Source: Bacillota bacterium
GTDB taxonomy: Bacteria; Bacillota; SHA-98; UBA4971
Assembly (NCBI GenBank): GCA_012516125.1
Contig: JAAYXB010000084.1
Coordinates: 1-44,942 of the forward strand
Reading direction: 5' to 3'
Length of the DNA stretch: 44,942 nucleotides
In this document: positions 1-44,942 of the stretch, piece by piece
How positions within the stretch are numbered: the stretch's first letter is position 1
How the letters are laid out: each line of letters opens with the position of its first letter
The notes under the pieces: model-generated
What the model was told of the DNA's origin: nothing
Seen by the model: only the letters and a program-made list of their open reading frames with translations
Database searches by the model: none
Position numbers and translations under genes: made by a program

Positions 1-140
1 GGGGTGTCAAAATCCGGCTGCCTAGCCGGACGGGCCGGATTTTGGCGAAGCGCGCCCCGCTTGGGGCGCCGTCCCCGAGTGCAACACCGGCAACCCGGCA
101 ACTACTGGAAGAGGGGCGAGGACTAATGCATCCTCACTTA
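1..140 (+). repeat. 140-bp inverted repeat, left copy (transposon-end-like)
   Basis: This sequence is the reverse complement of 18073-18212 with one mismatch (position 15, c here, t in the equivalent strand of the other copy). It contains a perfect 10-bp stem AAAATCCGGC / GCCGGATTTT near its left end and a second palindrome, GCGCCCCGCTTGGGGCGC. It begins exactly at base 1, so it may continue outside the window. It lies next to a decayed ROK gene; the other copy lies next to a decayed phosphatase gene. The opening box GGGGTGTCAAAAT recalls the repeated end boxes of IS21-type elements, but no transposase is present, so the mobile origin is inference. Confidence 0.9.
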
Positions 141-169
141 GGAGACGGGGATGCGAGGTGAGGTGTGCA

Positions 170-722
170 GGATGAGCGAGATAACTTACGCCGAGTTCGA
201 GAAGGTTGCGGCTGTGTCCGTATGACCTTTCGCCGCACGCTGCTGCGCGTACGTCGCGCTCGACGATCGCTGGCAGGGGGAACCCCCTCTGCAGCAGCGT
301 CACAAGGGGTAGGTTGTCCCAGCAGAGCCTGGTTGACTCTGTGACGGTTCCGGTTCTGACGTCAACGATGCCGGGGGTTCCGAACACCGATACCTGCTGC
401 GGCTCCTGTGCGCGGCAGCCTAGCGAGGGCTTTAGTGGTCACCTTAGGACCTGGTTTACAGTGCCGGTCGGGCTTGAGAAACGAAAGGGCTCCATCACCA
501 TCAAGGCGGGGAGCCCCGCCAGATCAATAACGCCTGATAATACTCTCGGCACCTGAACATCCATAATCAGGGCGAAACTTGCGCTCGCGTTCAGACTGAG
601 CAGGATCGGGTACGGGCCGCCACCACTGGCAGTACTACCATTGGCGGTATAACCGTCCTCTCTCGCACGAGCCCTGCCCCGAGGAGGGGTCTTCGACCGA
701 ATAAGTTCGACACGAAAAGAAA
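170..722 (-). pseudogene. ROK-family regulator remnant
   Basis: Read on the minus strand, this stretch matches the intact ROK regulator at 25640-26797 across its middle. Examples are NASASFALIMDVQV against NASASLAAIIDVQV, GVIDLAGLP against GVIDLAGSP, and VERDVRAAACGERSYGH against VERDVRAAAWGERCYGH. The N-terminal helix-turn-helix is missing, because homology resumes at about residue 50 of the intact protein. At least one frameshift lies near 388, where the AAGIG segment and the following PGIVD segment are in different frames. Homology stops near 170, just before the 140-bp repeat. The divergence, roughly one third of residues by eye, argues for an old paralogous or xenologous copy rather than a recent duplication. 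No function is expected. Confidence 0.88.
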
Positions 723-746
723 TCCCCCAGGCTCGGACGCACTACA

Positions 747-775
747 ATGATACGACACATTCAATGGTGTTTCAA
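747..775 (-). promoter_or_regulatory. Sigma-A-type promoter of the decayed ROK gene
   Basis: On the minus strand TTGAAA (775-770) and TATCAT (752-747) are separated by 17 bp. The segment AATGTGTCGTATCAT is identical to the promoter in front of the intact ROK gene at 25369-25397. It is conserved although the gene it served is broken. Confidence 0.65.
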
Positions 776-840
776 CATCAGCATGGATGGCGATCATAAA
801 TGCTGCTAACTAGCCTTTTCCTCCCATCACTGAACGCTTC

Positions 841-869
841 TTGACTCAATTGGATGAAACTGATATACT
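841..869 (+). promoter_or_regulatory. Sigma-A-type promoter driving the PD40 genes
   Basis: TTGACT (841-846), a 17-bp spacer and TATACT (864-869) match the promoter in front of the intact dehydrogenase operon (25304-25275, minus strand), which has the same two hexamers with an 18-bp spacer. The gap between the two divergent -35 elements is 65 bp here and 64 bp at the intact locus. The promoter therefore appears inherited from the ancestral sugar operon and now reads into unrelated genes. Confidence 0.7.
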
Positions 870-1011
870 GACAGTAGACACAAAACGACACAATGGTAGT
901 TTCTTCGAGTCCAGTAGGAATTCGCCCCGCGCCTTTTCGGTCAGTTCAGCGATGTACGACGCGCGATGGTACGCGTGTGCAAGCCTCAAGACTACAAGAG
1001 GGGGTAAGGTT

Positions 1012-1848
1012 ATGTTCAAGAAAGGGTCCATAGCAGTCGTTGTCATTCTGAGCATGGCGGTACTGCAGGCTGCTGTTGCAGAATCCGAGTGGGGGAAGCC
1101 TAAGCCATGGGAGCACTGTACCGCCGGAGTAGAGAGAATGCCGTGCATATTTGGAAGCACACTGTATTATGTCAAGGATTACGACATCTACATGTCAACC
1201 TGGGACGGCGCCTCAGGTAAATGGTCGGAGCCGCAGCCTGTTCCGGGCCCGATCAATACTGGTGCCAACGAGATTAACCCGTGTATAGCAGGAGGCGGCA
1301 AGGTGCTCTATTTTGCCCGCTATGACCCGATAACTGACTATGATTTCTATCGTTCCGAATGGAACGAGGCAAAGGGCGAATGGGGCGAACCCATAAAGAT
1401 CGAGGAGTTGAGCACGGACACCCAGGAGTGGGATATCTGGGTCAACGATGACGAAACGATCGCCTACGTTACAACCAAGGGTTCCTATGGTGGCGCCGCC
1501 TCAGTTGGTGAGCGTGACATCTGGAAGTCCACCCGAAGTGGCGACAAATGGGCTACTCCTGTGAACATAGGGGCACCCGTTAATACCGCAGGCAGTGAGT
1601 GGAGCATTTTCGTCGATTCCACCGGCCGCCTGTTTATCGATGGAAAGCGTGACGACACGGTGGGAGCCTACGACATCTATGTCGCGGAAAGCGACACAGC
1701 CTCGCCCGTGAATGTGGGAGAGCCGATCAACAGCGAGTTCGACGAGCGGGAAGTCGCCTTCGATGAGAGATTCTTCTTTTTCAGTGCAAGCAACAGAGAG
1801 GGCGGAGTCGGAGCCTACGACTTATGGTACTGTCCACCCGCCCGCTAG
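1012..1848 (+). CDS. Secreted PD40 beta-propeller protein
   Basis: The protein has 278 residues. The ATG at 1012 is chosen because GAGGGGG lies just upstream and the protein then opens with a signal peptide (Met-Phe-Lys-Lys, a hydrophobic stretch, cleavage near Ala-Val-Ala). The mature part carries repeated Trp/Asp-rich blades such as YDIYMSTWD, YDFYRSEWN, RDIWKSTRSGDKW and YDIYVAES, the pattern of WD40-like PD40/TolB propellers. No catalytic motif was seen, so a binding or scaffolding role outside the membrane is likely. It is read from the TTGACT/TATACT promoter at 841 and is followed at 2046 by a second, much larger PD40 protein on the same strand, probably in one transcript. The precise ligand is unknown. 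Confidence 0.82.
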   Translation: MFKKGSIAVVVILSMAVLQAAVAESEWGKPKPWEHCTAGVERMPCIFGSTLYYVKDYDIYMSTWDGASGKWSEPQPVPGPINTGANEINPCIAGGGKVLYFARYDPITDYDFYRSEWNEAKGEWGEPIKIEELSTDTQEWDIWVNDDETIAYVTTKGSYGGAASVGERDIWKSTRSGDKWATPVNIGAPVNTAGSEWSIFVDSTGRLFIDGKRDDTVGAYDIYVAESDTASPVNVGEPINSEFDEREVAFDERFFFFSASNREGGVGAYDLWYCPPAR

Positions 1849-1874
1849 CAAGTAGGCATTGTTTTCTCTTATCA

Positions 1875-2008
1875 GGTCAATAGCCTCACGGCTAAAGCCG
1901 GGGGCCTGCGGCAAAGATGATGCAAGTCCGGATTGACCAGCCCGAGGCTTGGAACAGAGGCTCCGTTATCCCGGTGACGACCGCTGGAACCCGGGACGTT
2001 CCAAGATA
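1875..2008 (+). promoter_or_regulatory. Candidate structured 5' leader RNA
   Basis: Between the two PD40 genes lies a region with nested pairing. A 7-bp closing stem GGTCAAT (1875-1881) / ATTGACC (1932-1938) encloses the hairpin TAGCC-tcac-GGCTA (sharing T1881) and a CCGG/CCGG stem (1898-1901 / 1928-1931). A second domain is closed by CTTGGAAC / GTTCCAAG (about 1948-2004). Loop segments are A-rich (TAAAG, CAAAG). Some pieces recall GEMM-type riboswitches, but the GAAA tetraloop is absent, so no family is assigned. Confidence 0.35.
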
Positions 2009-2045
2009 TCGCTCGACCAGAATGAGCAAGCGGGAGTCGATGAGT

Positions 2046-5000
2046 ATGAGGCGGCTCACGAGGCTGATTTCCATAATGATGGCATTAGTAGTGGCGGTAC
2101 TGTTAGGCCGGCACTCGATTCCGTTGACTTCTCAAGTAGTCGGTCTGTGCGCCGCCTCTGAATTAAGCCCCGGTTCGGTCACCCTTGTAAACCTGGCTGA
2201 TTTGCGTGTGACAAACGAACTGGGAGAACCAGTCTTGCTGGATAGAACGGTGACAGTCGAAGGGGTTGCAGTGGTGGATACCGGCAGATGGCACAACGCT
2301 GCTAATTACTTTGCTATCGTCGGACCTGAGCCGCCTTCGGCCGGGCACGGTGCAGGGACGAAGGAGCCGGTTAGCGAGCGGCTGTACGGAGTGCTAGTGT
2401 ACCTACCAGGAACGACCCGTCCCGAGGTGAGAGCCGGGGATCTGGTTAGGGTAACCGGTAAAGTGTCAGTGCGTGGCTACACAACTGATTACGGCACCAC
2501 TGTCATCATGCCCTCCAAATCCGAAGACATCACAATTCTTGAGCAGAATCATCCTCTCGGCACTCTGACAGCGGGAGTAACGCTGCCTACTGACCCCACC
2601 TATTCTGAGGCGGAGCCTCTGGAGGGGCAGCTTGTGACCATAGAGGGGCGCCTGTCTCGCTACGATAACGAGGGGATCACGCGCGGGTTCTGGGTAGACG
2701 GAAGCCGTGACGGGAACACTGAGGACGGCAAGGGCAAGATGCAGGTTAAGTTCTACGATTACGCAGGAATTGACATTACGAGCTTGGAAAATGGGGACTG
2801 GGTGGTCGTTACAGGTGTCCTGGTTCAGGGCGATGATGCTCCTCCGTACAACAGCTTCTATTATCTACGGCCCACAAAGCAGGCAGATATCCGAAGTGAC
2901 CCATCCAGAGCGCGGAAGGCGGCCGACGGCGATGAAGCTGACATTGGGATGAGTTATCGCGTTGCTCAGCCTGTTCACATGCCGGACAAAGGTATCTATC
3001 AATTGAGCTGCCTGGTATCCGGCTCTTCCTACCCGTTCGTCGATCAATTGTACCCGGATTGGAGGCCCGACGGCAGTGCAGTCGTGTTCACGCTAGGGAA
3101 GATCAAGTGTGCTCGCACGACCCAGGAAACGGCCGACCTGAACCTCTTTCTTCTCAAGTTTACCGGACAGACCGAGGTATCCCAACTTACCTTCGACAGG
3201 AACCCCAAGGCGTTCCCACGCTGGTCACCTGACGGGCGCCGGGTAGCGTACTCTTCAGCCGTCAACCTGGATGAGGAGCAGGGGAACTGGGAGATCTGGG
3301 TATGGGATCTCGACAGGGAGAATAAGCCGATTAGAGTAACAACCGATTCAAGTTATGATACCACTCCGGCTTGGTCGCCAGACGGGAAAAGCCTTGTATT
3401 TCGGTCAAACCGGGCTGGCAACTGGGACTTGTGGCGAGTGGACCTGTACGGAACGAGCAATCCCGCAAGGTTGATCGACTCTCCTGCCGATGAAGGATAT
3501 CCTGACTGGTCACCTGACGGATCGACGATCGCCTATCAATCGGATTGCGGCGGCAGCACCTTCAATATCTGGGTATTGCGCTTAAACGAGCCTGATGAAG
3601 CCCTAAGCCGACGCTGTCTGACTGAACCGCTGTCAGGTAACTCAGTCTATCCGCGCTGGTCGCCGGATGGAAGCAAGATTGCTTTCATGTCAAATCACTA
3701 CGGAACCTGGGATGTGTGGGTAGCTGATGTGCTGACCGGTCGCCTGCAGAGAGTCACAGACCTCGATGGGGACGAAAAATACCCGGCGTGGTCGCCTGAC
3801 GGACGGCGCATTTTGTTCGCTTCAGACCTGGGACAGGGTTGGAATCTATACGTCGCTGATCTGCAGAAGATCGCTAGAATACGGGGCGATAAGCCGGACG
3901 AGACGGGCGGAGCTGCCTCGATCGGAGCAGAATACCCGCATGAAGTCGAAGGGAACGCGGCCGCGCCTGAAGACTTCACCTGCGGCAAAGTGGTTTCCTC
4001 GGAGCCTAACTTTGAACAAGAGGTTGCGCGGGCTCGCGCGACAGGTCCCGCGGGTAACCGTTGCAACGACGTCCCTGATCAAGGGAGAGCTGCAGGGATC
4101 AGCAGGATAGTCTCTCCGCTGCTGACTCAGCCCGCCTTTGTTCGCCCCGGGGATGCGATCTCCGTCAGAGTCCTGGCGCCGGAGAAAACGGCCGGAACGG
4201 CAGGCTGGCAAGCCAGGCTGTCAGTCCAAGGGGGAGCGATGGCCTGCCTGGACCATGCGCAAGCGCGATGTGACGATAACCGGCGTGATGCAGGTCTATC
4301 TTGCAGCAACAGGCAAGTCTTCGGAGCATCCTCGGAAAAGGCAACGGTGCTTTACGAAGTCCCTCTGTCAGTCGAGGAGGTCGCGCAGGAGAACGGCGGT
4401 TACTGGCGTATCAAAGCCAGGGTTCCTTACTGCACACCGCTTGAGTTATACGATCTGATTGTGACTGTATCCACCGATAAGGGAAAAGTGGTCACTGACA
4501 GGCAGCCCAACGCCGTTAGGGTAACGCATGATGGCGTCCAGGACAGCTTCCGCTTCGCGATCCTTTCTGACGTTCACTTGAACAACGCGCGCTCGACCGG
4601 AGCGGGAACTGGTAACCCCGTCAACTATCTCCTCCTGAAGGCCATAGGAGAGCTTAATCTGTTGAAACCCGACTTTGTCATACTCCTGGGCGATCTGGTT
4701 GAAAGCAGTGCTGACACCTATGACCGGGATTTCGAACAGATGTGGCACATACTGGATGAGTATGCGGAGTTCCCTGTGTACACTGTCATGGGAAATCACG
4801 ATGGTCAGCGCGTCGGGCAGACCAGTGGTTTTGACTACTGGCACAGGTACTTCGGGCCCCTATATTATTCGTTCGACTGGGGCGGCTGGCATTTCGCTGT
4901 AGTCAACACGTATGATCACCCTACTCATCCTTCAGATAACGGAACCATCGGACCAACCCAACTTGATTGGCTGGAGAAGGACCTTCGGCTGGCTTCGTCC

Positions 5001-5687
5001 AGGAAGAAGCGGCTGGTAATGGCCCTTCACCACAACCCGTGCGATGATCGTTGGGTTTTCATGGACGAAAGCAGGCTGGCCCTCAGGCAGATGATTGAAC
5101 GCTATGGAGTAAAGTATGTTTTCGCAGGGCACCGACACACAGACCAGCTGGAAGAGACGGAAACAACGAAGATTATCACCACTCGTACCGCCCAAGCTGC
5201 TGCCGAGACGGAAGTCGGTTACCGGCTGATAGAAGTCAACCAGGGGAAGGTCACGTCTTTCAACTACGACGAGCCCAAGTCTTCTCAAACCACAGGCCTT
5301 CTGAAGACGTACCTTTCTCCCGGCGAGGCGGACAAGCCATCATCGTTGCCCTTTAGCACCTTCTTGGTTCGCGCTTCACACCGAGATGTGCTTTCTGGAA
5401 GGGTAGTCTTCGCCAATGAGGGTCTCAAGGACGTCGTTTTGCATGCCAGGTTCGTGCTTCCCCGGGGAACGCGCGACCAGCGTGAGACATCGGGCGGACA
5501 GATCGGCGGACAAAGCGCTACAGAGGAACTTGGTGGTATGCCTTTCATTGTGGAGCAAGATAGAGCGAGGCTGTGGCAAGTGGTTCAGACATCGCAATCC
5601 ATCGTGTACTACCTCGAACTAAGGCCTGAGAAGCGATCGAGTCTGGGGGTTGGGGTTTCTGTACCGCTTGCGAGTCCTGAGAGCTGA
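2046..5687 (+). CDS. Secreted OB-fold / PD40 propeller / metallophosphoesterase chimera
   Basis: The protein has about 1213 residues. The ATG at 2046 has GGGAG nine bases upstream and gives a clean signal peptide; in-frame ATGs at 2022 and 2040 are alternatives. Order: signal peptide; an OB-fold-like region (about residues 35-285); six PD40 blades with the W-x-PDG signature (about 334-600), for example FPRWSPDG and TPAWSPDG; a linker; a calcineurin-like metallophosphoesterase domain (about 835-1035) with the metal motifs SDVH, GDLVE, GNHD, a His in ALHHNP and GHRH; and a C-terminal beta-rich tail. All the usual metal-ligand motifs are visible, so activity on an extracellular phosphoester is likely, but the substrate is unknown. 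Sampled GC is about 52 percent, lower than the flanking genes, which suggests acquisition. Confidence 0.85.
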   Translation: MRRLTRLISIMMALVVAVLLGRHSIPLTSQVVGLCAASELSPGSVTLVNLADLRVTNELGEPVLLDRTVTVEGVAVVDTGRWHNAANYFAIVGPEPPSAGHGAGTKEPVSERLYGVLVYLPGTTRPEVRAGDLVRVTGKVSVRGYTTDYGTTVIMPSKSEDITILEQNHPLGTLTAGVTLPTDPTYSEAEPLEGQLVTIEGRLSRYDNEGITRGFWVDGSRDGNTEDGKGKMQVKFYDYAGIDITSLENGDWVVVTGVLVQGDDAPPYNSFYYLRPTKQADIRSDPSRARKAADGDEADIGMSYRVAQPVHMPDKGIYQLSCLVSGSSYPFVDQLYPDWRPDGSAVVFTLGKIKCARTTQETADLNLFLLKFTGQTEVSQLTFDRNPKAFPRWSPDGRRVAYSSAVNLDEEQGNWEIWVWDLDRENKPIRVTTDSSYDTTPAWSPDGKSLVFRSNRAGNWDLWRVDLYGTSNPARLIDSPADEGYPDWSPDGSTIAYQSDCGGSTFNIWVLRLNEPDEALSRRCLTEPLSGNSVYPRWSPDGSKIAFMSNHYGTWDVWVADVLTGRLQRVTDLDGDEKYPAWSPDGRRILFASDLGQGWNLYVADLQKIARIRGDKPDETGGAASIGAEYPHEVEGNAAAPEDFTCGKVVSSEPNFEQEVARARATGPAGNRCNDVPDQGRAAGISRIVSPLLTQPAFVRPGDAISVRVLAPEKTAGTAGWQARLSVQGGAMACLDHAQARCDDNRRDAGLSCSNRQVFGASSEKATVLYEVPLSVEEVAQENGGYWRIKARVPYCTPLELYDLIVTVSTDKGKVVTDRQPNAVRVTHDGVQDSFRFAILSDVHLNNARSTGAGTGNPVNYLLLKAIGELNLLKPDFVILLGDLVESSADTYDRDFEQMWHILDEYAEFPVYTVMGNHDGQRVGQTSGFDYWHRYFGPLYYSFDWGGWHFAVVNTYDHPTHPSDNGTIGPTQLDWLEKDLRLASSRKKRLVMALHHNPCDDRWVFMDESRLALRQMIERYGVKYVFAGHRHTDQLEETETTKIITTRTAQAAAETEVGYRLIEVNQGKVTSFNYDEPKSSQTTGLLKTYLSPGEADKPSSLPFSTFLVRASHRDVLSGRVVFANEGLKDVVLHARFVLPRGTRDQRETSGGQIGGQSATEELGGMPFIVEQDRARLWQVVQTSQSIVYYLELRPEKRSSLGVGVSVPLASPES

Positions 5688-5704
5688 CAAGAGGTACAAG
5701 CTGA

Positions 5705-5890
5705 ACGATCGGCGTCGTTCGCCTGTCGAGGATCGGGCCATTCCCCAGAGCGTGGGCGGACTGGTATGCCGACGGCAGGCGCAGTGGTGTGCGGAAGCGC
5801 AGGGATGGCAGGGATGATCGAGTTTGACAGCCGCAAAACGCGTCGGCTGTCGGTTCTGACTGCAAGCACGACAGGCAACGCAACGCTGGC
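5705..5890 (+). pseudogene. Gfo/Idh oxidoreductase remnant
   Basis: Two short blocks match the intact dehydrogenase at 24022-25062. RLSRIGPFPRAWADWYAD matches RLSRVGPFPRGWADWYAD, and GMIEFDSRKTRRLSV matches GMIEYDSLKSRPLSV. About 75 codons between them are deleted, and both ends of the gene are missing. The second block runs straight into a MalG remnant, so this is the scar of large internal deletions in a copy of the sugar operon. Confidence 0.85.
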
Positions 5891-5892
5891 GC

Positions 5893-6160
5893 CCGGCGTC
5901 AAGACCGTGATGCCGCTCACGAAGCCGGCTGTACCGACCCCGACTCTGTTCGCGTTCACGGGGCACCGCGGCGCGTATATCCGGTCCCTCATAGTGCAGA
6001 ACTCCGATCGTCAGGGGACCCTGTCGCTGGCCGTTCCGTGTTCCTCCGGGCAACACTTCAGCTTGCAGAACTTCATCAACAGAGTGTCGCCCCTGGCCAT
6101 AGCATCGGTGCTCGTGTTGTTCCTGATGACCCGCTTTCAACGTGTATGTCGCACACGCGC
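5893..6160 (+). pseudogene. MalG-type sugar permease remnant (C-terminal part)
   Basis: The reading frame matches the last third of the intact permease at 19037-20215. VMPLTKPAVPTPTLFAFTGH corresponds to VMPLTKPAVATLTLFTFTGH, and FSLQNFINRVSPLAIASVLV to FSFQNLINAASLMAIAPVLV. The first two thirds are gone and the C-terminus drifts off after the last membrane segment. The phosphatase fusion starts about 70 bp later, the same neighbour order as at the intact locus, where the permease is followed by a broken phosphatase. Confidence 0.85.
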
Positions 6161-6231
6161 CTCGCGAGCACACGTCGCAGACGCATAACGAGGACGCGTG
6201 ACAGACACGTAAGACACGGGGGTTGAATACC

Positions 6232-9200
6232 ATGCGCAGACTGTTACTCGCTACTCTTGTCGCCGTTGTCGCCGTTGTGATCGCCGCAGTCCTGCCGCCC
6301 ACACTTTCGTGCACGTGCGGTGCCGGCACCGGCGCCGGCGTGGCGGAGACGGACCCTCAAGGGCAGGCAACATGCCGGGCGGCCGAGCGAGAGCCGGCGC
6401 GGAACGTCATCCTGTTCATCGGGGACGGAATGGGGCAAGGCCAGGTCCATGCTGGAAAGCTCGCGAAAGGCAGGCCGCTCGCGATGGAGTCCATGCCCGT
6501 GCGGACGACCGTCGCGACGCTATCCTTCGGCGGCAACATCACCGACTCCGCGGCCGCCGCGACCGCGCTTGCGACCGGACACAAGACCGTCAACGGCTTC
6601 CTCGGCGTGCTCCCTGATGGCACCCCGGTGCGCACGATCCTCGAGGCCGCCCGCAACGCGGGGTGGCTCGTGGGCCTTGTCAGCACGTGTCCCATAACCG
6701 ACGCGACACCGGCGGCATTCGCGGTGCACGTGGAGAGCAGACACGAGAAGCGCACGATCGCCGCGGCCCTCATAGAGGCAAAGATCGATCTCGTCATGGG
6801 GGGCGGAGCGGCGGATTTCCTCCCCACCCTCTTCGTCAAAGATGAACCCCCGGTGGAGCTAGCGCGCAAGGCTGGCTATACCGTACTGCAAGACCGCAAA
6901 GGCTTCGACGAGGCATCGTCCCTGCCGCTCCTCGGCCTCTTCTCCATGACGAACGTGGAGTGGGAAAAGGACAGGGACCCACGCCGTGAGCCAAGCCTCG
7001 CTGAGATGACGGATAAGGCCGTCCGGCTCCTATCGTCTCCCGGGAGGAGATTCCTGCTGGTGGTGGAAGGCGGCCGGATCGACCACGCATGCCACAATAA
7101 CGACGCCGAAGCGCTGCGCGGCGAGATGGCGGCATTCGACGATGCTATCGCACGCGGCCTCGGATTTGCGCGAGAGCGAAAGGACACCCTCATAGTGGTC
7201 ACGGCCGACCACGAAACCGGGGGACTTGCGGTGGATGCTGACGGCAAGCTCAAGTTCGGAACCGACGGACATACCGACGCGGAGGTGCCCCTCTTCGCCG
7301 AAGGGCCGGGCCAGGAAATGTTCGCCGGGCAGCTGGACAATACGGATGTCCCGAAGATCATAGCGGCAGCTGCAGGGCTTGCGCTAGAGCCAGAAACGGT
7401 CGCCAAAGCTGCGACCGGACCGACGGAGACCGCACCGCAGGCGACAGTTGCCGCCACACCTGCGGCTGAACAGCCGACCGTGCCTGAACAGGCCACCGCG
7501 CCTGTATACGGGGCGCACCAGGCCGCTCCGGGCGTAGGTGCCGCGGAATCCCCAGCCACGCCGCAGGAGTCCGCCGCCGCGCAGGCGCAAGCGCAGGCGC
7601 CGGCGCAGGGACTGCCAGACGAACCCGAACAGGCGGGCGTCGAGACGCCGCGCAACGCGGACGCGGACGCGCCTACCGACTCCCAGGAACAGGACGCCAA
7701 ACTGGCGGATGAGGCGGCCAGCAGCCTGGCTCAGCAGACTACCACCGAAACACCCACCGAAACACCTGCCGCAGCGGAGGAGTTGGCCATGAAACAGCAC
7801 GCCATTCCTGCACCCATGCGCCTGACCGTCATGACCTACAACATCCACAGCGGGGTGGGGGCCGACCTCAAGCTGGACCTCGACAGAATCGCGGACCTCA
7901 TCAGGGACCAGGGTGCCGACATCGTCGGCCTGTGCGAGGTGGATCAGGGGACCAGGCGCTCCGGAGGGGTGGACCAGGCGCGGTACATAGCCGAAAGACT
8001 CGGCTACTATTACGCGTACGGCCCGAACTTCATGTATGACGGCGGCGCCTTCGGGAATGCCGTCCTCAGCCGCTATCCCATCGTCTCGTCCACGAACCAC
8101 CCCCTCCCGAACATACACTTCAACGAGCCCCGGGGCCTGCTCGAGGCGCAGGTCGACACGGGTGGCGGCATCCTGAACGTTTTCGTGACCCACCTCGATG
8201 TGGAGTATGCCGATTCCAGGCTCGCCCAGGCGCGTGCGGTCATCGAGATCTCTTCGAAGGCCGCCGGGCCGAAGATTGTCATGGGAGACCTCAACGCGTC
8301 GCCCACTGGCAGCCCGGAAATCGCAGTCCTTCTCCGCCACTTCAACGACACCCAGCAGGTGTATCGGGTCCTCGTGGACAGCGCGGAACTCGTGAAGGAA
8401 GGCCTTTTCGCCAGGGACTACCTCAAGGGCGGATACACATACGACGCATACGACCCGGCAAGGCGAATCGACTACATACTGACGTCGTTCGACATCAAGG
8501 TGCCGGCCGCTGCGGGCACGGCGCGGGTGCCGCGCACCCTCGCCTCGGACCACCTCCCGTACGCAGCCACCATCGAACTCCCGTGGCTGGCCCGGGCGCG
8601 CGGCGATGCGCCGGGCACACTGGCCAGCCGAGCGGCGGCAGCAGCAGCTGAGGCACCGGCGGGGGAAGCAGAGGCGCGGCATCTCGTTGCCATCTTCACG
8701 AGCGAAGCGAACAGAGCCTGGTATGATGACATGCGCTGGGACTACGAGGACGATACGGCCGCCCTCGTCGAGGTCGTACAGGCGCTCGGCCAGTTCCTCG
8801 GCTTCGAATGGATAATCGTTTCGGGGGACAATCTCGAACGCCTTCCCGCCATCGCAGAGAGCCGCGCGACGGTGCTCGTGCTCTCGAATGCGCGCCGGAT
8901 GTCTCCCGCGCAGGCCCAGGCCGTCCGCGACTTCCTGGCATGCGGCGGGCGCGTCCTGGCAACCGGACAGACCTCGCTCAAGACCGAGGACGAGCGGCCC
9001 GGGGGCTTCCACGGCTTTGGGCTTGCGGACGTGCTGGGGGTGGCGTTCGCGGGATGGCAGGGCGTAGCTCCGCTACACGGCGCCATCGTCCCTCCGACAA
9101 GCTACGGGCGTGGCGCTGGCAGTGGTGACGGCGGCATGCCGCAGGCCGGCGCGCCAGATGCAGCGCCATGCCGCGCATCGGGCGCGCCGCGCACATGTGG

Positions 9201-9576
9201 CACACATGGTACAGCGGAGACGGCACAACATTGCGGACCCGCCGACGACCTCAGCCACGGCGCCACTCTTCGCTCTCTCTGGAAAGGAATCGAGGCACCG
9301 ATCCGACTGCCCAGGCCCCAGGGTGTGGTCGTGACATGCCTGCCGGGCGCGGTCGCGCTGGGCACATGGGCGAGTGCCGACCAGGCCGACACCGGAGACC
9401 TGGCCAACGCCAACCGGGACGCTCAACCTACGCACCCCGACCCATTCAACGTTGCGGTGGCCACCACCGGACGCGCCCTCTACGTCGGGGCGGACATCCT
9501 GTCCCGGGACATGCTCTCCGACCAGATGGTACGCTCCTTCGCAGAGAACGCCATACGGTGCCTGCTAGGGCTGTGA
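6232..9576 (+). CDS. Secreted alkaline phosphatase / EEP nuclease-like / GATase-like fusion
   Basis: The protein has 1114 residues. The ATG at 6232 follows a GGGGG site, with an alternative TTG at 6223. After a signal peptide come three domains. The first is alkaline phosphatase (about 55-385), with the metal motif IGDGMG, the nucleophile in TDSAAAATALATG (Ser about 106), EGGRIDHACHNND, TADHETGG and GHTDAEVPLFA. A 130-residue Ala/Pro/Thr/Glu/Gln-rich linker follows. The second is an endonuclease/exonuclease/phosphatase domain (about 530-785), with MTYNIHSG, LCEVDQ, GDLNASP, RIDYIL and SDHLP. The third (about 817-1114) resembles a class I glutamine-amidotransferase-like fold and contains a further low-complexity insert. 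Catalytic residues of the first two domains look complete. A role in extracellular hydrolysis of phosphomonoesters and diesters is inferred. A broken paralogue lies at 18480-18810. Confidence 0.87.
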   Translation: MRRLLLATLVAVVAVVIAAVLPPTLSCTCGAGTGAGVAETDPQGQATCRAAEREPARNVILFIGDGMGQGQVHAGKLAKGRPLAMESMPVRTTVATLSFGGNITDSAAAATALATGHKTVNGFLGVLPDGTPVRTILEAARNAGWLVGLVSTCPITDATPAAFAVHVESRHEKRTIAAALIEAKIDLVMGGGAADFLPTLFVKDEPPVELARKAGYTVLQDRKGFDEASSLPLLGLFSMTNVEWEKDRDPRREPSLAEMTDKAVRLLSSPGRRFLLVVEGGRIDHACHNNDAEALRGEMAAFDDAIARGLGFARERKDTLIVVTADHETGGLAVDADGKLKFGTDGHTDAEVPLFAEGPGQEMFAGQLDNTDVPKIIAAAAGLALEPETVAKAATGPTETAPQATVAATPAAEQPTVPEQATAPVYGAHQAAPGVGAAESPATPQESAAAQAQAQAPAQGLPDEPEQAGVETPRNADADAPTDSQEQDAKLADEAASSLAQQTTTETPTETPAAAEELAMKQHAIPAPMRLTVMTYNIHSGVGADLKLDLDRIADLIRDQGADIVGLCEVDQGTRRSGGVDQARYIAERLGYYYAYGPNFMYDGGAFGNAVLSRYPIVSSTNHPLPNIHFNEPRGLLEAQVDTGGGILNVFVTHLDVEYADSRLAQARAVIEISSKAAGPKIVMGDLNASPTGSPEIAVLLRHFNDTQQVYRVLVDSAELVKEGLFARDYLKGGYTYDAYDPARRIDYILTSFDIKVPAAAGTARVPRTLASDHLPYAATIELPWLARARGDAPGTLASRAAAAAAEAPAGEAEARHLVAIFTSEANRAWYDDMRWDYEDDTAALVEVVQALGQFLGFEWIIVSGDNLERLPAIAESRATVLVLSNARRMSPAQAQAVRDFLACGGRVLATGQTSLKTEDERPGGFHGFGLADVLGVAFAGWQGVAPLHGAIVPPTSYGRGAGSGDGGMPQAGAPDAAPCRASGAPRTCGTHGTAETAQHCGPADDLSHGATLRSLWKGIEAPIRLPRPQGVVVTCLPGAVALGTWASADQADTGDLANANRDAQPTHPDPFNVAVATTGRALYVGADILSRDMLSDQMVRSFAENAIRCLLGL

Positions 9577-9844
9577 TCCAGCCCGCCGTCCGGTGCCCGC
9601 CGCCTGCTGACTGCGGCCTACGGCTCGCCGGTCGCGTTTCCCGCTTGCGACCTGAACTTGTGGTCTGCACCGGCGCGCGGGCGTGCTGGCTTGTTGCGCC
9701 GGCTGCCCGCATTTGCCGCCCGCGCGCTACTGCCCGCGCGCTGCTGCCCGCGCACGCATGCCGCCCTTCCGTCCCTTTGTCTTTCGCCTCCCCCTTGCGC
9801 CCCTCCCCTCTGCCCTGCATCCCGCCGAAAGCCGCCCCCAGCCG

Positions 9845-10669
9845 TCACGCCGGAACATGGTCAGGATGCGGCCGCACCTGCGGGATGTATACGTCATCCC
9901 TGGTAGCACCAAGCGACTCAAGGAGGTCGAGGGCCCAATCGACAGCGCCGACCCTGTCCAGGGAGTGAGCGTCGCTTCCGATGGAGAACCTCGCTCCAAG
10001 GTCGAGCCCGAGCTTGACCGCGTCCGGCGGCGGCGTCCGGGTGGCGCAGTGCAGCTCGACGGCCTTGCCGGTGTCCCGGACCCGGCGGAACACCTCCTCG
10101 TACCACGAGCGGTCGAAGAACCTTGCCGCGATCTCGCGCTCGATGGCGCGCCTCTCTTCGAACGTGGACCCCGGCAAGAGGAGAGGGTCCATGGGCAGGT
10201 AGCCCGCGATATGCCCGAGCACGTGCACCTGGGGGTCGGCTGCCACGCGCAGCACATCCTCCTTGTATGCCTGCCAGAACTCGGGGTTGTACAGGTCGCC
10301 CGGACGCGCCGCGATCGGCCTCACCAGGTAGTGGACGCTGCCTATCACGAGGTCGAGATCCGCCGCGCCCAGGCGCGGCGCGGGGAGCGGCCCGCGCTCG
10401 ACACCGACAAGCACGCGCACGCCGCACTCGCTCCCCAGCCTGTGCACGGAATCGCGCAAGCTCAGGACAGTCTGCAAGCGGGCGGGGTCCCGAACCACAT
10501 CTGCGGCGCCGAGCCGCGGGTCCAAAGGATCGTAATGGTCCGTGATTGCCGCCACCTCGACGCCCCTCTCCCGGGCCCGCTGCACGATCTCGTCGTGCGT
10601 GCCGTGGCCGTCCGATACCTGCGAATGAGTGTGAAGATCGATGCGGGGAATTCGCGCCTGCGCGCTCAT
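9845..10669 (-). CDS. PHP-domain metal-dependent hydrolase
   Basis: The protein has 274 residues. The ATG at 10669 follows GGAGGT eight bases upstream; a longer frame to 10744 lacks such a site. PHP-family metal motifs are visible: DLHTHSQVSD near the start, ITDHYDP, a Glu in GVERG, HVLGHIAG and GSDAHS near the end. It resembles the histidinol-phosphatase-like and 3',5'-nucleoside bisphosphate phosphatase-like members of the PHP superfamily, so a phosphoester substrate is likely but not identified. It is cytoplasmic (no signal peptide), convergent with the phosphatase fusion, and stands alone on its strand. The 268 bp between it and 9576 are C/G-rich with no gene seen. Confidence 0.82.
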   Translation of the reverse strand: MSAQARIPRIDLHTHSQVSDGHGTHDEIVQRARERGVEVAAITDHYDPLDPRLGAADVVRDPARLQTVLSLRDSVHRLGSECGVRVLVGVERGPLPAPRLGAADLDLVIGSVHYLVRPIAARPGDLYNPEFWQAYKEDVLRVAADPQVHVLGHIAGYLPMDPLLLPGSTFEERRAIEREIAARFFDRSWYEEVFRRVRDTGKAVELHCATRTPPPDAVKLGLDLGARFSIGSDAHSLDRVGAVDWALDLLESLGATRDDVYIPQVRPHPDHVPA

Positions 10670-11090
10670 GGCATACACCTCCGTTGGGGCACCGTCTCCG
10701 AGTTCCGCGCCGGCGACCCGATAGCCTCTGGGAAAGCCAGGCAAACCGGTGAACCCCTGCTTACGAGAGTTCTACCTTGACTGGCGGTCACCTGCATCGC
10801 AGCGCCGCTGAAGCACAGGCGCCACCCGCGGCGCCTGTGGCTTCGTTCCAGATGCCCGTTGATATGCGCGCCCCCAGCCCCGCTGCTTGTCGCGCGGGTG
10901 CCGGCGGGCGCTCGGAAGGCGTCACCGACCCTTTCGTTTGGTCGGCAGGTATCTGTCCGCCCGGAGAGAAGTACCCGACCGGACGGACTGGCGGACAGAC
11001 AGACTGATGGAGGTTGAGAGTGTAGTCGTGTCATGCTTGTCGTGTCATACTTAATGGTGAAAACAGCGGCCGCTGGGAAGGCGGTGGGTT
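10670..11090. other. Intergenic region between the PHP gene and the 71-aa gene
   Basis: No credible gene was seen. The region holds a perfect 10-bp hairpin, CACAGGCGCC / GGCGCCTGTG (10814-10823 / 10830-10839), without a U-run on either side, so it is not a standard intrinsic terminator. Near its right end are the tandem repeats described separately. Confidence 0.5.
11025..11052 (+). repeat. Two tandem 14-bp repeats before the 71-aa gene
   Basis: GTCGTGTCATGCTT is directly followed by GTCGTGTCATACTT, about 40 bp before the ATG at 11091. The position fits an operator for the small downstream gene pair, but no binding data exist. Confidence 0.45.
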
Positions 11091-11306
11091 ATGCACACCA
11101 AGCCACGTCCAAATCATGGCCTATATATAAGTGTGTTGCGGGGAATGTCGCCCGAACAGAGGTTGCGGAAGGTCTTTGAGTTGTCGGAGTTTACGAAGAG
11201 TCTCTTCCTCCATGGGTTACGAAGACGGTATCCGCACCTGTCAGATGAGGAGATAAGAAGCATATACCTGCAGCGTGTTGCGAAATGCCACAACAGGAAC
11301 TATTGA
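11091..11306 (+). CDS. Small conserved protein paired with a nucleotidyltransferase
   Basis: The protein has 71 residues and starts at an ATG with AAGGCGG about seven bases upstream. The core SPEQRLRKVFELSEFTKSLF and the ending AKCHNRNY are what I recall for small proteins encoded just ahead of AbiEii-like nucleotidyltransferases. Here, as in such pairs, the downstream frame overlaps the end of this gene (ATG at 11285). The partner is broken, so the gene is an orphan. An antitoxin-like role is guilt by association only. The charged, helical composition suggests a cytoplasmic protein without membrane segments. Confidence 0.7.
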   Translation: MHTKPRPNHGLYISVLRGMSPEQRLRKVFELSEFTKSLFLHGLRRRYPHLSDEEIRSIYLQRVAKCHNRNY

Positions 11307-11463
11307 GAAGGGTCATCCAGGCTCTCGAGGCCGCCAACACAGACTACATGGTAACGGGCTCATGTCATCCCCCAGAGTTCTATCTCGACAGGGAAAGCAT
11401 TCTGGAGGCGATTGCCACCAAGAGCATGTTCAACCTGATTGATGTGCATGAAGGAGATAAGGT
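11285..11463 (+). pseudogene. Nucleotidyltransferase remnant with internal deletion
   Basis: The frame begins like an intact small nucleotidyltransferase (LLRRVIQALEAANTDYMVTGS). It then jumps directly to PPEFYLDRESILEAI and SMFNLIDVHEGDKV, which in the family lie well downstream of the catalytic segment. The Asp-x-Asp region expected after the first block is therefore missing. Near 11463 the sequence runs into an ArsR fragment on the opposite strand. It is non-functional as an enzyme. Confidence 0.65.
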
Positions 11464-11545
11464 CGTGCATGATCTTCAACCTGTACGGGTGCGCCATCAT
11501 CTTGAGCTGGCCGATGTCACGAATGGTGTAGGAACCGTCATCCAC
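11460..11545 (-). pseudogene. ArsR-type regulator N-terminal stub
   Basis: A GTG at 11545 with GGGGGGAG upstream opens a frame of the ArsR-type start: SYTIRDIGQLKMMAHPYRLK then IMHDL. The similarity ends at the junction with the nucleotidyltransferase remnant after about 29 residues, so the DNA-binding helix is absent. It lies about 21 bp downstream of the MFS remnant on the same strand, consistent with a former transporter-regulator pair. Confidence 0.55.
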
Positions 11546-11566
11546 CGCCGTTCACTCCCCCCAAGC

Positions 11567-12355
11567 TCAAGCCAAAGATTCTCCTTCGGCCTCGCCATCC
11601 ATGCCAGTTGCTCGGGCGCTGCCCGCGTTGAGCTCGCGGAACGCCGCGTGGCGCGTCGCAAGCGCCGCCACCATCAGCACAAACGCGCCGCACACCCCCA
11701 TGCAGTTCGCGGTCCCGAACGCGCGCGCCACGGCCCCGCCGAACCCGAGTCCCACGAGGCTCGACATGTTCAGCAGCGAGTTCGTGACGCTGAACACCCT
11801 CCCCCGCATCTCCACGTCCGTCCGCTCGACAAACACGGCCGATAGCGGCACCTGGATAGCCGAAGTCCCGAGGCCTACAAGCAGGGTCCACGGCGCGAGA
11901 AAGGCGAATCCCGGCCTCGCGATGAACGCCACGCTCCACAGGCCCACCAGGGCAAGTCCGCCCAGGATGGTTCGTCCCCGGCCCACCCTCGCTGCCCACT
12001 GGCCAACCAGCGCGGCCCCGGCAAGCATGCCAAGCCCCTCGATGCTGCGGAGGGCGCCGAACAATTCGGGCTTCATCTTTAGTATGTTCAGATAATAGTC
12101 CGGGCCGAGGACCGTCACAAACCCAAGGGCCGACACGGATATCGCGAACACCACCACGAGGTATCTCAGGACAGAGTTGCCCGCGAGGAACCCGACCCCC
12201 TGCCGAAAGCTCTTGAAGAACTCGGCGACGGTGAGGCGTTCGCCTGCCACGGGGATGGGCGGGCATCTCACGGTCAGCGTCAGTACGGCGGACACGAAGA
12301 ACGTCACCGCGTCCACGAGGAACGCCGACCTCACCCCGAAAAGCCCGGTTATGGC
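11567..12355 (-). pseudogene. MFS transporter remnant (C-terminal half)
   Basis: From about 12355 the minus strand encodes the C-terminal half of a 12-helix MFS exporter of the MFS_3 type. It begins in GLFGVRSAFLVDAVTFFVS, with a conserved segment RGRVFSVTNSLLNM and several hydrophobic helices, and ends at a stop at 11567. The N-terminal six helices are absent; the frame upstream is unrelated and hydrophilic. No start or ribosome site fits the truncated end. It is followed by the ArsR stub. Confidence 0.75.
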
Positions 12356-12430
12356 GCCACCTTGGGCGCGTGGCGGCACCGGCTGCCAACTGACACGCAA
12401 CCGACACGACGTTTTGAAACAACCGAAATC

Positions 12431-12462
12431 CCTGCCTGGTCTGGCAGGAATAATTATGCCAG
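12431..12462 (+). promoter_or_regulatory. Overlapping inverted repeats upstream of the BMP gene
   Basis: CTGGCA (12441-12446) and TGCCAG (12457-12462) form a 6-bp inverted repeat around an A/T-rich centre. It overlaps a second possible hairpin, CCTGCC / GGCAGG (12431-12436 / 12443-12448). The mutually exclusive pairing about 100 bp before the importer genes suggests an operator or a leader switch, but no family was recognised. Confidence 0.3.
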
Positions 12463-12564
12463 GGTCGAAGTACAAGGGCGGAACGCAACCCCGGCTGACC
12501 TCGGGCCGCCCCAGCGTAGGGCTGTCCCCGGGGCTTACCACTATTTAGACAGGAGGGATGGTGC

Positions 12565-13656
12565 TTGGTAAGGGTCCGCAGGTGGGTAGTGCTGGTCGGT
12601 ATGGCTGTCGTACTTTCGCTCGTCATGGTGGGTGCAGGCGGCTTATCGCTTGCGGCATCCAAATTCAAGGTTGGGTTCATCTACGTCGGCCCCATCGGCG
12701 ACGCGGGGTGGACGTACGCACACAACGAAGGCAGGAAGTACCTCGAGGCGCAACTCCCCAACGTCGAGACCGTGTACGTCGAGTCAGTGCCCGAGGGCGG
12801 CGACTGCGAGCGCGTGCTCACACAGCTTGCCGAAGCAGGTTGCAAGGTCATATTCGCCACCAGCTTCGGCTACATGGACTTCGTCCAGAACGTCGCGGCC
12901 CGGTACCCTGACGTCGTCTTCATGCACTGCTCGGGCTTCAAGACCGCCAAGAACGTCGGCACTTACTTCGGTAGGATGTATCAGCCGAGGTACCTCACTG
13001 GCCTCGTCGCCGGCAAGATGACCCGCAAGAACCTCATCGGCTACGTGGCGGCGCATCCCATCCCGGAGGTCGTGAGGGGCATCAACGCATTCACGCTTGG
13101 CGTCCGCGCGGTCAACCCCAACGCGAAGGTCAAGGTCGTCTGGACCAACACCTGGTATGACCCAGCAGCCGAGAAAGAGGCCGCAAAGAGCCTTCTCGAG
13201 GCAGGCTGCGACGTCATCGCGCAGCACCAGGACACCCCGGCACCGATGCAGGCCGCCGAGGAAAAGGGCTGCTACGGCGTGGGTTACAACACTGATATGC
13301 GCAAGTTCGCTCCAAAGGCCGTCCTTACCGCGCCCGTCTGGAACTGGGGTCCGTATTACGTGAAGACCGTCAAGGCGGTGATGGACGGGACGTGGAAGAC
13401 CGAAGAGTATTGGGGCGGGATGGAGGACGGCGTGGTTGACATCGGCCCGTATGGCCCGATGGTCCCCGAGGACGCAAAGAAGCTCGTCGCCCAGAAGAAG
13501 CAGGAGATAATCGCCGGCAAGCTCGTCGTATTCGCCGGGCCTCTCAAGGACAACAAGGGCGTGCTCAGGGTGCCCGCGGGCAAGGCCATGACCGACGCTG
13601 AGATGCTCAGCTTCGACTGGTTCGTCGAGGGTGTGGACGGGACCGTGCCCAAATAG
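12565..13656 (+). CDS. BMP-family substrate-binding protein (nucleoside-type importer)
   Basis: The protein has 363 residues. It starts at a TTG with AGGAGGG seven bases upstream. A signal peptide is followed by the BMP/PnrA-like fold: KVGFIYVGPIGDAGWTYAH near the N-terminus, EGGDCERVLTQLAEAGC, YQPRYLTGLVAGKMT and GYNTDMRKFAPK. Family members bind purine nucleosides or related bases outside the membrane and feed an ABC importer. No lipobox Cys is seen at the cleavage site, unlike many Gram-positive homologues, so how it is held at the cell surface is unclear. It heads a cassette with the ATPase at 14046 and permeases at 15608 and 17011, separated from the ATPase by a 389-bp gap with a terminator-like hairpin. 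Confidence 0.92.
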   Translation: MVRVRRWVVLVGMAVVLSLVMVGAGGLSLAASKFKVGFIYVGPIGDAGWTYAHNEGRKYLEAQLPNVETVYVESVPEGGDCERVLTQLAEAGCKVIFATSFGYMDFVQNVAARYPDVVFMHCSGFKTAKNVGTYFGRMYQPRYLTGLVAGKMTRKNLIGYVAAHPIPEVVRGINAFTLGVRAVNPNAKVKVVWTNTWYDPAAEKEAAKSLLEAGCDVIAQHQDTPAPMQAAEEKGCYGVGYNTDMRKFAPKAVLTAPVWNWGPYYVKTVKAVMDGTWKTEEYWGGMEDGVVDIGPYGPMVPEDAKKLVAQKKQEIIAGKLVVFAGPLKDNKGVLRVPAGKAMTDAEMLSFDWFVEGVDGTVPK

Positions 13657-14045
13657 GTAGCCGGGTTGTCGGGCCTTGCCCGTCCGAACGCGCGTGCCGC
13701 GGGCCTGGTAAGCATGGCTCCGGGCAGGGTGTGTTTCGGCGTGGTTTTTGAACGCGCACGTGCCGCGCCGCGGGCAGCGGGACGTTTGTTCCGGTCTTTA
13801 ACGGTGCGTCCCCATGGCCCGAGCGCGACGCGCGCCGGGGCACCGCGCAGAAAAGTGACGTCTTGCCGGATAACACAGGACTGGCAGCACCAAGTCCCCA
13901 TCACCCGGCAAAGATGCCCGTAGGGTCCCATTACAGTGCCCAGGACGAGAGCCGGCAGGCTTCCCTCATCACCTGCCGGCTCTTTCTGGCAAGGACTGGC
14001 AAGGGCGCATGACCGGAACATAACAGGAGCGGAGGATATAGGAGG
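13657..14045. other. Intergenic region between BMP and ATPase genes
   Basis: There is no gene in this 389-bp stretch. It contains an intrinsic terminator (listed separately) and a doubled GGAGG just before the ATPase start. The gap would allow the binding protein to be made in excess of the transporter core. Confidence 0.5.
13949..13987 (+). terminator. Intrinsic terminator or attenuator after the BMP gene
   Basis: The 11-bp stem GAGCCGGCAGG / CCTGCCGGCTC is followed by TTTCT. The U-run is short, so termination may be partial, which would fit lower expression of the ATPase and permeases. Confidence 0.6.
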
Positions 14046-15611
14046 ATGCTTTCTGGCGATGCCGCTTGCGTCGTGGAGATGCGCGACGTAACCAAGCGTT
14101 TCCCCGGCGTACTGGCGAACGACCGCATAACCTTCCGGGTCCACGCAGGCGAGGTTCACGCGCTGCTGGGCGAAAACGGCGCCGGCAAGAGCACGCTCAT
14201 GAATATCCTTGCAGGCCTCTACCGCCCGGACGCCGGGGAAATCCTGGTCAAGGGCAGACGGGTCCAACTCGGCTCGCCTCGGCACGCCATAGCGGCGGGC
14301 ATAGGCATGGTCCACCAGCATTTCCGGCTCGTCCAGACCTTCACCGTCGCGCAGAACATCACCCTCGGCATGCCGCAGCCGCGCTTCGTGCTCAACATGC
14401 GCGCCATCGAGGACGAGATAGCGCGGCTTTCAAGCACCTACGGATTGCGGGTGGATCCCCGGGCGAAGATATGGCAGCTTTCCGTGGGCGAGCAGCAGCG
14501 GGTCGAGATCGTGAAGATGCTCTATCGGGGCGCGAACATCCTCATCCTTGATGAACCCACGGCGGTTCTAACTCCGCAAGAAGCACGCGACCTGTTTGCC
14601 ACGCTGAACCGCATGAAGCAGGCCGGGCGGTCCATCATCTTCATCACTCACAAGCTGGACGAGGTTATGGAAGTGGCCGATAGGGTCACCGTGCTGCGGG
14701 ACGGCCGGGCCATCACGACGCTCGACAGGAAGGACGCTACCCCGAAGCTCCTCGCCAACCTCATGGTTGGGCGCGAGATCGGAGGTACGATGCCAGGCAA
14801 GAAGGAAGCGTGCAGCGAGTGCGTGCTGCGCATCTCCGGCGTGAGCGCCCTGGGCGACCGTGGGACTCTCGCCCTGCGCGGAGTGTCGCTTGAAGTTGCG
14901 GCCGGCGAGGTCCTGGGTATCGCCGGGGTGGCCGGGAACGGCCAGAGGGAGCTTGCCGAGGTCATCACGGGGCTACGCCGGGTGCAGGAAGGCTGCATAA
15001 TGCTTCGAGGCGCCGACATCACCAACAGGACGCCGCTTGAGGTCATCCGCTGCGGCGTCGGCCACATCCCCGAGGACAGGCTCGGGACCGGCATGGTGCC
15101 GAACCTCAGCGTCGTGGACAACGTCATACTGAAGTCGTATCGGTCGCGCCCGGTGGCAAAGGGGCCTTTCATCCACGCGAGGGCGGCGCGCGAGCGCGCC
15201 GCCGACCTGGTGCAGCGATTCCAGGTCAAGGCCGCGGGGCTCGACCGCCCCATCAGGCTGCTGTCCGGCGGCAACTCGCAGAAGCTGCTCCTCGCGCGCG
15301 AGATCTCCGCGAACCCCAGCCTTCTCGTGGCGGTCCACCCGACGCGCGGTCTTGACATTGGCGCCACCGAGGCCATTCACCGCATGCTCATAGAGCAGCG
15401 CAACCGGGGAGTCGCTATCCTCCTCATCTCCGAGGATCTCGAGGAGCTGGCCGCCCTCGCGGACCGCGTTGCCGTCCTTTTCGCCGGGCGGGTCATGGGC
15501 GTCCTCCGGCGTGACGAGTGGGACATCGAGCGCATTGGCCTCATGATGGCAGGCTCCGCGACCGCGGACACAACAGGGTGCAGCGCCGACAAGGGGGATC
15601 GGGTCTCGTGA
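14046..15611 (+). CDS. ABC importer ATPase with two nucleotide-binding domains
   Basis: The protein has 521 residues. It starts at an ATG immediately after GGAGG, with a second GGAGG about ten bases upstream. The N-terminal domain has a full Walker A (GENGAGKST), the signature region LSVGEQQRVEIVKM and Walker B ILILDEPTAVLT. The C-terminal domain has the reduced Walker A GVAGNGQRE usual for this class, the signature LSGGNSQKLLLARE and VAVHPTRGLDIG. This layout is that of the sugar/nucleoside type ATPase (RbsA/YufO class) used with BMP-type binding proteins. Its stop overlaps the start of the next gene (GTGA), implying coupled translation. Confidence 0.93.
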   Translation: MLSGDAACVVEMRDVTKRFPGVLANDRITFRVHAGEVHALLGENGAGKSTLMNILAGLYRPDAGEILVKGRRVQLGSPRHAIAAGIGMVHQHFRLVQTFTVAQNITLGMPQPRFVLNMRAIEDEIARLSSTYGLRVDPRAKIWQLSVGEQQRVEIVKMLYRGANILILDEPTAVLTPQEARDLFATLNRMKQAGRSIIFITHKLDEVMEVADRVTVLRDGRAITTLDRKDATPKLLANLMVGREIGGTMPGKKEACSECVLRISGVSALGDRGTLALRGVSLEVAAGEVLGIAGVAGNGQRELAEVITGLRRVQEGCIMLRGADITNRTPLEVIRCGVGHIPEDRLGTGMVPNLSVVDNVILKSYRSRPVAKGPFIHARAARERAADLVQRFQVKAAGLDRPIRLLSGGNSQKLLLAREISANPSLLVAVHPTRGLDIGATEAIHRMLIEQRNRGVAILLISEDLEELAALADRVAVLFAGRVMGVLRRDEWDIERIGLMMAGSATADTTGCSADKGDRVS

Positions 15612-16954
15612 CGGAGGATGCACGCAAAGTTACAACCGGAACAGCGGCGCCGACAGGCGCAACGCGAGCAGCCGAAGCAGAAGGACCAACCGGAGCAGCT
15701 GGAGCAGCTGGAGCAGTCGGCGGTATTGGAGAAGTTAGGGCAGCCGGTGGCACGGAAGAAGCCGGCGCAGCCGGCAGCACGGGAGAGGCCAGAGCGGCCG
15801 GGGGAGCAGGAGCAGGCGGAGCGGCGCCAGGAAGAGCCCTTGCGGGCTGGTCCATCAAGGTCGAAAAGCGCCCGGAGATTTCGCCGTTCTGGATGGCAAT
15901 GGCGCCGGTCATCTCTGTCGCGATGGCGCTCGTTTGCGGTGGCATATTCCTGCGGCTCACCGGCTACGACCCGTTCGAAGTCTATAGGCTAATGTTCAAG
16001 GGGGCGTTCGGCAGCCGTTATGGACTCGTTGAGACGGTTGTAAAAGCGACGCCTATTCTACTCGCCACCATCGGAGTGTCGGTGGCCTTCCGGATGCTCC
16101 TTTGGAACATCGGAGCCGAGGGACAGATTTATATGGGCGCGTTCGCCGCATCGTGGGTGGCGCTCTCCCACCCGGGCTGGCCGCCCTTTGTGTTGCTCAC
16201 GGCCATGTTCATCGCTGGCGCGGTCGCGGGCGCGCTGTGGGCGCTGTTGCCGGCGCTCCCCAGGGCGATATGGGGCGTGAACGAGATCATCACCACCCTG
16301 ATGCTGAACTACGTCGCCATCTATTGGGTGGATTACCTTGTCTATGGTCCCTGGAAGGACCCCAAGGGCTTCAACTTCCCTCTCACGCCGCAGTTCTCGA
16401 ACGCAGCGTGGCTGCCGTGCCTGGGAAACACCAGGATCCACCTGGGGCTGGTGTTCGGGCTGGTGGCGGCGGTCGCGGTGAGCGTAATGCTTTCGAGGAC
16501 CAGGTGGGGCTACGAGATCCGCGTCATCGGCGAGAACCCGGCGGCCGCGCGCTATGCGGGGATGAACATCCCGCGAAACGTCGTCCTCGTCATGCTCCTC
16601 TCCGGCGCCATCGCTGGGATCGCCGGGATGGGCGAGGTCGCGGGCATCACCCACCGCCTTCAGCACGGAATCTCGCCGGGCTATGGCTACACGGCCATAA
16701 TAGTGGCGTGGCTTGCGAAACTGAACCCGGCGGGCATCGTGGTCACGTCGTTCCTCTTCGGCGGGCTCCTGGTGGCCGGATACGCGGTGCAGATCTTCGG
16801 CATCCCGGCGGACATCGCCACGATGCTCCAGGGGTCCCTGCTCTTCTTCGTGCTTGGCGGGGAGGCCCTGGCACGCTACAGGGTAAAGCTTGTGCGCGCG
16901 GGAGGGCCAGCGGGGCGTGCAGCGTCGGTGACGCCGCGGCTGGGGACAGGCTAA
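15608..16954 (+). CDS. Nucleoside-type ABC permease with Ala/Gly-rich N-terminal extension
   Basis: The protein has 448 residues. The GTG at 15608 overlaps the ATPase stop. The first 75 or so residues are a low-complexity Ala/Gly/Glu tract, partly encoded by tandem 9-bp GAGCAGCTG units near 15690-15720. The usual permease body follows: membrane helices, GAEGQIYMGAFAA, NEIITTLMLNYVAIY, the EAA-like RVIGENPAAARYAGM and GYGYTAIIVAWLAKLNP. The family normally begins near the first helix, so the extension is unusual and probably cytoplasmic. This is the first membrane subunit of the importer; the partner at 17011 is the second. Confidence 0.9.
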   Translation: MTEDARKVTTGTAAPTGATRAAEAEGPTGAAGAAGAVGGIGEVRAAGGTEEAGAAGSTGEARAAGGAGAGGAAPGRALAGWSIKVEKRPEISPFWMAMAPVISVAMALVCGGIFLRLTGYDPFEVYRLMFKGAFGSRYGLVETVVKATPILLATIGVSVAFRMLLWNIGAEGQIYMGAFAASWVALSHPGWPPFVLLTAMFIAGAVAGALWALLPALPRAIWGVNEIITTLMLNYVAIYWVDYLVYGPWKDPKGFNFPLTPQFSNAAWLPCLGNTRIHLGLVFGLVAAVAVSVMLSRTRWGYEIRVIGENPAAARYAGMNIPRNVVLVMLLSGAIAGIAGMGEVAGITHRLQHGISPGYGYTAIIVAWLAKLNPAGIVVTSFLFGGLLVAGYAVQIFGIPADIATMLQGSLLFFVLGGEALARYRVKLVRAGGPAGRAASVTPRLGTG

Positions 16955-17010
16955 CGTGGGGCGTGGCCCGTCGCCAGGCCGCGCGAGGCAGAATCGGGAG
17001 GTATCGTCAG

Positions 17011-17946
17011 ATGGAGCAAACGGCCATGGCCTTCGTGACGTCCGTGCTGGCCGCCGCGGTGGCGGCCGGCACCCCCATACTGTACGCAGCGCTGGGCGAA
17101 GTCGTCACCGAGCGCAGCGGTGTTCTGAACCTGAGCCTCGAAGGGACGATGCTCGTGGGGGCGGTCAGCGGATTCCTCGTGACCGTGCGCACCGGGAGCC
17201 TAGCCGCGGGTGTGGTGGCCGCTGCCGTGGCCGGAGGCCTCATCGCGGCGCTGCATGCGTTCCTCACCGTGACGCTCAAGGTGAACCAGGTGGTGAGCGG
17301 CCTCTCGCTCACCCTGTTCGGCACGGGGGTCAGCGGGTACCTGGGGAAGCCGGTCATCGGGGTGCCGACGCCCGTGTCGTTCAAGCCGGTCGTAGTTCCG
17401 GGGCTCGCCCGGATACCAGTCCTCGGTGATGTGCTCTTCAACCAGGACATCCTGGTCTACGCGTCATACGTTCTTGTGGTGGCGCTCTGGTTCTTCTTCT
17501 ACCGCACCCGACCCGGGCTACACATGCAGTCGGTCGGCGAAAGCCCCGAGACTGCCGACGCCCTCGGAATCAACGTGTTCGCCACAAGATACGCATACAC
17601 CATCATCGGCGGCATGCTCACCGGCATCGGCGGTTCCTACCTCTCGCTTGCCTACGCACCGAGCTGGATCGAGTACATGACCGCTGGGCGCGGCTGGATC
17701 GCAATCGCCCTCGTGATTTTCGCCGTTTGGAACCCGCTCCGGGCCATGCTGGGCGCTTACCTCTTCGGCGGTATCGACGCGCTGGGCTTCAGGATACAGG
17801 TGCTGGGCGCGATCATCCCGTCCTTTTTCCTGAAGATGATGCCCTACATCTTTACCATAGCCGTCCTCATCTTCGCTACCGCCCGCTCGCGCAACTATAG
17901 GATCGGCGCCCCCGCCGCCCTCGGCGTCCCGTACGAGCGTGAATAG
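17011..17946 (+). CDS. Nucleoside-type ABC permease, second subunit
   Basis: The protein has 311 residues. The ATG at 17011 follows GGGAGG at 16996-17001. Features typical of the YufQ/BmpD-type second permease are visible: an N-terminal helix followed by ERSGVLNLSLEGTMLVGAV, VNQVVSGLSLTLFGTG, the coupling segment SVGESPETADALGIN, GGMLTGIGGSYLSLAY and GRGWIAIALVIFAVWNP. It completes the importer started at 12565. No terminator is evident before the repeat at 18073. Confidence 0.92.
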   Translation: MEQTAMAFVTSVLAAAVAAGTPILYAALGEVVTERSGVLNLSLEGTMLVGAVSGFLVTVRTGSLAAGVVAAAVAGGLIAALHAFLTVTLKVNQVVSGLSLTLFGTGVSGYLGKPVIGVPTPVSFKPVVVPGLARIPVLGDVLFNQDILVYASYVLVVALWFFFYRTRPGLHMQSVGESPETADALGINVFATRYAYTIIGGMLTGIGGSYLSLAYAPSWIEYMTAGRGWIAIALVIFAVWNPLRAMLGAYLFGGIDALGFRIQVLGAIIPSFFLKMMPYIFTIAVLIFATARSRNYRIGAPAALGVPYERE

Positions 17947-18072
17947 GACGCCTGCGGGAACCGATCCGCTGGGGGCCAGCTCACAGGGCCGTGCCAGTTT
18001 GCCAGCAGCTTCCGGGTTGCCGATGCTTGCACGACAGGGCGCCCCCAATCTGGATGGCCTCAGCGACAGGCG

Positions 18073-18212
18073 TAAGTGAGGATGCATTAGTCCTCGCCCC
18101 TCTTCCAGTAGTTGCCGGGTTGCCGGTGTTGCACTCGGGGACGGCGCCCCAAGCGGGGCGCGCTTCGCCAAAATCCGGCCCGTCCGGCTAGGCAGCCAGA
18201 TTTTGACACCCC
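18073..18212 (-). repeat. 140-bp inverted repeat, right copy
   Basis: This is the reverse complement of bases 1-140 with one mismatch; the mismatch weakens the 10-bp stem to AAAATCCGGC / GCCAGATTTT. Just outside it a second related box is present: on the minus strand GGGGTGTCAAAAT (18212-18200) and GGGGTGCGAAAAT (18265-18253), 53 bp apart. The core GGTTGCCGGTG occurs here as an inverted pair (about 18115 and 18235) and again, degenerate, near 22750. Repeated end boxes fit a transposon-end remnant. Confidence 0.88.
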
Positions 18213-18479
18213 TCGTGCAATCACCGGCAACCCCTCCCAAAAAGTCGGGACCATTTTCGCACCCCCACTTAGCGTCATCCTGACGCCATGGTTTCCGCAT
18301 GCTGAGACTCCCGCCGCCGACTGTGTTCGTTGCCGCGGCTCTGTTCTCCTTCTCTGCGGACGCGGGCCGTCGGCGCCGTCGCGCGTTTTAGCAGGCCTCC
18401 TGGCGTGGCCTCATGCGTACCTGCGGTTGTGGCCGCGCGGCTGTGGCTCCGTGAGGTGGCTTTCTGTTGCTCGGGTCGC

Positions 18480-18810
18480 CCGCCGGAGATCCCGGCGGCC
18501 TTCGAAGAGATCTCGATAACCGCTTGCCGCCCCAGGATAGAGTCGTGACCGTTGTCTTCACGGGCATGGACTCCACCGCGAAGCACCCGTACCTGGCGAG
18601 CCGCACGGCGGCGAGCTGGCCGGGACCCATTCCGTCCCCGATGAAGAGGATAGCGTTTCGTGCCACCTCGTACTCGGCGGCCGAACACGCCGCCCACGCA
18701 CCAATGTCCGTCTCCAGGCCCCGGGTGCCGGCACCCCATGAAGGCATGAGCGTGAGCGCCGCCTCAAGCGCGATAGCAGCAGGGACGGAGATTGGCGGTC
18801 TTCTACGCAC
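18480..18810 (-). pseudogene. Alkaline phosphatase / EEP fusion remnant
   Basis: An ATG at 18810 preceded by GGGAGG opens a frame matching the start of the intact fusion at 6232. ARNAILFIGDGMGPGQ corresponds to ARNVILFIGDGMGQGQ, and MPVKTTVTTLSWGG to MPVRTTVATLSFGG. It then jumps, near 18532, directly to AVIEISSKAAG, which in the intact protein lies about 570 residues later inside the EEP domain. The nucleophile Ser and everything between are deleted. Since both domains are represented, the fusion existed before the two copies diverged. Confidence 0.88.
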
Positions 18811-19036
18811 GGCATTCGACCTCCCGTGTTCGGCATGCGTGTCCGACCTTCACGTCCGGTCCGTCTCCTCCCTGCGCCACAACCGCTCCGAAGTGCTTGC
18901 CGACCGCCTCAGCCTGCGCGCCTGCCGGGTTGGGTCGTCGCTGAACCCTCGCTGATCTCCTGCCAAGCCCGCTCGCCCAAGTCGCGGACCGGACTCCCGG
19001 CGTCGCCCCTCTCCCCCGGGGTTGGCTCGCTGCTGT

Positions 19037-20215
19037 TCAGGTCTTGAGCCCCGTGAGCGAGATACCCTGCACGAAGTACCTCTGGGTGAACATGAAAAGC
19101 ACGAGGACCGGTGCTATGGCCATGAGCGAAGCGGCGTTGATGAGGTTCTGGAAGCTGAAGTACTGCCCGGAGAAATACGGAATGGCCAGCGGCAGCGTCC
19201 GCAGCCGATCGGAGTTCACCACTATGAGGGGCCAGATGTACGCGCCCCAGTGCCCCGTGAACGTGAACAAAGTCAGCGTCGCCACGGCCGGCTTGGTGAG
19301 CGGCATCACGATCTGCAGGAAGATGCGGAACTCGTTTGCCCCGTCGATCCTGGCCGCGTCGAGCAGCTCGTCGGGGATGCTCGTTATAAACTGCCGCATC
19401 ATGAAGATTCCAAACGCGCTCGAGAGCCCCACCACGATAAGCCCGGCGTAGGTGTTCACCAGGCCCGCCTTGGAGACCATCACGTAAAGTGGCACGATCG
19501 TGGTAGGGAAGGGGACCATCATTGTGGAGAGGATGATCCAGAACAGAAACGACCTCCCGGCGAACCGGTACTTTGCGAACCCCATCCCCGTCATGGAGCT
19601 CGTAAGGACCGTCGCCGCCGTGGGGATCACCGAGGTGATGATGCTATTCAGGTAGTACCTCGCGAACGGGATCATCCTGAATACCTCTGAGAAGTTCGAA
19701 AGCACCGGCTTTTTCGGGAAGAACGTAGGCGGGAAGAGTACCACTTCCTGGAGCGACTTGAACGACGACAGGACCAGCCACACGAATGGGGTCGCGGTTG
19801 CGGCCGCACCGGCGGTTACCACTGCATACGTGAGGACCCGCCCCAGGATTCGCAGCGCATCGGAACCCCGTCGCCTGGATGCTCCGGCGTGCGTGCCCGC
19901 GCTTCCAACCCTGTGAGACCTCCGAACACGGCGAACACCGCGAGCACCGCAGGTGTCACGAACACCATGGGCGCCGGGATCACCGTGAGCGCTCTGAGCA
20001 CCATGAGCACTATCAGTGATATCAGCACCATGAGCACTGCGGGCACAGCGAGCGCCATTGATGCTGCCCATGTTGCCCACGGCCCCCGCGCTGCCCGTGT
20101 TTCCTCCAATGCCGACGTTTCCTGCGCTTCCTTCGGTGCCGGCGCCGCTTGCGGCGTTTGCGTCGCTCCACCCTGTCACGCCGCTCGTACCGCTCATTCT
20201 GTTCATCCCGCTCAT
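19037..20215 (-). CDS. CUT1-type sugar ABC permease (MalG-like) with low-complexity N-terminus
   Basis: The protein has 392 residues. The ATG at 20215 overlaps the stop of the upstream permease (ATGA). The first 110 or so residues are a Gly/Ala/Ser/Asn/His-rich tract, partly from short tandem repeats of the GAGCACCATGAGCAC type (about 19925-20045). No in-frame start follows the tract, so it appears to be translated. The body is a MalG-like permease with about six helices, the family-typical N-terminal FVWLVLSSFKS and the EAA coupling loop DAARIDGANEFRIFLQIVMP. It works with the MalF-like permease and binding protein upstream. A decayed C-terminal copy is at 5893-6160. Confidence 0.9.
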   Translation of the reverse strand: MSGMNRMSGTSGVTGWSDANAASGAGTEGSAGNVGIGGNTGSAGAVGNMGSINGARCARSAHGADITDSAHGAQSAHGDPGAHGVRDTCGARGVRRVRRSHRVGSAGTHAGASRRRGSDALRILGRVLTYAVVTAGAAATATPFVWLVLSSFKSLQEVVLFPPTFFPKKPVLSNFSEVFRMIPFARYYLNSIITSVIPTAATVLTSSMTGMGFAKYRFAGRSFLFWIILSTMMVPFPTTIVPLYVMVSKAGLVNTYAGLIVVGLSSAFGIFMMRQFITSIPDELLDAARIDGANEFRIFLQIVMPLTKPAVATLTLFTFTGHWGAYIWPLIVVNSDRLRTLPLAIPYFSGQYFSFQNLINAASLMAIAPVLVLFMFTQRYFVQGISLTGLKT

Positions 20216-21138
20216 TCGTAGCTGACCTCTCTTCCTATCAGCTTCCACTGGATCGCCGTCACCACGAGGATGATGGCAAACAAGACGAACGACATGGCAG
20301 CCGCCAGGCCGAACTGGAGGTCGCCGAACGCGCGCTTATATATGTAGTAGACCACGACGTGCGTGGAGTCCAGCGGGCCCCCCTGGGTGAGGACGTTGAC
20401 GATGCTGAAGACCTGGAAGGAGCTGATGATGCTCGTGACGAGCACGAAGAGCGTCGCCGGTTTCAGAAGCGGCAGCGTGATGTGCCTGAAGAGCGCAAAT
20501 CCTCCCGCCCCATCTATCATCGCTGCTTCGTAGTACGTCTGCGGGATCCCCTGGAGCGCCGCGAGGAAGATCACCATCCGGTAGCCCACCCCGGACCATA
20601 TCGCCACAATTATCACCGCAAGCATCGCGGTGCCGATTTCCTGGAGCCAGTCGTGGGTGGGGAGGTGGAGGACCCGCATGACCCAGTTGAGCAGCCCGAC
20701 ATGGGGGTGGTAGATCCACTGCCATATCACGGCCGAGATGGAGAGAGGCGTCACCACTGGCAGATAGTACAGGAGCCGGAAGAAGCCTCGGGCGCGCATC
20801 TTGGTGTTTAGCAGCAATGCTACCATGAGCGCAAAAGCCACCTCGACGGGTACGACGCCCGCCGTGTAGACGGCGGTGTTGCGCAGCGAGATCCAGAAGA
20901 GGTCCTCGGAGAGGAGGGCGGTGTAGTTGCCCAGGCCTACCCATGGGTGTGCGGGCCATATGATGCTCCACTTGTGAAAGCTGATCCAGAACCCCCAGAC
21001 CATCGGTATGATGGTCACCATGAGGTAAAAGACCACACCAGGGGACACGAAAACGTACGGCGCGACCAGCCTTTGCAAGCGGTGCCACGTGAGCGGGCGC
21101 CTCTTTAGGGCGACCGCTGTTGACAAACCCGAGTTCAC
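20212..21138 (-). CDS. CUT1-type sugar ABC permease (MalF-like)
   Basis: The protein has 308 residues from the GTG at 21138, chosen because AAGGAGGT lies nine bases upstream and the frame then starts close to the first helix. A longer start, GTG 21381, overlaps the binding-protein stop (GTGA) and would add an 81-residue low-complexity extension, as seen in other permeases here; it cannot be excluded. The body has six helices, WVGLGNYTALL, and the EAA loop EAAMIDGAGGFALFRHITLP. It pairs with the MalG-like subunit. No ATPase is encoded in this operon, so a shared MsmK-type ATPase elsewhere is expected. Confidence 0.9.
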   Translation of the reverse strand: MNSGLSTAVALKRRPLTWHRLQRLVAPYVFVSPGVVFYLMVTIIPMVWGFWISFHKWSIIWPAHPWVGLGNYTALLSEDLFWISLRNTAVYTAGVVPVEVAFALMVALLLNTKMRARGFFRLLYYLPVVTPLSISAVIWQWIYHPHVGLLNWVMRVLHLPTHDWLQEIGTAMLAVIIVAIWSGVGYRMVIFLAALQGIPQTYYEAAMIDGAGGFALFRHITLPLLKPATLFVLVTSIISSFQVFSIVNVLTQGGPLDSTHVVVYYIYKRAFGDLQFGLAAAMSFVLFAIILVVTAIQWKLIGREVSYE

Positions 21139-21276
21139 GTTCCGCCAACCTCCTTCCGGGGCCCGGCTCACTCCGTCCGAGGACGGGCGGGCCCGCCCTG
21201 CCGCGTCGTGGCTGCGGTAGCGGCGTTGCCAGGGGCCGGGCGGGCCCGCCGGTTGAGCTGTTTCCGTAAGCGTTAC

Positions 21277-21339
21277 CGATATGTGAGACTCCTTACCCGT
21301 TATGTGGGACTCCTTACCCGTTATGTGAGATTCCTTAGC
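21277..21339. repeat. Three tandem 21-bp repeats
   Basis: Three adjacent copies of a 21-bp unit (core ATGTGRGAYTCCTTA) lie at 21277-21297, 21298-21318 and 21319-21339, between the binding-protein stop and the MalF start. The length is a multiple of three; if the longer MalF start is used they encode a repeated seven-residue motif, GKESHIT. Confidence 0.8.
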
Positions 21340-21377
21340 TGTAACCCCGGTCCCGGGTGAGGGGCCAGGCCGGCTCC

Positions 21378-22646
21378 TCACGGCTTCGCAAGAGCCTTCT
21401 GCTCCTTCTCAGCCTTGATCGCTTCTTCAGAGAGCCACTTCATGGCCTTCTCGGGGCTCTCACCCTTCAGGATGACGAGCTCGTACGCCTTGCGCAGAAG
21501 CTCATCATCGAGCCGGCGCGTAGTCCAAGGCGCCGGCACGCTGTTCTTCATCGATTCCATGCACGGCGCGAGCAGCGGGTCGTTCTTGTACTCCGGAAGC
21601 TCAAGGAGTGCCTTGCGCGTGGGAAGATCCCCGGTCTTCGTTATCCACCTCTTCTGAGCATCCTCCGACGTCAGGTAGGCGATCCACTTGGATGCAGCTT
21701 CTGACGGAGCTTTCTTGGACACGACGTATGCCCATGATGTCAGGAGTGTCGCGCGAGACCCTCCCGGCTTGGGGGCCGGGATCTGCGCGATCTTGAATAC
21801 GAGGTCCGGCACCGTAGCCCTGAAGCTGCCTATCATCGCCGGGTGCGCGAATACCATCCCAAGCTTGCTCTGGCGGAAGGCGTTCCACCTGGAACCCATC
21901 TGCCTGTCCTCGACCTTGTACTCGGTCACGAGGTCTGCTGCAAACTTGAGGGCCTGAGCCGCCGCGGGGGAGCTGAAGTCGGGGAGGTCGGTTTCGTTGT
22001 TCCACAGCGAGGCACCGTTCTGCAGCATGAGGGACGCGAGCACAGGCCCGTATCCGCCGGTGGCCACGCCCATGCGAGTAGTAACGCCGTTTGCGTCGCG
22101 CTGGTGTATCGCTTTGGCGTACTCGATAAGCTCGGCCCACGTCTGCGGGGGCTTCGCGGGGTCCAGCCCGGCCTCGTTGAAGAGCTGTGGGTTGTAGAAG
22201 AGGACTATCGTCTGTGTGTCAACAGGGAATCCGTAGTAACTGCCGCTCACCTTGAGGCGCTTTATGGCCGATGGCACGAAGTCTGCCTCGATTTGAGCGG
22301 TGGTTGCCACCTTCGGGCTGATGGGCTGCAACACTCCCGTCGCCGCATAAGAGGCTACCTGGCCCGCGGGAATCTGGAAGGTGTCTGGGCCGCTCCCGGC
22401 CGCGAGCGCTGGGAGGAGTTTCTGGAAGTAGTCGGTCTCGGGAATCGACTCGATCTGGATTTCGACGTCGGGGTTCTTCTCCATGAACTCCGCTGCGAAT
22501 GCTTCCACCATTTCCTTGCGGGCCGGAGAGTGATGCTGCCAGTGCACTATTGTCGTCTTCTTCGCAAGCACCGCTCCGCTTGCTATCCACATGACAAGCA
22601 GGGCGGCGATGCACAGCGCGAAAACCCGTCTCGTCTTCCTGGTCAC
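21378..22646 (-). CDS. CUT1-type extracellular sugar-binding protein
   Basis: The protein has 422 residues. The GTG at 22646 follows GAGGAGGT seven bases upstream. A signal peptide (Arg/Lys start, long hydrophobic stretch ending Ala-Val-Leu-Ala) precedes a family 1 solute-binding fold: TTIVHWQHHSPARKEMVEAF, PDVEIQIESIPETDYFQKL, LAAGSGPDTFQIP, VDTQTIVLFYNPQLF and TSWAYVVSKKAPS. No lipobox Cys is visible. It precedes the two permeases and follows the two dehydrogenases in one minus-strand operon, and should determine the sugar taken up, which cannot be told from sequence. A perfect 7-bp hairpin (22680-22697) sits about 35 bp before the start. Confidence 0.93.
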   Translation of the reverse strand: MTRKTRRVFALCIAALLVMWIASGAVLAKKTTIVHWQHHSPARKEMVEAFAAEFMEKNPDVEIQIESIPETDYFQKLLPALAAGSGPDTFQIPAGQVASYAATGVLQPISPKVATTAQIEADFVPSAIKRLKVSGSYYGFPVDTQTIVLFYNPQLFNEAGLDPAKPPQTWAELIEYAKAIHQRDANGVTTRMGVATGGYGPVLASLMLQNGASLWNNETDLPDFSSPAAAQALKFAADLVTEYKVEDRQMGSRWNAFRQSKLGMVFAHPAMIGSFRATVPDLVFKIAQIPAPKPGGSRATLLTSWAYVVSKKAPSEAASKWIAYLTSEDAQKRWITKTGDLPTRKALLELPEYKNDPLLAPCMESMKNSVPAPWTTRRLDDELLRKAYELVILKGESPEKAMKWLSEEAIKAEKEQKALAKP

Positions 22647-23008
22647 GGTTCATACCTCCTCGAGACGTGAGATGAAGATCCTGGCTTGCCAGCCAGGTTG
22701 GTCGCCACGGATCCGCGCCACTTTTGGGACTGGCGTTGCGCGTGGGGTTGCCGGTGTTCGACTTCAGGGGCGACGCGCTCACGGTGCGCCTCCATGGAGT
22801 TCGGCGTTCAGGTTTGCCAAATCCCAGTGGCCCCGTCGTGTAGATACCGGGCACCTCTCCGAAAGTGGCAATAATTTTCCATCCCGCAGTCAGGCCCGAA
22901 TTATCCGTCTCTTTGCGCATTACTGTTGACTGTGAGGTTGCCTGCCGCAACCAGCCTCCTTTCGACTGCCGTTTGCGTCACGTCTTGCGCCACGTCCGTC
23001 TCCAAGCC
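22647..23008. other. Intergenic region between dehydrogenase and binding-protein genes
   Basis: No gene was recognised in these 362 bp. A hairpin CCTGGCT-tgcc-AGCCAGG (22680-22697) lies just before the binding-protein gene and could stabilise its mRNA after processing. Around 22740-22770 there is a degenerate copy of the GGTTGCCGGTG core of the 140-bp repeats, suggesting an old insertion of the same element family. Confidence 0.45.
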
Positions 23009-24025
23009 TCAGTTCGCCCGCGATAGCTCCACCGGCCGCGCGCTTCTAGCCGATTCATAGGCGGCTAGTGCTATCTCGAGCGCTCTCATGCCGTCGATGC
23101 CGCTCGCCGCCGGGGCGGTGCCGTCGCGCACCGCCTGCACGAAGTCCTTCACAAGGGCTAGGTCCATGTCGTCGCCCCAGTGCCTGTACAGGACGGTGTG
23201 CTGCGGGTCGCTCGCATGCACGAGGACCTGTGCGAAAACGTCTACCGAGATCACGCCCGCCGTGCCGATTATCTCCATGGTGACGTCGCCCCACGTGGGA
23301 TACGCTTTCGGCCTGGACCAGCTCGGGTCGAGGGTGGCGAACGCGCCGCTTCTGAATTCTATGCAGAGGGTGCCGCAGTCGTCGATGTCCATGTCGTGCA
23401 TTCGCGTGTCTATCTCGGCGTACACGCGTTCTGCCTCGTCCGCCAGGAACCACCTGAGGAGGTCGGCCACATGGACCGTGTGGTCAAGGACCGCTCCGCC
23501 GCCGGCCAGGGCGCGGTCGATGAACCAATCCCCGGGCATCCGCCCGTGGTTGGTGCCGCTTACGGCGAGCACCTTTCCAATCCTGCCCTCATCGATGAGC
23601 TGTTTCGCCCTTATCACAGGTGGCGCGTGCCGGACAGGGAACGCCGTGGCGAGCTGGACGCCGCGCGCCCGGCACTCGTTCACCATGGCGGCGGCGTCTT
23701 CACGCGTCGTTGCTATCGGTTTTTCGCAGAGCACGTGCTTGCCCGCCTGTGCGGCGGCAATAACGTGTTCCTTGTGGCGGGCGTTCTCGGAGCACACTAT
23801 GACCGCGTCGAGGTCGGCAGCGAGAAGCTTGTCCACATCGCGATAGTATGGTGCCCCGAACTTCCGCGAAGCGGCTTGTCCGCGCTCCTCTGAGTCGTCT
23901 GCGATGCCTGCCAGAGTCGCGCCGGCGACGGCCCGCACGGCCCGAGCGTAGCTGTACGCGTGCATGTGGGCAAAGCTTACCATGCCGATGCGTACTTCGC
24001 GACGGGAGCCTGTTGCGCGTATCAT
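23009..24025 (-). CDS. Gfo/Idh/MocA-family oxidoreductase, second
   Basis: The protein has 338 residues. The ATG at 24025 overlaps the stop of the preceding dehydrogenase (ATGA). The N-terminal Rossmann region begins RIGMVSFAHMHAYSYA, a variant without the classical GxGxxG. The dehydrogenase Lys lies in HVLCEKPIATT, and the C-terminal domain has GGGAVLDHTVHVADLLRWF. Members oxidise or epimerise sugars and inositols with NAD(P). Two adjacent Gfo/Idh enzymes with a sugar transporter suggest an oxidation-reduction pair acting on the imported sugar, by analogy. No remnant of this gene was found in the decayed copy of the locus. Confidence 0.9.
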   Translation of the reverse strand: MIRATGSRREVRIGMVSFAHMHAYSYARAVRAVAGATLAGIADDSEERGQAASRKFGAPYYRDVDKLLAADLDAVIVCSENARHKEHVIAAAQAGKHVLCEKPIATTREDAAAMVNECRARGVQLATAFPVRHAPPVIRAKQLIDEGRIGKVLAVSGTNHGRMPGDWFIDRALAGGGAVLDHTVHVADLLRWFLADEAERVYAEIDTRMHDMDIDDCGTLCIEFRSGAFATLDPSWSRPKAYPTWGDVTMEIIGTAGVISVDVFAQVLVHASDPQHTVLYRHWGDDMDLALVKDFVQAVRDGTAPAASGIDGMRALEIALAAYESARSARPVELSRAN

Positions 24026-25062
24026 CCCATGCTCACCACCTTCCCCGTGCAGGCCGAGCGGGTGGCCGCAAGGCTTATCTCGAGAGCGGCCACGGCGTCT
24101 TCCGGCAGTACGCGCGGCGTGCACTCGCCTCGCACATAGGCGAGAAACTCGCGGATCTCGCGAAGATAAGGCTCTCTGTCTCTCAGCGGGCTTTCCGGGA
24201 CTGCAACCCCGGGCGTCCCGCCCCCATCCCCGCTTCCACTTCCGCTTCCGCCGGCCGCCTCGCCGTTGCCCCCGCCCGGCGAGACGGCGGTCGCAACGGA
24301 CAGCGGGCGAGATTTGAGGCTGTCGTATTCGATCATCCCTGAGCTTCCGCATATCTCAAACCTGTACGAAAACGGACCCGGATGCGCCCAACTTCCTTCG
24401 ACGTGGGCGATGACGCCGTTCTTCATGCGCACCACCACAAGAGCATACTCGAGAGGTCTATCGTTACGCACCTTACGCGCATACACGTGGTCCACGGGGC
24501 CGAAGCACCATCTGAGGAAATCGAAGTCATGAATGGAGAGGTCTAAGAGCACCCCGCCGCTGCGTCCTTCGTCTGCGTACCAGTCCGCCCAGCCCCTGGG
24601 GAACGGCCCGACCCTTGAGAGGCGGACGGTACCGATGTGCCCAAGTTCCCCGGAGGTTATCATGTGGCGCGCAGTCTCGTACTCGGGGAAATACCGCAAC
24701 ACGTGCGCTATCCCGAGCTTCACGCCACACGCCCGGCAGGTATCGATCATGGCCTTCGCGTCCTCGGTAGAGAGCGCCACCGGCTTCTCGCACAGGACGT
24801 GCTTGCCGGAGCGGGCGGCTTGTTCGACTGATTCCCTGTGGAGGTACGTCGGAAGGCACACATCAACGACGTCAACCTCCGGGTCGGTGAGTGCTGCCTC
24901 CGGATCAGTCGTGGGCAACGCGCCGCACGTCGATGCGAGCTCCTGGGCCTTACCGAGATCCTGGTCGATTACATACGCTACGCGTCCCTCTTCGCTGCGC
25001 TGGTAGCAGCCGGCATGCACTCGCCCCATGGTGCCGGCGCCCCAAATAGCAACCTTGTGCAC
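24022..25062 (-). CDS. Gfo/Idh/MocA-family oxidoreductase, first
   Basis: The protein has 346 residues. The GTG at 25062 follows GAGAGGGG; the GTG at 25086 is less likely. Classical NAD-binding motif KVAIWGAGTMGRVHAG, catalytic Lys in HVLCEKPVALS, then GGVLLDLSIHDFDFLRW in the substrate domain. A Gly/Ser-rich insert of about 25 residues (near residue 265) interrupts the C-terminal domain just after LKSRPLSV; the decayed copy at 5705-5890 has unrelated sequence at that point, so the insert is a variable site. It is the first gene of the minus-strand operon, divergent from the ROK regulator. Confidence 0.92.
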   Translation of the reverse strand: MHKVAIWGAGTMGRVHAGCYQRSEEGRVAYVIDQDLGKAQELASTCGALPTTDPEAALTDPEVDVVDVCLPTYLHRESVEQAARSGKHVLCEKPVALSTEDAKAMIDTCRACGVKLGIAHVLRYFPEYETARHMITSGELGHIGTVRLSRVGPFPRGWADWYADEGRSGGVLLDLSIHDFDFLRWCFGPVDHVYARKVRNDRPLEYALVVVRMKNGVIAHVEGSWAHPGPFSYRFEICGSSGMIEYDSLKSRPLSVATAVSPGGGNGEAAGGSGSGSGDGGGTPGVAVPESPLRDREPYLREIREFLAYVRGECTPRVLPEDAVAALEISLAATRSACTGKVVSMG

Positions 25063-25237
25063 CCTAACACCCCTCTCCCGTGTCACTCCTGCCTCTCATG
25101 TCCCTTGTGTCTTTCCCGAGTGTTCCCTGGACGTTTCCCGTGTGCTCTCTATCCTGGACGCCTCTCTAGAAACCGCGGCGGTGGCGATGTCGAGACGTCG
25201 CAGCCAGCGCGGTAGCGGAACAGTTACTATGGGACTC

Positions 25238-25250
25238 GAACAAATTGTTC
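25238..25250. promoter_or_regulatory. Candidate ROK operator palindrome
   Basis: GAACAA-A-TTGTTC is a perfect 13-bp palindrome lying about 25 bp downstream of the -10 box of the dehydrogenase operon promoter, a classical repressor position. The matching place in the decayed copy (near 890-910) keeps ACAAT and TTCGAGTCC but is disrupted. Confidence 0.55.
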
Positions 25251-25274
25251 TCCTGTCGATCGATGCCTATCCAC

Positions 25275-25304
25275 AGTATATCAAAGCATAGCCATCAGAG
25301 TCAA
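25275..25304 (-). promoter_or_regulatory. Sigma-A-type promoter of the dehydrogenase/transport operon
   Basis: On the minus strand TTGACT (25304-25299), an 18-bp spacer and TATACT (25280-25275). The same hexamers recur in the decayed copy at 841-869. Transcription would start near 25268, leaving a leader of about 200 nt. Confidence 0.7.
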
Positions 25305-25368
25305 GCATAGCCTGTGCAGGAGTATCATACCAGCATGACTTGCTTTTGGGCTATCATGCATTACCGTG

Positions 25369-25397
25369 TTGAAATACCAGCAAATGTGTCGTATCAT
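25369..25397 (+). promoter_or_regulatory. Sigma-A-type promoter of the ROK gene
   Basis: TTGAAA (25369-25374), 17 bp, TATCAT (25392-25397). An imperfect inverted repeat TACCAGCA / TGTTGGTA (25375-25382 / 25397-25404) occupies the spacer and the -10 edge and could mediate autoregulation. In the decayed copy both hexamers are kept, but the repeat is not. Confidence 0.65.
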
Positions 25398-25639
25398 GTT
25401 GGTACGGGTTTCCCCGAGACGTTCATCGTGGTCTCGAATTAACTCTCCTTGCGCGGCCGCGTGCTGCGGGGCCTGCGGCCGCCGGGTAAAGGACACGAAA
25501 ACGTTGCCCGTCCATCGGTTTTGCTCGCGGGCATCATCGGCTTTGGCTGGACAACGGCCCGCGTGTCGCGAGGGGTGGTTCTGTCCAGCGGAACGCTTGA
25601 CCTTGACAGGGAGTTGCCATGATTGTGAGGTAATGGAGC

Positions 25640-26797
25640 ATGACCGACTTGAGACGCGCCGCCGACTCCACGCTTGCCAAGAAGGTCAACACCATGCTTG
25701 TCGTGGACGCGGTCAGGAAGTACTCACCGCTCTCCCGGGCGGACGTGGCGAAGCTCACCATGCTCAGCCCGTCCACGGTTTCTGGGATAGTGTCGGACCT
25801 TGTCAGGGCCGGCCTCGTGACCGAGACGAAGGGAACCGCCGCCAGCGTTGGTGGGAGGCGGCCGATCCTTCTCACCCTGAACGCGAGCGCGAGTCTCGCT
25901 GCCATCATAGATGTCCAGGTGGCCAGGATTCTGTATGGGGTCATTGACCTCGCGGGAAGCCCGGTTTACGTCATGAAGGAGGACGCAGACCTCTCGAGCC
26001 CGGCAAGCACCGCGGACCAGGTTCTCAGGGCGGCTGCGCGAGCCCTCGCAAAGCTTCCGCGGGCGAGCGCTGGGGCGGCCGCAGGGATCGGCGTCGGAGT
26101 CCCGGGGATCGTCGACAGCAGAACGGGGGTCATCCTGAAGTCAACGCGGCTGCGGTGGGCCAACTTCCCGCTCGCGGCGCGACTTCAGCGCGAATTTGGC
26201 CTGCCCGTGCTGGTCGAGCGCGACGTGCGCGCCGCAGCCTGGGGGGAGAGGTGCTACGGGCATGCCCGGAACGTGAGCGACTTCGTCTATATGACGGTGG
26301 GGGAAGGTGGGTTCGGTGCGGGGCTCGTGGTGAACGGCAAGCCCTATACGGGTGCCCGCATGCACGCGGGCGAGCTCGGGCATATGACCGTGGACATGCA
26401 CGGCGAGAGGTGTTTGTGCGGTAACATCGGGTGTCTCGCCGGGGCAGCTCTGGCCTCGATTCGGGAGTGGAAGGCCGGAGGGGCCGATGACGCGCTCGTT
26501 GAATACTCTGCTACAGGCCTGGTTAACCTCGTCAACCTGCTCGACCCCGAGCTTGTCGTGCTCGGCGGCGACATCGGAGGACGGCCGGATTTCGCGTCGC
26601 GCGTGGAGGCGGTGGCGAAAGAGCGGGCCCTTCTGGCGCCCGGTCAGATGCCACGCGTCCTTCCGTCGCAGCTTGGGGACATGGGGGTTGCCCTTGGACT
26701 CGCCGGCCTGGTTTTCGACAGGTTCTACTGGAGCCACGCGCTCGCTCAGGATCTCCCCGAGATGGGTGAACGCGGAGGAATGAGCTACCGCACCTGA
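25640..26797 (+). CDS. ROK-family transcriptional repressor (XylR/NagC type)
   Basis: The protein has 385 residues. The ATG at 25640 follows GAGGT. The N-terminus is a winged helix-turn-helix (about residues 15-70: SRADVAKLTMLSPSTVSGIV). The ROK domain follows, with GVGVPGIVDSRTG, GEGGFGAGLVVNG, HAGELGH and the zinc motif CLCGNIGCLAG. At the place where sugar kinases carry an Asn-Asp-x-Asn segment it has ERDVRAAAWGE, which argues for a regulator rather than a kinase. It is divergent from the dehydrogenase/transporter operon and probably represses it through the 25238 palindrome, released by the imported sugar or its phosphate. A decayed paralogue is at 170-722. Confidence 0.93.
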   Translation: MTDLRRAADSTLAKKVNTMLVVDAVRKYSPLSRADVAKLTMLSPSTVSGIVSDLVRAGLVTETKGTAASVGGRRPILLTLNASASLAAIIDVQVARILYGVIDLAGSPVYVMKEDADLSSPASTADQVLRAAARALAKLPRASAGAAAGIGVGVPGIVDSRTGVILKSTRLRWANFPLAARLQREFGLPVLVERDVRAAAWGERCYGHARNVSDFVYMTVGEGGFGAGLVVNGKPYTGARMHAGELGHMTVDMHGERCLCGNIGCLAGAALASIREWKAGGADDALVEYSATGLVNLVNLLDPELVVLGGDIGGRPDFASRVEAVAKERALLAPGQMPRVLPSQLGDMGVALGLAGLVFDRFYWSHALAQDLPEMGERGGMSYRT

Positions 26798-26995
26798 GGC
26801 AGCGCCGAAAGAGGACGAGGCCGAGCGGGCGTGCCGAGCGCAGGGCGGCGGGGCCTGCCTTCCACTATGAGCGACGGCAAAAGCACGGGCGCGAGGCGGC
26901 TGGATGTCTGGATGGAGCTGGCGGATCTAATGCTGAAGCCGGAATGGCGGCGAGCGGCACCGCGGCGAGACTGGGGTACGGACGGCGGTGATACG

Positions 26996-28903
26996 ATGAA
27001 GCTGCAGACGGTGGTCATTCTTGCCGGCGCTGCTTGCGCGCTTGTCCTGGGAATCGTGCTCATGGCGGCTGCGTCATTGCTGGCGCGGTCGGTTCCGGCG
27101 TTCGGAGGACGGTTCATGAGCCAGGCGGGCGCTGCGCGGGATGCGGTCGAGGCCGGGCCGCGCCCTGGCCTGCAGCCTGGGGAGGTGTCCGAGCCCGGGG
27201 CCGGAACCAGCCCCAACCCGAGTCCCAATCCCAACCCAGACTCCAACTTGAGCCCCAACTCCAGGTCCGGGCCGGGCCCGAACCCTGGCTTCAGTGCAGG
27301 CTCCGGTTCCAGTCCCAGCTCTAGCTCTAGCTTCAGCCCCAGCTCTATCTCCAGCTCCAACCGCACTTCCAGCTCCGAGTCTGGGTCCGGGGCCGTGCCC
27401 GTGTCCGTATCTGCAGCCGGGGCTGTCGCCGCGGCCTGGGCCGTCGCCGGGGCGGACGAGGAGGAAGAAACCAACGTGGAAGCCGGTGATAACGTGACAG
27501 ATGGATCGAGCGCCTCGCTTCGCCTGGCGGCGCCGCATGGCCCTCTCGCGGACTACGTGATATACATTAACTGGGACGGGTTCGCCTATGACTACTATGA
27601 ATGGGCGAACGGCCGCAGTGGCCCGGGCACGCCTGTCCTCAACTTCCTCGCTTCGCGCGGTGCGCTCTTTACGGGTGCCCGCAACGGTTTCCCGAGCATC
27701 ACCAATCCGATGCAGATCAGCATCGTCACGGGCGCATGGCCGGCCGTGCATGGGAACAGGTACCGTTACTACGATCCTGTTGAAAACCTCGTGAAGCAAA
27801 CCGGCAGGGACAACGCCGCCGAAACCATCGCGGAGGCAGTCGAGAGGTCGGACCTGTCGTGCGCTTCCGTTCAGCAGTTCACGCTGGACGGCCGCGGAAC
27901 TTATCCCTCGGACCCATCTCATCTTTACATACAGCCTGGCGGGCCCTGGCGGCGAAGGCTCGCCGAGGCGGTCAAGATCCTCCGGCGGGAGACTGTCGTT
28001 TCGCAGAATGGACCTGTCACGGTGCCGGAGGTTCCCCGGTTCCTGGCCATCTACGCCGACGACCTGGACGCGGCAGGCCATAACTCCGGGATCGCATACG
28101 GACTATCCCTGGTCTTCAACTACGACGGGTGGAAGGCGAAAATGGTCCGGCAACTGGCCGCGATGGATCGAGATCTGGGGTTGCTCGTGGAGGCACTGGT
28201 GGACCTTGGGATCTTCGACAGGACTTCGATCGTGCTTACAGCCGACCACGGGATGTCGCCTGTCTCAGGAAAGTCCAGCCTGCCGGATCTTCTCGCCACG
28301 CTGCGTGGTCTTGGCCTAAGATGCGAGTTGCTCGCGCCGGGCGAGCGAGCGGCAGACGACACGGACGTGGTGCTGGTGAGCGCGGGGCTTGCCGTCCAGT
28401 TCTATTTCAGGCGGGACATCACGCTGACCCGGTACGACGCGATCATAGATGCGCTGTCAACCGAGCCGTATTTCGGGGGGTACATGTCCTACCACGAGCT
28501 CAGGAAAGCCGGCGCCCACCCGGACCTGGGGCAACTGCTCATATGGCCCAGGCCGCCCCACCACTTCAAGACTCAGGGATTTTTCTTCGGAATAGCCGGC
28601 CAGCACGACTCCGGCGACGACACATCTCGCCACGTGTTCATGCTGCTGAGCGGAGCGGGCGTAAGGCACGGGGTTGTCATCGATAGGCCCGTCGAAATCA
28701 TCGACGTGGCGCCCACCATCTCCCATCTCCTCGGAATAAGACCGCCCGCGAATGCCACGGGCCGCGTGCTGGCGGAGGCGCTGCTTCCCGGTGCTCCCGC
28801 GTCCGGCCTTCAGCAGGAAAGCCACGGCCAGCAAGAACCCCGGCCTGCCCCTCGCAGGTCGCTGGATCAGCAGGGCGTGCGCCGGGAGCGGACTCCAGAA
28901 TGA
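26996..28903 (+). CDS. Membrane-anchored type I phosphodiesterase / nucleotide pyrophosphatase-like protein
   Basis: The protein has 635 residues. The ATG at 26996 is chosen because a signal-anchor helix follows at once; the ribosome site is weak, and an in-frame ATG at 26867 is possible. After the anchor comes a striking Pro/Asn/Ser/Gly-rich spacer (about residues 55-140) encoded by degenerate short repeats. The alkaline-phosphatase-superfamily domain then shows INWDGF (metal Asp), a Thr nucleophile candidate in FPSITNPMQISIVTG, YADDLDAAGH, LTADHGMS and a His in GQHDSGDD. This is the pattern of phosphodiesterase/pyrophosphatase (Phosphodiest) enzymes. The substrate is unknown. It sits directly downstream of the ROK gene on the same strand. 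Confidence 0.85.
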   Translation: MKLQTVVILAGAACALVLGIVLMAAASLLARSVPAFGGRFMSQAGAARDAVEAGPRPGLQPGEVSEPGAGTSPNPSPNPNPDSNLSPNSRSGPGPNPGFSAGSGSSPSSSSSFSPSSISSSNRTSSSESGSGAVPVSVSAAGAVAAAWAVAGADEEEETNVEAGDNVTDGSSASLRLAAPHGPLADYVIYINWDGFAYDYYEWANGRSGPGTPVLNFLASRGALFTGARNGFPSITNPMQISIVTGAWPAVHGNRYRYYDPVENLVKQTGRDNAAETIAEAVERSDLSCASVQQFTLDGRGTYPSDPSHLYIQPGGPWRRRLAEAVKILRRETVVSQNGPVTVPEVPRFLAIYADDLDAAGHNSGIAYGLSLVFNYDGWKAKMVRQLAAMDRDLGLLVEALVDLGIFDRTSIVLTADHGMSPVSGKSSLPDLLATLRGLGLRCELLAPGERAADDTDVVLVSAGLAVQFYFRRDITLTRYDAIIDALSTEPYFGGYMSYHELRKAGAHPDLGQLLIWPRPPHHFKTQGFFFGIAGQHDSGDDTSRHVFMLLSGAGVRHGVVIDRPVEIIDVAPTISHLLGIRPPANATGRVLAEALLPGAPASGLQQESHGQQEPRPAPRRSLDQQGVRRERTPE

Positions 28904-28947
28904 CGTCGAGAACAAGTTCGTTGTGCGCACTGTCTCCCGACGTTTTT
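28903..28947 (+). terminator. Possible intrinsic terminator
   Basis: ACGTCG (28903-28908) and CGACGT (28938-28943) form a 6-bp stem with a large loop, followed by TTTT, directly after the phosphodiesterase stop. The long loop makes it a weak call. Confidence 0.35.
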
Positions 28948-29035
28948 CCCCTCAGTTGACCTCCTCTGCTCCGTTGCCTGGTGACGAAGCCGGCCACTGC
29001 CATGGCCACAAAATCGGCGGACAAGCGGACAACTC

Positions 29036-29449
29036 GTGGACAGCCGCGCTACAGTCCGTGGACAACCGGCGCCCGACCTGCCGTGCGTCAGCTCGGTGCA
29101 CTGGCACGCAGCGTCGAGGGAGGTTGTGTACCGCGTCCGCCTTCACCCGGTCGGCGGGCGCAGCCGGGTAGGGCCGGAGGGGGACGCGGACATCGCGTTC
29201 AGGCCGGGGCGGCCCGGGGCGGTCTCGGTGCGCAGCCCGGCGGGCAGCGGGCGCGATCTCTCGGACATCAGCGCAGCGAGCCGGGGCAGGGAGATCGAGC
29301 TGAAGATACCGCTCAGGCTCCTTGGAAACCCCAGGACGCTCTTCGTGGCTGTGGAAAGCAGGTTCCAGGGGATCATGATCGACCAGACCATGTGGCGCGT
29401 CCTCGATCTCAACGGAGCTTTCGGGACGGAACCAGACGCCCCGGGATAG
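29036..29449 (+). CDS. Unrecognised short protein, possibly a gene remnant
   Basis: The frame has 137 residues from a GTG without a convincing ribosome site. The C-terminal half is protein-like: GREIELKIPLRLLGNPRTLF, then VAVESRF and DQTMWRVLDL. This pattern resembles the end of beta-sandwich carbohydrate-binding or DOMON-like domains in secreted enzymes. The N-terminal 40 residues look random and there is no signal peptide. It may be the surviving C-terminus of a larger secreted protein. Codon pattern and GC are like the neighbours. Confidence 0.4.
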   Translation: MDSRATVRGQPAPDLPCVSSVHWHAASREVVYRVRLHPVGGRSRVGPEGDADIAFRPGRPGAVSVRSPAGSGRDLSDISAASRGREIELKIPLRLLGNPRTLFVAVESRFQGIMIDQTMWRVLDLNGAFGTEPDAPG

Positions 29450-29544
29450 CAGGAGTGGTACTGAGCCATGTAGAAGTCTGCTCGAGATCGCTGGATGGAG
29501 GTCTCTTCCTGGAGAAGGGCGGGCCTGAAAGGGGCGGACGGCTC

Positions 29545-30081
29545 ATGAGACTGTCTGCAGTTGATACGGAAAGATGCATCGGCTGCCAGAGCTGCATGTT
29601 TGCGTGCGCGAGGCGGCTTGGTGAGGCGGGCCTCGCCAGCACGTGCATAGGAGTGAGGTCCATCGGAGGCATGGAGCGGGGCTTCAAGGTGGTCGTGTGC
29701 AGGGCTTGTGACGACCCGCCCTGCGCGAGGGTTTGCCCTGTGGGCGCGCTGCAGGTCCGCAAGGGCGGAGGTGTGCGGCTGGACGAGGCGCGGTGCATTG
29801 GGTGCGGCCACTGTCGTGATGCGTGTATCATCGGTGCGGTCTTCTGGGATGACGAAACCGCGAAGCCGATGATCTGCGTCCACTGCGGCTACTGCGCGAA
29901 GTTCTGTCCGCACGGGGTGCTTAGCGTAGAGACGGCCGAGACGACTGAGAGCGCTCCCGGCATTGGCATGGCCGTCAGGGGAGAGAGCATGGAGAGGCAG
30001 GAGAGGCTAGAGAGAGCGCCGCAGGCGAACAATGCGGTAGACGCAACAGAGAAGGCGGAGGGGGCTGGGGCCAATGCTTAA
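29545..30081 (+). CDS. Ferredoxin-type protein with four [4Fe-4S] clusters
   Basis: The protein has 178 residues. The ATG at 29545 has AAAGGGG upstream at a slightly long distance. Four Cys clusters are visible: CIGCQSCMFAC, CRACDDPPCARVCP, CIGCGHCRDAC and CVHCGYCAKFCP. Together they would hold four [4Fe-4S] clusters in an electron-transfer subunit of the HycB/DMSO-reductase-B style. The C-terminal 45 residues form a charged low-complexity tail with no Cys. It overlaps the aldehyde ferredoxin oxidoreductase gene by 8 bp and is almost certainly its electron acceptor subunit. Confidence 0.92.
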   Translation: MRLSAVDTERCIGCQSCMFACARRLGEAGLASTCIGVRSIGGMERGFKVVVCRACDDPPCARVCPVGALQVRKGGGVRLDEARCIGCGHCRDACIIGAVFWDDETAKPMICVHCGYCAKFCPHGVLSVETAETTESAPGIGMAVRGESMERQERLERAPQANNAVDATEKAEGAGANA

Positions 30082-31846
30082 AGCAGATCCTCTCGCGAAC
30101 GTCCTCTACATCGACCTTTCGAAGAAGCGGCACTGGGTCGAGCGGCGGGAGGACCTCTTCGAGAAGAACATAGGCGGGGCGGGCGTGGCGGTCGAGATCC
30201 TGCACGAGGAGTGTCCTCAGGGCGCGGATCCGCTTTCCCCCGAGAACCCCATCATATTTGCGGTGGGTCCGCTGACGGGGCTGTTCCCCCTGGCCTCGAA
30301 AACCGTGGCCATGTTCAAGTCCCCGCACACCGGCAACCTCGGCGAGAGTCATGCAGGTGGGCGAAGCGCCGTCGCCATCCGGACGGCCGGGTACGGGGCG
30401 ATCGTCATCCGAGGAGCAAATGATATCCCGGGGTATGTGGCTATCCACGGCAGCGAGGTCCATTTCCGCGACGCCCGCACCCTCTGGGGCATGAGGAACA
30501 GCTTCACCGTTGGTCGCATCATCCGGGAGAACGAGCCGGCGGCCGGGCTTCGCAGCATCATGCGCATCGGCAGGGCGGGAGAGAAACTGATACCGTACGC
30601 CTGCGTTACCACGGAGAGCTACAGGCATTTTGGCAGGCTGGGGCTCGGCGCGGTCTTCGGCAGCAAGAAGCTGAAGGCGGTCGTGGTGTCGGGCAAGCAC
30701 TCGCTGCCGGTGGGCGGGGGCGGTGCCGCGGAATATCGGCGCGTGTACGACCAGATATACCAGGAGGCCGTTGCCTCGCCGGTCATGAAGAAATACCACG
30801 ACCTCGGGACGCCGGAGAACGTCCTGCCCTTGAACGCCCTTGGTGGCCTGCCGACGCGTAACCTGAAGGACGCCAGGTTTGAGGGGGCTGACCGTATCTC
30901 CGGCGAGGCCCTGGCCGAGCATTACCTGGGGCGGAGGCTGGCGTGCTCTCACTGTCCGGTGGGGTGCATACACATCGCGGCGCTCCGGGAGCCTGACGAG
31001 AACGAACCTTACTTTTACAAGACCAGCATGATCTCCTACGACTACGAGCTCATCTACGCGCTTGGCTCGATGCTCGGCGGGTCGGACCCCGAGGGCCTTC
31101 TGAAGCTCATCGACCGCATCGAGGTCTACGGGCTTGACGCCATGAGCACCGGCGTGGTGCTGGCCTGGGCGACGGAGGCCCAGGAGCGTGGTCTCGTATC
31201 CGAGGACGCGGCGGGCGGCCTACGGCTTGCCTGGGGCGACTATCCCGCGTACCTCGAGGCAGTGCGGCGCATCATCGAGCAGCCGAACGAGTTCTACGCG
31301 GCCCTCGCGCGCGGCGTTGAGCACGCTGCCTCGGTATACGGGGGCGAGGACTTTGCCCTCGCCTTCGGCGGCAACGAGATGCCAGGCTACCACACGGGTC
31401 CCGGGGCATACCTGGGGTTCCTGGTGGGCGCGCGGCACAGCCACCTGGACAGCGCAGGTTACAGCGTGGACCAGAAGGTGCTGACGAAGAAGCAGATCGG
31501 CCCGGACGAGCTTGCGCGCGAGATCCTGAAGGAGGAGCGCTGGCGACAGGTCCTGTCCAGCCTGGTTGTGTGCTTCTTCGCCCGCGGCATATACAGCCCC
31601 GACACGACCGCGGCCGCCCTGCGCGTGGCCGGGTTCGACTGTACTTCCGAGGATCTCCAAAGGATCGGCGCAGTGATACATACCCGCAAGTACGCCTTCA
31701 AGTTCCGCGAGGGGTTCTCCTTCGACACGCTCCGCGTGCCCGAGCGGGTCTCCGAAACCCCAAGCCCCGTCGGCACGCTAGATAGCCGGTACCTCCAAGC
31801 CGCTGTTGACTACGTATGCAGTGACATCTCTAGAGCAGGGTGCTGA
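30074..31846 (+). CDS. aor: Aldehyde ferredoxin oxidoreductase family protein
   Basis: The protein has 590 residues, a normal family length. The ATG at 30074 lies within the end of the ferredoxin gene. The N-terminal domain has NVLYIDLSKKRHWVERRED and the GGAGVAVEILHEE start typical of tungsten pterin enzymes. The cluster motif CSHCPVGC, the pterin-binding DAMSTG segment after YGLDA, and the later Cys in LVVCFFARGIYS are all present. The family oxidises aldehydes to acids in the cytoplasm using tungsten-bis-pterin and a [4Fe-4S] cluster, passing electrons to ferredoxin. The exact substrate subgroup is not resolved. The molybdopterin-binding protein at 43757 could serve cofactor supply. The 277 bp after the stop contain no recognised feature. 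Confidence 0.94.
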   Translation: MLKADPLANVLYIDLSKKRHWVERREDLFEKNIGGAGVAVEILHEECPQGADPLSPENPIIFAVGPLTGLFPLASKTVAMFKSPHTGNLGESHAGGRSAVAIRTAGYGAIVIRGANDIPGYVAIHGSEVHFRDARTLWGMRNSFTVGRIIRENEPAAGLRSIMRIGRAGEKLIPYACVTTESYRHFGRLGLGAVFGSKKLKAVVVSGKHSLPVGGGGAAEYRRVYDQIYQEAVASPVMKKYHDLGTPENVLPLNALGGLPTRNLKDARFEGADRISGEALAEHYLGRRLACSHCPVGCIHIAALREPDENEPYFYKTSMISYDYELIYALGSMLGGSDPEGLLKLIDRIEVYGLDAMSTGVVLAWATEAQERGLVSEDAAGGLRLAWGDYPAYLEAVRRIIEQPNEFYAALARGVEHAASVYGGEDFALAFGGNEMPGYHTGPGAYLGFLVGARHSHLDSAGYSVDQKVLTKKQIGPDELAREILKEERWRQVLSSLVVCFFARGIYSPDTTAAALRVAGFDCTSEDLQRIGAVIHTRKYAFKFREGFSFDTLRVPERVSETPSPVGTLDSRYLQAAVDYVCSDISRAGC

Positions 31847-32123
31847 GATGATTGTCGCCGTTCGTCGGGTGACTGGTCGAAGCCATGAGCTTATCGGCTG
31901 ACTAGGGAAGTTATGCACCAAGCCTACAGTTGACTACCTCTGAATAGCGGCATAACCTGTGTAAGCACTCAACTTGCATTGTGACCGCCAGTATTGCTCA
32001 GGTCGTCACCGTGCGTAAGGAAAGTCCAGGCCCTACGGGGCATTTGAATACACACTCAAGACCGGTGCGCGCGGTGTCGACTTTCTCCCTGGCTGCACGC
32101 AACCTCGGGCGCGATTAAGTCAT

Positions 32124-35100
32124 TTACTTTGCTGCCGATTGCCCCTCCGGCTGCAATCCCATGGCATGAAGCGCCTCGAGCACGGTTTTGAGATTCTCTT
32201 GAACGTCAGGTTGATCAGGGTTGTCCCTCAGAGCTGCCTCAAAACACTGCGCTGCTTCTTCCGGTCTGCCAGTTCGGAACAAGCAGATCCCTTTCAAGTT
32301 CATCCGTTCAGGATCCAGATCGGCAGGGTCAAACCGATCTAACCACTTAAGTGCTGTTTCGAAGTCGCCCTGGGCCATGGCCACTATTGCCATATTGTGC
32401 CATACATCTGTGTTTGTCTCATCGAGCTGTAGGGCCTGCATAAGGACCGCGTGCGACTGTGATATATGCGAGAGATGGAAAAGCCTGACTGCTTCAACGA
32501 GCAGTGCTTCAGTGGTCCATTCGGACACAAGGGGAGCGTAAAGGTCCCGGGATTCGAATGACTTGGTGAGAATCTGTTGCCCTTTCTGGTAGTCGACGTT
32601 CAGGTCAATCCCCCATTTTTGCCTAAACAGGAGGTGGTCGTTAGGCGTAGGTTTCTCCACCTGTAGCTTGCCGAAACGTGTAGAGGAGGATCGATGGACC
32701 AAGACGTCTCTAGCTGCGAGCACATTATACCCAACCATCATTGCGCGGAGCGCGAAGTCGCTCTCCAGAACCGCTCTACTCTGGAATCTGACATCGAAGC
32801 CCCCAATCTTGTCGAGAAGTCTACGGCTGATAACCGTACAGAAGGTAGTAAGCAGCTGTTCAGGGCTAACCAACCCAGCATGTCGACGGTGGTGCGCCCT
32901 TTCGTTCAGAGTCGGATCGTCATGTTCTTCCTCTGAGCTTGGAAGCCCCTCTGGTGAGTCCTCTCTATAGCTGTTGACTGCGCTCACAATTGCGCCGTCA
33001 TTTGCTACACTTATGCATGCGAGTAATCGAGCCAGCCACGCATGCGTAACAACCACGTCCCCGTCCATGAGCACAATGTAATCGCCCTTAGCGACACGGA
33101 TTGCGTTGTTTACAGCTCCCGCGTAAGACCCGCTTGTAGCCCGCACCACAGTAACATTAGGATGAGAGGTCGCCACTACGTTCACATAATCCGTTACGGA
33201 GCTCTCTTTGCCCAAATCGCACAAGATCACCTCGATTTCCTCTTGAGTGTGCCTGAAGACGTTCTTTACGCACTTTACGACATGCTCGAGTTCGTCGTCG
33301 CACACGATAATGATGCTTGTGAGACCCTGAGTGGGCCGGAACCAGTCAATTCCCCACAACTCGCGACCCGATGGGGGTGTGCCGTTATAATACGCGCGAA
33401 GCTTGCCATACAGCTGGTTAGTACTTTGTTGGACAAGATAGCGCGTGCGCACTTCGGGCTCACTTCGAAAGCTTACCTGTCCTTTGTGATAGACAAACAC
33501 CTCTGGCACTACCGCCAAGCGATAACCTGCTTCTCTCAAGCGGTGGCTGATTTCAAGGTCCTCGTTGCCGAGGAAGAGATCCTCGTCAAAAAGCCCGCTT
33601 TCTTCCAATACGCTCCTGCGGACCATAAGGCAGAAGCCTATTAGGAGTTTGGTGTCTAAGACCTGGCGCGCGTACCGCTCCTTCATAAACGTGGCAACCT
33701 GCATCCCATTGCAGTTCTCCCCTATTTGTCCAATATAGTGGTGGAGATTCTGGAGACCGGCAGCGAAATTGGATACGGGCCCAGTGGCCGCAATTGTTGC
33801 ATCCTCTAAAAGAGGCCTGATTAAACCGTCAAGCCACCCCGGGAATACTACAGTGTCAGGATTCAGCATGCATATGAACTGGTTTTCAGCCTCTCGTATA
33901 CCAATATTGGCTGCTGCAGCGTAGCCAAGGTTTTCGCGAAGGGATATGATGTTGATCCTGCTGTCAGGCAACATGCTTTTGAGCGTCTTCACATATTCCA
34001 GCGAGGGGTCGTTTGAATGGTTATCAACTATAATAACTTCATCGTCTTTGCCCACCGTGGCCAAGACTGACTCTAAACAGGGACCGATGGTTGACAGTGA
34101 GTTATACATCACTATTACTACACTTACCGGGGCGCGTTTTGGGTTCGTCTCGTTCATGCACGGCACAGGTGTACGTATGTCGCAGATCAAGTTCATCCAT
34201 CGACGGTGCAGCACATTCAGGTTGTCAGCCTCGAGCGCATGTCGTCCCGGGGTCTTTGCTTCATGGTGAATGGCTTTACTCTTAGGATTATAGATCACCT
34301 TATACCCTTGATTCCTCACTTTGAGACAGAGGTCGACATCCTCATAACCGTTGCGGTACGCCTCCTCGAACCCCCCTACGTTGAAGAAGAGATCCCTTCT
34401 TATAAGCATGGAGGCTCCGGTAACAGCCCAGACTTCTTGCAAGGCTCCCTCTTCCTTATCCTGTTGCCTGTACTTCATGTGGGAGGGCGTGATAGGATAA
34501 GGAGCCGCGTAGCATAGATCAACGCCTGCATGTTGGAGAGTTCCGTCAGGAAAGAGGAGTTTCGACCCTACTATGCCAATGGAGGCGTCCGCGTCGGCGG
34601 CACTGACAAGCTCCTCAAGCCATCCTGGCAGCACTTGTGTATTGTTGTTAAGAAATACAAGGTACTTCCCAGTAGCTTCACCTGCGCCTCGGTTACACGC
34701 GCACGAAAAGCTCATGTTGCTTGGATTAACCACCACGTTTACACTCGGGAATTCTCTTTCGATCCTGTCGGCGGACCCGTCGGTTGAACCGTTGTCGACT
34801 ACGATTATCTCGTACTTATCTGACTGCCGTAGGTAAGGACCCAACGCTGATAAGCATGCCTGAGTGTACGTCCAGTTGTTATGTATTGGGATAACGATTG
34901 AACAAATCGGCGTAGACAAGACAGGTTCTCTGGAAGCCTGAGATGATGTCGCACCTGGGGTTACAGGCACTGCAGCAGCGTACGTCCGACCCACATCGGG
35001 ACTCACTTGAAGTCTCCTCACCCGTGTATACATCTCAAGCCATTGCCGCGCACCGGTGCGCAGAGTCCACGATTTTCTGACTTCGTCGAAAGCGTTGGCA

Positions 35101-36629
35101 GCAATGTGCCTCCGGAGGGCTGTGTCAGAGATGAGCGTTTCAATAGATTCTTCCCATTCCTCGGGGTCATTCCCCACCAGTAACCCGGTCTCCCCGTGCT
35201 TAACTGTATTGGCATAAGCTTCCAGGTTTGAGTACACCCCAGCTATTCGGCAAGCAGCATATTCTAGGAATTTTATGTGACTCTTGCATCTATTGAATGG
35301 ATGGTCTATAAGCGGAGCCAGGCCGATGTGAATGTTGCTACGGCGTAGCTGTCGAGCGAACTGCCTGTAATCCGCAGTGACTCCTTCGAACACCTCGACG
35401 AAGTCCAAGTTTCTAAGAGACGGTACCGCTACCCCGTACGACCGGAAAACTACTTTGCCAGCATGTCTCTTAAGAATTCGCCGGATCGCTGGGGCAACCA
35501 TTGCGAGGTCCGCTTCGTGTCCTGGGGTGCCACAATAACCCAAGATCACGGGTCCTGACCCACCCGAGTCGCCGGGTGAGCCAGCGTCGGGAAACCAGAT
35601 CTCCTCGTCAAGAAAGTTGGGTAACACAAAGACCCTGGGGTTGTAATCGGCCAGCGCGCGGCGAAGGGGCTCCGTGCTCACGCACACAGCATCGGCCTGT
35701 TCTATTAGCTCGATGATCGAACCACGCCCACCATCATATACTCCCTTTAGGGCATGCCAAGGTGGGAGGTCGATGAGGAGATCATCCAACTCATAGATAA
35801 CAGGTTTGTTCATCTCCCTGGCTCTTGCCAGAATACAATCCACTGCGCCCCGTATCATTGGGACCTCCCGTTGTATTACCAAGACGTCTGCTTGCGCAAT
35901 GGAATCTACGTGCAGTTTCAGCCCTGTGGGACTTGGACGTAGCCCCCGGAGGAACTGGAGCCCACCCTCCTGCATAAGGTACTTCAATGGGCTGACAATC
36001 CTAATGGCTGGGCAAGCGTTCCAGGGCTCCCCTGTAAAGTAGGCCAGGACATTGAGTTTCTTGGGTGGACAGGTATTCCTTCTGAAAACGAGGGCCCAAG
36101 GAGAGATGAAGCTTACATCCGAATCAACGTCATGATAGAACCCCTGCAATGAAAACTCACGGACCCAATACTCTCGCGGCCTCACATTGATGTGAGTCGA
36201 TTCAAACAAGTCGCATGGAGTCGAGGAGATGATGACGACCGGCGCATGTGCGCACATGTTGGCGATTGCCTGTGTGCCTTCGGCCGGCGTAAGATGTTCG
36301 AGAACCTCGATGCAGACGATCAAATCGTAGTCTCGGTTCAGAGGTTCAAGTATAGATTGGACACGACAGTACGGACGGATATCTTCCCGCACCCGGCTAA
36401 TTGCATACTCGGATATGTCAATTCCTTCTGCTTCCACTCCGCGGTCTCGCAAGGCCTCCACGAGAAACCCCATGGCGCACCCGACATCCAAAACTGACCT
36501 CGGCCTAAACCTGGCAGTTATCTGCTGAGCAACGTTGCCAAAGAACTGCATCCATTGGGGTTGGTTGCGATCGTACGGGATCTCCCCGCACTGTTTCTCA
36601 TAGTAGTCCTTGCCATAAATAGTATCCAT
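32124..36629 (-). CDS. Giant methyltransferase / GT4 / triple GT2 / TPR glycan enzyme
   Basis: The protein has 1501 residues. The ATG at 36629 follows GGAGGT. Order: class I SAM methyltransferase (about 1-185, VLDVGCAMGF, IEVLEHL); GT4-like glycosyltransferase (about 190-525, ELDDLLIDLP, FLEYAAC, HGETGLLVGND); GT2 domain A (from about 575, SIVIPIHNN, VVDNGSTDGS, FLNNNTQVLPGW); GT2 domain B (from about 835, VVIVMYNSL, VDNHSND, MLNPDTVVFPGW); GT2 domain C (from about 1100, SIIIVCDDE, LMDGDVVVTHAW); TPR tail (about 1380-1490, VWHNMAIVAMAQGDFETALK). GT2-A has Asn where Asp is usual in the metal-binding motif. It should build a surface glycan using dTDP-rhamnose and other donors. GC is near 50 percent in a sampled line, lower than the neighbours. 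The 202 bp upstream contain a TACGGG / CCCGTA stem (36778-36807). Confidence 0.92.
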   Translation of the reverse strand: MDTIYGKDYYEKQCGEIPYDRNQPQWMQFFGNVAQQITARFRPRSVLDVGCAMGFLVEALRDRGVEAEGIDISEYAISRVREDIRPYCRVQSILEPLNRDYDLIVCIEVLEHLTPAEGTQAIANMCAHAPVVIISSTPCDLFESTHINVRPREYWVREFSLQGFYHDVDSDVSFISPWALVFRRNTCPPKKLNVLAYFTGEPWNACPAIRIVSPLKYLMQEGGLQFLRGLRPSPTGLKLHVDSIAQADVLVIQREVPMIRGAVDCILARAREMNKPVIYELDDLLIDLPPWHALKGVYDGGRGSIIELIEQADAVCVSTEPLRRALADYNPRVFVLPNFLDEEIWFPDAGSPGDSGGSGPVILGYCGTPGHEADLAMVAPAIRRILKRHAGKVVFRSYGVAVPSLRNLDFVEVFEGVTADYRQFARQLRRSNIHIGLAPLIDHPFNRCKSHIKFLEYAACRIAGVYSNLEAYANTVKHGETGLLVGNDPEEWEESIETLISDTALRRHIAANAFDEVRKSWTLRTGARQWLEMYTRVRRLQVSPDVGRTYAAAVPVTPGATSSQASREPVLSTPICSIVIPIHNNWTYTQACLSALGPYLRQSDKYEIIVVDNGSTDGSADRIEREFPSVNVVVNPSNMSFSCACNRGAGEATGKYLVFLNNNTQVLPGWLEELVSAADADASIGIVGSKLLFPDGTLQHAGVDLCYAAPYPITPSHMKYRQQDKEEGALQEVWAVTGASMLIRRDLFFNVGGFEEAYRNGYEDVDLCLKVRNQGYKVIYNPKSKAIHHEAKTPGRHALEADNLNVLHRRWMNLICDIRTPVPCMNETNPKRAPVSVVIVMYNSLSTIGPCLESVLATVGKDDEVIIVDNHSNDPSLEYVKTLKSMLPDSRINIISLRENLGYAAAANIGIREAENQFICMLNPDTVVFPGWLDGLIRPLLEDATIAATGPVSNFAAGLQNLHHYIGQIGENCNGMQVATFMKERYARQVLDTKLLIGFCLMVRRSVLEESGLFDEDLFLGNEDLEISHRLREAGYRLAVVPEVFVYHKGQVSFRSEPEVRTRYLVQQSTNQLYGKLRAYYNGTPPSGRELWGIDWFRPTQGLTSIIIVCDDELEHVVKCVKNVFRHTQEEIEVILCDLGKESSVTDYVNVVATSHPNVTVVRATSGSYAGAVNNAIRVAKGDYIVLMDGDVVVTHAWLARLLACISVANDGAIVSAVNSYREDSPEGLPSSEEEHDDPTLNERAHHRRHAGLVSPEQLLTTFCTVISRRLLDKIGGFDVRFQSRAVLESDFALRAMMVGYNVLAARDVLVHRSSSTRFGKLQVEKPTPNDHLLFRQKWGIDLNVDYQKGQQILTKSFESRDLYAPLVSEWTTEALLVEAVRLFHLSHISQSHAVLMQALQLDETNTDVWHNMAIVAMAQGDFETALKWLDRFDPADLDPERMNLKGICLFRTGRPEEAAQCFEAALRDNPDQPDVQENLKTVLEALHAMGLQPEGQSAAK

Positions 36630-36831
36630 GGCCAGACCTCCGCCTTTGGGGTATTCAGTAACCTTCCGTATGGTCAGCTTTTACTGCATACCTAACACAG
36701 TGATACCGGTTTGTCTGGGTGTTTCACACAATAGCACCTAGTGAGTTCACACGTTTTTCCCGCACGGGCGACTCCAGTACGGGTACGCGTGTACCATAGT
36801 GCCCGTATGGGCAGACGGGTCTCTACCTGAC

Positions 36832-37821
36832 TCACTGTCTTGTAGTGGCTGACCCGCGCGGGCGACCTCCTTGTCTATACCACTCTACGACTTCGAGAAT
36901 CGCATTCTCAATGAAATGTCGCGGAACCCACCCCGTTTCGCTCGACAGCTTTGCAGCGCACAGCGCATACCGCCTGTCGTGTCCCGGCCTATCGGGCACG
37001 AACTGGATCAGGCTTTCCGGACGGCCGGTTATTTTGAGGATCGCCTTTGCGAGATCGATGTTGCGCCGCTCGCAATTGGCGCCGATGTTGTAGATTTCGC
37101 CAACCCGGCCGCGTTCTATCAGGAGGACGATTGCGCGGCAATGGTCTTCGACATGGATCCAGTCGCGAACGTTCTGGCCATCCCCGTAAATCGGGAGGGG
37201 TTTGTTTTGGAGAGCGTTGAGGATCATCACGGGAATGAATTTCTCAGGATACTGATACGGACCGTAGTTGTTTGTGCACCTGGTGATGATCACGGGCACT
37301 CCGTAGGTCTTGAAATACGCCCTGGCCATGAGGTCCGCCGCAGCCTTGCTTGCCGAATACGGACTGTTGGGAGCTAGCGGGCTTTCCTCGGTACAGGGCG
37401 GGTCATCAGGCCCGAGGGAACCATAGACTTCATCGGTGGAAATCTGGACGAACCGCCCAGTTCCGTACCGCCTCGCGGCCTCCAGCAGTACCTGGGTTCC
37501 CTTCACGTTTGTTTCAATGAACGGAGTGGGATCGAGTATGCTCCGGTCTACGTGGCTTTCGGCAGCGAAGTTGACAACCACGTCGGGACGCTCGTTTTCG
37601 AATATCCGGTTCACGAGTTCCCTGTCGGCAATGTCGCCGCGCACAAACGAGTACCTATCTTTGTAAGCAGGATTGCTGGTGACGTCGGCAAGGTTCTCCA
37701 GGTTGCCTGCGTAGGTAAGCTTATCCAGGTTTATGACGTGCCAGTCTAACCGTGTCCCCATCACGTATCTTATGAAGTTTGACCCGATGAAACCGGCGCC
37801 GCCTGTTACGAGCAGTTTCAT
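36832..37821 (-). CDS. rfbB: dTDP-glucose 4,6-dehydratase
   Basis: The protein has 329 residues, a normal length. The ATG at 37821 has GGGAGG nine bases upstream. The extended SDR motifs are complete: GGAGFIGS near the N-terminus, FAAESHVDRSI, the active-site triad segment STDEVYG followed by YSASKAAAD, and TNNYGPYQYPEKFIP, which identifies the dTDP-glucose enzyme. It converts dTDP-glucose to dTDP-4-keto-6-deoxyglucose, the second step of dTDP-L-rhamnose synthesis. It lies between the reductase gene and the giant glycosyltransferase on one strand. Confidence 0.96.
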   Translation of the reverse strand: MKLLVTGGAGFIGSNFIRYVMGTRLDWHVINLDKLTYAGNLENLADVTSNPAYKDRYSFVRGDIADRELVNRIFENERPDVVVNFAAESHVDRSILDPTPFIETNVKGTQVLLEAARRYGTGRFVQISTDEVYGSLGPDDPPCTEESPLAPNSPYSASKAAADLMARAYFKTYGVPVIITRCTNNYGPYQYPEKFIPVMILNALQNKPLPIYGDGQNVRDWIHVEDHCRAIVLLIERGRVGEIYNIGANCERRNIDLAKAILKITGRPESLIQFVPDRPGHDRRYALCAAKLSSETGWVPRHFIENAILEVVEWYRQGGRPRGSATTRQ

Positions 37822-37825
37822 GGTA

Positions 37826-38830
37826 TCAACCCTCCCGGCGCTCGTGCGCTTTACCCAGACCGCTTAGAAAGCGGGCGAGAGCATCCTCCCATGGCGGGAG
37901 AACGTAGCCGATGGTCTCACGCAAAGGATACGCGTCCAGCGCTGAGTTCCTCGGGCGCCTGGCCGGTCGCGCGAATTCCTCCGACGTTACCGGCCGCACG
38001 TTAATGGCAAGACCGACACGCGCAAATATGGCCTTCGCGAACTCGTACCAGGTGGTCACGCCTTGGTTTGTCACGTGGTAGATGCCGAAGCAGCCGGTCT
38101 CCAGCAGGTCGGCGCAAGCCTTTGCTAGGTCTACGGTGTACGTGGGCGAACCTCGCTGGTCTGCGACGACCGGTATGTGCCGTCTGCCACCTGACGGGGC
38201 TCGCTGATTCTCTGCGGTTGCCCCTTCCCGTGTGGTAAAGACGCTTGCCCTCTCATCGAAACCCTGCACCGCACCGCGAGGAGCGCTAACTGTGCGGGAA
38301 GACTCAAGCTCGTCGGCACCACACTTATCCGCCATCCTCAGCATGGTGGTGACGAAGTTCCTCCCGTGCTCACCGAACAACCAGCTTGTCCGAACCAGGT
38401 AGTGCTCAGGAAGGAGGGATCTAACGTAGTTCTCCCCCCACCACTTGCTGGCCCCGTAGACGTTGAGGGGCGAGGGTAGATCCCAGATAGTGTATGGCTC
38501 TCCCTTTTCCCCGTCGAAAACGTAGTCTGTACTTATGTGTAGAAGCACGGCACCCACCCGACGACATGCCAGAGCGAGATTTCGCGGACCGAGGGCGTTG
38601 GCCGCAAATGCTGCCTCTCTATCTCGTTCTGCATCGTCTACACGCGTATATGCGGCACAATTCACTACTACGTCCGGACGCAACGCGCTGATGCGCTCGC
38701 GCACAGCCCCGATGTCTGCGATGTCGAGGTCCTCATGGGTAAGCGCGACGACGTCGTGCCGCCTAGCGGCAAGCTCGAGCGTCATGTCGCGGCCGAGCAT
38801 TCCTCCTGCTCCGGTAACGAGGATTCTCAT
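37826..38830 (-). CDS. rfbD: dTDP-4-dehydrorhamnose reductase with a 45-residue insert
   Basis: The protein has 334 residues. The ATG at 38830 has GGAG upstream and starts directly at RILVTGAGGMLGRDM. Motifs of RmlD are visible: VVNCAAYTRVDDAE, HISTDYVFDG, the YxxxK pair in NVYGASKWW, RTSWLFGEHGRNFV, and VVADQRGSPTYT. Between MLRMADKC and VVADQRG lies an in-frame, low-complexity insert of about 45 residues (near 38190-38330) absent from usual homologues, which are close to 285-290 residues. It performs the final reduction to dTDP-L-rhamnose. The gap to rfbB is four bases, so the two are co-translated. Confidence 0.93.
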   Translation of the reverse strand: MRILVTGAGGMLGRDMTLELAARRHDVVALTHEDLDIADIGAVRERISALRPDVVVNCAAYTRVDDAERDREAAFAANALGPRNLALACRRVGAVLLHISTDYVFDGEKGEPYTIWDLPSPLNVYGASKWWGENYVRSLLPEHYLVRTSWLFGEHGRNFVTTMLRMADKCGADELESSRTVSAPRGAVQGFDERASVFTTREGATAENQRAPSGGRRHIPVVADQRGSPTYTVDLAKACADLLETGCFGIYHVTNQGVTTWYEFAKAIFARVGLAINVRPVTSEEFARPARRPRNSALDAYPLRETIGYVLPPWEDALARFLSGLGKAHERREG

Positions 38831-38859
38831 ACTGGACTCCAGCCCTTCCCAGCGTGGTC

Positions 38860-39324
38860 TTATCCGTGCTTTACTCCCCACGAGTACGGTATACCCGGGT
38901 CGTCGTACGGCACTCGGAATTCATCGGGGTTCGAGTAGTTGTAAAGCTCCGTCGGGAAGTTCACTATCAATGCCGTCTCGTCCCCTTCTGCTGTAAAGCC
39001 GTGATATACGAAGGGCGGGATCTTTACGAGGATAGGATTCAGGTTCCCCATGTGAAACTCGTTGATCGTTCCCTGTGTTGGGCTGTCCTTTCTTGCGTCG
39101 AAGAGCACAACCTTTGCCATGCCATGGACGCACACGAAATGATCCCATTGTTTCCTGTGGTAATGCCACGCCTTAACAACGCCCGGGTAACAAGCTGTCA
39201 CATAACATTGCCCGAACCGATCGAACTCCGGCCAGTCGGAGCGCAGCATCTCCATGAGGTAACCCCGCTCATCTGGGATCAGCCTGAGCTCGCGAACTCG
39301 CACGCCTTCTATAACCGTCTTCAT
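38860..39324 (-). CDS. rfbC: RmlC-like dTDP-sugar epimerase (cupin)
   Basis: The protein has 154 residues. The ATG at 39324 follows GGAGG. It is a small cupin of the dTDP-4-dehydrorhamnose 3,5-epimerase family: DERGYLMEMLRSDWPEF, ACYPGVVKAWHYH, WDHFVCVHGMAKVVLFD, and IPPFVYHGFTAEG. The His in AWHYHRKQWDH replaces the usual GLHFQ context, so it belongs to a divergent subgroup sometimes annotated only as RmlC-like. Its place between rfbA and rfbD supports the 3,5-epimerase step. Confidence 0.85.
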   Translation of the reverse strand: MKTVIEGVRVRELRLIPDERGYLMEMLRSDWPEFDRFGQCYVTACYPGVVKAWHYHRKQWDHFVCVHGMAKVVLFDARKDSPTQGTINEFHMGNLNPILVKIPPFVYHGFTAEGDETALIVNFPTELYNYSNPDEFRVPYDDPGIPYSWGVKHG

Positions 39325-39365
39325 GCGGCCTTCCTCCTGCACAAGCGTCGGCGCCGATCTGCGCT

Positions 39366-40433
39366 TCACACCGCCACCTCGGAATCGTCTCCGAGAAACA
39401 GCCGAAGGACCTGCCTGTTGTCGTTGGAATGCGACACCTTGACGTTTCTGCCGATGAGGCTGTCTTCGATCCTGGACACGTTACGAAGGTCACAGCATTC
39501 CAGCACAACAGAGTGTTCAATTGATACACCTTCTAGGCGTGCCCCGGACCCTATGGCGGTGAAGGGTCCTACAAAGCAATCAACGAGAGTGGCACCGTCT
39601 CCGATGACAACGGGGCCCCTCACCGTGCTCCTCGTAATGACGGCGCCCTTTGCGACCGCGACTCGACCCACAATGCGGCTTTGGTCGTCCACGCTGCCTT
39701 CAATTGCGCGGGACGCGTATTCATCAAGGACGATTCTGTTAGCCTCCAGGATATCGTCTTTCTTCCCGGTATCCAGCCACCATCCGTCCAGGACCCTTGC
39801 TTGCACTTCGCCTCCGTGTTCGATGAGGTATTGGATTGCGTCGGTGATCTCGAGTTCGCCGCGCCAGGACGGCTTTATGGCGTCAATGGCCTCATGTATC
39901 TCCGGAGAGAAAAGATAGACTCCGACCAGCGCGAGATCGCTCGGCGGCTCCTTGGGCTTCTCGATGAGTCGCAGAACCTGCCCGTCCGCGCCGACCGCAG
40001 CTACGCCGAACTGTCTCGGGTCAGGTACCGCTTTTAGCAGAATAGTCGCGCTGGGGCTATTTGACAAAAACTCGTTTACCAGGGAGCCAACACCGCCCTG
40101 GATGAGGTTATCCCCCAGGAACATGAGAAATCTGGAACGCCCAAGAAAGCTGCGCGCTATTTTCACCGCGTGGGCCAGTCCGCCGGGGATCTCCTGCAGG
40201 ACGTAGGTTATTTGAACTCCCCATCGCGATCCATCGCCAACGGCCTGACGGACCTGATCCCCTGTTTCGGGGGAGATCACCACGGCTATGTCCCGAAGGC
40301 CCGCCGCTGCCACCTGCTCTATCACAAAGTGAATGATAGGCCTGTTGGCCACAGGGATGAGTTGCTTTGCCGTGGTGTACGTTAAAGGCCGAAGTCTTGT
40401 GCCTTTGCCTCCAGAGAGGATGAGGGCCTTCAT
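39366..40433 (-). CDS. rfbA: Glucose-1-phosphate thymidylyltransferase, long form
   Basis: The protein has 355 residues. The ATG at 40433 begins [18 protein letters not shown]; the longer frame to 40535 adds a non-conserved head. N-terminal nucleotidyltransferase domain with the GGKGTRLRP signature, [19 protein letters not shown] and [18 protein letters not shown]. The C-terminal 100 residues form a left-handed beta-helix (repeats such as [22 protein letters not shown]), as in the StrD-type long enzymes rather than the 290-residue RmlA. It makes dTDP-glucose, the first step of rhamnose synthesis. The ribosome site is weak. Confidence 0.94.
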
Positions 40434-40544
40434 CGCGCTGCCTGGACTGTCGGCGGTTTGTCTTGCCGTCACTCTTCTCACCTCGGCAAGTGGAATTTTT
40501 CCATATCGCGACCGAACGGGAATCGTATGAGCCATGCTGTTTCC

Positions 40545-41858
40545 TCAGGATGAGCTCTTACTCTTACGTGCGCTGAGCGCTATGTCGAGGTTTTCCCGGG
40601 CCCCGGGGCAATCGGCGTCGAGCTCTATGGCTTCCCGGAAGCACTCGACTGCTTTGTCAACATAGCCTACCTGGAAATGGCACATTCCCATGAGGTTGAA
40701 GCGTTCGGAGTCCATGTCTTGATGGGGTACCTTCTCCCACGCCTCCAAGGCCAGGCGGAAGTCCCTTTGGTTCATGGCGATGAGCGCCATGTTGTGCCAG
40801 GCATCAGGGTTGTTCGGCTCGAGCTCAAGAGCCTTTGTGACCGCTACATAGGACGCCTCGATGTGACCCTGTTCAAACAGCCTCACCGATTCGGCCAGCA
40901 ACGCCTTGCTTGACCACTCGGATACAAGGGGAGAGTAATGGGATACTGGGTCGAACGGGCGCGCCAAGATGGGGAGCGGGTTGTAGCCTCCTGCAGACAG
41001 CTCAATGCGCCATTTCTTCGCGAATTTCCATGCGTTTTCCAGCATGATCGCGGCGTAGTCCATGCGAGCTCCCTTGAAAGTGATGCTGCCGAAATGATGG
41101 ACGAACACGTCCCCAGCTATAACCACGTCGAACCCTGCTATGATCGCGCGAAGGCAGAAATCGTCGTCCTCGAAGTTGCCGGTTCCAAACGTTACGTCAA
41201 ACCCTCCTATGCGGTCTATGACCTCGCGTCGGACAAGCATACAAAACCCTATGACACGGGCGACTTTTATCAGCCGGCCAGCGTGCTTCCTGGCGAACGC
41301 CACGGCATACTCATCAAGCTTCCTGACGTCATAATGAGGGTCGACCACCTGCTGGGGCCCCACGACGTAGTTGCTCATCGGCCCCACGAGGCCGATTCTG
41401 GTGCTGCGGGCTGCGCATGCGTGGAGGCCTCCGAGCCAGCCGGGGGTCACGATGACATCGTTGTTGAGGAGCAAGATGAAGTTCCCTGCAGCTTCGCGGA
41501 TGCCCTGGTTCACGCCGCCGGCGAACCCGAGGTTCCTGTCGTTACGCACGATCTTGATACCTGTTATTGATGCTGGAAGATGCCAGGCTGTGTCGCCGGT
41601 GCGCGACACGAGCGAATCCAGATAGTTTCGCGTTCCGTCCGTCGAACCGTTGTCCACGAAGATAAGCTCAACCGGCTCGGGCGTGTGGCGCAGGATGCTC
41701 CGGACGCACGCGGTGGTGTAATCCACCTGGTTGTAGCACAGTATGATTATGCTTGTGAGTCCAGCTGAACCTGTTCGCCCGTCCGCTGCCGTGGGCGCAT
41801 TTGTCCTTTCGCCACGGATTTTGAGGCTGTTCACCTTTGCTCGGTGCTCCCCTGACAC
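40545..41858 (-). CDS. GT2 glycosyltransferase with TPR tail
   Basis: The protein has 437 residues. The GTG at 41858 is the longest start; an inner GTG at 41834 is possible, and neither has a strong ribosome site. GT2 domain: TSIIILCYNQVDYT, FVDNGSTDGT, LLNNDVIVTPGWLGGL, IGGFDVTFGTGNFEDDDF. The TPR tail (from about residue 320) includes NPDAWHNMALIAMNQRDF. From YSPLVSEW onward it is clearly paralogous to the C-terminus of the 1501-residue protein (YAPLVSEW onward). First gene of the rhamnose/glycan operon. Confidence 0.92.
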   Translation of the reverse strand: MSGEHRAKVNSLKIRGERTNAPTAADGRTGSAGLTSIIILCYNQVDYTTACVRSILRHTPEPVELIFVDNGSTDGTRNYLDSLVSRTGDTAWHLPASITGIKIVRNDRNLGFAGGVNQGIREAAGNFILLLNNDVIVTPGWLGGLHACAARSTRIGLVGPMSNYVVGPQQVVDPHYDVRKLDEYAVAFARKHAGRLIKVARVIGFCMLVRREVIDRIGGFDVTFGTGNFEDDDFCLRAIIAGFDVVIAGDVFVHHFGSITFKGARMDYAAIMLENAWKFAKKWRIELSAGGYNPLPILARPFDPVSHYSPLVSEWSSKALLAESVRLFEQGHIEASYVAVTKALELEPNNPDAWHNMALIAMNQRDFRLALEAWEKVPHQDMDSERFNLMGMCHFQVGYVDKAVECFREAIELDADCPGARENLDIALSARKSKSSS

Positions 41859-42529
41859 AAACTGGTTATACCCTCACGTAGGAACGCATGCAGGTTTCGT
41901 GCCATTGAAGGGGTTGCAAGCGAAGGGCGATCGGAACGCGCGGTCGTGATGATACAGATAACCGCTGCTTCAAAGTCCTGGGTACGCAGTGTGTAGTCGG
42001 TTCGCAATTAACCGACTGCGACGTTTATCCTGCTTTAATGCTGAACCCAACTGCTTTGCTGCGGGACCCGCGGCCGGCCGCAGCGCTTGGTCCGGTGTAA
42101 ACGGTAGACCCGCAGCACTGCGCGCCATTGGTGGCACTATGTCTTTTCACGTAACCCAGGGGCAAATGAGTAACGTGCCGCACGAGCCTGGGCAATTTCT
42201 TCACAGTTGTTTGTCGCCTTACATTCGCGACCCCGGGAACACCTTCTCATCTTTTCCGCGTCCACCGCATCTTGTTGGGGCCGAACTCTTCAGCCTGTTT
42301 CCAGGCCTGATGATGACGACCACCGCCATCCCTGGGTTCAGGTTCTCCTGGGAGTTCGAGCCACGAGCTCGCCCTGGGCTCCCTCGCTTCTCGTGCCTTC
42401 CGCTCCGTCGGTGCAGGCGCGGCAGGCAAGTCAAGCGGTACCTTTGCGCTGTCGCTGGCCGGAATCGGATGCGGTACAACGGCACCGTTGTCAACCCGGC
42501 TTGCATTGAAGACCGTGGCGGCGACGTTT
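41859..42529. other. Intergenic region upstream of the glycan operon
   Basis: No gene was recognised. Open frames here lack ribosome sites and recognisable motifs. It should contain the promoter of the minus-strand glycan operon, but no confident -35/-10 pair was found. Confidence 0.4.
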
Positions 42530-42950
42530 CGTCGCGACTGGTCGCGGAGTGACCACTCCTCGTGGGGCATCTGGTCACCAATCAGCCGCCTTCTCGAGCC
42601 GGCTGGTTGCCGAGTGACCACTTTCGTCGGCACGCAACGCAAACTGGTCACAGACTGACCGCATTCGGGGCAGGGAGTGGCGAGATGGCAACCACCCTGG
42701 TGTGGATCTCTGGTCAAGAACCAACCAGATCGGTCTGTGTCGTCAGCGGAGTGGCCGAAAAACCGCCAGGGTGAGCGGGAAAGTGGCTGGCAGATAACCA
42801 CTCCCCCGCACCATGTGGCCAAAAAGCAGCCACCTCCCCGGGTCTGCGGAGCGGAAGGCCCCCGGAGTGGCTGAAATCTGCCGGGCTTCACCTGGCGAAG
42901 TGGTCAATCTCCTACCAGCTACCAGTCCCCCGTGTCGGGCGGCAGCTCGG
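42530..42950. repeat. Degenerate array of GAGTGRCC-type boxes (transposon-end-like)
   Basis: Units starting with a (G/C)GAGTG(A/G)CC-like box recur near 42545, 42608, 42677, 42747, 42811 and 42857, spaced about 46-70 bp apart, with CTGGTCA/TGACCAC partners between them. Examples are CGGAGTGGCCGAAAAACCGC, ATGTGGCCAAAAAGCAGCC and CGAAGTGGTCAATCTCC. Arrays of GTGGTCAAAAT-like boxes are known at the ends of IS21-type elements, so a decayed end is likely. No transposase gene remains. Confidence 0.5.
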
Positions 42951-43040
42951 CACCAGCAAACGATAACGATTAAGAAGAGGGACGCGGTTTTTTCGGGGGT
43001 TGTTGTGCGCGTTGGCGGGCGGTTCGCATCATGAGAAGAC

Positions 43041-43213
43041 GGAAGGTCGAGGCGCATCTCCGAAGAAAACGCGCATGACCCTCTGTCCTGGGTTTTGAGA
43101 ATCTCGTAGATGTCCAGAAGTGTTGTCGACGCCGCGCAGGCACATGACACGGCGACCGCGCAAACGACAGATGCAATCACGCTTACAACGAGAACCTTGC
43201 TTATCCTACTCAT
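43041..43213 (-). pseudogene. Secreted-protein stub (signal peptide only)
   Basis: An ATG at 43213 with GAGGAG nine bases upstream opens a clear signal peptide (MSRISKVLVVSVIASVVCAV, cleavage after Ala-Cys-Ala). About 30 residues resembling a mature N-terminus follow (STTLLDIYEILKTQDRG). The frame then runs into the transposon-end-like array without further protein character. It is probably a secreted protein truncated by the insertion; its identity is unknown. The 43214-43560 stretch behind it contains no recognised gene. Confidence 0.45.
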
Positions 43214-43560
43214 AGCTTCTCACTCCTCTCGTGTCACGTGCATTTTTATGCGTAACCTACTGCTTGACGACCCGACTCGCTTGTGCCACCGCGTCCTTTC
43301 GTTAATCCCCCCTTAGTAGCCATAGTCGGCTTGCACTTGAAAACTCTACATTCGGATGATAGTTCCTCCATTCGCGGTGTCCGTTTCCGTGTAACACTCT
43401 CCACCCCGCCCTGAGATCCTGCCCTTGGAGCCACTGGAGGAAACCCGCCACGGGTTGTTGCAGGATCGTTTCCCCGCCTGTCGAAGTTTGCACATGGTCC
43501 ACGGATTCGTTCAGCACACAGGTACATGGCAGCACTGGCGGGACACGACTGGCCTTGCGA

Positions 43561-43756
43561 CGGTGCGCGATCCGCAAGGCGCCGTGGGCTGCAGGTCAAG
43601 CACGCCAGGCCGGTAAACCAGGTGTCGAGCGGTGCCGCAGGTAGCGGCGGAATCTGCAGGGCGGCCCCGGCTGGGTCTTCGGGGGAAGCTGCGACCCCGA
43701 CGAGGAGATGCGAACCAATTATGTGGGCCGGGCCAGAGGAAGGACAAGATGTACAT
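43561..43756 (+). promoter_or_regulatory. GC-rich structured leader candidate
   Basis: Several stems precede the molybdopterin-binding gene: GCCGC-aggta-GCGGC (43634-43648), and GGGTC / GACCC (43673-43697) enclosing CTTC-gggg-GAAG. Two CTGCAG copies (43589 and 43654) could close the domain. It could be a regulatory leader. Conserved Moco riboswitch segments were not found, so no family is assigned. Confidence 0.3.
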
Positions 43757-44779
43757 ATGAAGCTGCGCGAGGTGCGGATAGACGACGCGGTGGGACTCCC
43801 CCTTGCGTATGACCTTACAGAAATAGTCCCGGGTCAGCGGAAGGGGGCGGTCCTGAGGCGGGGGCATCGCATCTCTGCGGAGGATATCCCAACGCTCCAG
43901 CGAATCGGGAAATCCGCGGTATACGTGCTCGAGCTCGAGAAAGGCGAGGTGCACGAAGACGACGCCGCGCTGCGCCTAGCTTCCATGCTCTCAGGGCCTG
44001 GCGTTAAGGTGGAGATGCCCGGGGAAGCTTGGGCCGACGTGCGCGCAACCGTTAAAGGTCTCCTCAAGGTGGACGTGCGGCGCCTGCTCGCGATAAACAC
44101 CATCGGGGATCTTCTCGTTGCCACGCGCCACACCAACTCCAATGTGGGTCCCGGGGACCTCGTGGCGAAGGCCAAAGTGAGAGGGCTCGTCGTGGAAGAA
44201 GGGCGCCTGGCTCGCGCTGCTGACTTCGTAGGAGGGGACCCGGTAATCAAGGTGACTCCGTTTCGGCGCGTGCGTGCCGGCGTCGTTGTGACAGGACGGG
44301 AGGTTTACGAGGGGCGCGTCCAGGACGCGTTCACGCCTCTTCTCACAAGCAGGCTCGCCGAGTATGAGAGCACGGTCGCTGCGTCAGTGATAGTGCCCGA
44401 CGATGCGGACGAGATCGCCCGGGCCATCCTGGCTATGCTCGCACGCGACGTGGACATGGTCCTTGTGACGGGCGGGATGTCGCCTGACGACTGCACTCCG
44501 AGAGCCATCGAACTATGTGGGGCGCGTGTCGTCTTCTACGGAGCGCCGGTCTCGCCCGGCGCCATGACGCTCCTCGCGTACCACGGAGCGACTCCTGTGC
44601 TCGGGGTGCCTGCTGGCATCCTGGCGCGCCCGAGGGCGTTCTTCGACCTCATCATCGCACGGCTCCTCGCGGGTGAGAGCCTCAGCGCCACTGAGATAGC
44701 CGAATACGGCCACGGCGGGCTGTGCCTGGGGTGCAAGACGTGTTCGTTCCCGCTGTGTCCGTTCGGTAGAGGGGCCTAG
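43757..44779 (+). CDS. Molybdopterin-binding (MoeA/MoaB-like) protein with Cys-rich tail
   Basis: The protein has 340 residues. The ATG at 43757 follows AGGAAGG; an in-frame ATG at 43721 is an alternative. The N-terminal part resembles the MoeA substrate-entry region (VGLPLAYDLTEIVPGQRKG, GHRISAEDIPTLQRIGK). The second half is a MoaB/MogA-type molybdopterin-binding domain (VVVTGREVYEGR, DMVLVTGGMSPDD, VLGVPAGILARPRAFFDLI). The end carries CLGCKTCSFPLCPFG, a compact four-Cys motif that could bind a metal or cluster. It lacks the full MoeA length. A role in molybdenum/tungsten cofactor handling fits the aldehyde ferredoxin oxidoreductase in this window. Confidence 0.88.
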   Translation: MKLREVRIDDAVGLPLAYDLTEIVPGQRKGAVLRRGHRISAEDIPTLQRIGKSAVYVLELEKGEVHEDDAALRLASMLSGPGVKVEMPGEAWADVRATVKGLLKVDVRRLLAINTIGDLLVATRHTNSNVGPGDLVAKAKVRGLVVEEGRLARAADFVGGDPVIKVTPFRRVRAGVVVTGREVYEGRVQDAFTPLLTSRLAEYESTVAASVIVPDDADEIARAILAMLARDVDMVLVTGGMSPDDCTPRAIELCGARVVFYGAPVSPGAMTLLAYHGATPVLGVPAGILARPRAFFDLIIARLLAGESLSATEIAEYGHGGLCLGCKTCSFPLCPFGRGA

Positions 44780-44942
44780 CATGGATGGTACAGGCCGGCA
44801 GTAAAAGTGGCGCAGCGGCGGCGGACAACGGAGGCATGTCGCCTACCGAGGCTTGAGCCAGCGGTATGAACGCGATGGTGACTGGAGAGGCGCACCGACG
44901 CACCGATGGACTGGCTACGAACGCAGAAGCGGGGGCGGGGAC

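Follow-up and report, generated by a model that had tools for sequence, protein, structure and literature searches.

A mosaic methyltransferase–glycosyltransferase chain with a degenerate GT2 domain in an exchangeable rml-linked cassette

The P0001 gene and its surroundings

The window, the whole stretch of 44,942 nucleotides analysed here, contains an open reading frame of 1501 codons, P0001, that runs on the minus strand from an ATG at 36629 to a stop at 32124 with no internal stop (Table 1). A GGAGG ribosome-binding site lies shortly 5' of the ATG, and the plus strand over the same interval is riddled with stops; a preliminary description of this DNA had given the frame and its 1501 residues correctly, leaving the strand unstated. 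Pfam confirmed the domains claimed there, namely a methyltransferase (MT), four glycosyltransferase (GT) domains and TPRs in one chain, with a GT1/GT4-type match at about residues 363–532, three Glycos_transf_2 stretches (E 2.9e-73) and a TPR match at residues 1394–1480. The MT joins the GT-B domain directly, and no coiled coil was noticed by eye between the MT and GT domains.

On the minus strand, the gene order is P0002 (GT2-TPR), rmlA, rmlC, rmlD, rmlB, P0001. From reading the sequence, we take the island to lie between a gene resembling aldehyde ferredoxin oxidoreductase and a MoeA-like gene. Promoter and terminator scans of the locus gave results near chance level. The P0001 gene has a GC content of 0.524, the rml and P0002 genes 0.55–0.61 and the genes on either side about 0.65. 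The lower GC noted previously was thus real (base counts of 30/60 and 41/60 were exact) and the composition is atypical; GC3 is even across all domains of P0001 (0.57–0.60).

Table 1 Features of the P0001 locus (window coordinates)
Feature	Position	Strand	Basis
P0001, MT-GTB-GT2-GT2-GT2-TPR protein, 1501 aa	32124..36629	-	ORF and Pfam
SAM methyltransferase domain, residues 1-188, DVGCAMG at 48	36066..36629	-	Pfam Methyltransf_23 at 33-119
GT-B (GT4/GT1-type) domain, residues 189-560	34950..36065	-	Pfam Glyco_trans_1_2 / 1_4
GT2-1, residues 572-830; NNN replaces NND, YEDVDLC intact	34140..34916	-	Alignment, chain comparison
GT2-2, residues 831-1098; NPD, NEDLEIS, end motif ELWGIDWF	33336..34139	-	Alignment, chain comparison
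GT2-3, residues 1099-1345, degenerate; DGD retained, other motifs gone	32595..33335	-	Conserved-column count, tree
PLVSEW linker and TPR tail, residues 1346-1490	32160..32594	-	HMM of P0002 orthologues
rmlB (P0003)	36832..37821	-	Pfam; 96% to G001
rmlD (P0004)	37826..38881	-	Pfam RmlD_sub_bind, 332 bits
rmlC, putative, 169 aa	38860..39369	-	Named from sequence reading and operon position
rmlA-like nucleotidyltransferase (P0005)	39366..40535	-	Pfam NTP_transferase
P0002, intact GT2 plus linker and TPR, 437 aa; paralogous to P0001 C-terminus	40545..41858	-	Pfam, HMM, column count
Exchanged segment; conserved flanks in congener G001 enclose no counterpart	31891..36819		blastn stops at 31890, resumes at 36820

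Window positions 30040–31890 and 36820–41907, on either side of the gene, have collinear counterparts in the congener G001 at 91% nucleotide identity; a different chain occupies the slot there, and the P0001 gene is thus a swapped cassette. The slot measures 4929 bp with P0001 and 3594 bp in G001, where the gene for a 987-aa MT-GT2-GT4 chain points the other way; one GT2 stretch of that chain aligns with P0001 (38% over about 240 aa), along with weaker GT2 matches, and the rest is unalignable. In two other genomes (G002 and G005), the same flanking genes enclose what reads as an ABC-transporter cassette (Wzt-type ATPase match, 34%), and this interval has no P0002 and no close rmlB. Elsewhere, P0002 and rmlACDB occur with a 1155-aa MT-GT4-GT2 chain in G013, and the same set, with a 1164-aa chain, is divided over two contig ends in G016. 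The P0001 gene is a mosaic cassette, and the occupant of its slot varies between species.

Between the flanking genes, two congeners carry an ABC-transporter cassette together with a long protein containing GT2, in place of the rml island (L072:6201-13496 and L074:4406-10892), and this site looks like an exchange hotspot. No repeats of note were found at the cassette borders, and we make no claim for an insertion-sequence remnant at the G001 cassette, HTH_Tnp_1 being below threshold (17 bits versus a 24-bit cut-off). In the congener G004, matches to window positions 12.4–18.2 kb and 27.5–31.4 kb lie in rearranged order on one 15-kb contig (L073; window 12414–31368). On contig C85, the window's genome carries another rmlACDB operon, which has diverged and precedes a lone GT2 gene of 230 aa (L126:5143-9652), and a 690-aa phosphatase-like ORF in the window (26831–28903) includes a low-complexity stretch rich in Pro, Gly, Ser and Asn (27034–27500).

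Motifs and ancestry of the domains

The three GT2 domains carry NNN (residues 661–663), NPD (923–925) and DGD (1189–1191) as metal-binding motifs, all as previously described. Across 86 aligned GT2 domains, triples follow a regular pattern by position: NND/EDVDLC, NPD/NDDLELS and NND/FEDDDFC. Judged by this alignment, NPD is the motif normally present, across phyla, at the second position of a widespread triple, and NNN in GT2-1 is a true deviation, the sole Asn at the last DXD position among the 86. Codon 663 is AAT, one base away from GAT, and GT2-1 has changed at 5/26 conserved columns and largely keeps its remaining motifs; on these grounds, we rejected NNN as proof that GT2-1 is inactive.

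GT2-3 is altered at 13/26 conserved columns and at 23/47 of the columns of its own clade, other members of which have 0–5 changes. Its DGD is intact; VDN, N.GF..G and ED are missing (LE in place of ED). With these other catalytic-site motifs lost, GT2-3 looks dead: a degenerate copy whose catalytic site is apparently mostly gone. In the GT2 of P0002, none of the 26 columns is changed. A DXD motif with terminal Asp together with the ED base is present in GT2-2 and P0002 and deviates in GT2-1 (NNN) and GT2-3 (LE). The preliminary description had offered different donors or an inactive copy to account for the three motifs. One copy does look dead, but it is the third, with DGD, and NPD is no oddity. 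The third-position GT2 of an Aquificota chain (L050) is equally degenerate, and loss at this position may recur. The chains that occur with P0002 in G013 and G016 (L052:6341-9808 and L054:7754-11248) have a terminal GT2-like domain with 17/26 and 16/26 columns changed, respectively, and the free P0002 is intact in both.

Chains from three other families of the phylum (G255, G200 and G221) align continuously with P0001 residues 554–1370, at 44–46% identity over about 800 aa. Identity to their tandem GT2s is 52–55% for GT2-1 and 51–54% for GT2-2, and both domains group with G255/G200 in the GT2 tree (100% bootstrap). The GT-B domain has no convincing match in these three chains and is closest to a 3744-aa chain (L042; 32%, E 3e-54), and the MT is weakly similar (22–26%) to that of the G255 and G221 chains. 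By these comparisons, P0001 is a mosaic, with at least three sources traceable in one protein. A split of the domains into separate genes, with a frameshift at this locus, had been named as an observation that would overturn the single-chain view; GT-B-GT2-GT2-GT2 is unbroken in L042, as is the triple GT2 in G255, G200 and G221, and these continuous homologous chains, with the open frame, rule it out. The 3744-aa chain is a single ORF (L042:357-11591, MAG RX1_metabat.bin.17) that combines multiple GT-B and GT2 domains with an FkbM methyltransferase domain and a GT56-type match. Another chain, in a Thermodesulfovibrionales MAG (L043:228-8825), is at least 2866 aa long, its frame running off the contig, and contains TPRs, a GT-B domain and five GT2 stretches.

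The C-terminus has a different affinity. Over linker and TPR, the tail is 44% identical to P0002 (E 5e-41), which bears out the paralogy reported earlier. Against an HMM of P0002 and its orthologues, from which P0001 was left out, P0001 scored 156 bits and the next other protein 54 bits, and the linker alone had no match outside the P0002 family and P0001 among the loci compared. On this evidence, the linker and TPR tail fall in a class-specific family whose other members are P0002 and its orthologues, and the gene-fusion origin proposed for the tail holds. The domain-wise phylogeny suggested as a check gave a mixed picture: GT2-3 grouped with P0002 (support 99/92; 98/86 in a reduced set), but on a very long branch, and an AU test did not reject grouping with the third domains of triples (p 0.168). 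Derivation of GT2-3 from the triple itself thus stands unrejected by this test, and the linker and TPR tail favour P0002. Because of the AU result, it is the tail that carries the fusion claim, and a P0002-type origin of the GT2-3 domain itself is likely rather than proven. Either P0002 was duplicated and fused into P0001, or P0002 split off from an earlier chain.

Compared with the P0002 family, GT2-3 is 33–36% identical in its GT2 part and 40–48% in its tail. Inside the family, conservation is higher in the GT2 part (62–71% between genera) than in the tail (51–68%). A tail closer to P0002 than its GT2 part would be expected if catalysis had been released and docking kept.

An AlphaFold2 model of residues 560–1501 showed three alpha/beta domains followed by a TPR helix bundle (mean pLDDT 77); it drew on ten homologous rows, and its pTM of 0.43 makes the relative placement of the domains unreliable. 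Model residues 12–543 had PDB GT-A matches with Z above 20, and the best overall Foldseek PDB matches were the tandem GT-A polymerases K4CP and heparosan synthase. No chain labelled WsaF was among the PDB sequence matches, though a fold may be shared, and SunS was not among the structural matches listed for the model, though it may resemble it. A model of residues 1–575 was discarded as unusable (pLDDT 46, two-row alignment).

Flagellin context and proposed function

In all three of G255, G200 and G221, the chain is a few genes at most from flagellin and FliD, and giant chains at L044, L050, L056, L099 and L102 are also near flagellin. A related chain (L101) lies beside rml genes and a Wzm/Wzt-like pair, and the loci of the other chains showed neither flagellin nor such a pair, in some cases because the flank was short. 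All of these loci were chosen by similarity to P0001 and are not an unbiased sample. Adjoining rml genes are common to P0001 and several of the chains from flagellin loci. The position of the nearest relatives in flagellin loci points to a protein glycan, probably on flagella or a different surface protein.

In the window's genome, flagellin is on contig C92, adjoined by a 531-aa GT2-TPR gene, and P0001 is on C71, outside the flagellin locus. This flagellin has 408 aa (L124:9202-10428), compared with 277 aa in G001 (L127:9700-10533), and the additional residues form a central segment rich in Ser and Thr (24% where checked) that could carry glycans. A phylogenetic profile of flagellin against P0002 was set aside as uninformative because 15/17 genomes of the class have flagellin. 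The genome also encodes SLH proteins, which are possible acceptors. No Wzm/Wzt transporter was found in the operon or the window ORFs read, and no Wzt_C domain in the 98% complete genome, though a Wzt lacking that domain may lie elsewhere.

Our preferred reading, to which we assign a probability of about 0.45, is that P0001 and P0002 assemble a rhamnose-containing, O-methylated glycan, most likely on flagellin, with the seemingly dead GT2-3/TPR unit as a dock and the gene as an exchangeable cassette. P0001 would be a soluble cytoplasmic glycan-assembly enzyme partnered with the intact GT2-TPR protein P0002. Rml enzymes supply dTDP-rhamnose, and the adjacent rmlACDB genes would provide dTDP-L-rhamnose to P0001. 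The GT-B, GT2-1 and GT2-2 domains would add sugars one after another and the MT domain would O-methylate the product, all of these activities, with their donors and linkages, being predicted. The GT2-3/TPR unit may be a P0002-derived module that docks the acceptor protein and/or P0002; this role is suggested by the loss of half of the 26 columns in GT2-3 while the tail stayed closer to P0002, and by TPR precedents. Flagellin, as suggested for the nearest relatives, would be the likeliest acceptor because those relatives and further giant chains sit by flagellin and the genome itself has flagellin and no Wzt_C. Against the preferred reading stand the position of P0001 away from flagellin, the L101 chain by Wzm/Wzt-like genes, the SLH proteins as alternative acceptors, the similarity-based choice of loci and the altered DXD of GT2-1.

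Assembly and capping of a repeating glycan, as envisaged in the preliminary description, was not borne out: there is no adjacent Wzm/Wzt and no Wzt_C, the MT is fused to GT-B without a coiled-coil ruler, and the relatives are in flagellin loci. These points also bear on the main rival, a WsaE-like polymerase, which we regard as possible, if on the unlikely side. P0001 and P0002 would then polymerize rhamnose-containing repeats on a lipid carrier, with the MT capping the chain and a transporter exporting it, its final site being the cell wall or an S-layer protein. An MT and tandem GT2s in one chain with rml genes match WsaE and its cluster (PMC2943079, PMC3898925), the L101 neighbourhood and the SLH proteins fit, and the best structural matches are tandem GT-A polymerases, but WsaE itself lacks a GT-B and a TPR. 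In a further reading, a GT may have been converted into a docking module, the dead fused GT2-TPR pairing with P0002 from the same operon and holding acceptor and partner during a third transfer in trans, and single-gene cassettes resetting the glycan type; this we consider rather unlikely. Activity of all three GT2 domains with different donors, their motifs reflecting donor choice, is improbable. NXD motifs can work with dTDP-Rha (PMC11231755), DGD is a standard DXD, and GT2-1 and GT2-2 are otherwise well conserved; however, GT2-3 lacks three further motifs, and an NPD shared by second-position GT2s across phyla marks a clade, not the donor of P0001. That the gene is decaying or artefactual, a functionless product of recent chimerism or of an assembly join, is very improbable, for although the draft genome has 98 contigs and 4.15% contamination, GT2-3 is degenerate and NNN is a single base from NND (AAT versus GAT), the 1501 open codons, ribosome-binding site, uniform GC3, intact GT2-2 and a domain order common to distant chains argue against it.

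P0001 would place most of a glycan-assembly programme within one exchangeable gene, in chains that appear to evolve via domain-level mosaicism. With a degenerate fused copy and a free, intact paralogue both present, scaffolding by a pseudo-glycosyltransferase becomes directly testable, and the flagellin context of the relatives ties scattered giant methyltransferase/glycosyltransferase chains to protein glycosylation.

Comparison with known systems

WsaE of Geobacillus stearothermophilus NRS 2004/3a, in which an MT and two GT domains are joined and which caps a rhamnan, resembles P0001 in its N-terminal MT, tandem GT domains and rml genes in the cluster (PMC2943079, PMC3898925). Compared by description, it differs in that its partners are WsaF and an ABC transporter and the glycan on which they act is an S-layer rhamnan. 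Klebsiella pneumoniae O7 ORF6 likewise combines an MT with two dTDP-Rha GT2 modules, one of them NXD, and has a stand-alone GT partner; unlike P0001, it includes a kinase domain, sets the GT modules apart from the MT by a coiled-coil ruler, acts in LPS, and has no TPR or GT-B (PMC11231755).

For P0002 and the P0001 tail, the closest parallels are proteins that pair a GT with a TPR for acceptor recognition: the GT2+TPR proteins encoded in flagellin glycosylation islands, for which a flagellin glycosyltransferase role is predicted (PMC13317340), and FlmG/Maf-1 (PMC7591256; cited in PMC13317340). The GT domain of FlmG alone fails to restore flagellin modification (PMC7591256), and the TPR confers the acceptor specificity of Maf-1, as cited in PMC13317340. 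Unlike P0001, these proteins have a single GT domain and no fused MT, and Maf and FlmG are not GT2. Flagellin glycosylation islands of Geobacillus resemble the P0001 locus in uniting rml genes, GTs and MTs; they form a strain-variable flagellar locus, with separate genes beside flagellin (PMC5109656). Chondroitin polymerase K4CP (2z86), the best overall Foldseek match, shares the tandem GT-A domains at about 16% identity; it has two GT sites that use UDP-sugars and, unlike P0001, no MT, GT-B or TPR.
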